A stretch of DNA of 64,000 bases from the NCBI GenBank assembly GCA_037974665.1, contig CM075773.1, positions 45,772,080-45,836,079 on the forward strand, read 5' to 3'. Each line of letters opens with the position of its first letter. Within the stretch, counting starts at the first letter, position 1. The position numbers and the translations under genes are program-made. This DNA is from Ehretia macrophylla (taxonomy: Eukaryota; Streptophyta; Magnoliopsida; Boraginales; Ehretiaceae). This document shows positions 1-64,000 of the stretch, piece by piece. The notes beneath the pieces were generated by a model. It made no database searches and had not been told where the DNA came from. It saw only the letters and a list, made by a program, of their open reading frames with translations.

Positions 1-852
1 GGGTATAGTAGTTAAGGTTATTCTCAAACACATGCGAATTAGTCATTCTCATGTATTTAGTTTGGAATGGCTATTCCCATATATGTGGGAATGACATTGC
101 CAAGTTCTTTCCCTCATACCAAACATGAGAATTAAAATAGAATTGGAAATGTCATTCCATTCCTAACTCATTCTCACGTACCAATTACTACTTTAATGTT
201 CTCCTCTTTCAAGATATTATAACAGTATATACGATGCACCACCAATGGATTCCCCTAAACTCAGCTTTTGAAATGCCAAGCAGTTCATTAATGTATAGAG
301 CAGGCACATACAACAGTATATACGATGCACCAAACGAATTGAGAATCTCTAAATACTGGAAAAGACAGTCATTGTATCAATGAGTTACAAAGCAGGGACA
401 AAACATATACAACCTTAAAATGGGGCATCATAACTGTGATTTTTTTTTGAAAATTCAGTATGAATATATCGTCTTATTAATCATATCAATGCAACACTGG
501 TACTTAGCTTGCTCACCCAGAATCAGCAAAAATCAAATTCAAATAAGAATATGGTCCCATTAATTACTTAGCTAATTCTCTAAGAAGAACAGGTATCAAA
601 ATACACATCCTATATACGAAAAGGCCGAAAATTGAAAATATATAGTATATATATTTCACAAAATTAACATAAAATTGAATAATACTTCTTCTAGCTATTA
701 CAAATAATCAGAGTTATTACAGATATGATTTTTACGAATTGCGATAACTTCAAATGTGAAGTATGCAGTTGAAAAGAAGAAGTTATTTGATTAAAATTTT
801 GAAAAAATTACAGGATCATTAGCAATGAGCTAGGAAGGCGTGTCGCCGACCT
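1..852. other. Noncoding, no gene seen
   Basis: No supported reading frame. The first ~190 bases repeat the words CATTCTC, GGAATG and their complements in inverted arrangement, which resembles the end of a small DNA-transposon MITE, but no target duplication could be set. A short phrase, ACAGTATATACGATGCACCA, occurs twice (near 225 and 310). Confidence 0.4.
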
Positions 853-1134
853 TGTTGGAAGGATCGTGCATATAGATACATTGGAGAACACAATACTATT
901 TTAATGTGGTCATACACTTACCTAGAGGATATTCTAACTCTAATCTAATCTAATAGGGTACACACACTTTGTGGTGTGTGACAACTAAACTCATACTAGA
1001 TAGCCCTATTTATAGACAATAATTGTTAATCCTTCTAGGAATAGGATTCCTATATTCTATAGTACTTTAACTTTAATTGGACTGCTAGTATCTTCAATAT
1101 TTGATTATGTTTTGGATTCAAGCCATATCCAACA
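853..1134 (-). repeat. 3' LTR of small element 1
   Basis: Homologous to 3442-3796 but about 73 bases shorter because of one internal deletion near 918. A purine tract (CCAAGGGAGAGA on the minus strand, about 1137-1150) lies just inside it. Contains the shared TATA-like CTATAAATAGGG on the minus strand. Confidence 0.8.
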
Positions 1135-1703
1135 AATCTCTCCCTTGGCGAGAAATCCAAGCTTCAAAATCCTTGATCAACATCTTCTGAGTCAACTTGG
1201 AAGCACATTCCTCCCTTTAGCTCAAAGCATTCAATCAAAATCTCTTCTTGTCTAATCAGAACTCAAGTTCACCAATTCCTTTATGGACTACAAATACTAA
1301 AACAAATCCTCCCTCAAGATCTCACGGCTTTCATCATCCAAGCTCAACAAAGTACACAACTCCTTGGCCTTGTTGAAATCTAAGTTCTTGGGTTTTGTTT
1401 TGTAGACATGTTTGACAAGATCTTTATTCATCAATACACAATTCAGAAAACTTAAAATAGGACCTCCATAATGCAATTTTTTTTTCCTTAAACATTTTTT
1501 TTTTGTCTTTTTTCGTTTTTTTTTTTTTTTGGTTGGTTGTGTTTTCTCTCCTAGCTTGCAACAACAAGTTCTTTCTTAGCCAAGTAACTCCATCACTTTC
1601 TTCAATAGTGGTGCTCATTAATTTTCTTCTAGTTGCAGCTGTCTATCTTCTTCGACGCTCTTGGGGATGCCATCTCCTTCATGGCGCAACAGCGATGACG
1701 CGC

Positions 1704-3180
1704 TGTTGGATTATATGCCCTAAATGCCAATTTTAGGACATACTAATTATATTATTTATTTAATGTGAGCAATTTATTTAAATATAATTAATGCGATTAA
1801 TTATTTAAATAAGAGTCCTTAGAATAATATTTATAGATTCTATCCTTAAGGATAAGGATATGAGTGACGGAATCTATATTCATAAATATATTCTAAAATA
1901 GTCATCGATCGTAGGATAAATTAATTGGGCGTTGATTCATCCAGAAAGATCGGATTGCAATCTACCATCCAAATAATATAGGATATTGATTTAGGCGATT
2001 AGTCTCATATCGTAAGGGTAGATGTATAAGTGCTTGTTGAGAACAAGTGACTGGACATGATCACTAGTACAACGAATTACATGGAATGGTCAATAATTCG
2101 TTGTACAGTATAATGGTGCAATTAGTCCTTAGACTTGAGACACCACAGTTATCTTGTGTTAGGGATAACGTGATTTGGTGGTGCAATAAAATTAGTCCTT
2201 ATTAAGGATTGGATAATGTACTCAGTGGTTACGATCTATTCCGGCATGGAGATAGGTGTGTGTAGATATGAAATCTGTCAATTAGGGATCCTATACGATC
2301 TATTAATCGAGTAACTAGAAATCCTTGGCCGAGGTAGAATAGTGGAAGTCGTTCCACATATTATTCATAAGTTACTGATTAAATAGATTTGGTCATATGA
2401 TTGAGTAATAGAGTTTGATGACCCTATCCATGACTCTGGCTCAATCAGAATGGTTCAGACAGAATGAATTAGTTGCATAATAATTACTAAGGGTTCGTAG
2501 AATTTAAACTTCATTATTAGTTGGGTAGTCGTGATATACTGCTAGGTATCACTCACGACTTGCGAGAATTAAATTAGAAGAGTTCTAATTAAATATTAAT
2601 TGGATTAATATTATTTCGCTGCCAATTAATTGTAAACCCGAGTAGTCACACACAAAAGAGATCAAAAAATTAATCAGCGAGAAAAGTAAATTAAATGTTA
2701 GAAGAGTCTAATATTTAATTGGAGTTAAGATTGATTAGATTGTAATATTAGTCCAATCATTTAATCAGTCCTAGTCCAGTAATTAGGACTGACCCAAAAG
2801 CTAGCCTTAATAGGTCTAGGGTTTCCTATAAATAGGAAACTATGACAGACAGAAAAGCTAGCACAAATCCAGTTTTTCATAGCAAATATATTTTCTCTAA
2901 AAACTCGTAGTAGGGGTTTTGCTGATTGATGGCTCGGATCTCGTGTAGATACTTTTGAAGGCTTCATAATTGGGGAGCTCTGATTCGATCAAATCCTACA
3001 ACAGATTCGTTATCATGGAAAGGTAATCCTGAAACTTTTTAATGCGTAATTAATAGTTGATTATTATGCATGTATGTACTCTATGTAAATGGCCATGAAC
3101 GTGATGCATCTGTATTAGTGATTTCTACTGCATTTATTCTGATTATAAAATTTTAAAAATACCATGCATGATTCCCAACA
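1704..3180 (+). mobile_element. Solo LTR (1,477 bp) nested in element 1
   Basis: Begins TGTTGGATTATATGCCC and ends TTCCCAACA, giving TGTTGG/CCAACA inverted termini. It is flanked by a perfect 5-bp duplication, CGCGC (1699-1703 and 3181-3185). Removing it rejoins sequence that is uninterrupted in the sister element at 4240-4310, so the empty site is present in the same window. A TATA-like CCTATAAATAGG near 2828 fits an LTR promoter on the plus strand. No internal coding domain exists, so this is best read as a solo LTR left by LTR-LTR recombination. Confidence 0.85.
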
Positions 3181-3185
3181 CGCGC

Positions 3186-3380
3186 AACCATCCCTTCTCT
3201 GTTGGCCATATTATCTTCTAAACTTGGAGTTGCTCCATTGCTCCGGCGCGGCATCAATCTGCTAAACGCGTCGTGGCAACAATCTTCAACAACGAGCACT
3301 ACACTATGTCTCGTCGCAAGCTTCTTGATTACTTCAACGTCCTCTTCTTTGTAGTCTTCTACTCCAGCAGTGGAATGCAC
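3186..3380 (-). pseudogene. Conserved peptide of small LTR element 1
   Basis: Short minus-strand frame just inside the 5' LTR. It contains the words DAFSRLMPRR and ANREGMVA, which recur in the sister element at 4140-4355 (DAFSRLMSRR, ASREGMVT). The nested solo LTR cuts the frame, and its former continuation lies on the far side at about 1600-1698. The position next to the primer site is where gag normally starts, so this may be a gag remnant, but no gag domain is recognised. Function unknown. Confidence 0.45.
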
Positions 3381-3441
3381 TTCTGTTGGAGATGATAATA
3401 ACCAACATATCTATATGCAGTCCCAAGCTCTGATACTACTT

Positions 3442-3796
3442 TGTTGGAAGGATTGTGCATATAGATACGTTGGGGAACACAACACTATTTTAATGTGATT
3501 CGGCATAGTCTATGTCCATGGAACATTATTTTTTATTACTCATAAAAACTACCGAAATAATGACTCAAATACACATACCTAGAGGTATATATACTCTAAC
3601 TCTAATCTAATCTAATATGGTAAACCCATCTTGTGGTGTGTGACAACTAATTTCACACTAGATAGCCCTATTTATAGATAATAATTGTTAATCCTTCTAG
3701 GAATAGGATTCTTATATTCTGTAGTATTTTAACTCTAATTGGACTTCTAAGGTCTTCAATATTTGATTATGCTTAGGATTGAAGCCATATCCAACA
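3442..3796 (-). repeat. 5' LTR of small element 1
   Basis: 355-bp LTR on the minus strand with TGTTGG/CCAACA termini and a TATA-like CTATAAATAGGG. It contains the 73-bp segment that the 3' LTR lacks. The adjoining primer site fixes its inner end. Confidence 0.8.
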
Positions 3797-3800
3797 AAAC

Positions 3801-3938
3801 CTAAGGCTAGAGATGTAATGCAATGATCAATCTATTTAGCTGATGAAAGCCACCGCCATAAATTGAAGATTCCAGGCCTTTGAAGAGATTGCATCACTGA
3901 CCTAAGTCTACTATAAATAGATGCTTGTTGTCATTTCA
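3801..3938 (+). repeat. Left arm of inverted repeat around element 2
   Basis: Strongly similar to the reverse complement of about 5301-5446; for example ATGTAATGCAATGATCAATC and TTTGAAGAGATTGCATCA occur in both. Includes a TATA-like CTATAAATAGATGC. The arms enclose small LTR element 2. Confidence 0.75.
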
Positions 3939-3944
3939 ACCACA

Positions 3945-5130
3945 TTAAAATAGTTTTGTGTTCCCCAACGTATCTATATGCACGTTTCTTCCAACAAAGT
4001 GCTATCAGAGCTTGGGATTGCATATAGATATATTGGTTATTATCGTCGCCAAGAGAAGGTGCATTCTGCTACTAGAGTAGAAGATTGCAAATAAGAGGAT
4101 CTTGAAGCAATCAAGAAGCTTGCGTCGAGGCATGGTGTAGTGCTCATAGTTGAAGATTATTGCCGCGACGCGTTTAGCAGATTGATGTCGCGCCGAAACA
4201 ATGGAATTCCTATAGCAACTCCAAGTTTAGAAGATAAGATGGCTAGCAGAGAAGGGATGGTTACGCGTCATCGCTGTTGCGCCATGAAGGAGATAGCGTC
4301 CCCAAGAGCGCCGAAGAAGACAGACATATGCGGTTGTCTAGAAGAGAATCAATAAGTACCACAATTGAAGAAGAAATCAGAAATTATTGGCCAAAAAAAG
4401 AGCTTGATGTTGCAAGCTAGGAGAGAGAACACAACCAAAATAATAAAAAAATAAAAAACCAAAAAGGACAAAAAAATAATAATAAAAAAACAAAAAACAA
4501 AAAAATGGAGGAAAAAAAAATTGAAGATCTACTGCAATATCAGTTTTGAGGGAGGATATGAGATTTGCTATGATTTGGCTAGATGCAACTAGAAGTTTTT
4601 GATCTAGTTCTTTGCACCTCAAGGGAAGATGTCTATTTATATTGACCAATGTTTGACCGCATTGACTAAGCATTGAACAACGCTTGATCAAGTTAACTAA
4701 GAGTTCTCTAAAGTTTTTTGATGTTCTGAATCCAAACTAAGGTAGGATTTGAATTTGATGTTCCATAAGCATTGTTGGATTGCTGAATTCAGAAGGTGTT
4801 GATCAAGGATTTTGAAGCTTGGATTTCTCGCCAAGGGAAGAATTTATTGGATATGGCTCGAATCCTAAGCAGAATCAGATATTGAAAATACTAGAAGTTC
4901 AATTAGAGTTAAAGTACTACATAATATAGGAATCCTATGCCTAGAAGAATTAGCAATTATTATCTATAAATAGGGCTATCTGGGTTGAATTTATTGGTCA
5001 CACAGTACCACAAGGTGAGTGTATCATATTAAATTAGTTTAGAGTTAGAGTATATATACCTTTAGGTAGGTGTATCAGAGTCATTATTGTAGTACTTTTT
5101 ATGAGTAATTTTTTTTCATTTATTATTTGT
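3945..5130 (+). mobile_element. Small non-autonomous copia-like LTR element 2
   Basis: Plus-strand sister of element 1. Only the last ~50 bases of the 5' LTR are alignable (ends CTTCCAACA at 3996), followed by a primer site GTGCTATCAGAGCTTGGG. The interior is about 850 bp; a purine tract (CCAAGGGAAGA, near 4831) precedes a 3' LTR beginning at about 4845 and becoming unalignable near 5130. The interior matches element 1 closely, including a peptide of the same kind. No enzymatic domains. Confidence 0.75.
4140..4355 (+). pseudogene. Conserved peptide of small LTR element 2
   Basis: A 71-codon frame just downstream of the primer site. It shares DAFSRLM, PSLEDKMASREGMVT and a following basic stretch with the minus-strand peptide of element 1 at 3186-3380. 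Conservation between two copies of a non-autonomous element suggests it was translated in the ancestral element, probably as the start of gag, but no zinc knuckle or capsid motif is recognised. Confidence 0.45.
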
Positions 5131-5300
5131 TGAAATTCTTCCATTGATTAGTAGTAGAGGTAGTTACAATAGTTATTGGAGCACCATATCTCCAATATTG
5201 ATTTTGAGATTATAACTTTATTGTAGTAGCTCATGACCCCTAATTTAGGAGCACTAGTAGGCTTCTTGTTGGAGCTATGTTTTTAGCTCAACTTACAAAA

Positions 5301-5446
5301 TGACTACAAGCATCTATTTACAATAGCCTTAGGTCGGTGATGCAATCTCTTCAAAGGCCTAGAATCTATGATTTTATAGTGGTGGCTTTCATCAACTAAA
5401 TAGATTGATCATTGCATTACATCTCTAGAGCCTAGGTTTTCGCATA
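5301..5446 (-). repeat. Right arm of inverted repeat around element 2
   Basis: Reverse-complement match to 3801-3938. Its outer end (near 5446) reads CATCTCTAGAGCCTAGG, the counterpart of CCTAAGGCTAGAGATG on the left. Confidence 0.7.
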
Positions 5447-5769
5447 TAGATATAGAAACCTGCCCTGACGATCTTCATGTTGGTTTGCATCGGTAGACTC
5501 TTGACTAGTTTAAGATTATGGCCCCACCTATAGTTTAATTCAATAGTTTAGTCATTAATACTAATAATTGGTAATAATAAAAGTATATATTAAATTCCGT
5601 AATTTATAAAAATACCTCTCCTTCAGCCTCACTTCTCCCGAAACCCAAAAAGTCATCACCACCAACCAACCACCCAAAACCATCGGCATTTAATTGTTGG
5701 TGATTCTATAACTCAAAATTTTTAAAAATCTTTTGTTAAGAATTGTAAGCATATATTTGCTAGGCATGA
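5447..5769. other. Noncoding, nothing recognised
   Basis: AT-rich sequence between the inverted repeat and a LINE fragment. No frame, repeat or regulatory site could be supported. Confidence 0.4.
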
Positions 5770-6000
5770 GAAGTACAAAATGGTGCATGTCTATCGTAAG
5801 GCGAATGCATGTGCTGATTGGCTAGCCAACTATGGGCTTCGACAAACTCTTGGCTCTCACAATATTGATGATCTCCTGCAGTAACTTAACGTGCTCTTAG
5901 AGAAAGATAGAAGGGGTGTTTCCTCACTCAGACTTATTCCGCCATAGCTGATTTTAGCCTCTATTACATCAAAAAAAAACAAAAAAAACAAAAAAAACAA
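5770..6000 (+). pseudogene. LINE 3' fragment: RNase H-like C-terminus
   Basis: From 5780 the plus strand reads a short peptide ending at TAA 5882-5884 that contains VYRKANACADWLANYG. This is the characteristic last motif of the RNase H-like (RVT_3) domain carried by plant LINEs: a basic residue, N, A, then A-D-W-L-A. An A-rich tail of the form (CAAAAAAA)n follows at about 5970-6000, as expected for a non-LTR element end. Everything upstream (endonuclease, reverse transcriptase) is missing, so this is a severely 5'-truncated copy. Confidence 0.75.
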
Positions 6001-6588
6001 GATGATGCCGGATTGGTTGTTTCTCACTTCCAATTTCCAATGGTCAACGTTTTTCTTAGAAGTGGATTTATGGCAGTGTAAATCTGTTAGTATCGTGAGT
6101 TTAAAAAATAATTAAAATTAATTACTTTGGATAATAAATTTAAGATTCAAGACAATTATTTTTAAAATTATATTACTTGTCTTATTTACAAGCACATATT
6201 TTAAGTTTGAGACATGATAGAATGATATTTAGAGCCACTAGGTTTTGAGTAACTTGTCTTCACAAGTATGTTAGTTTTCATTGTCCATCTACATTAATGT
6301 GAGACATAATAGTTTCATTGTCCATCTACATTATAATATGAGACATAATAGAAGAGTAATTTATAACATAGTGTTGTGGGTCTATGAAATAGCTTTTATT
6401 AACCGTTTTAAACTTATAGATTTATGATCTTATACAATTAATTTTAAGCTTATGAGACTAGAGATTTTGAACCTAAAACATAATACCGTGTACCAGCAAA
6501 CCATGTTTGCAAGTGTCTCTCTTGTAGGAGTAGAATGGAGCACACATGTAAAAACTTTCAATTCGAGGCTAGCCAAAATCATAATACT
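6001..6588. other. Noncoding with a short direct repeat
   Basis: No gene. A ~37-bp unit beginning TTTCATTGTCCATCTACATT and ending GAGACATAATAG occurs twice in tandem (about 6276-6350). Confidence 0.5.
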
Positions 6589-7025
6589 GTTTGGATTGCA
6601 AAAGGGAAAGTAAAGGCAAGTATAATAGAGGAATAAATAATAAGAAGAATAAAAGAAAATAATTTTTTTCATTTAGATTGCAAAAAAAATATAACAAGGG
6701 AAAGAAAGGGAAATGATTTTATGATTATTTATTTGAATTGAAAAAGGAAAAGGAAAAGAATTGATCATTTTAAATGAAAATTTACTTTAAACACCTTTTT
6801 CTTATTCATTGTGATGTTAAGGATATAATTAAAATTATATAAAAGTATTAAAGACAATTAAAATATTTCACTCGTTACATTTGCCTTGCCATCCATAAAA
6901 GCCCAAATTGAGATAAGGTTTTTCGGTTTCTCCATAACTTTTTCCCCCTTTCAAAAGTTAACCAACCAAGTGGACCGATTCCTTAACCTCTCCATTTCGT
7001 GTCCTTTAAAAACTGCAATCCAAAC
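6589..7025. mobile_element. Putative MITE with 12-bp terminal inverted repeats
   Basis: Perfect inverted ends GTTTGGATTGCA (6589-6600) and TGCAATCCAAAC (7014-7025) bound about 437 bp of purine-rich, noncoding DNA. The size and the GTTTGGATT terminus resemble plant MITEs. No clear target duplication was found, so the superfamily is not assigned. Confidence 0.5.
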
Positions 7026-7039
7026 ATATGTAAACAAAG

Positions 7040-7358
7040 GGTTAAGTAGAATGGTGGAATAACAATTATTATAGTCATTCTAAGTTTGAATCGGCGAATC
7101 TCGCTAAGGCAACATTTTGTGCATGTGTTTACCATATTTGACACGAAAGAAATGGCAGAGTTCATGGGTCAGGATCTAATAAAATCTTGTTGAGTTAGGG
7201 ACAAAATTTATTTACAAAGTAAACATGTGAATAGTTTTGAAAATAGATCTTTATGCACTATGTGACATATTACGGATAGGTTGATGTAAAGACAATCAAA
7301 AAGATGTATATGTTTCTGATAGTTGAATGAAACGGTTACTTGTTGAGCAAAAAAAAAA
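7040..7358 (+). pseudogene. LINE 3' end (zf-RVT tail)
   Basis: One frame reads LAKATFCACVYHI, a stop, then HERNGRVHG. This matches the 'vy-x-iW-x-ERN-x-R' end of the zinc-binding region that follows plant LINE reverse transcriptases. The end GGTTACTTGTTGAGCAAAAAA is shared with the LINE ends at 22171-22294 and (minus strand) 12732-13100. Truncated and stop-containing. Confidence 0.7.
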
Positions 7359-7745
7359 TTGAACCGACTTTAACCTTCATTGTACTAAAAAAAAATGATG
7401 AATTACAAAATGGGAAAATCACCAAAATCGTTTCCTTTCCTCTTAGCATGAGGCTCAACTTTTCTAAAGACGGGAATTGAATACAGAACGGGTTATGCTA
7501 AGAAACTTACATGAAAAAACAGCTCACTTTTTTGTTCTTCAGTTGACTACGATGGATAAAGTTTTCATACATCTTTGTTGTTCATTGATCGGGCACATAA
7601 TTATTTTTAACGACTAACGCAACTAAGTCCCATTGCTGCTCAACATACCCTGCAATTCACTTTTACTGGTACGTTGTAGTCTATTAACAATGACTCTATA
7701 TAGATAATAGAACTTCAAAAAGAAAATAGATAACGAGACAAGTAT
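7359..7745. other. Duplicated noncoding flank
   Basis: No gene. From about 7640 the sequence matches 25520-25640 (shared words CCTGCAATTCACTTTTACT and GATAACGAGACAAGTATTTG), part of a set of duplicated blocks also seen near 24100-24440. Confidence 0.55.
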
Positions 7746-8109
7746 TTGTTTAAAGATTAAATTGCTTCAGACCTCCTATAGTTTGTCAAAAGTACGTAGG
7801 ACCCTCCAGTGGTGTCAAAACCCTCTTCAGGCCCCCTTATGGTTTGAAAAATATAGCACTACAACCCCCTTCGTCAAAACAATCGTTATTTTTATGGAAA
7901 GTGCATTGCACGTTCGTCAAGCGCAATTGTTCATGTTTTTGGGTTTAAATTATTATTTGTTTAGACAAAAATACCCTTATATATATATTTTTTATTTTTT
8001 ATTTTTTATTTTTTATTTTTGCTTTTTTTTTATTTTTTCTTTCCATGCATTCTTTTCACCAAAGGAAAAGATTAAAGAAAATAAAATTTTAAAAAAAAGA
8101 AAAAATAGT

Positions 8110-8305
8110 CATCTTCTCCACCCACCCTCCCCCACACACCACCCCTCCCTTCCCCTCCCCTCTCCTAGCGGAATCCACCCCCAGCCCCTAGCCCTGTCGA
8201 ACCCCACACCTCAACCCCCAGCCCTGTCGGATCCCCATCCTACCCCCTAACCTCGTCAGACTCCCCCCACCCCCTCCCCTCGCCACCCTCACCACCAAAC
8301 CCCAT
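8110..8305. repeat. C-rich island with imperfect ~30-bp repeats
   Basis: About 190 bases dominated by C runs, with a loose repeat containing CCCTGTCG or CCTCGTCA followed by CCCC. It stands out from the AT-rich surroundings. The minus strand is G-rich and could form G-quadruplexes. Open frames on both strands are low-complexity and are not considered coding. Confidence 0.7.
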
Positions 8306-8310
8306 AAAAT

Positions 8311-8313
8311 GTA

Positions 8314-8346
<33 letters not shown>

Positions 8347-8436
8347 ATATTTATATTTATATGTATTATTTATACATATTTGTTTCTTTTTTTTTTTTTT
8401 GGTTTGGTGTGTATATATATCTATATACATATATGT
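8311..8436. repeat. TA/TTTA microsatellite tract
   Basis: (TA)n and (TTTATA)n sequence with a T run, interrupted at about 8437 by an unrelated insertion and resuming as (AT)n at about 10167. Confidence 0.75.
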
Positions 8437-10160
8437 TAGTGGCAAATAATCTTAAGAGGGAGGTGAATTAAGATATAGCAAAATATTGCTATTTAAAAAT
8501 TTACTACAACCTACAAAAATCTCTTTGAGACAATTTATCAAACACCTTCTGTGAATAGCTAGATAAGAGATATTATGATAAATAAAATCATACCCAATAG
8601 GAAGATAAATACTCTAAGAAATATATATGACAACGTTATAATGTAAATAGAGTAAGGAAAGATAAATCAAACTTGATATTTTCAAGTGGTTCGAACTCCC
8701 AAAAGTCTAGTCCACCACTTAAGGTCTTCTTCCTCTTAAAATTTCCTAAACTCCACTAAATTAGTGCTTCTTTAAATGTTGGTGAAGCGCAAACCAACTT
8801 ACAACAATTCATTTCTTGAGTCCAAAAGAGAAAATACAAGTTTTTTGAAATATAGGTAAAGCTCCAACCTACTATCACTCTTCCTTTGAGTCCACAAAGG
8901 ATTTTTCCATACTTTTCTCTTTACAAGGATTCTCTCAATCCTAATTTAGAGCCCAAGAGTGTATACAATATAAAGATTTGAGTATTTGAATGATAGTACA
9001 ATGAAGAACAATCAAAACTCCTCAATGAGTAAATAATACAATTGAAATCTTTGAGTGCTCAATAGATTTGCAAGTTATAGCTCAAACTTGGTGTATATTG
9101 ATTGAAATATATGAAATTTGTAGCTTAGAATCAATATATGATGTTTTGGAGTTGTTGGAATAGTTGTTTGATGAAATATGTTGAATTGGTCTTTATAGAA
9201 AACATTGCAACAGACAAATAACGACTAGTTTTTCAAACTGCTGCAAATCCGGTAGAGTCACTCATCCGGATGACTCGTCCGAATTTATTTACCACTGATC
9301 CGGTTGAGTGGATCCGGTCGAGTGAACAATATCCGATCAAGTGAATAGTGTCAAATAGTGCTATTTTTCAGCTTTGCGAAATTGAGCTCAAAATTCAATT
9401 TTTCGAAGGGAAAATATTTAGGTACTTCAAAAATACTTCTTCTAAAGTGTTTCTAACCTTTTTGATACTTCAAAATATTTTCTAAACTCTTGTGGAAAGA
9501 TTAAAACCAATTTTTATAATCAAGAGTTTAAAACATATTTTTCAGCCGAAAATTCAATCTTTTGAAAATAAATCATTTGGACCTTTTAAGAGCAATTTTT
9601 CAAAAGATGTTCCAACCCAATTAACCTTTTGAAATATTTTCAAAACTTTTGATGAAAGATTTAATGACATTTATGAAAGTTTACCAAGAGTTTGAACCAT
9701 AAAAATGTATACCTAAGGCAAACGATATTTTGAAGCCACTACCCCTTATAACGCTACGTCTCCATCCTTATAACACCACTTCATCTTCATGTCTTGAAGT
9801 CTTGATTCTTGAAATATAATCTTCATTTCTTCAACTCTTCAAGACTTCATTTCTTCATACTTGTGGTGATCTTGATTATGTATTCTTCAATAGCATACAT
9901 AAGTTTGCATCTTTTCTATCTTGCATTCTTTAATCAAAACCAAGCATCCATAATATATTTTGGCTTACAAAATCATTAATACAATATAATACACACAAGG
10001 CAAAATATTAAAGAACAGTTGGGCTTACAATGAGATATACATTTAATACACATACGCCAACAAATGTGTACTTAAGCGTGTAAATACATTAGCACAAACA
10101 CACTTACAAATCCTATTATACTTGATTTGTTATCATCAAAATCATATCTTTTGGCACAAG
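8437..10160 (-). mobile_element. Probable solo LTR inside the MULE
   Basis: About 1.7 kb of unique sequence interrupts a TA-rich tract. On the minus strand the right end reads TTTTGATGATAACAAATCAAG and the left end reads AATTCACCTCCCTCTTAAG. Both phrases are typical of the start and end of long LTRs of SIRE/Maximus-like copia elements (recall, not searched). No primer site, coding domain or clean target duplication was found, so the exact edges and identity are uncertain. Confidence 0.45.
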
Positions 10161-10162
10161 GC

Positions 10163-10166
<4 letters not shown>

Positions 10167-10251
<85 letters not shown>

Positions 10252-10252
10252 A
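10167..10252. repeat. (AT)n(GT)n microsatellite
   Basis: Long (TA)n run followed by about 14 TG repeats. The apparent reading frame of repeated Ile-Tyr and Cys-Val is an artefact. Confidence 0.9.
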
Positions 10253-10636
10253 TTTTATATTATATATTATCTTTCTCTTTTTTTTTTTTTTTTCTAGTAT
10301 GGTGTATGTAGATAAATTTTTTTGGGGTCAAATATATATATAAACAAAATGAAAAAGTAGAAAAGAGAGAAAAAAGTGAAGGTAAACGGAAAGAGTAAAA
10401 GTAAATATATCATTAAGGGCAATACGGTCATTTCAAACATTATGTTAGTAAATATGACAGAAACATAACTTTAAGGTGCGTATACAATGTGGTATAGACC
10501 ACAGGGGAGGGGGGGTCTAGAAAGGGTTTTGACATCAAAGGGAGGTTCTACACACTTTCAACAAACCATAAGGGTGTTTGGAGAAATTTACTAATTGTCT
10601 AAATCAAATCTATCATGCTAAAACTCTTTGCACCTT

Positions 10637-10928
10637 TTTTTTTTGACATAGGGAACTGAATTGGCGGAGCTTGACCATCACTTTTTCCAATGGAGCTCGA
10701 CCACCGACTTTTCCGGTGAAGCCTGACCAATGGTTTTTTCGACGGAGTCTAATCACCAACTGGTAAATTCACAGATATAACATTACATTCCAATACATAT
10801 ACCGGTTCAGTCAAGAATTTAATCTCAATTGATTATAGTATAGAGATCCCTGAGTGCAATGGAGTTTGAATCTGCGCTCTATAAATTACTCCACTCTTAC
10901 ATTACCATTGGAGCAGCCCCTTTGGGGC
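10637..10928 (-). mobile_element. tRNA-derived SINE
   Basis: A 292-bp insertion flanked by a perfect 15-bp duplication, AACTCTTTGCACCTT (10622-10636 and 10929-10943). On the minus strand it starts GCCCCAAAGGGGC. It then shows A-box-like GCTCCAATGGTAATG and B-box-like AGATTCAAACTCC of an internal RNA polymerase III promoter, and ends in an A run (the T run at about 10635-10643 on the plus strand). The uninserted version of the site is present at about 24260-24280. All SINE hallmarks are visible; the family name is not known. Confidence 0.85.
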
Positions 10929-10943
10929 AACTCTTTGCACCTT

Positions 10944-12273
10944 ATATCGTCTATCTAAAGATCAATCATGATAAACTCTCTACACTTTTTTTTGGTAAGA
11001 AAAGTCTTCACACTTAAACTTGCCTATCTAAAGTAGAAAGATCATTAATTATTAGAAGTGCTCAGGCACTAATGCCTACTACACCAGTATCGAATGCCTT
11101 TCGTTAGCTGTCTTAAGAAAAAAATTTGGATCAATTTAGATTGACTATTAGTCTTTTATATAATATGAGAGACTCATGATAATTTGAACTGACGAATTAA
11201 TTTTTTGTGCCCATTAATCCTGTAAGAAATTAATATTTGAAATGATCAAATAGTTTTCCCTAACTTAGTATCCGTCCTAAGTAGTCTTTACGACTTTAGT
11301 CAGAGGGAGGAGTATATGGTAAACGTTCCCCAACTCCGGGAGCCAACCATCCAAAAGGCGTTTCTGTAAGTCCTACAACGAATGAATTGAATAATATTCT
11401 TTCTTTTCTAGAGGTAACCACATATGTCGGAATAACAATGGGTTAGATACCAATTAAGTTATAGTTTCAAACTCAAACCCATTTAAATTTTATTTTTTCA
11501 AAGGTTTAAATTTTGCTTATTAAAACCGAACCCGATTAACATTTAAGAAGCCACAAGTATCCGACCTAACTAGTTAATGAATTAAAAAAAAATCATTTTT
11601 GAATAAAAATAGCCTACAAATGTTTTAAAAACAATTAAAATAAATATATAATTAAATTATAAATTAGAAAAAATAAAAATTAAATTCTAAGAATGAAGAC
11701 CTGCGAACTAAAAATAATAATAAAATTCAAAACAAACAACATAGTGCGATATTTTGGTATAAATGAATGACCAATCTCAATAAAACGAAGAATTATAAAT
11801 TAATTTTTTTGTGCATAAACAAGCTTAAACCAATATAAATATAATAGAAGTATTCAACAAAAAGTTTCTAGTTTATCATACTTCCACCAAATTATTGTTT
11901 TCTTGACAGTTTTTTTTTTTTTTTTTGTAGTGAAAATTATATCATGTATATGTATAAAAATATATTTATTTATTTATTTTTTACTAAATTTATAATTGGG
12001 TTTTTGGATTTTTGGTTTTTTTATTACTATTATTATCAAACTCTATCGGTTTATCTGTCTGTTACAATGTGTATCTATATTTGTAATGTTTTCTTGGTGT
12101 TTCCTGTGTGAAACATGAGCGAAAAGGAAAACATAAAACATTGGTATAAAAGAAGTTGAAAAGGAAAAAGAAAAATGAATAAAATATATTAGACAATACC
12201 AATAGAGCAATTTCTTTTTTAAAAAGAAATAGGTTTTGAAGGGCTTTTTTCTTATTTTTATTTGGACTGGGTA
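10944..12273. other. Noncoding, partly duplicated
   Basis: No gene. Roughly 10944-11090 matches 24280-24450 (GATCAATCA and AGATCATTAATTA in the same order). The rest is AT-rich with no supported feature. Confidence 0.5.
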
Positions 12274-12316
12274 GGGGGGGGGGGGGGGGGGGCGGGGGCC
12301 GGCGGGTTTGGGGTTG
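12274..12316. repeat. G19 homopolymer and G-rich tract
   Basis: Nineteen consecutive G (12274-12292), then CGGGGG and further G groups. It is a potential G-quadruplex and a likely site of sequencing or assembly error. The proline-rich frames on the minus strand come from this tract and are not genes. Confidence 0.85.
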
Positions 12317-12731
12317 TGTGTTGGGGAGCGCATTTTTACTCAAAAATTGCGTATACTATGAAGTTGTCATTATGAAGTTGTCATCAAAATATCTTCTACT
12401 ATCAAAGTGGCGTTCGAGGGCCAGCTGCTATTTTTTGTTTGATTTTCCATTTTTCTTCACAATCATGCTAGCCAAAGTAATGGATTATATGTAAGACGAA
12501 AATCAAATTTTTAGTTTATATCTTATAATATTATAAAATAATTAAATATAAAACATATCTTAATAGCGTTGAATCACCTTTAATAATACAAGATAAAATA
12601 TATAAGGTTACAAATGAATAAATTTTATAGTGTATAACTTGAATTATATTACACACCCTATGACTAACTTCATCTTTTTTCCCCCTACTCTATAAACTTT
12701 TATGTTTGCTAATTGATGGAAAAAACAAACA
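12317..12731. other. Noncoding
   Basis: No gene. About 12380-12425 (AAAATATCTTCTACT, then AAAGTGGCGTTCGAGGGC) resembles 13980-14020, suggesting an old duplicated repeat. Confidence 0.4.
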
Positions 12732-13100
12732 TTTTTTTTTTTGCTTTGCAAGTAACCCATTTCATTCCACATTAAACACAAAATACAAAGAGGGTGACAT
12801 CAATTAAAACTGATGCACCAATTTGTACAAAGGATACTATTTTCAAGACTACTAATATAATTACGTTGAGTACAAATTTTCCTCTAACATCCAAAAACGT
12901 TTTCTCAATAATTTGATCCTCAGAACTCGAGGTTGAATTGTAAATCCTATTGTTTCGCTCAGTCCACACATTGTAGACACAAGCACAAAGAGTGACTTTG
13001 ATGAAGTCCGATTTCAAGCTTTTCCTTCTGCTCATTCTCGCCAACTTGTCAATAATTGCCTCCCAATCAAAACAGATTTCACTACATCTCATCTTCCTGG
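12732..13100 (-). pseudogene. LINE 3' end (zf-RVT tail), minus strand
   Basis: The minus strand has an open frame of about 106 codons (13092-12772). It contains VTLCACVYNVWTERNNRIY, the conserved end of the zinc-binding region after plant LINE reverse transcriptases, and SSEDQIIEK, which is echoed as SSEEQMIEK in the LINE at about 18165. A T run at 12732-12742 is the A tail of a minus-strand insertion, preceded by the shared end GGTTACTTGCAAAGC. Only the last few hundred bases of the LINE remain. Confidence 0.75.
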
Positions 13101-15368
13101 CACATCATTCCCAAACTCTTCTAGTGAAGGGACACTGAAAGAATAAATGGATTTAATTAGAAATGATCATTCCTGACCCACTAACCGTACTAAATATTTC
13201 ATAATATAGAATTATAATAAACCACTACTCCCATAGCACATTAAAGCTACTGAAAAGGGTTAAAATTTTTGCGTGACTAATGAATTGAAGATTTTTAGGG
13301 ATTATTCGTATGTGGTGTTCAAAAAATAAAAATAAATATGTCACACGAGAGTTGGAAGAAAATAGAAGAAGCCACATAGGATAAATAGTGATATTGTTAG
13401 TTAAAGATGTGTAAGGCACCCCTATATAAAAATATGAGCTCTGCAATTAAAGGTCTTGTAGTTATGCTCTAAATTTTGTACTAGAACAAGTTCACGTTCT
13501 AAAATTACCATTTTTCACACAAAAAAAGGAAAAAGAAAATGAAATGAAATACCAATAGGAAAAGGGTAAAAAAAAAACACAGGTCCCCCCTTAACTTTCT
13601 ATACCAAGCACATCATCATTTCTTCGCCACTTAAAATTGAATGAAATACATAAAGTCGAAAAACCATGAATATGACTCGTACAAAGGTCATTTATAATTC
13701 ATATATATTCCACGTGCTTTTCTAAGAATTATGTATATCAAGGGGGTGCATTCAATTCTTTTTTTTTCGCTTGGTTGGAATCAACTTTTTCAACAAGGAT
13801 TATATGACGTACACTTTATAATCATTTCAATAATATATATATATTTTTAGTAACATAACCTTTTTAACTAGAATCCTTGCAATTTTAAAATTTAGTTGAT
13901 CAGTGGAGTTACAATCCTCACTACTACCTACTAAATCCCCCTCTTACAACTAAACATATCTTGGTATGAGGATTCTTCAGAAAATATCTTCCATTTGAAA
14001 GTGGTGTTTGAGGGCTTATAGCATTTCTCTCGATCATTTAATATTTTATTTTTTACAATGAGTTAGGCATGGTGTATAAAATGAAAAGCTTTTAATTAGA
14101 CACTACCAACAATAATTATAGAGAAAACTTTACAACACGAGCATGTGGCATTTAGTGAAGAAATTAAGATGGTTGGTCCTAATGCTTTTTGTTTATTCTT
14201 AGTAGAAATTAACATTATCAATATATTTATCTCCGAAAAAGAGGGCCTCGGCCATATGTTTTTTGTTTATTCTTAGTAGAAATTACAGTGAAATGGGGTC
14301 ATATGTGAAAGAACAAGGTTTTCAATTAAAGTGTAGCTCGCAATTATCGAGCTCTTGGCAGGATTTAAATGAATATCTACAAACAATATCTGGGGAAGTT
14401 TGAAATATGAATAAAACATTTTGAATATATAACACTATACATGTTGGTGATGATATAAGTCTGAAATAACTTATGTCCTTGACAATATGCACCAATCGTA
14501 ATCATAGGTCTCTTACAAAAAAAGTTGTTAGTCCACTTCTTTGAGAAGATGCTTCATGCAAAGAAGGATGATCTATGGAGACAGGGATGGCTTAAAAGAC
14601 TCAGTAGATCAAGAATCCAATCTTAAGGATATGGTCTCTTTCAACAGAGATTTAGCAGAAAAAGGACCCACTCTTAAAGGTTTTTATGGAGTCTTGCGTG
14701 GGGAGTCAACATTCATGCAACATGCCTTTATCTTTCAACTTTCTTTACTTCTTACAACCCTTTGGTTGGCATAGCTTATAATATTTCTCAGGACATGAAA
14801 TGTTTATGTCTTGTATCAAAAGATGGATAATATTCCTACAATTAGCTGTCTTGCCTTTTTTTCATTGTCTTTTAGAGGCTTACAATTATCTATTTTTGTT
14901 TTTTCATGTTTACATCTTGTATCTTAATTACTTGATATTTTTTTCTTTGACATTTTGTTCTTTCAACTTCTACAAGGCCTCTTATTATTATTATTATTAT
15001 TTTCCTCATTCTACCAAGCACCACATAGAAATAATCCTTAAATCTTTTCAATCCATCAATTATATGAAAATTTTAACTATTATTCTTATAACATTATAAC
15101 ATTATCAATATATCCGTCTTCGAACAAAAGGGGCTGGGACATATGATTTTTCTTTATTCTTACTAGTAATAAGAGTGCAAGAACGTCTATGCACCAATTA
15201 ACTGCCAAACCATCGTGAGGAAAAAAAGGTTTTTTTTTGTTTTTTGTTTTTTTTTTTGTTTTGGTCAAGTCTTTGTTGTGCCATATGGGTTCATGCACCT
15301 TTTTGACATTTTAAACAAACTAATCCCACGTCTGACTCTTTAGGAATAGTAAGCTTCCAACACTAGGG
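13101..15368. other. Noncoding upstream of membrane-protein copy 1
   Basis: No gene. A ~55-bp phrase with GTTTATTCTTAGTAGAAATTA occurs twice (about 14188 and 14262). A related block near 15100-15230 (ATTATCAATATATCCGTCTTC, GCACCAATTAACTGCCAA) matches the region upstream of copy 2 at 30455-30545, so the duplication that made the two genes includes their 5' flanks. Open frames at 14541-15099 have no recognisable features. Confidence 0.5.
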
Positions 15369-15377
15369 CTATTTAAG
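15369..15377 (+). promoter_or_regulatory. TATA-like element of membrane-protein copy 1
   Basis: CTATTTAAG, about 56 bases before the ATG at 15425 and followed by GGCTACGCGTT. The same arrangement, CTATTTAAG then GCCTACGCGTT, precedes copy 2 at 30955, so it is conserved between paralogs. Confidence 0.5.
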
Positions 15378-15424
15378 CAAGGCTACGCGTTCTTGATATA
15401 TTTCTTCTTAACAAGTCATCTTTC

Positions 15425-16045
15425 ATGGCGGAAACAAGAACAAACCCTTTCGTTCACTAGCTTGCTAGAGAACACTTGTATCGCCAGTCCAATGCCATGT
15501 ATATGATGATAATGAACTGTCTTTCTTTGCAAGCCTATAATGTTTTGCCTACTCTCCTTACAATTCTTGCTTTCATTGTCCCCGTGCTACTCAACTTTTT
15601 GCAATTGAAATATCCAGCCAAGAATGAATCTCCCTTCGAGACCTACCCAACAACTATGTTCATCACCATAAGAAGTCTCCTCATATTTTGCTTGGTATGT
15701 TATGTTTTGTCGAGAATGTCATCGACGACCAATCCTTCCCATTGTGATGCCGAACTTGTTCAAAAAAGTATGGTCTTTTTTGGTACTCTTGGTATGGCAA
15801 GTATTTACTCTATTTTTCTCCTAGACTCAATCTGTCCCACTCTATATTTGCTCCCTATTTGCTTTTCAGCAGGTGACATTCTATATTCCAAATTTTGCTC
15901 ATCCTGGGGTGTTTTCTGGATAGCTATGGTTAACATCCTGCAGCAGCTACCCGTGCAACAAAGATTCAGAAGAGTACCCTTGATTCACCAAACTAGGGTT
16001 TTGCCACAGATTGATGCCTACCAACTAGATTCACTCCCTATGTAA
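15425..16045 (+). pseudogene. Membrane-protein family, copy 1 (early stop)
   Basis: The ATG at 15425 opens MAETRTNPFVH and is stopped by TAG at codon 12 (15458-15460). The same frame then runs unbroken to TAA at 16043-16045. If used, the next ATG (15497) would give a protein of about 182 residues. The body has three or four hydrophobic segments (about 15537-15610, 15656-15720, 15768-15830, 15837-15890) and a polar tail with VPLIHQTRVLP. It is 60-70% identical by eye to the copy at 31036-31651, where codon 12 is Gln. No known domain is recognised; an integral membrane protein of unknown function is inferred. The early stop suggests a pseudogene or a shortened variant. Confidence 0.65.
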
Positions 16046-17799
16046 CCAGGGCGAGCGCCACGGTTCAAAAGTCAGGGTATATACTCAAATAGTAAAAGGG
16101 GTGTATTCATATTGTGGGAGAAAGATCCAAATAATAAATTTCTATTTTGTGGGAACAAAAATAAGTATTTTTCTCCTAATTAATGGTGTTGTAGTACAGC
16201 CTCATCAATTTGATTTCGCTATTATGTGTAATTTTACTAATAGTGAGAGGGGTCAGTATGTGTATTCATATTAATGGATAAATGACATGATTCCACGTTT
16301 TGATGGTTTGATGTATCCAATTTTTGGAACTTCTTAGTAGTTGATAGATTTTTTTAGTATTTGAAGGTTTGGTTAGTTGTGCACAGCAGATAATGCTAAT
16401 GGGGATTTGGATCCTTAAATATATAACATAATAATATTATTAGAGAGATCAACGATAGTGAATAACTCAAATCATTTATTACTATTAATCTCTTTAATAA
16501 CTTTATTGTTATGTTATTAGATCCTAATCTATTAACTAGTTTTCTTTTCCTCTTTGTCTTTTATCGTTTAGGTATAGCTAGTGACTTGTGGCTAAAAATC
16601 TCAAGTTCAAATCAATGTCCTCTTATTACAAATTTTGCCATAGGCCTAAGCTTATTTAAGATAGGCCATATAACACTCACCAACATAAGGATTAATATGT
16701 GTTATTAAGAATCATGAGATTTTATCTTAAAATAAATTGGTGCTGCGTGGACTACTTTAAGATCTTATAAGGTGGTTTATTAGAGAAGTAGGGTTTTGAC
16801 ATAAGTGAAAGTGCACTTTACACTCAATTTTTGGCATAAGTAGATTCACTTTCTGTGTAACCAGGGTGGGCGGCACGGTTTTGATGTCAAGGCATATACT
16901 CATATAATAAGAGTATATGATGATGAGTCATATTTCTTAAGATTTTGGATATGAGGTGTGAGAGTATGCATGTATGTATGTATTAAAACATAGTTCTTTA
17001 GCATGATTGGTGGTTAAAAAGTGGTGGGATGTTTACAATGATGAGTCTTTAGATTACAAGAAGCCTACTAATGTTGTGGAAGTTGATAGTGAAGCTATGC
17101 CGGTGGTGTCGGAGGCTGGAGTTGTTCACTACATCGCCACCCTATCCACCGCTTAGTGTTTATCTTGTTTGTATAGGCTATGATAGTAATTAAAATAGTT
17201 GTTACAAATGAAAGGCTTTTTATCATTAATTCTATTTTGGCATAGACTTTTGAAATTTACAAATAAGAAACTTTGTTAGCTTCTTAATTAGTAGAAAGCT
17301 CAGGTTTATTAAAGTATGTATCTATGTATCTATGTAAGTACCTATACATGGGTATAGGTCTGTGGTTCAGTTTTTGTGTGTGTGTTTGTGTGTGTAGACC
17401 AAGGGTCTGCACTCGCATCCAAAAGATTAAGATGGCTTTCCGTGTATTGGTCCCTAGAATGCCAAAAACATTTGGAGTTTGTAAACATGAGAAAAATTGA
17501 TAGATGCATGTTCATGGATCCAGAGTCAATTTGTAATAATTCTAACTGACTTGAGGATCCAGGTCACTTTTTGTAGGGTAGTGTTTTCTTAAAAGTGGAA
17601 GGTGAAGAAGGATTTTTTGCCTTGCGCTTTCACAAGTGGGTTTTCACCTACATTTATTATGTTTAGGGATTTAAATGAAAAGTGTCGCTGTGTTTCTTTC
17701 CTTTTATGTGCATATTTAGTTAATAGATCGTTTAGTAATCACCATCTATGTATTAGTTATATTTGTATGTCGATTAGGTATACCTCATTTGAAATAAAG
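16046..17799. other. 3' flank of copy 1, duplicated at 31.65-33.6 kb
   Basis: No gene. Many phrases recur in order downstream of copy 2: TTTGTGGGAACAAAAA, ACGTTTTGATGGTTTGATGT, AGTATTTGAAGGTTTGGTTAG, AATGAAAAGTGTCGCTGTG. Two insertions present at 31882-32343 and 32458-32874 are absent here, so this is the ancestral, unoccupied version. Short GT and TGTA repeats lie at 17310-17395. Confidence 0.7.
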
Positions 17800-18236
17800 C
17801 TGTTGTTTCAAAATATAGTTTTTGTACTTGGCTTATGTGCTTAAATCGTAGTCCCATTAAACAACACCTATTTAGTTGGGGAGTTATTGATTGCACAAAA
17901 TGTGTTTTTTGTGGTCTAGGGATGGAATGTAGGGATCACCTCTATTTTGAGTGCCTTTTTACCAACAGAATTTGGAGACATCTTTCTGCTCTTATTAAAG
18001 AGCAGAATATTGTTACCTATTGGGATTTGATAATTATCCGACTTTTTAGGCTCTGCAAGAAGAAGACATTGAAGGCAAATATTGTGAGAGCTATGTTTTG
18101 TGCGAGCATTAACTACATCTAGCAGGAAAGAAATAGTAAAATTTATGGAAAATGTACTAGCTCGGAGGAACAGATGATTGAGAAAATCATTCTCAATGTT
18201 AGAGAAAAAATTTCGTTACAACATAAATATGTTAAT
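17800..18236 (+). pseudogene. LINE 3' region (zf-RVT), split by a MULE
   Basis: One frame reads a W-L-M-C-L-N-R stretch, then CTKCVFCGLGMECRDHLYFE and a C-x5-W pattern. This is the zinc-binding (zf-RVT) region at the end of plant LINE reverse transcriptases. It continues through a stop (18120-18122) into ERNSKIY and SSEEQMIEK. The LINE is interrupted at 18237 by a MULE and resumes at 22171-22294 with the family's terminal sequence and A tail. Upstream domains are absent or unrecognisable. Confidence 0.75.
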
Positions 18237-18644
18237 GGGTAATGCTAGACGTCACCCTTTTTTATCACCCTATTATCACTTCCTAGTTGGCATGACAACT
18301 AGATAAATTTATTTTATGTCTTTGTCTCTTTCTTTATTTATTTTATGTCTTTCTCTCTTTCTTTATTTATTTTATTATATTTCTCTCTCTTTATTTATTA
18401 AATTTTATCTCTCTTTGTTTTTCCTTTTTTATCTCCCTTAATTAAGGTTTCCTATCTTCTCTTTCTTTCTCTCTTGTTTAATCCTACTTACTTTTTTCTT
18501 TCTACAATTCATTCCATATTTTCTCATATTTATTTTCTTCTTCATGAAAATTTGATAATTTCCCAAGATGAAAGAAATCGTTGATATATTGTCACTTTTC
18601 ATTTACAAAAGGATCGCACATTTGACCATATGCAAAGCATCTTC

Positions 18645-21160
18645 TGTAACGCCCCGATCCCTCACGAGACCGGGACTCCTATTTATCATGCTATTCTCAC
18701 CCAATTCCAAACCCCGGGCACAAAATTTTAGGGAAAAATGGACGGAGTCTCCCCTGTTTATAGGACTAAACTGGTACCTGCAGAAAGACACCCATGATGC
18801 TAGATCCACAAACAGCAACTCTTATAACCAATCATCCAAGATTTTTATGGGCCACCCATGATCACAAGGCCATCCGAGCCTTGGAACAACAATTACATAT
18901 AACACACAAGCAAGCAAAGCATTTCTAATTTTAACTATAGGTAGTTAGATACAACAATAGCCAAGTTCTACTTCCAAGTTTGTTAATCACACAAGCATGC
19001 AAAAGAATAAGTTTACTATGGATTATTACATGTCATTCCACTTTATATCCAACATACAAGATTACAAATTATTACATTCACCATTTATACTCAAGACCCC
19101 AAGGTCACAAAAAGGCAATCAACAACAACTCCACGCAAGCTTCTTATTTTAGACAACCTTATCACACAAGAAGTCACCGAAATTGCTTAACTAGCACTTC
19201 TTCCTCTTCTTCTATCAGCTGAAGATTCACCTCAGCTTCACCTGAAAATATTAAATGAGGAATGAGCAACAATGTTGCCCAGCGGGGAGGTGATGCAACA
19301 TGCCAACGTGCAATATGATATGCGAACACAAGAAAACATATATAAGCCACATAAACCAGTAAGACAATAAGCCAAGCTATTGATCACTTTTAAAAAGGAT
19401 ACGGTTCCACTTCCAAGTCTTCGATCACGAGCCACGAACCACGAGCATCACGAACATGCCGGCAAACCCCAAACACCAACAATTGGGATACTCCGGATGT
19501 ATCCCGATCCTATGACCCTTTCTCCCGAGGTAGGTCCATGCCCAGCAGGTGAACCACGCCTCTGGGGTAGTGGAGTATGCCTCAGCGAGAAAGGGAATAG
19601 GCACCATGGTAGTCGAGGGAGCACGGCAAGCCCGACGCCGCCCGTGTTTCTCGACGCTACCATGTCCGAAAAGGTTGCGCAACCCCGAGACAAGACACAA
19701 GCATTCAAGAAATCACATAACACGTATGAGGGACGACAAAGTAGGACGCCCTCACAAATATGCACGATATAAGTTCACATAAGCACGAGATTAGCTTAAA
19801 GATATCAAAAGAAGCAATCAACACAATTAATTCCCATAATATACTCAAATAGCTTAATTATATCCTAAATATTCAATACAATACATGATAACTTAAATAC
19901 AAGTGCCAATTGCATCAAATATAGCCAAAACTACTTTTTTCCCTTTCTTTAACCGAGTTTTCTTTCTCCTATGCATGGTTCAAGAGTTCCAAATTATATC
20001 CTAGTCTTTCTATATTCTTAATTAAGCCCAAAGGCACCTTTTAGGATCATAAAAACTCATTTTAGAAACAAAAGTTCGGGAAGGCCCCGAACGGGTTTGA
20101 ACTACAACTATACTAACCGAACCCCATTTCCGAGAAACGAAAGCACCAAAGGTGCTTCCTTAGCTCAAGGATACCTGAATCAATGCCCAAACTTGCCCGG
20201 ATTGCTCAACGGAAAAAGTCCCCTTCTTAAAGTCGGCTATTTATGCAATTGAGTTCGGTTTCGAGTGATTCAACCTCACGGGGCTTTTCAACTAACTTCA
20301 CTAGGATCTAGAGTACCTAATTGACGCCTCAATTTAAGCTAATTATCAATTTTTCTCAAAACCCTAATTCTAGGCACTATTCATCATCTTATTCCTTCAA
20401 TCTCTACATTCAACCATGGAATTCCTTATCAAGCTATGAAAGTTAACTCTATAGGCTCTAATGTACTCATAATAACCATTCATAACAAGTTTTATAGCTA
20501 TAATTGACAAATCAAGAAAATTCAACATATGAACATAAACTTTAAAAATAATAAAATGCATCTCCCTCACAATTTTGAAGACAATGAAGCTTGTTGAAGT
20601 CCCTAGGTTGCTCAAAACCCTCCCAAGATCAAGCTAAGAGCTCAAAGTGCAAGATTGAAGAAGCAAAATTCTCCATTTTCTCCCTTGTATGGGTCGGCCA
20701 AATGAGAGGACATAGAGGGCATTTTTGCAATTGTTTTTATGACTAATATGTGTTATGGCTTTTAATTTTTATGAGTTAGTTATTTTATATGTTGTGCATA
20801 ATTAATAACTTAAGCTAATTAGTCTCAAAAACTTGATCAATTAAGGCTAATTGCAATTTCAAATGTTTTTTAATTTATAACTAGCACTATTCTAACGTAA
20901 CACTATTCAAAGGTCACGAAAAATATTTTCCAAACGCGCACTCCTAAGCCCGAAAGTTCAAAACGAAAATTTCTTGGTTCCTTTTAAATATCATATGACC
21001 TAGGAAAAATTTAAAATCAAGCTTTTGAAACAGTCAAAAATATTATGAATAGTAACCCCCAATAAAACAATTAAGCAACAAAAAATGATGCACGTAGAAA
21101 TGCGCACATAGGTATGCAAGGATTATAAATAAATTTATGGTGAAATTCTCGGGTGTCACA
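18645..21160 (-). mobile_element. Solo LTR of a Tekay-type chromovirus (2,516 bp)
   Basis: Starts TGTAACGCCCCGATCC and ends CTCGGGTGTCACA on the plus strand, with a perfect 5-bp duplication TCTTC (18640-18644 and 21161-21165). Long stretches match the LTRs of element A, for example the GGCCATCCGAGCCTTGGA word, the GAAAGGGAATAG segment and the terminal ATTCTCGGGTGTCACA. The LTR is therefore in minus orientation. No primer site or internal sequence remains. Open frames at 18568-19782 are conserved LTR sequence, not genes. Confidence 0.88.
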
Positions 21161-21613
21161 TCTTCTATTTAGAGTTATAAATGTTTAAACTCTATAATAT
21201 TCTAAACCATAAATGGTCTTAGATGTCATTAAAAATATAGAAGTTCTTAATCACATATTAGATATTCTTTTCATTTCACTTTGCATACTAATATAAGCAT
21301 CAATTCAAATAAGTTACTCATTTCAATTTCAAATGTGAAATTAATGGAATAAGGGAGAAAAATGTCGTTTATAAATGGACTAAATATCAAATTCTTATTT
21401 ATTAATTTTTGCTCTGCATATACACGAAATGGCTTATTTAGAACATTAATATATAATTTGGGATTTGAAACAAATATGTATTTATGTGGGTACCCCTAGA
21501 CAAGAAAACAAAATCTTAAAACCCCTCCAAAACCCTAAACTCCATTACATAGAATATTTGCACCTACACAATCCCAAAAGAAAAAAAAAAGGAAAAAGAA
21601 GGGGAAAAAGGAA

Positions 21614-21946
21614 ATGGATCGCATAGCAGCAGCTAGAGAGGACATTATAACTGAAAGATTGAGTCAAAAACTCAACGAAGTGAACAAAAATGTGACAAAT
21701 AAAAATCAAGAATTAGTTAGTAATATTTGTTGTCGAAAACAAATATTAATAATAGTAATTAAATTAAAATTGAGCACTTGGAAAGTAATATCCATGTTCA
21801 TCCATTTAATTCATCAGGAAGAGTTGTTCTTCCATTTTCGACAATTATTTAATTTGTCAGGAAGAGTTGTTCTCCATTCCATTTCCGACAACTATTTAAT
21901 TCGTAAGGAAGAAGAGAAGAAATCTGAAAATATAAGGAATCAATAG
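21614..21946 (+). other. Short open frame inside the MULE arm
   Basis: A 110-codon frame beginning MDRIAAAREDIITERL with a charged N-terminus, followed by lower-complexity sequence that includes a tandem GGAAGAGTTGTTCT repeat (about 21820-21870). It lies within the transposon and has no recognisable domain. Probably not a gene, but it is the only frame in the element with ordinary composition at its start. Confidence 0.2.
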
Positions 21947-22170
21947 AGAGAGAAAAGTGAGTAATGAAACAACTGAGAAAGAAAGAGAAGATAGGAATCG
22001 TTAACTAAAAGAGAGAAAAAAGGAAAAACAATGAGAGAGGAAAATTAATAAAAGAAGAGAGATACATAAAATAAACTTATCTAGTTGTCATGCCACTTAG
22101 GCATGCCAACTAAGAAGTGATAATTGAGTGATGGAAAAGATGGTGATGTTTAGAATTACCCTATGTCAAT

Positions 22171-22294
22171 AGTGCACAAAATAGATCCTTCTACTCTTTG
22201 TGGTAGATTACAGATATTTTGATGTAAAGATCGTTTGTATCTTGGTTTTTTGCAGTGAAATAAAATAATTACTTGCTTAGCAAAAAAAAAAAAA
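22171..22294 (+). pseudogene. Distal end of the split LINE, with A tail
   Basis: Continues the LINE at 17800-18236 after the MULE. It contains TTTTGATGTAAAGATCG (compare 7279-7296) and ends ATTACTTGCTTAGC followed by 13 A. This locates the original LINE terminus. Confidence 0.7.
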
Positions 22295-24589
22295 GTTTGT
22301 ATGTCGATTTGATCAATAAAATGGAAGCAGCACATGCGTGTAGGAGGCTGTGTGGAAAAATTGAGTACTTTCTCTAATATTCATAGATTTACTTTCTTAA
22401 ACTAACGCCACCAAATCTTTGTCCGACCAGGTGGTCCCAGAAAGAATGGGTAGTGGAGAATTGTTCAATTATGTTATCGATGAATATGACAAATTTTATA
22501 CCCGATTGAGCAGTAATCTACTATATTTGCAACTTTATAACTCTTTTGCATCGGAGGAAGATGTTACCAATGATTTGTGAATCAGTCTAACCCTAAAACA
22601 GCATAAGTAGCGGCACATTCATAAAGATGAACTAATGCATACGATTTGTATCATAATTTCTAATACATAAAGATGAACCATGCATAAGGGATTCACAAGC
22701 GAACAAAGGCACATGAAAAATCAAATTTCTAATACATACGATTTGTATCATAATTTTCTTTTATATAGAATATAATTCTCAATTTTGGTCTCTCTCGTTC
22801 AATGTTGCCTAGTAGGCCATTCATTATAAGGCTCCAATATATAATAAGCATAAAAATTAACTGATGCGTAAATCATAAGATTGAGAGAACACATGAAAAT
22901 TAATTTTTTTAAGAGAGAATACATGTTCTGATATATAGACTCTGATACTATATATAAGCATAATTATTGCGAAAGCATATAACAATTGAATTTATCAGAA
23001 GCTATGTAGTTATCACAGTAAACCACTAAAGGCATAAGTATGCTATTAGATGCAAAAGATGAAGTCATGATAGTAATTAATTGATTGTGATGACACGTGA
23101 CCGCAAAATGCATAAATCTTAGTATTCTTCTATTTCAAGATATTATATTCCTACCGTATACAGTGAGTGGTGGAAATCAATGGAGTATATACATGGAAAC
23201 AGTTCTATTTAGAAGCTTGGAGAAAATATTTATATGCGGGAGTATCAACGATTAGCATTTTGTCATTGAATATGCGGGAGCAAAAGTTGTCGAATCTATG
23301 TGCTTAAACCTTTCCTGATTGAGATGGGAAGCCACTCTGTATATATATGCCCCATCAAAGTCATGCATGTCGGGCCCCTTTATCTTCACTTAGTGCTCCT
23401 TATTTTTTCCAAATTTTTAAAATTTTCTTGCCCTCACTTAGTGTTCTTCTCTTTTATGCCTACCGACTAACGTTTATATAGTGAATGGTGGAAATCAATG
23501 GAGTATATACATGGAAACAGTTCTATTTAGAAGTTTGGAGAAAATATTTACAGAACAAGAAATGTCTTCGTTATGGCTAATTTTTAATATTCAATTACAC
23601 TTAAAAAAGAACGTGTGACCATTCAAAGCACATTATCTAATCGAATATTAAAATCAACGATTAGCATTTTGTCATTGAATATGCGGGAGCAAAAGTTGTC
23701 GAATCTATGTGCTTAAACCTTTCCTTATTGATGGGAAGCCCTCTGTATATGCGCCATCAAAGTCATGCTTGTCGGGCCCCTTTGGACATTTAACAAGATA
23801 TTCTTTGAAATAAATAAATGTAAAGTTTGTATTAATTAAATTATCACCTAGAAAAATAGGATCCGAATTAAGAATAAGAAAGTTTAAATTATTAAAGAGT
23901 AGTTTATTATATTATTTATTATTTTTAAATATATACAAAAGAGATTCATTTTCTCTTTTTATCCTTGCATGTCGGTTAGTTTCAATATTTCTAAATGAAT
24001 GAAGGTGAAAGTTGATAATATATTAAATTATTATATCATCTAAAATGTTAAACTATTATACACGAATTTAGTATATTATTTATTTATTTTTAACTATTTG
24101 TTCTAACCTTTTGCTAATTATTATAAGTGCAACTTTCTACGAGTTTATAGTGTGTGCAATAAATTAACAATGCATCTAAATGGATAATAGAACTCCAAAT
24201 GGAAAACAAAAAAAGACACAAGTATATGCTTAAATATATCAAGTCTATCATGCTAAAACTCCTTGCACCTTAAATTGTCTATCTAAAGATCAATCACGAT
24301 AAATTATGCACTTTTTTTTTTAGTTTTTTTTGTCAGAAAGCTCTTGCACCCATTTTTGCCTATTTAAAGAGTAAAGATCATTAATTAATATTAAAAGTGC
24401 TCAAGCACTAATTCCTAGACATCATAATTAAATGGCTTTTGTTAACTGACTTTGGTCACACTCAAGAATGATAATAAGATGTATTACTGCTTTTATGCAT
24501 GTGGACTCTAGCATGTTTGGAGCTTAAATTAGCTCCTTCATAACACGATCCAGCCCGTTTTAGTAGTGGGGCATGTTATCTGTTTTCAA
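22295..24589. other. Noncoding with a large imperfect duplication
   Basis: No gene. The block at about 23155-23385 is repeated at about 23471-23790, sharing GGAAATCAATGGAGTATATA and TCAACGATTAGCATTTTGTC; the second copy holds an extra ~110 bases. A third related block lies at 61090-61780. About 24100-24440 matches 10604-11090 and 25530-25670, giving the empty sites for the SINE and the MULE. Confidence 0.6.
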
Positions 24590-25145
24590 TCGATCATGTG
24601 GGCTCTACGCACAGAAGTTTTCATTGACGATATTGCAGCTAAAATGTATTGTGAGTCTTGATGGAGCCTTGTAAATTCTTTTGAGTTTGGACTTGACGAA
24701 AATCTTTTGTTTTTCCAGCCAAAAAAAAAAAAAATGTATTGTGAGTTGACTTCTCAGGCGGAGGCATGCACTAGCTTGTTAATCAGCATGTGAGATGGTT
24801 GCATCTTGTGGTCTTCCACAGTGTTTTATAGAGTCTGATGCTTGTACAATCATCAAACCTCTTTTGGAAATTCATGATTCTGATTGGAGGATTTCCTACA
24901 TTAGTCAGAACTTTCTATATCTCTTATCTTCTAATTATCATGACCAAACATTTAGATATGTTGATTGACTAGCTAATTATATGGCGAATTGAATTATTGT
25001 GGCAATTAGAATAGGTTCTCTTCCTCCAAGGGGATTGTAATTTTTCCTTGGATCTATTTTAGTTTTAACAATTAGATGATTAATCTTCGGACGATAGTTA
25101 GTGTTTGTGTTAATAAAGTTTTCTTTCCGATTTAAAAAAAAAAAA
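24590..25145 (+). pseudogene. LINE RNase H-like remnant with A tail
   Basis: With frame changes the plus strand gives EMVASCGLPQCFIESDACTI, then HDSDWRISYISQNFL and FRYVD, a stop, LANYMAN. These are typical of the RNase H-like (RVT_3) domain of plant LINEs: E-x-D in the middle and R/V-x-N-x-A-x-x-LA at the end. An A run at 25134-25145 ends the insertion. Several stops and shifts make it a pseudogene. A 74-bp later insertion (24657-24730) lies at the start of the domain. Confidence 0.65.
24657..24730 (+). mobile_element. Very short 5'-truncated retroposon with 16-bp TSD
   Basis: Flanked by an exact 16-bp duplication AAAATGTATTGTGAGT (24641-24656 and 24731-24746). It ends AGCC followed by a run of A. 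Only about 60 bases plus the tail were inserted, consistent with an extremely truncated LINE or other L1-mobilised transcript. Confidence 0.75.
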
Positions 25146-25832
25146 GAGTACGTGCTTATGGAAGCAATAATGTTTTAATGAAAAGACAAACATGCAACTA
25201 AAACTAGACAGGTAACTTGCCCGTTCAAAGTTTGTGGAGATGGAAGGTAGTGGGAAGAGAAAGGGGAAAACTATTGGTTTATTCAGAAGAAGAAGCCAAG
25301 ATTGTTTGGATTTATTTATTTATTTATTTATTTTTGGTAAAAGGAGGGTTCTTCTTTTTGGGTATTTTATTAATATCAAAAGAAAAAATTGCTTGGTTAG
25401 TTGTAGACGAAATAAGATATTAATTCTTTAAACAACTAAACAAATCAAAGTTTTGTCCAATCTTTGCTTATTAGAAGTTAACCTATGACCTATCTACTTC
25501 GTCGTCTGTTAATTAAAACATCATTCCCTGCAATTCACTTTTACTAGTATATATGTTGCACCCTATTAACAATGACTCTAAATAGCTGATAGAACTTCAA
25601 AAGGGAAATAGATAACGAGACAAGTATTTGTTTAAATCAAGTCTATCATGCTTAAACTCTTTGCACCATTAAGTACTCTATGATCATGGTAACTTAATGC
25701 TAGCTCGTTTTCTTGTTTGCAAGCAAAGGGTATATATTTGATATCCACGGGACCACATCATCAACATGCATAATTGTCAAAGCCATGTATTCTTTACAGT
25801 TATGGCATAATTAGGCAACATTTTATTATAGA
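25146..25832. other. Noncoding, duplicated flank
   Basis: No gene. The frames at 25217-25431 have no recognisable feature. About 25520-25670 is the unoccupied counterpart of the MULE site at 7746 and 10595. Confidence 0.5.
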
Positions 25833-25860
25833 ACAAGCCATTTTCTTCACCCGCCTGCTC
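25833..25860 (+). pseudogene. Membrane-protein family, minimal relic
   Basis: ACAAGCCATTTTCTTCACC is identical to codons 6-12 of the relic at 35442, with a further partial match. Its downstream flank (about 26020-26150) also matches that of the 35442 copy (about 35860-36000). The remainder of the gene is absent. Weak on its own, supported by the shared flanks. Confidence 0.4.
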
Positions 25861-26187
25861 GTGATCTACGACTACTGCATATGCCTATCTTATCATTCGT
25901 TGGTCTTTATATATGTGACTTTATATGTTAGAATATAAAGTTCTACACACAAATAAACTGTATGAATTTATAAGGTAGACTTAAAATAATTATAATATGA
26001 CCAACTCATCTGTGAATGAGATATCCAACATATTTTATAAATTCACGGCAACATACATAATGAAAAAATATTTCTAACAGTAGGTGCAACAATGAGAAAA
26101 TTCTACTATTAGAAATCCAATTAGTGCATCGCAAATAGTACATAAGCAATCGGCTTATGGCATAAAACATCTACATCTTCTCTCTAC
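25861..26187. other. Noncoding, duplicated flank
   Basis: No gene. About 26020-26150 matches 35860-36000 and 60560-60660 (for example CTATTAGAAATCCAATTAGTGCAT against CTAGTGCATTGCAGATAATA). Confidence 0.45.
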
Positions 26188-26562
26188 TGTTGGAATATCT
26201 ATTATTCCTTTCACATCGAAAAATCACCAACTCAAAAACCACCTTATAAGATTATGGACTACTTCAATTAGTAACAATTAGTTTTAAGATGAAAATCTAT
26301 GATACTTAACATAGTATCAGACCTGGGCCTCCAGTTGTATTCATTTACGTGTGACCCATCTGTTTTGTTTCGTTTCACTCTCGCTGACTTATTTTTTTCT
26401 CAATGTCAGCTCAATTCTTGTCGATCGGGTCACACGTGATGGGGTGTTGAAATATACATTTCTCTCACATTGAAAAACTAACTTAAAGATCACCTTATAA
26501 GATTATGGACTACTCTATTTAATATTAATTGATTTTAAAATGTAAACTTATGGTTGTTAACA
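26188..26562 (+). mobile_element. TRIM-type miniature LTR retroelement (375 bp)
   Basis: 5' LTR 26188-26311 (124 bp, TGTTGGAATATC to ACTTAACA) and 3' LTR 26445-26562 (118 bp, TGTTGAAATATA to TTGTTAACA) share CACCTTATAAGATTATGGAC. A primer site TAGTATCAGACCTGGG follows the 5' LTR at once, and a purine tract GTGATGGGG precedes the 3' LTR. A perfect 5-bp duplication TCTAC flanks it (26183-26187 and 26563-26567). The 133-bp interior has no coding capacity. This is a textbook TRIM layout; the family name is not known. Confidence 0.88.
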
Positions 26563-26673
26563 TCTACAGTGTTCTGAAGAATTTCCGGTGAAAAAATTAA
26601 AAAGACTTCAAATGAAAGAGTGCATGTCATGATGCTTTTGAAAGTAACCGACACAAGGCAAGGGTTTGGAAAT

Positions 26674-26950
26674 AACACAAATCGTCCCTATTATTTTATC
26701 CAAATTTTAAATTTGTTTTTACTATTAAAAATTAATTAATTTGGTCCTTATTATTTAAAAAAAAAATTAATTTAGTCCCTGTACATGATTTAATTTGTAG
26801 GCTAAATTAAAATTTTTGAAAAAATAATAAAGACTAAATTGACTAATGTTGAATAATAAGGACGAAAGAATTTTTTTAAAAATAATAGGAGCTAAATTAA
26901 TTAATTTTGAATAATAACAACAAATCTAAAATTTTAAGAAAACTTTGGAA
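26674..26950. mobile_element. Foldback MITE-like repeat
   Basis: Left part (CCCTATTATTTTATCC, then AAAAATTAATTAATTTGGTCC) is an inverted match to the right part (GGAGCTAAATTAATTAATTTT, then TAAAATTTTAAG). A related copy sits at 37315-37820. Both are followed by homologous sequence (CAATTAATT/CTTTCTCTG-type phrases up to AAGTGCACCATAG), so they belong to a duplicated block. Confidence 0.55.
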
Positions 26951-27157
26951 TTGACATTTTCCATTTTCTTTCGTGTCGTCTTATTAATTGCTTTGTCGAA
27001 GAAATCTGGTCCAGGTCGCTTTGTCAAACATGCTTTCTTTGCCCAACCTAAAACATGGTTCCTCAATCTGAAACCTCTTCTAAACCTTTCCACTTAAGTG
27101 CACCATAGGTCAAAGAAAAAGATATGTGTTGATATAGACATCATCCTGCATGTAGCG

Positions 27158-27369
27158 TGTAACGACTTCACGTGTCCAGTTAGTTATAGCTGGAATTGAC
27201 TAATGCAATTGATATGTGAGGTGTTGAGCTTATAAAAGAAGAAGGAAGGCACATAACAAAGGAAGCAAACACTATCTTATTTCTATCTTGTTCTTCTTTC
27301 TTTTAATTCTCTGTAATTTTCCTTTCTTTTATGTCTTTCTATTCTTGCTCAAAATACTAGTTCGTTACA
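27158..27369 (+). repeat. 5' LTR of the chimeric element
   Basis: TGTAACGACTTC to TTCGTTACA. Contains a TATA-like CTTATAAAAG (about 27230) followed by pyrimidine-rich sequence. It could still initiate transcription through the captured fragments. Confidence 0.88.
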
Positions 27370-27394
27370 TTGGTGCTTTCATTGAGAGTCGAGC

Positions 27395-27760
27395 ATGGCG
27401 GAAGGAATGAGCGTCGTTGGTAATGGTGATTTTTGCCTATACTATCGCTATCAACAAGGTGATTATCAACAATATTACTAGCAACACTATTACCCCTATC
27501 AACACTACTACCCCTCTCACCAATACTACCCATATCAACAATACTATTACTATCACTAGCCACAAATTATACCACCATCTTTTGATTCACAGCACCCAAA
27601 AACTCCACACACTCAGTCGGCTCTAGACGAGATGTAGATCAGGTGGAAAGCTCTACAACTCAAGTACTGCCTGACCCAGTCTGTGACCCAAATCTAAGAC
27701 ACTGATGACACCGAATTTAATGAGGAAAGGTTGCGTAGCAGCGTGGCTGAATTGGAGAAG
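27395..27760 (+). pseudogene. Leader/gag-like start of the chimeric element
   Basis: ATG at 27395, 25 bases after the LTR, opens MAEGMSVVGNGD and then a Tyr/Gln-rich stretch (YQQGDYQQYY, stop at 27479-27481, then repeated YYPYQ and YYPSHQ units). The same frame later gives ERLRSSVAELEKD, which seems to begin the coiled coil that continues after a frameshift near 27760. Position and primer-site context suggest the remnant of a gag gene, but no capsid or zinc-knuckle motif is visible, so the gag identity is inference. Confidence 0.45.
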
Positions 27761-27762
27761 GA

Positions 27763-28083
27763 TTGAAGACTCAAACGACGATGGCGTGGGAGATTGATGA
27801 ACTTGTAGGCAAAAAAAACGAGAGGGAAAGGAGAATCGAGAGTTTGGTCGACGAAAGGAGCTTGGTGAAGAATGATTTGAGTGAGGCATTAAAGCGATTA
27901 GGCGAGCAGAAGTGTGAAATCGAGCAACTAGTTAATGAGAAGATTGAGTTGGCTGAGGGTATGGAAAGACAGGAAAATGTCATTATCGAGTTGCAGAAGA
28001 ATGTGTAGGAATTCAGAGATGATATTCAAGAATTGAAAAATTCTTGCAATGGTCAAACAGAGAGAATCAAGAACTTGGAAAAG
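27763..28083 (+). pseudogene. Captured coiled-coil protein fragment
   Basis: Highly charged heptad-like sequence with IDELV, RIESLVDER, KRLGEQKCEIEQLVNEKIE and VIIELQKN. It then crosses an in-frame TAG (28006-28008) into DIQELKN and [10 protein letters not shown]. The donor gene is not recognised; any long plant coiled-coil protein could be the source. It joins directly to a PPR-like piece ([20 protein letters not shown], about 28087-28146). Confidence 0.5.
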
Positions 28084-28086
28084 GCA

Positions 28087-28194
28087 CATGAGCTGTTTGA
28101 TAAAATGCCTAAAACGAGTTCCATTTCTTATACTTCTATGCTAATGGATTTGGCGAGTGAGTTGTTTGCGAAGATTATTTATACAAATGTTGTT
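28087..28194 (+). pseudogene. PPR-repeat scrap
   Basis: [18 protein letters not shown] has the pattern of the end of one pentatricopeptide repeat and the start of the next (LFDKMP, then a short linker and YTSM). It is followed by ASELFAKI before the MSH2 segment begins. Plant genomes hold hundreds of PPR genes, so the donor cannot be named. Confidence 0.55.
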
Positions 28195-28671
28195 CATGGA
28201 GTTTCAACTTGTATGCAAGAAATGCTGGAAATTGCTTCAATATTAAAAGGAGCTACAACCAAGTCATTGATAATAATTGATGAGTTGGACAAGGGAACAT
28301 CTACTTACGATGAATTTGGCTTAGCTTGGGCCATCTGTGAGCACATTGTTGGAGTGATTAGAGCGCCCACTCTGTTTGCAACTCATTCTCATGAGCTAAC
28401 AACATTAGCTCATAGAAACGGTGGTGATGGGCAAGCTTCAGGCAAAATTGGTGGTGTGACAAATTATCATGTTAGTCCACACATTGACTCATCAAGTCGC
28501 AAGCTAACTATGCTTTACAAGGTTGAACCAGGTGCTTATGACCAAAGTTTTGGGATTCATGCTGCAGAGTTTGTCAACTTTCCAGAAAGTGTTGTCACGC
28601 TTGCTAGAGAAAAAGCTGCTGAGTTGGAAGATTTCTCACCTAGTTCTGTTACACCAAATGATGACAAAAAG
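28195..28671 (+). pseudogene. Captured MSH2 ATPase C-terminal fragment
   Basis: About 159 codons from [19 protein letters not shown] to [11 protein letters not shown]2 is the mismatch-repair MutS homologue. This is the second half of its ABC-type ATPase: the M-Q-E-M region, the Walker B segment SLIIIDEL, the [16 protein letters not shown] segment, LFATHSHEL, then [19 protein letters not shown]. No P-loop is present, so it cannot bind ATP alone. The residues after the Walker B DEL are D-K, where MutS proteins normally carry G-R (28288-28293). No intron interrupts the fragment, although plant MSH2 genes are multi-exon, so a spliced transcript was probably the source. Confidence 0.9.
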
Positions 28672-28701
28672 GTCATATTTAAGCAGAAGAGGGTGTTTGT
28701 G

Positions 28702-28797
28702 GAAATGCCTGAGAGAGATGTTATTGCAACTAACGCGATAATTTCGATTTTGCGTAAATATGGGTACATTGAGGAGGTGAAGGAGTTGTTTGATAGT
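28702..28797 (+). pseudogene. Second PPR-repeat scrap
   Basis: [20 protein letters not shown] followed by [11 protein letters not shown] is a nearly complete pentatricopeptide unit (MP-E-R-D-V-I-x-x-N-A-I-I, then E-x-K-E-L-F-D). It sits between the MSH2 and alanyl-tRNA synthetase fragments in the same frame. Confidence 0.65.
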
Positions 28798-28821
28798 AGG
28801 ACTGAAAAAAGAGATTTATTG

Positions 28822-29646
28822 GTAGATGTTGAAGGTTTTAATGCCGCCATGAATGAAGCAAGAGAAAGATTAAGGAACACCCAGAATAAATGACCTGGTG
28901 GTGCTATCATTATGGATGCTGATACTACCACGACATTGCACAAGAAAATGATTCCTATAACAAATGATGGCTTCAAATTTACATGGTTTCAGGACCATGA
29001 AAGTGTGATAAGAGCTATGTACACGAGGAGTGAGTTCTTGCAAAGTACTGATTGTGGTGATGAAGTTAGAATTATCCTCGCAAGTACTAGTTTCTACGCT
29101 GAGCAAGGTGGTCAGATATATGATACTGGACTTCTTGAAGGCTCTTTCGAGTCATTTAATATTTGTAATATTCAAATTTTTAGAAGCTATATTCTTCATA
29201 TTGGTTCGTTTGATGGGGACAGTGGTGGATTTACTGTTGGTGATAAAGTGTTTGGTAAGGTTGACTATAACAGGGGTACGCTTATTGCTAACAACTATAC
29301 CTGCACTTACATGTTTAATTTTGCTCTCTGGGAAGTTCTTGGAAATCATGTTGACTAGAAAGGTTCTATTGTTCTCCCTGAGAAGTTGAGATTCAATTTT
29401 GCACACGGTAAGCCTGTGAATTCCGAGGAACTGAGAAGAATTGAATCCATTGTGAATGAGCAAATAAAAGCTGAATTGTATGTTTTTTCAAAGGAGGCAA
29501 CTTTGACTGATGCAAAGCGAATTAACAGTTTACGAGCCGTTTTCGGACAAGTCTATCCTGACCCAGTTAGGGTTGTCTCAATTGGTTGGAAAGTGGAGGA
29601 TCTCCTATCTGATCCAGATAATGAAGACTGGAAATCAATATCAGCG
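28822..29646 (+). pseudogene. Captured alanyl-tRNA synthetase fragment
   Basis: About 275 codons. It starts [20 protein letters not shown] and crosses TGA (28891-28893) into [11 protein letters not shown]. The editing-domain region follows ([15 protein letters not shown] and [19 protein letters not shown]), then TAG (29356-29358), and finally [20 protein letters not shown] and [20 protein letters not shown]. The gene charges tRNA-Ala in cytosol and organelles; this piece spans the central linker and N-terminal editing region. The catalytic class II core and the C-terminal part are missing. The editing HxxxH position reads NNYTCTY, so the zinc ligands are lost. No introns are visible. Confidence 0.88.
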
Positions 29647-29880
29647 AAGCATGAAGTTGGCACTGGTTCATTGGGAGTTGTCTTCCAGGTGAAGTGCTTG
29701 GAAACAAATAATGCTATTATTATAAAGAAGGTGCTGCAAGATAGGAGGTACAAGAGCAGAGAACTTCAAGTTGTGCAGTTACTTGCCCATCCTAATGTTG
29801 TGCAGATGAAACATTGCTTCTATTCTACTATGGAAAGGAATGAGGTCTACCTGAACCTTGTCCTAGAGTATGTATTTGAA
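29647..29880 (+). pseudogene. Captured GSK3/shaggy-like kinase fragment
   Basis: Begins [20 protein letters not shown]: the glycine-rich loop of a protein kinase, here G-T-G-S-L-G. It continues [20 protein letters not shown] and [17 protein letters not shown] to NLVLEYV. This is the N-lobe of a shaggy/GSK3-type kinase: the VAIK-like lysine, K-K-V-L-Q-D-x-R-Y-K-x-R-E-L, then the αC-β4 region. The catalytic loop and activation segment are absent. It joins in frame to the glycosyltransferase segment at about 29881. Confidence 0.9.
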
Positions 29881-30243
29881 GAAACGAAAGAACGAGGCCT
29901 AATTGCGAGATGGTACCCTCAAGGGGATGTCCTTAATCATCCATCGATTGCTTCATTTTTTATGCATTGTGGATGGAACTCCATGAATGAGATCTTGGCT
30001 AGTGGTGTGACAATGATATGTTGGCCATTTTTTGCTGATCAGCCGCTTAACTGCAGATGTGCATGAACCAAATGGGATATAGGATTGGAGATCAATAGCG
30101 ATGTCAATAGGGATGAAGTAGAGAAGCTTGTGCGGGACTTGATTGATGGAGATGAAGGAAGGTTTAAGGATACTATTGAGCAGGAAATTGTTGACTCGTA
30201 CTCGAGGCTGAACCTTGTCTTTCAAATAGGGGAGGTAATATAA
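29881..30243 (+). pseudogene. Captured UDP-glycosyltransferase C-terminal fragment
   Basis: After the kinase piece the frame gives a PSPG signature from about 29911: [43 protein letters not shown]. Past TGA (30064-30066) the family's C-terminal sequence follows (INSDVNRDEVEKLVRDL). The PSPG box binds the UDP-sugar in plant family 1 glycosyltransferases; the closest recalled relatives are of the UGT85 type. The frame ends with TAA at 30241-30243, in the third codon position of the 3' LTR start, so the purine tract is read as coding sequence. Confidence 0.88.
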
Positions 30244-30450
30244 CGACTTCACGTGTCCAATTAGTTATAACTGGAATTGGCTAATGCAATTGGTATGTGA
30301 GGTGTTGAGCTTATAAAAGGAGAAGGAAGGCACATAACAAAGGAAACAGACACTATCTTATTTCTATCTTGTTCTTATTTCTTTTAATTCTCTGTAATTT
30401 TCCTTTCTTTTATGTCTTTCTATTCTTGCTCAAAATACTAGTTCGTTAGA
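30239..30450 (+). repeat. 3' LTR of the chimeric element
   Basis: 212 bp, same length as the 5' LTR and alignable without gaps. Terminal bases have drifted (TATAACGA at the start, TTCGTTAGA at the end). Confidence 0.88.
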
Positions 30451-30501
30451 TAGGGCCAAATGATTTTCTTTATTTTTACAGAAATAAGCATGAAACAATG
30501 T

Positions 30502-30805
30502 CTTACGCACCAATTGACTACCAATATATATCATAAGGGAAAAAGGTTTTTGATATGTAGGAAGAAAGTTCCCACTTGAAGCTTATTTTATTTTTTCCAC
30601 AGGAGAACAAAATCACTTTACATTAACTAGAATATTATACGAAAATAAATTTTCTTACGCACCAATTGACTACCAATATACATCATGAGGGAAAAAAGTT
30701 TTTGATATGTAGGAAGAAAGTTTCCACTTGAAGCTTATTTTATTTTTTCCACGGGAGAACAAAATCACTTTACATTAACTAAAATATTACACGAAAATAA
30801 ATTTT
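30502..30805 (+). repeat. Tandem direct duplication, 152-bp unit
   Basis: Two adjacent copies starting CTTACGCACCAATTGACTAC at 30502 and 30654. They share GATATGTAGGAAGAAAGTT, CACTTGAAGCTTATTTTATT and TCACTTTACATTAACTA. Only a few differences are seen by eye. It lies about 150-450 bases upstream of the TATA-like element of membrane-protein copy 2. A single related unit lies upstream of copy 1. Confidence 0.9.
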
Positions 30806-30954
30806 AAAATTTTTTACATTTAAAGTGAGAATCATATCATTACACCAAATGACCTGATTGTAATCCGAAATCTTGTTTTGTCATAGGCGTTAACCTTTTT
30901 GACTTTTTAAAAAAATTGGTCCCATGATTGTTTCATTAGGTTCCCGAATTAGGT

Positions 30955-30963
30955 CTATTTAAG
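30955..30963 (+). promoter_or_regulatory. TATA-like element of membrane-protein copy 2
   Basis: CTATTTAAG followed by CCAGCCTACGCGTTT, 81 bases before the ATG at 31036, matching the arrangement before copy 1. Confidence 0.5.
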
Positions 30964-31035
30964 CCAGCCTACGCGTTTCTTAATGTACTCTTAGCTCCCC
31001 TCATCCATATAGTTTCTTAAACAAGTACTTACCTT

Positions 31036-31651
31036 ATGGCAGAAACAAGAACGTTTTATGTTCACCAGCTTACTGGAGAACACTTGTATGGCCAGTCTAA
31101 TGTCATCTATATGATGATTATGAACTGTCTTTCTTTGCAAACGTACAGTATTCTGTCTACTCTCCTTACAATTTTTGCTTTCATTCTCCCCGAGCTGCTC
31201 AACTTTCTGCAATTGAAATACCTAGCCAAGACTGAATCTCCGTTCAAGACCCATCCAACAACTATGTTCATCTGCATAACAAGTCTCATCCTATTTTGCT
31301 TGGTATCTTATGTTTTGTCAAAAATGTCATCGACCAATCCCTCCCCACCTTATGCCAAATTTGTTCAAAAAGGTATAGTGTTTTTTGGAACTCTGGGAGT
31401 GGCTGCATTATACTCCATTCTTCTCCCAGACTCTTTTCGCGCCATTTTATATTCGCTTCCCATTTGCTTTTCAGCTGGTGACATTCTATACACCAAACTT
31501 TGCTCGTTTTGTGTTTTTTTTATGGAGAGTTGTAGTTAACATTCTACAGCAGCCACACGTGCAACAAACGTTCAGGAATGTACCCTTGATTCATCAAACT
31601 AGGGTTTTGCCACATATTGATGCGTATTCAGTTGATTTACTTCCTATGTAA
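31036..31651 (+). pseudogene. Membrane-protein family, copy 2 (C-terminal frameshift)
   Basis: The ATG at 31036 begins MAETRTFYVHQLTGEHLYGQ, and the first frame stops at 31537-31539 (167 codons). Homology to copy 1 continues in the +1 frame to TAA 31649-31651, with NILQQPHVQQTFRNVPLIHQ. The shift maps to a run of eight T (31514-31521), one base longer than expected from copy 1. Three or four hydrophobic segments (about 31140-31215, 31260-31325, 31373-31435, 31440-31500) predict an integral membrane protein of about 205 residues in the intact family. No known domain is recognised. It is the best preserved of five copies; if the T run is a read error, it could be a real gene. Confidence 0.7.
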
Positions 31652-31881
31652 CCATGGGCCGAGCGTACACTCATATAATAGGAATATCATAAAAAGGTCA
31701 GTATGTATATTTATACTGTGAGGATGATCTAATATAATAAGTTCTTTTTTGTGGGAACAAAAAATAAGTTTCTTTTCCCTATTAAGAGTGTTCTCTCAAT
31801 ACAACCTTATGTTGATGTAACTTTACTATTGTGTGTAACTATAGTATTGGTGTAACAAAGTTAATGGATAAATGATATGAT

Positions 31882-32343
31882 TGTTGTGATAGGCCTAGAC
31901 GACTTTGGAGAACTAGAACTTATGTAGGAAATATTTAGGAAGTGGAAGATGAGAATTTTGGAGGATCTAGAGAACTTGTATTGAAGAGAAGATTTTAATT
32001 TTGGTTTGGTTACAAATGCTTGAAGTTGCCCCCTATTTATAGGTGTTTAGGGAGCATTCTACACACAAGATATTTTGAAAGTACATAAAATATTTTAGAT
32101 AATATCCCTAGATAATTCTAGCTAGTCGAAGATATTTAGAATAAATTCATTTTCTCCTAGACTCTTCTAGATAAATTTCTAAGATATTCTTCAAGACTTC
32201 TTCTAGAATTTGGGCTAGATAAGTTTTTAACTTGGGCTCTCAATTAGACCAACATTTTCTTTCTTTTGGACCAAATAAATGTTATAACTAGCCCAATACT
32301 TGATCATGAATACTTAGCCCAAATTCAAGTTTACTTTCCAACA
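31882..32343 (+). mobile_element. Solo LTR (462 bp)
   Basis: TGTTGTGATAGG to CTTTCCAACA with a perfect 5-bp duplication ATGAT (31877-31881 and 32344-32348). The homologous position downstream of copy 1 (about 16280, AATGACATGATTCCACG) is unoccupied. A TATA-like CCTATTTATAGG lies near 32032. Orientation is tentative. No internal retroelement sequence. Confidence 0.85.
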
Positions 32344-32457
32344 ATGATTCCACATTTTGATGGGTTTATGTTTTTGTTTTTGGTCACACGTTTTGATGGT
32401 TTGATGTATCCACTTAAATTTTGGAACTTCGATCAGTAGTTGATAGATCTTTTAGTA

Positions 32458-32874
32458 GGGTAATTTATCAAAATGGTCCTAAATCTTTGTTTTTATTTTA
32501 TATTTAAGTCCCCTATCTTTCATTTTTGACAAAATGGTATTTCATCTTTCATTTTGGTGACAATCGTTAGTTGTTAAAGCAAAATCCGTCGAAAAAATAA
32601 TGTTAGTGAACACGTGGATGACATGTAGCCGCAAAATTCACAAATCTTCAAGAATAAAATTGTCACGCGGTAAAATATTAACATCCTAAAGTTTATGAAT
32701 TTTGTGACACGTGTCATTCACGTACTCACCAACATTATTTTTTGATAAATTTTACTCCAAGGATTAATGGCTGTCACCAAAATAAAAGATGAAGGACCAT
32801 TTTATCCAAAATGAAAGATAGGGACTTAAATGTCAAAAAAGATAAAAATCTAGGATCATTTCGATAAATTACCC
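32458..32874. mobile_element. MULE-type MITE (417 bp)
   Basis: Terminal inverted repeats GGGTAATTTATCAAAATGG (left) and, as complement, GGGTAATTTATCGAAATGA (right). The similarity extends inward, giving a foldback. The flanks carry a 9-bp duplication with one mismatch, CTTTTAGTA (32449-32457) and TTTTTAGTA (32875-32883). The unoccupied site is at about 16350 (TTTTTTAGTATTTGAAGG). Its ends differ from those of the MULE at 18237. Confidence 0.88.
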
Positions 32875-32883
32875 TTTTTAGTA

Positions 32884-33640
32884 TTTGAAGGTTTGGTTAG
32901 TTGCAGTACAACAGATAATACTAATTGGGATTTAATGCTTTAACAACATAATAACCTCAGAGATCCATGATAGTGAATAACTCAAATCATTTCATCACTA
33001 TCAATCTCCTTAATAACGTTATTGTTATGTTGTGATTTTTGTTGGAGAAGTTGAGTTTTGATATAAGTGAAAAAAACATATTACACTCAATCTTTGAATG
33101 GGCCCTACTAGATCAAATGGGAAGGTCCGGGTACCATCACATTCCTCTTTTAGCGTAGATGAACGTGGTATATTTATATGTCAAAAATGAATTGAAGATG
33201 TATGAGAAATTAAGGGCTAAAGTGAATGATATGCGAGATATCCCTTAGGTGAAAAAGTGTGAAGAAGAGGGTTTTTGCAATCACACATAGAAGTGGGAAC
33301 TCTCACCATAGTAGGTTCGGCTAAAATATACTGTGTGTGCGCCTGGCCCGGGTCAGGGCGAAGGCGAGGCGAGGGTAATAGCACATACCATTTCTCAGTG
33401 GTTTATCACACATTTCAGAGCAATAGATAGGCACATTCTGGCATAGCATAGCATAGTTGAGAGAGTCAATGTTTGTTTTTATTAATTACAAGGTTTGCAC
33501 CTACGTTTATAATGTTTAAGGATTTAAATGAAAAGTGTCGCTGTGTTTCTTACTTTTTGCGTGCATGCTTAACAGAGAGATCTTTGTTTTAGGAATATAA
33601 AAAGAAGATGATAAATGGGTAACAAAGAAAGAGTCACCAT
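32884..33640. other. 3' flank of copy 2, noncoding
   Basis: Continues the homology with 16359-17710, including the AATGAAAAGTGTCGCTGTGT phrase (about 33525). A short GC-rich patch lies at 33340-33375. No gene. Confidence 0.6.
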
Positions 33641-33649
33641 CTATATATT

Positions 33650-35097
33650 ACAACTTGTATAAATTAATAATATATGTTGAATAATAAAATTTTTCAGTCC
33701 CAATTTGGGACTAATGTAAAAAAAAAAATATCTATAAACTTAAAAAAAAATACATTTAAAATATTTTCTTTATATTTTATAGATCCAAATATTTTATAAA
33801 TTAATAATTAACTAAAAAGTACATAATGAATTAATTATAAGGTTTTCCTAAAATATGAACAAAAGGAGCTTGTCTTTTACTAAAGTTTAAATCTAGTTGA
33901 ATCTCATCTTTAATTGTTCGTAATGTGCCTAAAAGTCCTAGGGTGACTTTTTTGTATTGCAACAAAAATTTTTGAAGTGTTATTGATTCTTTGAATGTTT
34001 TCTTACATAACACTGCTTCCAAAAAGTTGTGTATAATCAACAACTTCATATTGAGAGCACCCTATCATTTTATCATTTATCTTATCTACGCTCAAAATCT
34101 ATGTATTGGTGTCAATGATCTCATTTACACCTAAATAACATTTGCTTTGATGATATACAATATACAAAATATTGCATGTACGTAATTGTTTTGATAAAGT
34201 TACTATTTTGTATCTTTATGCTAATTATATATAATTTGAAGAACTATTAATTGGTTACATAAGTATTCAGATAGTACTTTAAATCCTAACTTGATCATTT
34301 GATGTGATAATATGCGTACTTTTAAGTCAAAAAAATTAAAAATATCATTATAAAATAAAAATTATTAATTTATTTAAACATTAATATCTCGATAAAATAA
34401 AAGAAATATGTAGTTCTAACACTACTAATTTAAAGAGGTTCTACTGTATAGTAGAACCTCTTTAAATTAATGGCGTTGGGACCACCAAATTCTATTAACT
34501 TAGCGAGATATTAATTTATCGATAAATTAATAACTATTAATTTATAGAGATATTTTTATTTTTTTTGGCTTTATAGTAAACATATTATGATTATGATGTT
34601 TTTTTTTTTTGAAAAGTGACTTGTATTTTTTCGGTCCAATTTGAAAAAATAAGTAATGAGAATAGAAGACAAAATTTAATTTAGTATTAAAACAAAGTTT
34701 CTCTAATTTCGTATTCAAGTTCTTGTAGGATTATGATGAGAACTAATTTCTCTAATCTTGTATCTTAATCCTTGTAGGATTATCTCAATTTTTTGTCTTT
34801 AAATAATTAAATATAAGATTCAACTAGATTTGAAGTTCAACAAAAGACAAGTTACTCTTAATTTATATTTTTAAAAAAACATCATAGTCAATTTATTATG
34901 TACTTTTTAGCTAATTATTAATTTATGAAATATTTGGGTCAATAAAATACAAAGAAAATCTTTTAAATATATTATTTTATAATTTTATCAAATTTATTAA
35001 CTTTTTACACTGGTCTCAAGTAGGGACCATATATTTTTATTAATTAAAAGAAATTATTAATTTATCGAGTATTAATTTAAAAAGATTTTATTGTATT
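33650..35097. mobile_element. Head-to-head inverted pair of a DNA transposon
   Basis: The left arm (about 33650-34449) and right arm (about 34450-35097) are inverted matches; for example TCAACTAGATTTGAA on the right reads TTTAAATCTAGTTGA on the left. The centre (34428-34475) is a near-perfect palindrome, AGAGGTTCTACT-GTAT-AGTAGAACCTCT. The right arm ends TTTAAAAAGATTTTATTGTA, a diverged inverted copy of the central terminus. Termini of the form CAGTAGAACCTCTTTAAAT next to TA suggest a TA-targeting (Tc1/mariner-like) family, but this is inference. No transposase is seen; the left arm's outer terminus is eroded. Confidence 0.7.
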
Positions 35098-35441
35098 TGT
35101 TAAGTTTGTATGTCTTTTTAAGTATCACAAAAGAAGAAAATAAACGAGTAATAAAGAAAAGTAACAAATAATTTTTCGTAAATGAAACTACTACTCTATA
35201 TTTTGAATTTTAACGAAACTTGAAATAGAAAAAATAAAGGAAAGATAAAACAAATGAAGTACATGTTAAATAAAGCCAAAACAATAATGACAAAAGCCCA
35301 TGGAAGATTAAACTTACGGGACCGGTTTTTTGCGCATGTGCCGATCAGCTTTTGTTGTTCTGACCTTGTCCAAATTATAGTTAAGTATGTCTACTCGTTA
35401 CTTCACATACTACTATAAATCACTCCCCTCATTCATATTTC
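35098..35441. other. Upstream flank of the 35.4-kb relic
   Basis: Noncoding. A TATA-like ACTATAAATC (about 35411) and CACTCCCCTCATTCATATTT just before the ATG resemble the leader of copy 2 (GCTCCCCTCATCCATATA). Confidence 0.5.
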
Positions 35442-35528
35442 ATGGCTGAAACAAGAACAAGCCATTTTCTTCACCAGCTTACTATTGGAGAAAAAATGTA
35501 TAGCCAGATACGGATTTATCATTTATGA
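35442..35528 (+). pseudogene. Membrane-protein family, N-terminal relic
   Basis: ATG at 35442 reads MAETRTSHFLHQLTIGEKMY and stops with TGA at 35526-35528. The first ~23 codons match copy 2 (MAETRT, HQLT-GE, Y-x-Q). The homology then ends abruptly near 35514 and the hydrophobic body is missing. With copies at 15425, 31036 and 39692 this shows an old local array. Confidence 0.7.
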
Positions 35529-36379
35529 ATCAGATATTCAACCTGATATGGCCTTAAAATGATGAATTGTGCAATTACTAAAATACCCCAAAAGAGAAAA
35601 GGAAAGCCATTAGCACCAGTCCACTTATCATGATCTTCAACATTTACTATAAATAGCATTAGGAAAGTGATAAAAGGTAATGGATAAATCTTACTTTTAA
35701 ATTTATCATCATTTCGTTCGATACTTACCCGAGCCAACACGCTAATTCTCTCACCCGAGGAAGAACGCGAGAGATAATACTCGTTGTCCCTTTTCTGTAT
35801 TTGTGTAGGACCTCAACTCGCTCAAGGACAAGGCAAGTCAAGCTCGGCTCGGCGCATTTTATATCCAACACAACCTATTTTATAATTCAATTTATAATTA
35901 ACAGAAACTCACATACTGGAGAAATATTCCAACAATACAAAATGATAAAATTCTATTATATATTAGAAAATCCAATTACTACATAGCAGATAGTACAGAA
36001 GACTTCAACAGTAGCGCAAGTCATGCTTCGAGAATTGATAACCTTCCAAAATCTGTGCTATTATTAATGGAGAAAGATTTTAGAAGTGAAATATTTTTTT
36101 GTTTGGTTTAGTTTCCAGGTTTTTGCCTCCCTCAAAGCAAAATGATAATAATAATAATAATAACCAACAGGATGCTGGCGACGATTACTAAGATGGTCCA
36201 TAACCTAATCAGAACGCAATCAAAGAAAGCGGAACTTTCCTGTGGATCATGCTTAAAAATCGATTATTACATTAGTTTAAAATTGGAAGAAAAATGGTGA
36301 GTTATACCCACTCTTGATCGTACAGACGTTATTCGATGTGTGGGGCCAAATCGATTGTCGTCTTTTCTAGAGTCTGATG
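35529..36379. other. Noncoding, duplicated flank and AAT microsatellite
   Basis: No gene. The segment at 35520-35870 ends TTATATCCAACA and may be an LTR fragment, but no paired end was found. About 35870-36000 matches 26020-26150. An (ATA)n repeat lies near 36144. Confidence 0.4.
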
Positions 36380-37310
36380 TTTTTTTTTTTTTTTGCTGGG
36401 TCAGTAAGAAGATTTTATTCCACTATAAAAAAAATATGGTTAACGATATACAAGAGAAATAAAAAAATAAAAAAAAAACCTCCTGAAACTACACAAGTAG
36501 ATCACCAAGCTTCGATATGTTACAAATTTCTCTATTGAATCTATTGTTTCTAAAACTCCTTCTAGACATCAGTGTATATCATATATCATTTGAGATAAAT
36601 TTAATAACCTGTTCCTCATTTGCAACTGCATTTATGAAAATCCTTGCATTACGCTCCCGCCACAAATGATAAATGCAAGCACAAAACATAAGTTTAACAA
36701 TAGATCCCTACAATGTCTTCCTTTTTGCAAAAATACTGCAGCCTTGTACTATTCTATCCCATTGGACACCCAGTGTTTTGATTCTTGCTTTTTTTGCATA
36801 GCTTCTCCAAACTCTTCTACTAAACGAACATTCAAAGAAAAGTTGGTCCCTTGTTTCCAAGACCATGTTGCAAAGAGTACAAACCCCATAAATTTTGAAA
36901 GCCCCAACACATGAGACAATACCGTGTTGGCAACCTGTCAAGGATAGCTAGCCAAGAACAAAAACTATGCTTTGGTATATGATAGTTTTTCCATAGCAAG
37001 TGAAACCAAGGCACTTTTGCATGGCATTGTCTAACTTCTTCCCAAGTAGCTTTGGTGTTAAAGCTGCCATTACAACCACCTTCCCAAAAGATGTGGTCGT
37101 CCCTGTTGGGGTCAATCTCCACCTGGAAAGGATCAAGAGAAACCAAGCATCTAGGCCAACGAAGTGAATCCCTTCTAATAACCACACAAACTTTGCTTTG
37201 CAAACCAATGCATGAGGCAGTGATGGGAGCATGATGAATATGATGAGAAAGTTGTTCTAAGGGGTGCCAACAATCCCACCACAAGAAAGTTGGTGTTTTC
37301 GTTCTGGAAA
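36380..37310 (-). pseudogene. LINE 3' region (RT end, zf-RVT), minus strand
   Basis: The minus strand reads W-W-D-C-W-H-P-L-E-Q-L near its start (37284), typical of the end of a plant LINE reverse transcriptase. It continues with HSFCSWLAILDRLPTR, then after a frameshift near 36930 CTLCNMVLETRDQLFFECSF and RRVWRSYAKKA, the zinc-binding zf-RVT region. A T run at 36380-36394 is the A tail. Earlier domains are absent, so this is a truncated, frameshifted copy. It is the longest LINE piece in the window. Confidence 0.8.
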
Positions 37311-37314
37311 CATT

Positions 37315-37820
37315 AGATAAATGGTCCCTATTGTTTTATCAAAATTTTAAATTTATTTTTTATTGTTAAAAATTAGTGATATCGTATCAGTTTGGTTTTG
37401 TAATTTGAATTTTAAAGTGTTGTATTTTGAGTTTTGAAAACAGTGTTTGTTATAGCTTAGGATTATCTTTTTGATAAGATTTTATAGTCCTCTGTTAATA
37501 TAAATATGTTGTACACTGTATGTTCTCAATTTAATTTTTATTATTATTTTAAAGATTTTAAGTTCGTCCTTATTATTTAAAATCAGTCAACTTAATCTTT
37601 ATTATTTTTTAAAAATAATTTAGACTCTATTATTTCTTAAAAAAATCAATTCAGTCTTTACATGTGATTCCATTTGGGGACTAAACTATTTTTTTAGGAA
37701 ATAGTACGGACTAAATTTATTAACTTTAAATAATAAAGACGAATTTAAAATTTTTAAAAAATAATAGAGAATAAATTGACTAATTTTAAATAATAAAAAC
37801 AAATTAAAATTTTAAGGAAA
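37315..37820. mobile_element. Foldback MITE-like repeat, second copy
   Basis: Related to 26674-26950. It has matching left end (GTCCCTATTGTTTTATC) and right end (TAAATTGACTAATTTTAAATAA) and is enlarged by unrelated sequence near 37378-37555. The sequence after it matches that after 26950, up to AAGTGCACCATAGATCA. Confidence 0.5.
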
Positions 37821-39691
37821 CCCATTTTCTTTTGTCTAGTCTCATTAATTAGTTTCTCGCGAAGAGATCTGATCCAGGTTGCTTTGTGGAACAACATGCT
37901 TTCTCTGACCAACCCAAAACATGTTTTCTCTATCCGAAAACTATTCTAGATCTGTGCTACTTAAGTGCACCATAGATCAGCATGCTAACTAGTGTCGAAC
38001 AACTACTTGATGGTCTTAAAAATCTTAATTTATCAACAGAGCACTTATGGTATGTGTATATTGTGCATTAAACTCTTGCCCATAGAAGATTTTAGTTAAA
38101 AGTTATACGATATATTGTGCATTACACTACATGACTAGTGTAGGTTTGTGCTGGTGGAGACTGCAGCTCTGGTCGATCTAAAAGAACGTTAAAAGTTCTA
38201 TATATATATTTTTTTAAAGTTGATGTATTTTTAGCTAAAAAAAATTATTTAGTGTTACTATAAAAAAAATGAACTCATATAGTTGAAAAATAATGTGTTT
38301 TAGCCCTCATAAAGAATTCATAGCTACTCCCCTATATCTAAAGATTGAAATTTTTATATTTTGTTTTCTCTGTCCTTTAGACACTCTGAAAACTTTTAAT
38401 TGTTCACGTCCACAAAACAAGAAGCATAATGAGATTTTCACTAAAAAAAAATTATCATGCCATTCAAACATCAATATAACAAAATAAGCTCCAATCCAAC
38501 CGAAAATTCAACATGAATGATCATAGGCCAGACTCGGTGGAAGAATGAAGAAGATTTGAACTGTAGGAGCCCGTGTTATATTCTTGAAAATTGCTAATTA
38601 ACACATGATGTGGTCCATGCTTATTAAGATGGTCCATTAATTTATTTGAAAATTTTAAATCGTGCTATAACGTCTAGCATAATATAATCAAAACATACAC
38701 AAAACTTAACTTGGCAACTTTTGATGGGCAAAGTAAGATTTTTCCTATAGATTTTATTTATCTGCGTTGGGGTTGGGTTAGCTAGCCCTTTAGGTTCCAA
38801 TATGCTTGATTCCTATATCAAAGGGGTTGAAGAAGGGATGGATGAAAGAACTTTCGAAAAGGGTAACACGTGAGACACTCTCATCTAAAGGGTTCCATAA
38901 GAAATAGTTGATTCACTACCTACACTTCAGCTTATAATGTAAAAAACGAAGAGCTGATCAGCCCTATAATTCCAAAACGTACAATTCAACCCTCATATAT
39001 ATAAATTTCTTTTGAACCCGTATAAATTAATTTTTTTAATTAAAAAATACTTTAAAAATATACACATTTTTAGAAAAACACGTAAATCATTTATCGTATT
39101 ATAATTCATTGTATACGTATGCGTCTAGTTTCAGCTGGGGCTCAACTGCATTATCCTTAACTTGTCAACAATGTTGATACTTGTCAAATAAATAAGATAA
39201 CAATCTATGTAAACCTTATAAAATTGCATAAAATAACTTGGATTATTATAAAAGACATCCAACCCCTCGGAACTTATCATAATTCCCAAATATCTATCTA
39301 AAGTACCACAATTAGATAAATTCTTGCCTAAAGCTTAATGGTGTTAAAATGTTGGTCAAAGTACTAGTGAAAGACCAATCTCGTTTATGTAATAAGATAT
39401 TGAAAATTCATTTTAGGTTTCTGACATCATATATGTTGGCGGAAATACTACCACAATACACGTTGCATTCAAATGAAATTCATAGTTCTGACAACAAAAA
39501 AAAAAAGTTATAGTAGAAAAAGAAGTAAAACATCGGTAGGAAAAGAACTAGTATACTTTTTTATCTGTAAAAACAAGAGATAAAAACCTTTTAGTCCCTC
39601 AAATTTTAAAAAAGTAATTTTTTGGTCCTTCAATTTTTGAAAAGTAACCATTTGGTCTATTTTTTACAGTAGGTTGATTGAAAAAGTTATT
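37821..39691. other. Noncoding
   Basis: No gene. About 37821-37980 is the duplicate of 26950-27115. Near 39590-39660, phrases of the type TTTAGTCCCTCAAATTTTA are remnants of another foldback repeat. Confidence 0.45.
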
Positions 39692-39754
39692 TTCTTCACC
39701 TCATCGAGGAAAACATTGTATGCCCAGTTTAACATCATGTACATGATGATTGAT
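39692..39754 (+). pseudogene. Membrane-protein family, N-terminal relic
   Basis: Plus-strand codons read FFTSSRKTLYAQFNIMYMMI, matching copies 1 and 2 over the LYxQxNxxYMMI stretch just before their first hydrophobic segment. The start codon region and everything downstream are lost. Confidence 0.6.
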
Positions 39755-40009
39755 GTGGAATAAATCTTGACCCAAACCAAAGTTACTATTTTACATAATG
39801 AATAGGTATTTTATTTGGTACTCAACCCGATGTCTTCATGATGATTTATAAGTGGATGCTTTGCGTGTAAATAAAATTTGAATTAACTATTATAAACAAA
39901 TAATTTGAGCACTAAAAGAATAATTTTTTAAGTGTAACACTAGTATCGATTGTGAACTTAAAATTCCAGGGCGCACCAACAAAAACCGAAGTATGTTTGT
40001 GGCCCTCTG

Positions 40010-40270
40010 CATGCAAAGAAAAAATACAAACATAACACCATGACACAGGAGTATATGTTGTTAGAATATATTGTATCATTAATTGATATGGTGGCAATTA
40101 CAAAGCATTCAAACAATTTTGTTGTGGATGAAATTAAACGGATTGTAGGTGGTTTCAATAATATTCGTTTTCAGTATAAAAAGAGGACTGCAAATCATAT
40201 CGTAGATTGGGTCGTCAAATGTTGTGTGAGTAGGAACCTTGATTTGGATTGGGTTTTTAATATTCTCTCT
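40010..40270 (+). pseudogene. LINE RNase H-like C-terminal fragment
   Basis: From 40040 a frame reads EYMLLEYIVSLIDMVAIT, NNFVVDEIKRIVGGFNNIRF and YKKRTANHIVDWVVKC. This is the end of the RNase H-like domain of plant LINEs (I-K-x-L/I, then R-x-A-N-x-x-A/V-D-W-V). It runs into the C-rich tract at 40278, where the family's 3' end would be. Confidence 0.65.
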
Positions 40271-40277
40271 CTACCTT

Positions 40278-40329
40278 CCCCCCCTTCAACCCCCCCCCCC
40301 CCCCTCCCCTCCCCCCCCCCCCCCCCCCC
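40278..40329. repeat. C-rich tract with C15 and C19 runs
   Basis: Homopolymers at 40290-40304 (15 C) and 40311-40329 (19 C). Likely unstable and error-prone in assembly; the complement could form a G-quadruplex. Confidence 0.85.
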
Positions 40330-40604
40330 ATACTCACAAGATCTATTGTACTCTGAGTTTCAATCCCAATGGGTGGTAAACTACCACAAAAAAAAAATCC
40401 AATTCATAAATGAGAAGGGTCCGGCAGAAGTGTAACTTTCATACGCAAGTCAAAATATTATAAATTGAACACAAATCGTACAAAATCATTGTAGGACAAA
40501 GCGTACAGCCTGCCCTTATATCATTTGTTACGACTCAAGGATTAATAACTTAAATCATTATAAATTAAAAACAAATTTATTAAAGAACCAATATGAGATC
40601 GAGT
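40330..40604. other. Noncoding
   Basis: AT-rich sequence up to the target duplication of element A. No feature seen. Confidence 0.4.
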
Positions 40605-40609
40605 GTCAC

Positions 40610-41543
40610 TGTAACACCCCGAACCCAACCCCACGCTAAAGTCAGGCTCGGACCTGTCACTCGGACAGAGTCTCCTCTGTACCAAGAACTAAGCTATCAC
40701 CTGCGAATAGTCACTTATAACATTTGAACTATAAACATCAACTTATCTTCTAATATCTCTAAAGTCAAAATAAAATAACAAGGCCATCCGAGCCTTGGAG
40801 CAACAACAATCTTCTTAAGCACACAAGCATGCGAGATAAGTTGGTTTTGGCCATAAGTAGTTAGATACAATATAATTTTAAGTTCCATATGTAGGACAAC
40901 AAACACTCCAAGCATGCAAGAGAAAATAAAGTCTAGAATCCATTATTACAATCTAACATCTTTCTCTAACATTCAAGACTACAACTACTAAACATATACA
41001 CAAGACCCCAAGGTCTCAAAATACAATATTTAACATGAACTCCACGTAAGTTGCACATAAGATCCACCTTAGCACACAAAGTCACGAATTCTGTTCTACG
41101 TGAACTTCTTCTTCTTCTTCTACTTCTAACAGGTGGGGATTCACCTCAACTTCTCCTGAAACATATCAAATGATGAGTGAGCAACAAAGTTGCCCAGCGA
41201 GGGAGGTGATGCAACATACCAACGTGCAATATGATATGCAAACACAAGAAAACATATATAAGCCACGTAAACCAGCAAAATAACAAGCCAAGTAATTAAT
41301 CACTTTTAAAAGGATACGGTTCCACTTCCAAGTCTTCAATCGCGAGCCACAAACCACGAACTTCACGAACATGCCGGCAAACCCCAAACACCAACAATTG
41401 GGATACTCCAGATGTATCCCAATCCTACGACCCTTTCTCCCGAGGTAGGTCCATGCCCAACAGGTGAACCACACCTCTGGGGTAGTGGAGTATGCCTCAG
41501 CGAGAAAGGGAATAGACATCATGGTAGTCAAGGGAGCATAGCA
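40610..41543 (-). repeat. Element A 3' LTR, outer part
   Basis: Starts TGTAACACCCCGAACCC on the plus strand. It is interrupted at 41543 by element B and resumes at 51422. The frame at 41166-41531 is LTR sequence also present at 19425-19700 and 58538-58996, not a gene. Confidence 0.9.
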
Positions 41544-43977
41544 TGTGAAACCCCACTTTCTTGCTTATCTCGTTTTACGTGTTTTACCTCGTTTTGCGTG
41601 CATATAACCTGTTTATGTGCTATAGGACCTAGAAAGTTATAATTTTGATTTCAATACTTCTAATACGTGCTAAATGTGCATTCATGAAATTTTCATCAAA
41701 ATCGGAGTCAGAAATTTTATCGTCGATTTTCAGTGAATAGTGTTTTCGAAACACGTCCGCTATAATTTTGAAACTGGTCTTTTTAACCCTTCTAGACCTA
41801 GTCCACGGACTTTAATAGACCTGTGTTTGATGAAAACGGTTTTAAAATCGGCTTAAGAATTTATTAGGGTTTTTACACCGACTTTTGCAAAAATCGAGTT
41901 TTAAGCCGACTCGGGTGGAATTCTTTAAATGTAAAACTTCTTGTCACCTAAAAATAACTCACTTGAGATATCTTGGGGGTTGCATCATTAATTTTAACTT
42001 GGTGATCACTAAAATGCAATTAAAGTCATTAAAAATACAAAAAAATGCCTATTAAAATAACTTTGACTTTAATTAAATAGTTGACCATTTAAGCTTATGT
42101 CCTCAACACACACTCACACAACACAAAAACACCACCACACACACACACATTACCGAGAGGAAGAGGAGAGAAAAGAGAAGAGAAAAACTTAAGCTTTCAA
42201 TCCAATTTTTCAAAGAAAAACCTAGTTTTTGTCCGTGAAACTTCGCACCGACTTGGATTCTGCTTGTTGGGCACGCATTGCATGCATTCCTAGGCTTATA
42301 TCGTATCTAAGGTGAGAGAAAAATTCTAGATCTCAAAATGTCATTTTTGTGTTTTTGCGTATAAATGAAGATTGAACCGTTAGAATTGAAATCTGATGAT
42401 AGATTATTGCTCCTTGCATGCTAGGGATCATTATATACTAATACTACAAGTTTCTGTCGGATATAGCATAATTTTTATTTTCCGGGTATTTAATTTTGAT
42501 TAAAATGTTCAAAGTTGATTTAATTGAGTTGTGTTGCTCGAAATCGATTGCCGTCGATTTCTAAATACTTGATAATTACGTGTTAGCGCTGTTGTAATGC
42601 CGAATTTTCGATTACATTGTTTGTGTGGAAATCCGGAAAATCCAGCCATGACGTCATAGGGTTTTAGGGTTATCGGGCATGTTTTGGAGGTGTTATGGTG
42701 GATTTCCGAGAGGGCTAATGTAGTAGGTTGAATGGGTGAGTGATAGGAACTGATTTGGCAATGTTTGGATTAGTAGATTGTAAGTTATGAATTTTAGAAG
42801 TTAGGTTGTCATTCTTTAATTTCTTGAACGATGCCTTAGATGGTTGGGTAGTGTTCGAGTGATGAATGGTGAGTTGTTGTTGAGTAATTTAGAGTTTAAT
42901 TATGAATATTATGCATGTCCGGTTAGATGGCCTACTTTGTCATCTAACTACGTTGTTTGATGTTTAATTTTATATTGATGTTATATTGATGTTATTGATT
43001 GATTATTATTGAATGCGGGAATCGGGCACTCTTGTTGCTGATCTCCCAATTGATTGATCGATTTATGCTTGCATGATGATTGATGAAAATGGAGCCTTGG
43101 TATGTGTGTGCCACCTCTCGGGCAGCGTCGGGCTGTCGGGTTGAAACCGGCATGACTGCCATAGGCTACCCCCAGCTCGCATGACGGAGATGTCATGGAG
43201 GGAAGGGGATAGTGAGGTACCTCGGGTGCGTGAGTAATGGGGAGTTATAAGAAGAACGGTTGAGATCGTGATGGCGTTTGGAGCTACACCAAATAGAGTA
43301 TCCTTATTGAATGGTCATATAGTTATGTGATGATAGCTTTATTTATGTTATTATTGTTGTTGTGTGTTTACTTGCTCAAAGGACTAAATCCAAGGAGCGT
43401 AGTGAATACAGTCGAGATCTATCGGATCCTCACTGGGCTTATGTATATAAGCTCACTCTCTATTAATGCATGTTTCAGGTGTACTTTCACAAGATTACGG
43501 GTACGTGCCTCCTGAAGAGGAGAATGTGGAAAATGTGCCTTTTGTGGATGAGTCATATGTTCCCGAATCTTATCTATGACTTTATGTTGTTAAATGTCTT
43601 GTATATTAGTTTAATAGACTTTATATGCTTTACGGTTCTTAATGTAATAGATATTGAAAAGATGTTGAACCAAATGATGTTAACTTAGCGGTTTCCTTTT
43701 GTCTATGGTTAAATTGTAGTTGTGTCTCAACTTACTTTTGAAATGTATGATAAAGTTGAGGTATTGTATGTCATGTTGGAACGGAGGCGTATAACGAGGA
43801 TGTTTTATTGTATAATATGGTTGTGTTGTATGTTGTTGTTTGTATTGAGGAATTACTGGATGTATGATGTTTAATGAGGTTGGTTTAGAACCTCGGAAAT
43901 CTGTTTACTGTCGTTATGCCGCCGAAATTCCGTTGCGTCCTGACTGATCGTAGGTGGGGTCGAGTTGGGGCGTGACA
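41544..43977 (+). repeat. Element B 5' LTR
   Basis: 2,434 bp. Frames at 42981-43196, 43327-43515 and 43470-43688 recur at the same place in the 3' LTR and are not genes. Primer site follows after a 7-base spacer. Confidence 0.93.
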
Positions 43978-43984
43978 GTTTAAG

Positions 43985-43996
43985 TGGTATCAGAGC
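43985..43996 (+). other. Element B primer-binding site (tRNA-Met)
   Basis: TGGTATCAGAGC, the standard plant initiator tRNA-Met primer site, 8 bases after the LTR end. Confidence 0.9.
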
Positions 43997-44247
43997 TCAT
44001 GTTAGTTGTTAGCCGGGGTATTCTCGGAATGTGGGTAATGGTCTTAGCATGAAATATGTATGAAAGGAAAGAAAAATGAAATATGTATTGGTATGATTAA
44101 TTGATTAAGTGATTATGTGATTTAAGTGCTTATGTGATTATGTGATCAATTTGATTATGTGTTTTATATGAGTTTGTTATTTATGTGGTAATAGTTGTTT
44201 ATAACCTGTCTACGTGCTATAACTGTGCTAACTCTTTGATTAGTAGA

Positions 44248-45822
44248 ATGGCCGGTCGACCGAGAACCAGAGGTAGGCCTGAGTTGACTGATGAGACTCC
44301 GAGTAATGTGGCACCGGGCCGTGACGGGGGTGATGACCGATTTGGAGCCGCTATGGAGCGGATTGCAGAGTTAGTGGCTAGTCAGGCACAGTTATTAGCA
44401 GGGCAGGCTGCCCAGAATCAGGCTATGCAGGCTCAGCTTCTGAATATTCAGGGTGGTAACCACGGGCGTGGTACCCTGAAGGACTTTTTAGGATATCACC
44501 CACCGAGATTTCAGGGGGAGCCGGATGATAGGAAGTGAGAGGTATGGATTAGCAAGTTGGAGAAGATTTATGATCCACTTGGCTATACTGATGAGCAGAA
44601 AGTCTCTTTTGCCGTGTATTTGTTAGATGACGAGGCAGAGGAGTGGTGGCGCACGGTAAGGACTAGTTGGGCGGCACAGGGTATTCCTTATATTTGGGGT
44701 ACCTTTCTGATGGCTTTCCGGGCAAAGTATGTCCCGAGGATTTGCAGGGAACGGAGAGAGGCCGAGTTTCTAGCCTTGGTCCAGGGAGATGCTACAGTGG
44801 CTCAATATGAGGCCACATTTACTCGATTGTCCCGGTATGCACCGGAGTATGTGGCAGATGAGGAGCGGAGGACTCGCAGGTTTATGTTGGGGTTGCGGCC
44901 CGAGATTCAGGATGTGATGGCTCTGAATCGTTATGATATTTTCACTGAGGCTTTTGATGCAGCTTCTAGATTGGAGAAGAGGAAAGGGGATCAGATTGTC
45001 TCCAGTCAGCCTAGTAAGAGGCCGTATCAGCCGCCGGGCCAGCAGGTTTTATATAGGCCTCCAGTACAACAGGTTGTCTACAGGCCACCTGCCCAGCAGG
45101 GTTCTTTTAGGCCACAGAGTCAGCAGAGTTATTATCGGCCTCAGTTTCAGCAGAGGCCATATCAGGTTCAGACTCAGTTTAGGCCAGCCCAGTCTCAGGG
45201 TCAGTACAGGCCTAGTGTGGTGAGACCTCAGCAGCAGGCTGTATCAGCTGCTTCTTCAGCTTCTGGTTATTCTAGGGGCAGTGCTAGTGCCACATCATCG
45301 CAGTGTAATTACTGCAAGCGCTCAGGGCATGTAGAGTCCGACTGCAGGGTAAAGGCAGGGACATGTTTGGGTTGTGGTAGCATCGATCATAGGGTGAGGG
45401 ATTGCCCTAAGTATGCGAGGACTGAGGGTCGGGCAGCGACTCAGGGTTATCAGGGTAGGCCTACGGGCAGTGTACCACAGCAGCAGCGGGTTCAGGCTCG
45501 GGCTTATGCAGTTGACTTAGAGGAGATGCCTGAGGAGACTGCAGTTGTGGAAGGTAACTTTCTTATACTTGATCAACTTGTTAAAGTGTTGATTGATTCT
45601 GGTGCTACGCATTCTTTCATTACTCCTGCTTGTGTACAACGTGTTAAATTGCAACCTGAAAGATTGCCTTATGTGGTTGAAATTAGTACCTCTTTGACTG
45701 ATAAGTATGTTACTGGCTTAGTATGTAAGGATTGTATAATACATGTTAAGGGGCATAATTTTCCTTCGGACCTTATTTTATTTCCTATCCGGGGGTATGA
45801 TGTTATCTTGGGTATGGATTAG
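44248..45822 (+). pseudogene. Element B gag and protease region
   Basis: The ATG at 44248 (MAGRPRTRGRPEL) is chosen because it opens the conserved basic gag N-terminus; an earlier in-frame ATG (44185) adds unrelated residues. TGA at 44536-44538 breaks the frame 97 codons in; the same frame then continues. Gag core (EEWWRTVR, FLALVQGDATVAQYEATFTR) is followed by a Gln/Pro/Tyr-rich linker and two CCHC zinc knuckles, CNYCKRSGHVESDC (about 45304) and CLGCGSIDHRVRDC (about 45364). The aspartic protease follows, with LIDSGATHSF (Asp codon at 45595). TAG at 45820-45822 ends this part. Gag packages the RNA; the protease cleaves the polyprotein. Confidence 0.92.
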
Positions 45823-45843
45823 CTTTCTAAGTATGATGCCCAG

Positions 45844-48800
45844 TTGATCTGTAGACCCAAGCTAGTTCAGTTTCGTTTGCCAGATCAGCAAGTAGTTGAG
45901 CTAGCGGGTAACCGGGGTGTTAAGACGAGTTTTGTTATCTCAGCAACTAAAGTCGTTAAGTTGGTGAGTAAAGGGTGTTCGGGTTATCTAGCTTATTTGA
46001 TCAACAAGCCATCTGTTAGGCTACAACTAGAAGAAGTCCCTATTATCCGGGAATATCCTAATGTATTTCCCGAGGAGTTGCCAGGATTGCCGCCAGAGAG
46101 GGATATCGAGTTTGTGATTAATCTTGTTCCCGGTACTCAACCTATTTCTAAATCGGCATACCGGATGGCACCAGCTGAGTTGAAGGAGTTGAAGACTCAG
46201 TTACAGGAGTTGTTGGAGAAAGGATTTATTCAGCAGAGTTCTTCACCTTGGGGAGCTCCTGTTTTGTTTGTGAAGAAGAAGGATGGTACCTTGAGATTGT
46301 GTATAGATTACCGTGGTTTGAATCAGGTGACTATCAAGAATAAATATCCTTTGCCACTGATTGATGAGTTGTTTGATCAACTTCAGGGAGCCAAAGTCTA
46401 CTCTAAGTTTGATTTGAGGCAGGGGTATTATCAGCTTCGGATTCGCTCAGACGATGTTCCGAAGTCTGCCTTCAGGACTCGGTACGGGCATTATGAGTTT
46501 GTTGTTATGCCCTTTGGTTTGACTAATGCACCGGCAGCATTCATGGATCTTATGCATCGAGTCTTTCAGCCGTACTTGGACCAGTTCGTGGTGATTTTTA
46601 TTGATGATATCTTGGTCTATTCTAAATCTGAATTGGAGCACGAGCAACATCTACGGCTTGTATTAGAGAAGTTGCAGGAGCATCAGTTGTTTGCCAAGTT
46701 CAGCAAATGTGAATTTTGGCTGCGACGGATTTCTTTTCTTGGCCATGTTATTACACAGAGTGGTATTTCTGTAGATCCCACTAAGATTGAATCGGTGATG
46801 TCTTGGAAGCGGCCAGAGAGTGTTACTGATGTCCGTAGTTTTCTTGGCTTGGCGGGTTATTACCGTAGGTTTGTCAAGGACTTCTCAAAGATTGCGGGGC
46901 CACTATCTAAGTTGACTCAGAAACGGACTATCTTTAATTGGGACGATAAGTGTGAGAGTGGATTTCAGGAGTTGAAAAAGAGGTTAACTACCGCTCCAGT
47001 ACTTGCTCTACCAGAGGGGACCGATAATATGGTCATTTACAGTGATGCATCCAAGGAGGGCTTGGGATGTGTTCTTATGCAGGATGGCCGAGTTATTGCC
47101 TATGCTTCCAGGAAGTTGAAGCCTTATGAGGTGAATTATCCGACTCATGATCTTGAGTTGGCAGCAGTTGTCTTTGCACTCAAGAAGTGGCGTCATTACC
47201 TGTGGGGCAGTAAGTTCGAGATTTTCACTGATCATAAGAGTCTTAAGTATTTATTCTCACAGAAGGAGTTGAATATGCGCCAGCGGAGGTGGATGGAGCT
47301 TCTTGGAGATTATAACTATTCTATCAATTATCTGCCTGGTAAGGCAAATGTTGTGGCAGATGCTCTCAGCCGGAAGGCTAGTATTTCTTGTTTGGCTGTC
47401 AAGAAGTGGGAGGTTCTTGAGGAGTTTAGTTATTGGAGACCAGAGTTCACTCAGGTTGGGGTGATGTGTTCACATCTCCGTATTCAGCCTTTATTGTTGT
47501 CTCAGATCAGGGAAGCTCAGCAGCTTGATGTTAACCTTCAGAAGATCAAGGATCAGATCACGGATGATCAGTCTGACTTTAAAGTGCATGAGGATGGTAT
47601 TCTTCGGTTTCGGAACAGGGTTTGTGTTCCCGATGAACCGGGCTTGAGACGAGGTATTCTGGAGGAAGCTCATAATTCTAAATATATTATTCATCCTGGT
47701 GGAACCAAGATGTATGGGGATTTGAAAAAGCATTACTGGTGGAACAACATGAAGAGGGAGGTTGATCAGTTTGTGTCTAGATGTTTGACTTGTCAGAGAG
47801 TGAAAGCCGAGCATCAACGACCAGCAGGTTTGCTTCAGCCGTTGGCTATACCAGAGTGGAAATGGGAGCATATTACGATGGACTTCGTCACTGGTTTGCC
47901 TAGATCACCGAGGGGTAATGATGCAGTTTGGGTTGTCGTGGATCGTTTGACGAAGACAGCTCATTTTATCTCGATGAGGTTAGGAGATGAGGTTACAAAG
48001 CTGACGGATCTTTATCTGGATCAGATTGTTAGACTTCACGGTATTCCATCTAGTATTGTCTCTGATCGAGATCCTCGATTTACTTCTCGTTTGTGGGAGA
48101 AACTTCAGGAGACTTTGGGTACTCAGTTGAACTTCAGTACAGCGTATCATCCACAGACCGACGGTCAGTCTGAGCGGACTATTCAGATTCTGGAAGATAT
48201 GCTTAGGGCTTGTGTTCTGGACTTTGGGAAGAACTGGGAGAAACATCTACCACTTGCCGAGTTTGCCTATAACAATAGTTATCAAGCTACTATTGGGATG
48301 GCACCTTTTGCAGCTCTTTACGGTCGTAAGTGCCGTTCACCTTTATATTGGGACGAGGTAGGAGAGATGAAGACTATTGATCCGACTATCATGCCAGAAC
48401 TTCTTGAGAAGATCGAGAATGTTCAGTTGATCAGGCAGAGAATGCTTACAGCGCAGAGTAGATTCAAGAGTTATGCTGATAAGCGTCGTCGAGACTTGGA
48501 GTTTGCAGTTGGAGATCGGGTTTTCTTGAGATTGTCTCCTCGAAAGGGGTTTGTTCGTTATGGTAAAGGTGGTAAGCTGAGTCCGAGATTTGTTGGGCCG
48601 TTTGAGATTACTGGCAGGGTTGGTAAGTTGGCATATCGGTTGGCTCTACCGGAAAACTTCTCTAATGTCCACGATGTGTTTCACGTGTCTAATTTGCGGA
48701 AATACAATCCGGATCCTTCTCATATTCTTGAGCCAGAGCCGTTACAGCTTCGTGAGAATTTGACTTATGACGAGCGTCCGATTCGTATTCTAGATCAGAT

Positions 48801-49071
48801 GGACCGAGAGTTGAGGTCGAAGAGGATTCCGATGGTTAAGGTGTTGTGGAAGCATCACGGCATTGAGGAAGCTACGTGGGAGAGACGAGATCAGATGCAG
48901 CAGCAATACCCAGATCTTTTCCGTACATCAAGTAAGAATTTCGAGGACGAAATTTCTATAAGGGGGGGAGAATGTGAAACCCCACTTTCTTGCTTATCTC
49001 GTTTTACGTGTTTTACCTCGTTTTGCGTGCATATAACCTGTTTATGTGCTATAGGACCTAGAAAGTTATAA
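45844..49071 (+). pseudogene. Element B reverse transcriptase, RNase H, integrase, chromodomain
   Basis: 1,075 codons without a stop, same frame as gag. Numbering from 45844: reverse transcriptase about 130-310 with F-I-D-D at 252-255; RNase H about 395-510 (Asp401, Glu438, Asp463, Asp506); integrase zinc site His610, His617, Cys647, Cys650; integrase core Asp680, Asp741, Glu777; GPF motif 918-920; chromodomain about 955-1030 ([16 protein letters not shown]). The terminal chromodomain and long LTRs place it in the chromoviruses, Tekay/Del-like. The frame runs 33 codons into the 3' LTR. All catalytic residues look intact, but the two upstream stops lie between it and the gag start, hence the pseudogene label. 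Confidence 0.94.
48960..48972 (+). other. Element B polypurine tract
   Basis: AAGGGGGGGAGAA ending at the first base of the 3' LTR; it primes plus-strand DNA synthesis in LTR elements. Confidence 0.9.
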
Positions 49072-51416
49072 TTTTGATTTCAATACTTCTAATACGTGCT
49101 AAATGTGCATTCATGAAATTTTCATCAAAATCGGAGTCAGAAATTTTATCGTCGATTTTCAGTGAATAGTGTTTTCGAAACACGTCCGCTATAATTTTGA
49201 AACTGGTCTTTTTAACCCTTCTAGACCTAGTCCACGGACTTTAATAGACCTGTGTTTGATGAAAACGGTTTTAAAATCGGCTTAAGAATTTATTAGGGTT
49301 TTTACACCGACTTTTGCAAAAATCGAGTTTTAAGCCGACTCGGGTGGAATTCTTTGAATGTAAAACTTCTTGTCACCTAAAAATAACTCACTTGAGATAT
49401 CTTGGGGGTTGCATCATTAATTTTAACTTGGTGATCACTAAAATGCAATTAAAGTCATTAAAAATACAAAAAATGCCTATTAAAATAACTTTGACTTTAA
49501 TTAAATAGTTGACCATTTAAGCTTATGTCCTCAACACACACTCACACAACACAAAAACACCACCACACACACACACATTGCCGAGAGGAAGAGGAGAGAA
49601 AAGAGAAGAGAAAAACTTAAGCTTTCAATCCAATTTTTCAAAGAAAAACCTAGTTTTTGTCCGTGAAACTTCGCACCGACTTGGATTCTGCTTGTTGGGC
49701 ACGCATTGCACGCATTCCTAGGCTTATATCGCATCTAAGGTGAGAGAAAAATTCTAGATCTCAAAATGTCATTTTTGTGTTTTTGCGTATAAATGAAGAT
49801 TGAACCGTTAGAATTGAAATCTGATGATAGATTATTGCTCCTTGCATGCTAGGGATCATTATATACTAATACTACAAGTTTCTGTCGGATATAGCATAAT
49901 TTTTATTTTTCGGGTATTTAATTTTGATTAAAATGTTCAAAGTTGATTTAATTGAGTTGTGTTGCTCGAAATCGATTGCCGTCGATTTCTAAATACTTGA
50001 TAATTACGTGTTAGCGCTGTTGTAATGCCGAATTTTCGATTACATTGTTTGTGTGGAAATCCGGAAAATCCAGCCATGACGTCATAGGGTTTTAGGGTTA
50101 TCGGGCATGTTTTGGAGGTGTTATGGTGGATTTCCGAGAGGGCTAATGTAGTAGGTTGAATGGGTGAGTGATAGGAACTGATTTGGCAATGTTTGGATTA
50201 GTAGATTGTAAGTTATGAATTTTAGAAGTTAGGTTGTCATTCTTTAATTTCTTGAACGATGCCTTAGATGGTTGGGTAGTGTTCGAGTGATGAATGGTGA
50301 GTTGTTGTTGAGTAATTTAGAGTTTAATTATGAATATTATGCATGTCCGGTTAGATGGCCTACTTTGTCATCTAACTACGTTGTTTGATGTTTAATTTTA
50401 TATTGATGTTATATTGATGTTATATTGATGTTATTGATTGATTATTATTGAATGCGGGAATCGGGCACTCTTGTTGCTGATCTCCCAATTGATTGATCGA
50501 TTTATGCTTGCATGATGATTGATGAAAATGGAGCCTTTGTATGTGTGTGCCACCTCTCGGGCAGCGTCGGGCTGTCGGGTTGAAACCGGCATGACTGCCA
50601 TAGGCTACCCCCAGCTCGCATGACGGAGATGTCATGGAGGGAAGGGGATAGTGAGGTACCTCGGGTGCGTGAGTAATGGGGAGTTATAAGAAGAACGGTT
50701 GAGATCGTGATGGCGTTTGGAGCTACACCAAATAGAGTATCCTTATTGAATGGTCATATAGTTATGTGATGATAGCTTTATTTATGTTATTATTGTTGTT
50801 GTGTGTTTACTTGCTCAAAGGACTAAATCCAAGGAGCGTAGTGAATACAGTCGAGATCTATCGGATCCTCACTGGGCTTATGTATATAAGCTCACTCTCT
50901 ATTAATGCATGTTTCAGGTGTACTTTCACAAGATTACGGGTACGTGCCTCCTGAAGAGGAGAATGTGGAAAATGTGCCTTTTGTGGATGAGTCATATGTT
51001 CCCGAATCTTATCTATGACTTTATGTTGTTAAATGTCTTGTATATTAGTTTAATAGACTTTATATGCTTTACGGTTCTTAATGTAATAGATATTGAAAAG
51101 ATGTTGAACCAAATGATGTTAACTTAGCGGTTTCCTTTTGTCTATGGTTAAATTGTAGTTGTGTCTCAACTTACTTTTGAAATGTATGATAAAGTTGAGG
51201 TATTGTATGTCATGTTGGAACGGAGGCGTATAACGAGGATGTTTTATTGTATAATATGGTTGTGTTGTATGTTGTTGTTTGTATTGAGGAATTACTGGAT
51301 GTATGATGTTTAATGAGGTTGGTTTAGAACCTCGGAAATCTGTTTACTGTCGTTATGCCGCCGAAATTCCGTTGCGTCCTGACTGATCGTAGGTGGGGTC
51401 GAGTTGGGGCGTGACA
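48973..51416 (+). repeat. Element B 3' LTR
   Basis: 2,444 bp. Ten bases longer than the 5' LTR: an additional TATATTGATGT unit near 50410 and one base fewer in an A run near 49470. Confidence 0.93.
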
Positions 51417-51421
51417 TAGCA

Positions 51422-52938
51422 AGCCCGACGCCACCCGTGTTTCTTGATGCTACCATGTCCGAAAAGGTTGCACAACCCCGAGACAAGTCACAAGCAATCA
51501 AGATATCAAATAACACGTAAGAGGGTCGACAAATTAGGCCGCCCTCACATATAATTACGATATAAGTTCACACAAGCACGAATATAGCATTAAGATTCCA
51601 AAAGAAGCAATCAATATAAATAATTCTCTCAAGCTACTCAAATAGCTTAAATATTCAATACAATACATGATAACTCAACTACAAGTTCCAAAAGCATCAA
51701 ATATAGCCAAAACTACTTTTTCCCCTTTCTTTAATCCAACTTTCTTTCTCCTATGCTCATCTCAAGGTTTCCAAACTATCTTCTAATCATCCTATAGTCC
51801 TAATTAAGCTAAAAGATACCCAATAAGATCATAAAAACTCAATTTATAAGATAAAGCTCGAAAAGGCTCCGACCGGGTTTTAACTATAACTATACTAACC
51901 GAACCCCATTTTCGCGAAACGAAAGCACCAAATATGCTTCTTTAGCTCAAGGATACCCGAATCAATGCCCAAACTTGCCCGGATCGCTCAACGGGAAAAG
52001 TCCCATTTCTAAAGTCAGCTATTTATGCAGTTAAGCTCGGTTTTGAGTGATTCAACCTCACGTGGCTTTTCAACTAACTTCACTAGGGTCTAGAGCATCT
52101 AATTGAAGCCTTAATTCAAGATAATTAGCAATTTTATTCAAAACCCTAAAAAACGTGCACTATTCATCCCTCTTTATTCAATATCAAATTCCAACCATAA
52201 ACATTGTTATTAAGTATCAAAATTAACTCTATAGCATCTATTAAGCATATGATAAGCATGTATAACAAGTTTTAGAGCTACAATCAACAAATAAAAGAAA
52301 TTCAACAATATGCATAAACTTTAACTTTAAAAAAATTAAGCTCCCTCACATAAACAAGCTTAGTAGAGGCAAGAACAAGCTTGAGCTAGGTTGATAACAC
52401 TTGTAGAAGCCTTAGGGAGCATCCAAGATCAAGCTTTGAAGATGACAAAATCTCCTTTTTGCTCCTAGAGGTGGTCGGCCATGGTGGAGGACATGGAGGT
52501 CATTTTTTCTTTTGTTTTGATGACAAGCTTGTGTTATTGTTTTAATTTCATGAGTTGGTTTTATTATATGTGGTGCATGACTAATAATCTAAGCTAATTA
52601 GTCCCAAAAACTTGATCAACTAAGGCTAAATGTGATTTCAAATGTTTTTAGTTGCAACTAGCACTATTCTTATGTAACACTATTCAAAAGACATGAAATC
52701 TATTTTCTAAACGCACGCTCCTAAGCTCGAAAGCCTAAAACGAGAAGTTCTCGGTTCCTTTTAAATGTCATATGACCTAGGAAAAAATATAAAATTGAAC
52801 TTTTAAAACAGTCGAAAATAGTATGAATAGTAACCTCTAATAAAAACAATTAAGCAAAAAAGATGATGCACGTAGAAATGCGCACATAGATATGCAACGG
52901 TTATAAATAAATTTATGGTAGGATTCTCGGGTGTCACA
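51422..52938 (-). repeat. Element A 3' LTR, inner part
   Basis: Resumes CAAGCCCGACGCC after element B and ends CTCGGGTGTCACA. The continuous version is in the 5' LTR at about 58860 and in the solo LTR at about 19625. Confidence 0.9.
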
Positions 52939-52953
52939 CCTTCTCCCCCTTAA
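52939..52953 (-). other. Element A polypurine tract
   Basis: Minus strand reads TTTAAGGGGGAGAAGG directly before TGTGACACCC of the 3' LTR. Confidence 0.85.
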
Positions 52954-54527
52954 ACTAATTGCGTCCTGCAATTCTTACATGATTCAACAAAGAGCTTCGG
53001 ATACTTCTATCTGATTTGATCTTCTCGCTCCCAAGTGGCATCCTCAACCCCATGATGATCCCAAAGAACTTTTACCATAGGAATACTTTTAGTTTGAAGT
53101 TCCTGAATCTTTCAGTCAACCACTCGAATAGGTTTATCAACATATGCTAAAGACTCATCAATCTCCAACGGTTCCGGCTCAATAATATGCGACGGATCAG
53201 GATTATATTTCCTCAACAGTTAGACATGAAAAACATCATGAATCCGGCCCAAACTCGGAGATAATGCCAATCGGTAAGCTAAATCCCCAACCTTCTCAGT
53301 AATTTCAAATGGTCCCACATATCTAGGGCTAAGTTTACCTCCTTTTCCGTGTTGAATCAAACCTTTGAGCGGAGAGACTTTCAAGAATACACGGTTACCC
53401 TTTGAAAATACTAAGTCCCGTCGACGTCTATCAGCATAATTCTTCTGTAGACTCTGAGCTGTAAGCATCATTTTCTTTATAAGTTTCACATTATCCACCA
53501 TTTTGATCATCTCAGGAAGAATAGCGGGATCAACTGTTTTCATCTCACCTACCTCATCCCAATACAACGGAGACCTACATTTCCGCCCGTAAAGTGCTTC
53601 GTAGGGTGCCATGCCAATAGTAGCCTGATAACTGTTATTATAAGCAAACTCTGCTAAAGGTAGGTATTTCTCCCAATTCTTGCCAAAATCCAGAACACAA
53701 GCTCTCAACATGTCTTCCAGTATCCTGATAGTCCTCTCTGACTGGCCATCCGTCTGTGGGTGATATGCAGTACTAAAACTCAAATTAGTCCCCAAAGCCT
53801 TTTGTAGTTTCTGCCAGAACTGTGATGTAAACCTGAGATTCCTGTCTGGCACTATCTGAGATGGAACTTCATGTAGTCTCACAATATTTTCAACATATAG
53901 CTCGGCCAATTTATCGAGAGAATCTGTTTTCTTTGTAGCAATAAAATATGAACTCTTTGTCAACCTGTCTACTACAACCCACACAGAATCATTACCTCGT
54001 GGTGATCTAGGCAAATCCGACACAAGGTCCATAGTAACCTGATCCTATTTCCACACCGGAATATCCAATGGCTGCAACAATCCTGCTAGCCTCTGATGTT
54101 CTGCCTTAACTTTCTGACAAGTCAAACACTTAGCTACATAATCAGCTATCTCTCTCTTCATGTTGTTCCACCAGAAATTCTATTTTAAATCTATGTACAT
54201 TTTAGTGCTTCCAGGACGAATTGTATACTTAGAACTATGAGCCTCAACAAGAATCTCATCTTTCACAATTGAACCACTAGGAATGCAAATTCTATTCCTA
54301 TACCTGAGAAGTCTATCATTATGCAACTTGAAGTCGGACTCTCCCCGTTTTGATTTCTCTAAACGCTTCAATAACTGAGGATCTGGCTGTTGCGCTTCTC
54401 TGATTCTAGATAGCAATAGAGATTGGATTTGTAGGCTAGCAAATTGAATACCTGATCTAGAAGTCTCTGGTTTCCACAAACATAGCTCTTCCATAATTTT
54501 CCAATCCTTGATTATCAAACTAGCCAC
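52954..54527 (-). pseudogene. Element A integrase and chromodomain, broken
   Basis: Minus strand from 54527: the zinc-site part has HSSKYTIRPG (a His replaced) and is stopped at 54180. From 54032 the core reads MDLVSDLPRSP, VPDRNLRFTSQFW and [12 protein letters not shown], so the three acidic residues are still present. GPFEITEKVGDLAYRLAL follows, with a stop just after IHDVFHV (53220). Beyond it a chromodomain-like stretch ([17 protein letters not shown]) continues with further stops. About as similar to element B as expected of two Tekay lineages. Not functional. Confidence 0.88.
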
Positions 54528-54539
54528 AGAAGCTTTTCA

Positions 54540-54902
54540 CCTCAGTGCATCTACAACAGTATTAGCTTTTCCCGGCAAATAGCTAATGGTACAATTATAA
54601 TCATTTAACAATTCTAGCCAATACCTTTGCCTCATGTTCAAATCTTTTTGAGAAAACAAGTATTTTAAACTTTTATGGTCAGTAAATATTTCAAATTTAT
54701 TACCCCACAAATAATGATGTCATTTCTTCAAAGCAAAGACAACAGCTGCAAGCTCAAGATCATGTGTAGGATAATTGAGTTCATATGGTTTTAATTTCCT
54801 AGAGGCATAAGCTATCACTTTACCATTTTGCATAAGAACACAACCTAAGCCTTCTTTCGAAGCATCACTGTAAATCACCAAATTTTCAGTCCCTTCAGGC
54901 AA
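54540..54902 (-). pseudogene. Element A RNase H, broken
   Basis: Minus strand reads [37 protein letters not shown] and, after a stop, [14 protein letters not shown] and YLPGKAN. The RNase H acidic residues are visible. A stop follows the domain and a frame change precedes it at about 54905. Confidence 0.85.
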
Positions 54903-54930
54903 AGCAAGGATAGATGCAGTGGTAAAATCT

Positions 54931-55720
54931 CTATTTCAACTCCTGAAAACTGGCTTCACATTTATCATCCCAATTAAACACAGTTTTCTTCTGAGTTAAT
55001 GTAGTCAAAGGTCCTGCAATCTTTGAAAAATCTTTAACAAATCGCCTATAATAGCCCGTTAATCTCAAGAAACTATGGACTTCTGTGACAGTTTCAGGTC
55101 TTTTCCACGACATAACCACTTCAATTTTAGCAGGATCAACAGAGATTCCCTCATGTGAAATGATATGACCTAAAAAGGCAACCTGTTTTAACCAAAATTC
55201 GCATTTGCTAAATTTGGCAAACAATTTGTGTTCTTGCAAAGTCCTAAGCACAATTCTCAGATGTTCTTCATGCTCTGACTCAGATTTAGAATATACTAAT
55301 ATATCATCAATAAAAATCACAACAAACTGATCAAGATAAGGTCGAAATACTCTCTGCATCAAATCCATAAAAGCAGCTGGAGCATTTGTCAAACCAAATG
55401 GTAGAACAACAAACTCATAGTGGCCGTACCTGGTTCTAAATGCAGTCTTAGGTACATCCTCTTTCCAGATCCTTAACTGATAATAACCCTGCCTCATATC
55501 AAAATTTGAAAACACAACAGCACCCTATAGTTGATCAAACAACTCCTCAATTAAGGGCAAAGGATATTTATTTTTCACCGTCACCTGATTAGGACCTCGA
55601 TAATCAATGCACAAACGTAGAGTACGTCTTTTTTTTCACAAATAACACGGAAGCACCCCACGGTGACGAACTAGGCTGAATAAAACCTTTCTCAAGTAAA
55701 CCATGTAGCTGAATTTTCAA
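54931..55720 (-). pseudogene. Element A reverse transcriptase, broken
   Basis: Minus-strand frame 55515-54931 contains [47 protein letters not shown] (the F-I-D-D active site) and [18 protein letters not shown]. The N-terminal palm and fingers (55516-55720) are in other frames with stops. Truncated by stops at both ends. Confidence 0.88.
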
Positions 55721-55723
55721 TTC

Positions 55724-56365
55724 CTATAACTCAGGGGGAGACATTCTATACGGGGTTCTCGAGATAGGACTAGTTCCTGGCAACAAGTCAATCACAAACT
55801 CAATTTTCCTTTCAGGTGGTAATCCAGGCAACTCTTCAGGGAAAACCCCCGGAAACTCTTTTATAACAGGTACCTCATTCAATTTCAATTTATCTCCAGG
55901 CTGATTAATTAAAGAAGCTAAGTATGCATCATAACCTTTACTCAGCATTTTAGTAGCTTTAATGGAAGATATGATACGAGTCCCAGTAGATTTTCGACTC
56001 CCAGTTACTTTAATAACAGGTTGGTTAGGTACTTCTAAAGTTAAAACTTTCCTCCTACAGTCCAAACATGCATAATATCGCCCCAACCAATCCATCCCCA
56101 AGATAACTTCAAAGTCCCGAAATGGCATGATAATCAAATCAATAGGATACATGCGACCCTCAATGCAAATATTACAATCTTTACACACAGACTCCGTAAC
56201 AAATTTAGTACCCATAGGATTACCTACTTCAATCACATACGGTAGTTTATCAACTTTTAATGTAGCAGACTGTGCACATGCAGGAGTAATAAATGAATGT
56301 GTAGCCCCGATGTCAATCAAAACTACTACCGGCTGACTATTAATAAGAAAAGTACCTTCCACCAC
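55724..56365 (-). pseudogene. Element A protease region
   Basis: Minus-strand frame of 213 codons with VEGTFLINSQPVVVLIDIGA near its start, where the aspartic protease triad D-S/T-G should be. Here it is D-I-G, so the nucleophile-supporting residue is changed. It continues through VILGMDWLGRYYACLDCRRK and [20 protein letters not shown] towards the reverse transcriptase. Confidence 0.88.
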
Positions 56366-56399
56366 TACTGTCGTCTCTGGAAGCTCCTCTTGGTCGAGT

Positions 56400-57645
56400 G
56401 CAAATACCCGTGCCTGACCTCATGGTACAGTAGCTGCTCCTGAAGCCCTAGTCTAAACACCCTGGCCTGAAGTCTGACCCTGACCATATTTAAACTTGGG
56501 ACAATCTCTAACTCTGTGCTGATCACTGCTACAACCTGTGCAATGGCCCAATTTCCTCTAACACTCAGCCTCCATGTAGCCTTTGCGGTTGCAATGAGTA
56601 CACTGTAGATTCTTCTTAGCAGCAGCACCTCCTGTAGGGGCCCTATAAGTAGATGTGGCAGAACTACCCTACTGAGATCTAGCAGTTACTGGTCGGGTCT
56701 GTGACTATCCTTGTAGCTGGCTCTGAGCTGGTCTCGGCTGTAACTATACCTGAACTGGTCCTGGATAGCTCTAGGTCTGCCTAGGTTGCTGAGTCTGAAC
56801 AGGCTGCTGATACTGCCTCTGATAACCCTGACTTTGAGACTGAAACTGACGTTTGCTTGACTGACTAGACTGAGCTAACACATCTGCCTTACGTTTCTCA
56901 TATCTCGATGCAGCCCTGACTACTGCAGCATAGTTCGGATAATCTTGTGAAGACAAGTTAAGCATGATGTCACTCCTCAACCTTGTGATAAATCTCTGGA
57001 TCTTCACATCCTCCGGCTGAACCAAAGCTGGCACATATCGAGATAGTCTAGTAAAGGTAGCCTCATACTGGTCTACAGTCATGTTCCCCTGTTTCAAAGC
57101 TATGAATTCATCTTGATGTCTCTCACGGCTACAACCGATATATATTTATCTCGAAACTCATGAACAAAGTCAGCCCATACATGCTGGACCTTCTCAGCAT
57201 CCCATTTCTCTCTAATAGTGCGCCACCACTCCTCGACGTCACCCTCCATTAAAAAGGCAGCATAAGTAATCTTTCTTTCATCGTTGCACTCAAGTATCGT
57301 AGCAACTTTCTCGAATTTACTCAACCATATCTCTGTTTTCATATCATCAGGTTCGCCATAAAAACTATATGCCCCGTGATGCAGGAATTTATCAAACAAG
57401 TTACCTCCTGCAGTACCACTGCCCTCTGCTCTGGCAGCCTGATTACCCCTGCCGACACTTGCTGTTCCCTGCTGAACCACAAACTGAGCTATGGTATTCA
57501 TTGCAGTGGCCATTGTGGCCAAAATCTGGGCATTACTTGGTTCCTGACCCTGCGGTACATCCCCGGCTGCGCCAGCACCTTGCCCTGGTACATCCTGTTT
57601 GGGAGCTTCTTCAGGCTCTCTCCGTGGTCTACCCCGTCTCCTCAT
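56400..57645 (-). pseudogene. Element A gag, broken
   Basis: Start ATG at 57645 (minus) opens MRRRGRPRREPEEAPKQD. The core includes DDMKTEIWLSKFEKV and VEEWWRTIREKWDAE. A frameshift near 57100 is followed by MTVDQYEATFTRLSRYVPAL and a Gln-rich linker. A CCHC-like knuckle pair around 56500-56600 is split by stops. Structural protein of the element; not functional. Confidence 0.85.
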
Positions 57646-57681
57646 TACAATGCTAGAAGAACATAATATTATAATAGGCAA

Positions 57682-57940
57682 ATAAACTATGCAAAGATAA
57701 TGTACACATTGTTTTCAAACATTTTACCCACATAAGAAGCATATAAAACACTTAACAACATTAAACTCTAAACTTTTCATATTCTTGTCATATCATGCTT
57801 TATCATTCCTTTTCTTGCTAGCATGTCTTTTATCTAAGTACTTAAACAATTAAACAATCATATATTCACATAATTCACTTCCACATATAGACCATTACCC
57901 ACATGCTAAGGAATTTAACCCGGCTTCAAGCATTCAAGTA
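57682..57940 (-). other. Element A untranslated leader
   Basis: AT-rich leader between the primer site and gag; no additional feature. Confidence 0.6.
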
Positions 57941-57952
57941 GCTCTGATACCA
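57941..57952 (-). other. Element A primer-binding site (tRNA-Met)
   Basis: Complement is TGGTATCAGAGC. The adjacent LTR end is missing about 26 bases (see findings). Confidence 0.88.
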
Positions 57953-57953
57953 C

Positions 57954-60376
57954 CTAAAGTAAAGCTCAGACCCGTCACTCGGACAGAGTCTCCTCTGTAC
58001 CAAGAACTAAGTTATCACCTGCGAATAGTCACTTATAACATTTGAACTATAAACATCAACTTATCTTCTAATATCTCCAAAGCCAAAATAAAATCACAAG
58101 GCCATCCGAGCCTTGGAGCAACAACAATCTTCTTAAGCACACAAGCATGCGAGATAAGTTGGTTTTAGCCATAAGTAGTTAGATACAATGATAATTTTAA
58201 GTTCCATATGTAGGACAATAAACACTCCAAGCATGCAAGAGAAAATAAAGTCTAGAATCCATTATTACAATCCAACATTTTTCTCTAACATTCAAGACTA
58301 CAACTACTAAACATATACACAAGACCCCAAGGTCTCAAAATACAATATTTAACATGAACTCCATGCAAGTTGCACATAAGATCCACCTTAGCACACAAAG
58401 TCAAGGATTCTAATCTACGTGAACTTCTTCTTCTTCTACTACTTCTAACAACTGGGATTTACCTCAGCTTCTCCTGAAATATATCAAATGAGGAGTGAGC
58501 AACAAAGTTGCCCAGCGAGGGAGGTGATGCAATATACCTACGTGCAATATGATATGCAAACACAAGAAAACATATATAAGCCACATAAACCAGCAAAATA
58601 ACAAGCCAAGTAATTAATCACTTTTAAAAGGATACGGTTCCACTTCCAAGTCTTCAATCGCGAGCCACGAACCACGAACTTCACGAACATGCCGGCAAAC
58701 CCCAAACACCAATAATTGATACTCCGGATGTATCCCGATCCTACGACTCTTTCTCCTGAGGTAGGTCCATGCCCAGCAGGTGAACCACGCCTCTGGGGTA
58801 GTGGAGTATGCCTCAGCGAGAAAGGGAATAGACACCATAGTAGTCGAGGGAGCACGGTAAGCCCGACGCCGCCCGTGTTTCTCGACGCTACCATGTCCGA
58901 AAAGGTTGCGCAATCCCGAGACAAGTCACAAGCAATCAAGATATCACATAACACGTAAGAGGGTCGACAAAGTAGACCGCCCTCACATATAATCACGATA
59001 TAAGTTCACACAAGCACGAATATAGCATTAAGATTCCAAAAGAAGCAATCAACATAAATAATTCCCACAAGCTACTCAAATAGCTTAAATATTCAATACA
59101 ATACATGATAACTCAACTACAAGTTCCAAAAGCATCAAATATAGCCAAAACTACTTTTTTCCCTTTTTTGAATCCAACTTTCTTTCTCCTATGCTCATCT
59201 CAAGGTTTCCAAACTATCTTATAATCATCCTATAGTCCTAATTAAGCTAAAAGATACCCAATAAGATCATAAAAACTCAATTTAGAAAATAAAGCTCGGA
59301 AAGGCTCCGAGCGGGTTTTAACTACAACTATACTAACCGAACCCCATTTTCACGAAACGAAAGCACCAAATGTGCTTCCTTAGCTCAAGGATACCCGAAT
59401 CAATGCCCAAACTTGCTCGGATCGCTCAACGGGAGAAGTCGCCTTTTTAAAGTCGGCTATTTATGCAATTAAGCTCGGTTTTGAGTGATTCAACATCACG
59501 TGGCTTTTCAACTAACTTCACTAGGGTCTAGAGCATCTAATTGAAGCCTTAATTCAAGCTAATTAGCAATTTTATTCAAAACCCTAAAAAACATGCACTA
59601 TTCATCCTTCTTTATTCAATCTCAAATTCCAACCATAAACATTGTTATTAAGCATCAAAAGTTAACTCTATAGCATCTATTAAGAATATAATAAGCATGT
59701 ATAACAAGTTTTAGAGCTTCAATCAACAAATAAAAGAAATTCAACAATATGCATAAACTTTAACTTTAAAAAAATTAAGCTCCCTCACATAAACAAGCTT
59801 AGTAGAGCCAAGAACAACCTTGAGCTAGGTTGATAACACTTGTAGAAGCCTTAGGGAGCATCCAAGATCAAGCTTTGAAGATGACAAAATCTCCTTTTTG
59901 CTCCTAGAGGTGGTCGGCCATGGTGGAGGACATGGAGTTCATTTTTTCTTTTGTTTTGATGACAAGCTTGTGTTATTGTTTTAATTTCATGAGTTGGTTT
60001 TATTATATGCGGTGCATGACTAATAATCTAAGCTAATTAGTCCCAAAAACTTGATCAACTAAGGCTAAATGTGATTTCAAATGTTTTTAGTTGCAACTAG
60101 CACTATTCTTACGTAACACTATTTAAAAGACATGAAATCTATTTTCTAAACGCACGCTCCTAAGCTCGAAAGCCTAAAACGACAACTTCTCGGTTCCTTT
60201 TAAATGTCATATGAATTAGGAAAAATATAAAATCGAACTTTTAAAACAGTCGAAAATATTATGAATAGTAACCTCTAATAAAAACAATTAAGCAAGAAAG
60301 ATGATGCACGTAGAAATGCGCACATAGATATGCAACGGTTATAAATAAATTTATGGAAGGATTCTCGGGTGTCACA
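57954..60376 (-). repeat. Element A 5' LTR (inner end deleted)
   Basis: Matches the split 3' LTR along its length, except that the terminal TGTAACACCCCGAACCC segment next to the primer site is absent. Contains the uninterrupted version of the sequence where element B inserted in the other LTR. Confidence 0.9.
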
Positions 60377-60381
60377 ATCAC

Positions 60382-61799
60382 AAAGTTATACCTAACTTTC
60401 CTAGCAATCCACCATATGTTGCAGCAATTTTACATCTTTTAGCATGAAAGAACTGGACTTGAATGTGACATCGTTGATGATGGAGCTAATTTTCCAGTCG
60501 ATATGTGAGGCGCTAGGGACAAGGCTTTGATGAATTGCTCGCTAATTTTCCTGTTGACAAGATTAACAAAACTAAATTATATGCACAACAAATGATAGAA
60601 ATACTATTGAAGAGATCCGACTAGTGCATTGCAGATAATAATATTGACATGATCATATGCTTGTGTAGAAATTTCAACTATTGAGTAGATATGATTAGTG
60701 CATAGCAGATAATAACATTGGCATGATCACATGCTTATGTAGAAATTTCCACTATTTAAGAGATATGATTAGTGGGGAAGCACACCAAGTAATTAAGCTT
60801 GTTACTGAAGAAAACATTGGACTAATTAGTAATTACCAACTCAACTTGGCCTTGGACTTAAACCAAAAACCCAACATGACATACCCCATAGTTGTGTAAT
60901 TTCAGTTTTTTGGCTCCCCAGAAAAAAAAAAAAGACATCCATGTCAAATAGATCGTAAGCCGCCGACGGTCAATAAGTTTTTCCTTACAAAGGGACAATG
61001 TGTCACGTTTCTAATCAAGAATTCTATAACAATTTAGAAAAAATTTTCTGATTTAAAATAATTAATCTAAATTATCTCATATATATATATATATATCAAG
61101 AAAAAGAACGCGTCACCGTTCAAAGCACATAATTTAATGTAACCATGTTTGAAGCTACTTTTAAGTCTATTCGAATATTAAAATCAACGATTAGCCTTTT
61201 GTCTATATTCTAGTACGGAACTCTCTTGGTCCCTTGGCGTACCCCACTTGGTATCGAGTTGAATATGCGCCATCAAAGTCTTGTCGGGGCCCTTTGGACT
61301 TCTAAGAGTCCCCCCCAACAAGATATTATTTGAAATAAATAAATGTAAAGTTTGTTCATCAAGATTACATACCAAAATTGCAATTAATATGCTGTCCCAT
61401 TTGTTATGGATTTTCTGTAAATAGCCATTGATGAATTATTATAAATTATAACCAATATGTATTGAATAGATACAGAAAAATAGAAACTTCTCATTATTCT
61501 TGTTTCTTTTCATTTGTATTAAATTATCACCTTGTAGAAGAAATAGGATTCGGATTAAGAATAAGAAAGTTTAAACTATTAGAGTGTAGTTTATTACATT
61601 GTTTATTATCTCTAAACGTACATACGAGATTTGTTTTTTTTTTATTTAGCCTTGCATGTCAGCCAGTTTCAATATTTCCAAATGGATGGTGATGAGAGTT
61701 GATAGTATATTAAACTATTACCTTATCTAAAAGTTTAAACTATTACCTTATCTAAAAGTTTAAACTATTAGACACGAATTTATAATATTATTTATTGAG
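60382..61799. other. Noncoding, duplicated blocks
   Basis: No gene. About 60560-60660 matches 26040-26150 and 35900-36000. About 61100-61780 matches 23590-24100 (TATTAAAATCAACGATTAGC, GAAATAAATAAATGTAAAGT, TTAAGAATAAGAAAGTTTAAA). The minus-strand frame at 61184-61375 is not supported. A short (AT)n tract is at 61079-61098. Confidence 0.5.
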
Positions 61800-61902
61800 G
61801 GTGAGAACTGAAAAACGAGCTAACATTATGGGCGAAACAAGTCAGTGAGAGCGAAATGAAACAGACAAATGGGAGACAGATGAGTCATACGTAGATGGGT
61901 AT
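61800..61902 (-). mobile_element. TRIM interior fragment
   Basis: The complement resembles the interior of the TRIM at 26188-26562 (GAACTGAAAAACGAGCT/ACATT, CAGTGAGAGCGAAATGAAAC against CAGCGAGAGTGAAACGAAAC). It is truncated on the right by the LTR at 61903. Confidence 0.5.
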
Positions 61903-64000
61903 TGTGACACCCCGAACCCATCACTTCATTAATTGCATTAATTAAATGGTTAACTTAGATGTAACTTAGCTAATTACTTCATTTTTTCATATTTTCATAA
62001 ATTCACCTGTTTCTTTTCATGCATTTTATAGTTTTATAAAATACTAAATATTTTTAGGGGACTATAGCCCCTGACCGTGAGTACATTGCATATCGGGATC
62101 ACCAGGAAAAAATTAGCGAAATGTCTGATAAATAATACCAGCTGGATTTTTTCCAGATTTTTGGTATTTTGTTTTGCTGAAATTTAATCACCCAAGTGAC
62201 CCATTTACCCTTACTAAAATGCCCTAATTGCTTGACCCACCCTTTGACCATTTCATGAGAACATTATAAGCCAAGAAACAAAAAAAATGAGGGTAAAAAA
62301 AATGGCCAAAAAAGAGCTACGGAAATAGTAACTTTCCCAAAAAAAAAATGCTTCTTGCTTCATTCTTGCTTCCATTGCTTCCAGTTTTGCTTCATCCTTG
62401 GGACCTTAAGACCATTCTTTGATCTTCAAAAGAGGTGAGGGTGCATTTCATTCTTGTATTAAATTCAATTAAAATTTGTGCTATTATTTTTGTGATCTAA
62501 TATTGTAGTGGTTTAATGCTTGTTCCATTGCTTCTTATATGCTCTAATGACTTCATAGAATATATTTGATTGTTTAAAATGTTTATTGAATGCTTGAAAA
62601 TGAAAATGGCACTTGGGAAAGATGATTGAATAGTACTTTTGCCATGAAAATGACCTAGAAAATATTTTTGTTTCGGATTTTGAATTCCTCGCTCGTGTAG
62701 GTCCTTGGCATGTTAGATTGACATAATGTTGAATAAAATTGAGGTGCTCTTTGAGAAAATCATGAAAACATACCTAATTTATGTCGGGGCCGAAAAATAG
62801 AGTTGTCCGTTTGCTCGTTTTTATTTAGGGCTTTGTCTTAGTTAGTCATGGAGGCACTTTCCGTGCATTTTTGGCGTCGGTTGGGGTTTCGGGTGATATA
62901 GCTCCTTTGTAAAGCCGTAAGAGAGAAATCGGGGTTTTTGGGTAAACGTGGGCAGAATCGGGGTTTCGTAGCTTTTAAGGGGGTCATAAAATGTCCTTGA
63001 ATGGGGTGTGAAGTCGGTTTTGAGTTTGGTTATCATATGAGTTCATAGGCGCATAATTTCTATTGACTTTAAGCATAATAGTTGAAATTGAGAATTAGAC
63101 TTGTGTTAGCTTGAAATGTCGCACCATATGCTTCCTATATTGATTGTCATTGCATTTCATGGCTATATTGCTTAGTTGAATAATATATAGACCGAACATT
63201 GTTAAATACTTATATGATGTGAACTTGGTTATATCGGTTATAAATGTTAACTATGTGAATCCTCGTGATAAATATATATTATATTGCATGATAGGGTTGA
63301 TCCATTGAGCTATTTCTCGTATCTTGGAACTCGGTAAAGGTGAGGGTTGTATCATATTTGTCATCTTAACTGATTTATTGATTTTCATTATGATGATTAT
63401 TGTGTAGATTATGAATTATTGTTTAATTACTTTAGTTGTATTGTTATGTGCTCATTTATATGTCAACTAGGAAGTATTATTGTTATCTAGGTTACAAATT
63501 CTTGATAATAAAAATTCATGTGTGAGCACAACCTACTTTGTTGTCCTTAAATGTGTTTATTAATTATATTGTCATTGTCATCATACTTGCATTGCATCCT
63601 GGTTGCGCAACCTCATTGTTCGGGATGGATGCAATGGGTCTCTTCGGGTTGCGTTGGGCTTGTCGGTGTTCTCCGTGCCCTATTCCCTCACTCGCCTGGT
63701 ATGGAGTATGCCAGGGGGTATTGGGTCGTAGGATTGGGAACATCCGGAGTACCCATTGGAGTGATTGGGGATTATACCGGCACATGGTTCGTGGTTCATG
63801 GCTCGAGGTTCGTGATCGAAGATAAGAGAATTCTGGAATGTTGGGGTTAAGTGTATTGTATCCTTTGATATGTGTGGTTACTTGCTATTTCAGTTGTACT
63901 TTACTTGCTTTCATTGCTTAATTGCTATAATTGTTGCATTGCATGACCCTTTCTTGGACTATCCCTTACTGGGCATACGTGTTATGTATGCTCAGCCCTC
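61903..64000 (+). mobile_element. 5' LTR of a third Tekay-like element, cut by window end
   Basis: Starts TGTGACACCCCGAACCC, the terminus of this LTR class. Around 63600-63830 it contains sequence related to the complement of the element A LTR (GGTTGCGCAACC, GGAGTATGCC, ACATCCGGAGTACCC, CGTGGTTC). Open frames at 63538-63850 are this conserved LTR segment. Plus orientation is inferred from the LTR sense; the interior lies beyond the window, so a solo LTR is also possible. Confidence 0.65.

Follow-up and report, generated by a model that had tools for sequence, protein, structure and literature searches.

A gene-collecting LTR retroelement of Ehretia macrophylla and the genome-wide family to which it belongs

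How could coding pieces of about six host genes come to be joined into one long frame between two short LTRs? The question is raised by a 3,293-bp element at positions 27158-30450 of the window, that is, of the whole stretch of 64,000 nucleotides from chromosome C10 of E. macrophylla analysed here. The first-pass annotation had described an LTR-bounded element with at least four host genes plus PPR and coiled-coil pieces, and such an element is indeed present, with the count refined to seven fused pieces. Our reading, which we consider about 85% probable, is that the locus represents a single insertion of a non-autonomous, probably Ty3/gypsy-derived member of a serial gene-collecting family, assembled by template switching over several cycles and subject to a filter for in-frame products.

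Structure of the element

The two LTRs differ at 10 of their 212 positions (95.3% identity). The inverted 8-bp ends proposed earlier are intact in the 5' LTR, and the 3' LTR has one altered base at each end. The near match of the 5-bp flanks (TAGCG/TAGGG) was read correctly and becomes exact, TAGGG/TAGGG, in the four other copies for which both flanks were read. Direct LTRs, short inverted ends and a 5-bp duplication, with one mismatch at the window copy, place the element among LTR retrotransposons. A putative primer-site position after the 5' LTR and a purine-rich tract before the 3' LTR are both readable in the sequence. A pattern scan for the primer stretch, which was built from the window's own letters and is informative only on second copies, returned no second copy, and the stretch had no match among viral contigs, a set that may lack records of this genome. 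The features are, in order:

27153..27157, left target-site duplication, TAGCG (the four other copies have TAGGG)
27158..27369 (+), 5' LTR, 212 bp, contains the stretch TATAAAAG
27370..27388 (+), putative primer-binding-site position, directly behind the 5' LTR
27395..27756 (+), leader, with the long frame's start codon; interrupted by several stops in the window copy
27757..28080 (+), coiled-coil module, recurrent in many loci
28082..28194 (+), PPR module 1; right edge approximate (query end 28195)
28193..28673 (+), MSH2 fragment (ATPase domain), three exons joined; edges approximate (query 28191-28675)
28686..28807 (+), PPR module 2; right edge 28787-28822 depending on the match
28802..29650 (+), alanyl-tRNA synthetase (AlaRS) fragment, eight exon matches joined; right edge is the query end
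29644..29880 (+), GSK3/shaggy kinase N-lobe fragment, one intron spliced out, with canonical GT-AG ends
29876..30162 (+), UDP-glycosyltransferase (UGT) fragment
30142..30238 (+), the element's own 3' tail: frame end resembling a gypsy pol end, purine-rich tract
30239..30450 (+), 3' LTR, 212 bp; the long frame of copy L009 terminates within its first part
30451..30455, right target-site duplication, TAGGG

All cargo pieces lie on the + strand and essentially in one frame. Their identity as MSH2, AlaRS, GSK3-like kinase and UGT segments was confirmed by domain and structure matches (MutS_V for MSH2, E 4.9e-40; AlaRS, E 1.1e-19; UDPGT, E 3.9e-15; for the kinase, a domain match at E 1e-9 and a best GSK3-named structure at E 2.8e-21). 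No pol domain was found in the window element, which thus lacks the gypsy order of RT, RNase H and integrase and is non-autonomous. It is probably Ty3/gypsy-derived. In a gypsy element nested in locus L019, the stretch that follows the 5' LTR is closely similar to this primer stretch, and the pol end is of the same kind.

Donor genes, copies and other family members

Searches of the host genome located the nearest donor genes of four fragments, with 84-96% identity per exon: MSH2 (C7:6293087-6296403, -), AlaRS (C6:17608225-17611709, +), GSK3 (C13:55064934-55065122, -, plus its upstream exon) and UGT (C13:31983947-31984233, -, 93%, with no intron within the matched donor part). A possible source of the coiled coil lies at C3:32013694-32013992 (73%). 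The E-values of the MSH2 donor exons (4.5e-86, 1.1e-61 and 2.5e-43) rule out chance similarity as the source of the fragments. As had been expected from the single strand and the lack of visible introns, the donors match exon by exon and no intron sequence was seen in the donor alignments. Ten donor introns are missing from the element (two of MSH2, seven of AlaRS and one of GSK3), one of them read at the nucleotide level with GT-AG ends and nine deduced from separate exon matches, and capture was therefore from already spliced messages in the three donors that allow a judgement. At the joins the donor matches overlap by about 4-6 nt (PPR2/AlaRS), at least 7 nt (AlaRS/GSK3) and 5 nt (GSK3/UGT), although part of this overlap may be due to matches extending by chance.

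Five further copies were found on C10, and all six have the same fragment order and shared flanks, which points to one insertion followed by segmental duplication; independent transposition of the six copies was rejected on the shared flanks. Separate later insertions of the fragments, a possibility raised at the outset, were likewise rejected, because order, flanks and target-site duplication are all shared and the fragments are bounded by the LTRs as one unit. The window copy is now broken, with four stops in the cargo frame and more in the leader.

The window element belongs to a family spread over the whole genome, in which other members hold different mixtures of genes. The leader pattern gave 72 matches in the genome and its reversed control none. 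Eight other LTR pairs were read at both ends, and six of them have perfect 5-bp duplications (L016 matches at 4 of 5 positions, L014 has none); their cargo includes pyruvate kinase, MIOX, MDAR, FtsH, ribophorin II, nodulin-like, thioredoxin, bromodomain and invertase pieces, and further loci carry Argonaute, HSP70, pectate lyase, DEAD helicase, cyclophilin and P450. The sister elements with other cargo that the first-pass annotation proposed to search for exist. The same-chromosome copies turned out to be segmental duplicates, and the 20 regions read yielded no autonomous element with this LTR and no pol gene belonging to one.

Modules are also shared between loci. The MSH2-PPR2-AlaRS joins of the window are present at C7:106.145-106.153 Mb (795 bp, 94.5%), with pectate lyase, DEAD helicase and cyclophilin pieces near the shared joins. 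PPR module 1 has 23 further separate matches (86-92%), and the coiled coil occurs together with it at 15 loci. The 3' part of the UGT fragment is found at seven other loci, always starting at query base 118 or 122, and at four of the seven it runs on into the tail. Plant coiled-coil proteins of 617-656 aa match the L017 version of the coiled-coil module with their middle part. When residues 1-260 of an L017 frame served as protein query, six matches were obtained; they are confined to residues 119-274, the coiled coil, and none of the six covers the leader. In searches with window frames, no protein combining two of the window's donor families was found among the best 120 of 354 and the best 120 of 1083 matches.

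Reading frame across the joins

The joins mostly stay in one reading frame. Nine stop-free frames in five elements hold two unrelated domains each (two in the window element, three in L015, two in the C7 locus and one each in L017 and L018), with 3 of the 18 underlying domain calls falling below Pfam cut-offs, and one frame of L015 is interrupted by 3 stops over 998 codons, whereas 56 and 91 stops fall in the other frames. The 40 scanned frames were chosen as open, a selection that favours in-frame joins and that we counted against our best explanation. Frame changes do occur: in the window copy between leader and coiled coil (open in copy L012) and in the tail, at a 10-bp gap found in this copy only; elsewhere after the leader in L016, before the tail in L017, twice in L028 (sister L020 is open there), between P450 and kinase in L036 (sister L035 is open) and, by our reading, inside ribophorin in L014. 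The best-frame stops are not low in every member (window 14, L017 11, L016 17, L028 22, five sister copies 22-46). A comparison of the window-type block with the C7 locus gives a dN/dS of 0.80-1.37, and no selection on the protein is visible. The first-pass annotation made no mention of one-frame joins.

Assembly of the chain and its wider meaning

We suggest that reverse transcription was supplied in trans and that the enzyme would jump at short matches from element RNA to co-packaged spliced host mRNAs or sister-element RNAs and back. In the course of several cycles each lineage would string together host coding fragments of its own, flanked by a conserved start and by a pol-like end that is likewise conserved. 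Frame-breaking products would for the most part disappear, most likely through decay or failed packaging of element RNAs that carry an early stop, and the survivors would then be largely the outcome of in-frame exon shuffling. The window copy was multiplied within larger segmental duplications. The earlier idea of a spliced-mRNA mosaic made by template switching is supported by the spliced donors and the single unit, with the switching itself presumed, and is refined in that more than one event was probably needed. We regard it as evenly balanced whether the family goes further, with coding fragments and blocks circulating as interchangeable cassettes among LTR elements and an RNA-level open-frame test (decay of early-stop RNA or translation-coupled packaging) keeping mainly in-frame fusions; exchange and test together would give a steady output of new multi-domain ORFs with one promoter type and, in many members, a shared N-terminus.

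A single-burst origin, in which template switching happened again and again within one round of reverse transcription and linked all fragments, would agree with one LTR-bounded unit and three testable donors that were spliced. However, single modules and blocks recur elsewhere in other combinations (MSH2-PPR2-AlaRS on C7, coiled coil with PPR1 at the 15 loci, the UGT 3' part at the seven, all with other neighbours), so the mosaic probably did not arise in this way; subsets of the window's joins are found elsewhere, and the strict form, which we find improbable, survives only if those loci are window-type descendants. Pack-MULE and Helitron capture takes up genomic fragments with introns kept, between inverted-repeat or Helitron ends. 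It is barely credible that such DNA transposons, CACTA elements or break repair brought in the fragments that were enclosed later, as ten introns of three donors are missing, the ends are LTRs with 5-bp duplications and all fragments are in sense orientation, even if such capture is described as common in plants (PMC13317346).

The in-frame joins could also be explained if the chimeric protein served the element, for example as a Gag-like N-terminus, rich in Tyr and Gln and forming condensates, to which interchangeable bodies are attached. One leader type is common to many members, the N-terminal 70 residues of L015, L016, L017 and L028, the four members counted, are Tyr/Gln-rich (those of L016 from different DNA) and the frame extends from the leader to the 3' LTR. 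We nevertheless hold this explanation to be unlikely, since the bodies are unrelated between members, L018 has a different leader, and the block that two loci have in common shows a dN/dS of about 1, though the divergence may mostly postdate insertion. A domesticated chimeric host gene of retroelement origin, as claimed for Bs1, is highly improbable: the order is kept in six copies and their pairwise dN/dS is 0.50-0.90, but stops and indels are copy-specific and none of the copies is open throughout, on which ground a functional host gene was rejected.

TRIM and other small non-autonomous LTR elements have short LTRs, no gag-pol enzymes and occasional transduction, a TRIM being very short and without coding capacity. 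The window element resembles them in its short LTRs, its lack of gag-pol enzymes and its transduction of host sequence, and differs in its 3.3 kb and long coding interior. Bs1 of maize is described as an LTR retroelement with several host-gene fragments from three donors in a hybrid reading frame (PMC13317346, PMC5408686, PMC7264820). Our element is like it in that pieces of several host cDNAs make up a single sense frame bounded by LTRs, and unlike it in the seven fused pieces of one element and in a genome-wide family with many chains and shared modules. Compared on these terms, it works like Bs1 on a larger, family-wide scale, a likeness of kind that carries no claim of descent. In rice and sorghum, host gene sequence lies within LTR elements, and the accessible part of that source names neither multi-donor in-frame chains nor module exchange (PMC3726574). 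The mechanism proposed here is the one that PMC5408686 describes after Tan et al. 2016, LTR-mediated retroposition with template switching at microsimilarity, mRNA co-packaging and an intronless LTR-bounded product. According to PMC5408686, repeated switching is possible in theory, and copying is as a rule restricted to a limited stretch of a single parental mRNA; here the process was apparently repeated, cumulative and mostly frame-keeping. Among the matches listed from the open-licence literature, no title or visible start of an abstract describes a multi-donor in-frame retroelement family.

The origin of new multi-domain proteins is usually inferred from old events. In E. macrophylla the products, elements that share some of the joins and the four nearest donors are present in one genome, which makes the steps of RNA-based exon shuffling directly readable. 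Should RNA decay or translation act as the filter behind the in-frame bias, a selfish element would make open chimeric frames common, compared with one in three per join.

Structure of the mosaic and the origin of its pieces

The gene-capturing LTR element proposed in the first-pass annotation proved correct in both sequence and coordinates. Its two LTRs, which differ at 10 sites, have near-matching 5-bp flanks (TAGCG on the left, TAGGG on the right) and are placed as follows:

27158-27369, 5' LTR, 212 bp
30239-30450, 3' LTR, 212 bp

All the cargo described there was present between them, fused into a series of seven pieces that share the + strand: coiled coil, PPR1, MSH2, PPR2, alanyl-tRNA synthetase (AlaRS), GSK3/shaggy kinase and UDP-glycosyltransferase (UGT). 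A short tail belonging to the element itself follows 3' of the UGT piece.

In the host genome (1.58 Gb, 20 contigs; the window is C10:45772080-45836079), nearest genes were found for the four named donors. The MSH2 gene on contig C7 (6.293-6.296 Mb) has three exons that match query positions 3-134, 128-333 and 330-483 at 91, 95 and 95%, and these lie about 1.9 and 0.9 kb apart in the gene with nothing between them in the element. For AlaRS, the nearest gene is on C6 (17.608-17.612 Mb), and because it matches in eight separate pieces (84-96%; left edge of the match extended by an additional search), seven introns are absent from the element; two further AlaRS genes, both on C20, match more weakly in most exons. 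For the GSK3 gene on C13 (55.065 Mb), the two matching exons are 85 and 91% identical; the donor intron starts with GT and ends with AG, and the junction in the element falls precisely at its position. The UGT match (C13:31983947-31984233, 93%) is uninformative on splicing since the matched donor part has no intron. The apparent lack of introns thus corresponds to ten missing donor introns in MSH2, AlaRS and GSK3, of which the GSK3 intron alone was followed base by base. A candidate source of the coiled coil is at C3:32013694 (73%); in the related locus L017, the coiled-coil piece matches residues ~290-470 of plant proteins of 617-656 aa.

Two related open frames in the window (15461-16042 and 31021-31536, the latter directly past the mosaic) are 76-87% alike in DNA over ~460 bp; a Pfam match was looked for in both and none was found. 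A young gypsy at 41540-51416 has two 2.4-kb direct repeats (41540-43977 and 48969-51416, 99.2% identical), adjoining gag-protease and pol frames at 44539-49068, and RT, RNase H and integrase, with a chromodomain match below cut-off. Repeats 40631-41538 and 57950-58854, like 51421-52938 and 58859-60376, are 95-96% identical, and the young gypsy seems to sit within a long terminal repeat of an older, opposite-strand gypsy (40631-60376).

Copies on C10 and related elements with other cargo

Five more copies of the element (L009-L013) are found on C10, with 91.5-95.8% identity across the element; L013 misses part of its 3' LTR. The duplication TAGGG/TAGGG was present in all four sister copies read at both ends. 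The flanks are also similar (91.6-96.8%), for ~10 kb on the left in two copies and ~3 kb in three, and on the right for ~5.5-10 kb as measured along the window, in some with gaps. The six copies are segmental duplicates of one insertion, spread, window included, across 3.4 Mb (44.65-48.02 Mb). Identity between the LTRs is 0.953 in the window, 0.967 in L009, 0.939 in L010, 0.904 in L011 and 0.881 in L012 (L013 has only 110 comparable positions), which at literature rates for plants implies an insertion age of several million years, with a broad margin of error.

Searching the host genome with the LTR (40 of 255 candidates scored) recovered relatives with other cargo, namely eight further LTR pairs, read at both ends, with different host fragments. 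Six have perfect 5-bp duplications (L015, L017, L018, L019, L020 and L028; the edge was moved by one base in L015, L019 and L020), four of five bases agree in L016, and no duplication was seen at the two ends of L014.

Cargo of related loci in the host genome (the last four without reading of both ends)
L014: PPR, ribophorin II
L015: PPR, pyruvate kinase, myo-inositol oxygenase, monodehydroascorbate reductase, FtsH, GSK3
L016: neutral invertase
L017: coiled coil, PPR, nodulin-like N domain
L018: bromodomain, PPR, around a copia-like element (recognised by eye only)
L019: PRP39-like piece (below Pfam cut-off), nested gypsy
L020: thioredoxin, PPR (L028 is 95% alike)
L021: ribosomal S4e, ATP-grasp (both weak matches)
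L026: Argonaute, HSP70
L036: P450, kinase
C7:106.145-106.153 Mb: pectate lyase, DEAD helicase, GSK3, MSH2, PPR, AlaRS, cyclophilin

The C7 locus was read as two pieces (L042 and L044) with the stretch between them unread; a leader match at the far end together with an LTR match at the near one led us to infer a single element. A degenerate pattern of the leader start (≤3 mismatches) gave 72 matches, which are distributed over 19 of the 20 contigs and include five copies of the window mosaic, and the reversed pattern, as a control, gave none in the host genome. The leaders of L015, L016, L017 and L028 are Tyr/Gln-rich (the two residues together fill 18-31 of the 70 N-terminal positions), that of L016 having similar composition in different DNA. 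In L020 the 5' part is interrupted by an insert (1750-4660) that contains a repeated unit. The GSK3 cDNA of L035 and L036 is likewise intronless but far longer, and in L036 it follows P450; both share the end of this piece and the adjoining tail with L015 (90%).

Modules recur between elements. MSH2-PPR2-AlaRS is common to the C7 locus and the window element, unbroken over 795 bp at 94.5%, whereas the GSK3 piece is 5' of MSH2 in the former and 3' of AlaRS in the latter. The 3' part of UGT occurs at seven other loci, always beginning at query base 118 or 122, and runs unbroken into the tail at four. Fifteen loci carry both the coiled coil and PPR1 (matches grouped within 7 kb), and one of these, on C17, also has MSH2. 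Another PPR piece, 72-75 bp long, is common to L015, L016, L019, L020, L023-L025 and L028.

Reading frame across the joins

From ~27760 to 30239 the window copy has one frame with four stops (28006, 28891, 29356 and 30064), each missing from at least one other copy, and none of the six copies is open throughout. Over 947 codons from the leader on, where the leader is in a different frame from the cargo, there are 14 stops versus 53 and 104 in the other forward frames. Six joins lie within stop-free stretches of one common frame (coiled coil/PPR1, PPR1/MSH2, MSH2/PPR2, PPR2/AlaRS, AlaRS/GSK3 and GSK3/UGT), a chance of one in 729 if frames were random. Adding the outer joins, open in other copies (leader/coiled coil in L012, UGT/tail in L009), gives one in 6,561, a figure flattered by choosing the best of six copies.

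The corresponding counts in related elements are 3 stops in 998 codons of L015 (56 and 91 in other frames), 2 in 811 codons of L020 beyond its insert (50 and 98), 11 in L017 (35, 81), 17 in L016 (59, 104) and 22 in L028 (53, 73). Nine stop-free frames across five elements each hold two unrelated domains (window element 2, L015 3, C7 locus 2, L017 1, L018 1), the scanned frames having been chosen as open, which biases toward in-frame joins; frame-changing joins also exist. Among these matches, PPR in the window and L017 and Pyr_redox in L015 are below Pfam cut-offs; separate further searches backed that in L015 and the window PPR, the latter with no single PPR stretch passing alone.

Against the C7 locus, the window copy has a near-neutral dN/dS of 1.37 (324 codons, dS 0.040, dN 0.055) and the other five copies 0.80-1.17; among the six C10 copies it is 0.50-0.90. 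These values speak against strong lasting protein selection.

Assembly of the mosaics

LTR gene capture is known in large numbers in rice and sorghum (PMC3726574, PMC7264820). The nearest described case is maize Bs1, with three donors and a hybrid frame (PMC13317346, PMC7264820, PMC5408686). Among titles and abstract starts of open-licence literature, no family was found whose members carry many different in-frame chains, each drawn from several donors and with modules in common.

The accepted step, as outlined in PMC5408686 and PMC13317346, is that particles co-package host mRNA and reverse transcriptase switches at microsimilarities, in theory several times. Donor matches overlap by ~4-6 nt at PPR2/AlaRS, at least 7 nt at AlaRS/GSK3 (the query ended there) and 5 nt at GSK3/UGT, the edges of the other joins not being fixed, and these short overlaps fit such switching. 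Because the long frame of L009 terminates just within the 3' LTR, the 3' untranslated part would be short for an open frame and long for a broken one; we propose that early-stop RNA decay or translation-linked packaging removes most out-of-frame products. The 20 regions read contained no supplier that has the window element's LTR. A gypsy of the kind nested in L019 is a plausible supplier in trans, since it shares the primer stretch and kind of pol end with the family; its LTR is different.

The template switching suggested earlier, onto spliced host mRNAs, is borne out as regards spliced donors. Beyond that suggestion, to judge from the shared sequence, the recurring modules favour stepwise growth of these elements, in which switching onto host mRNAs may have been joined by switching from one element RNA to another.
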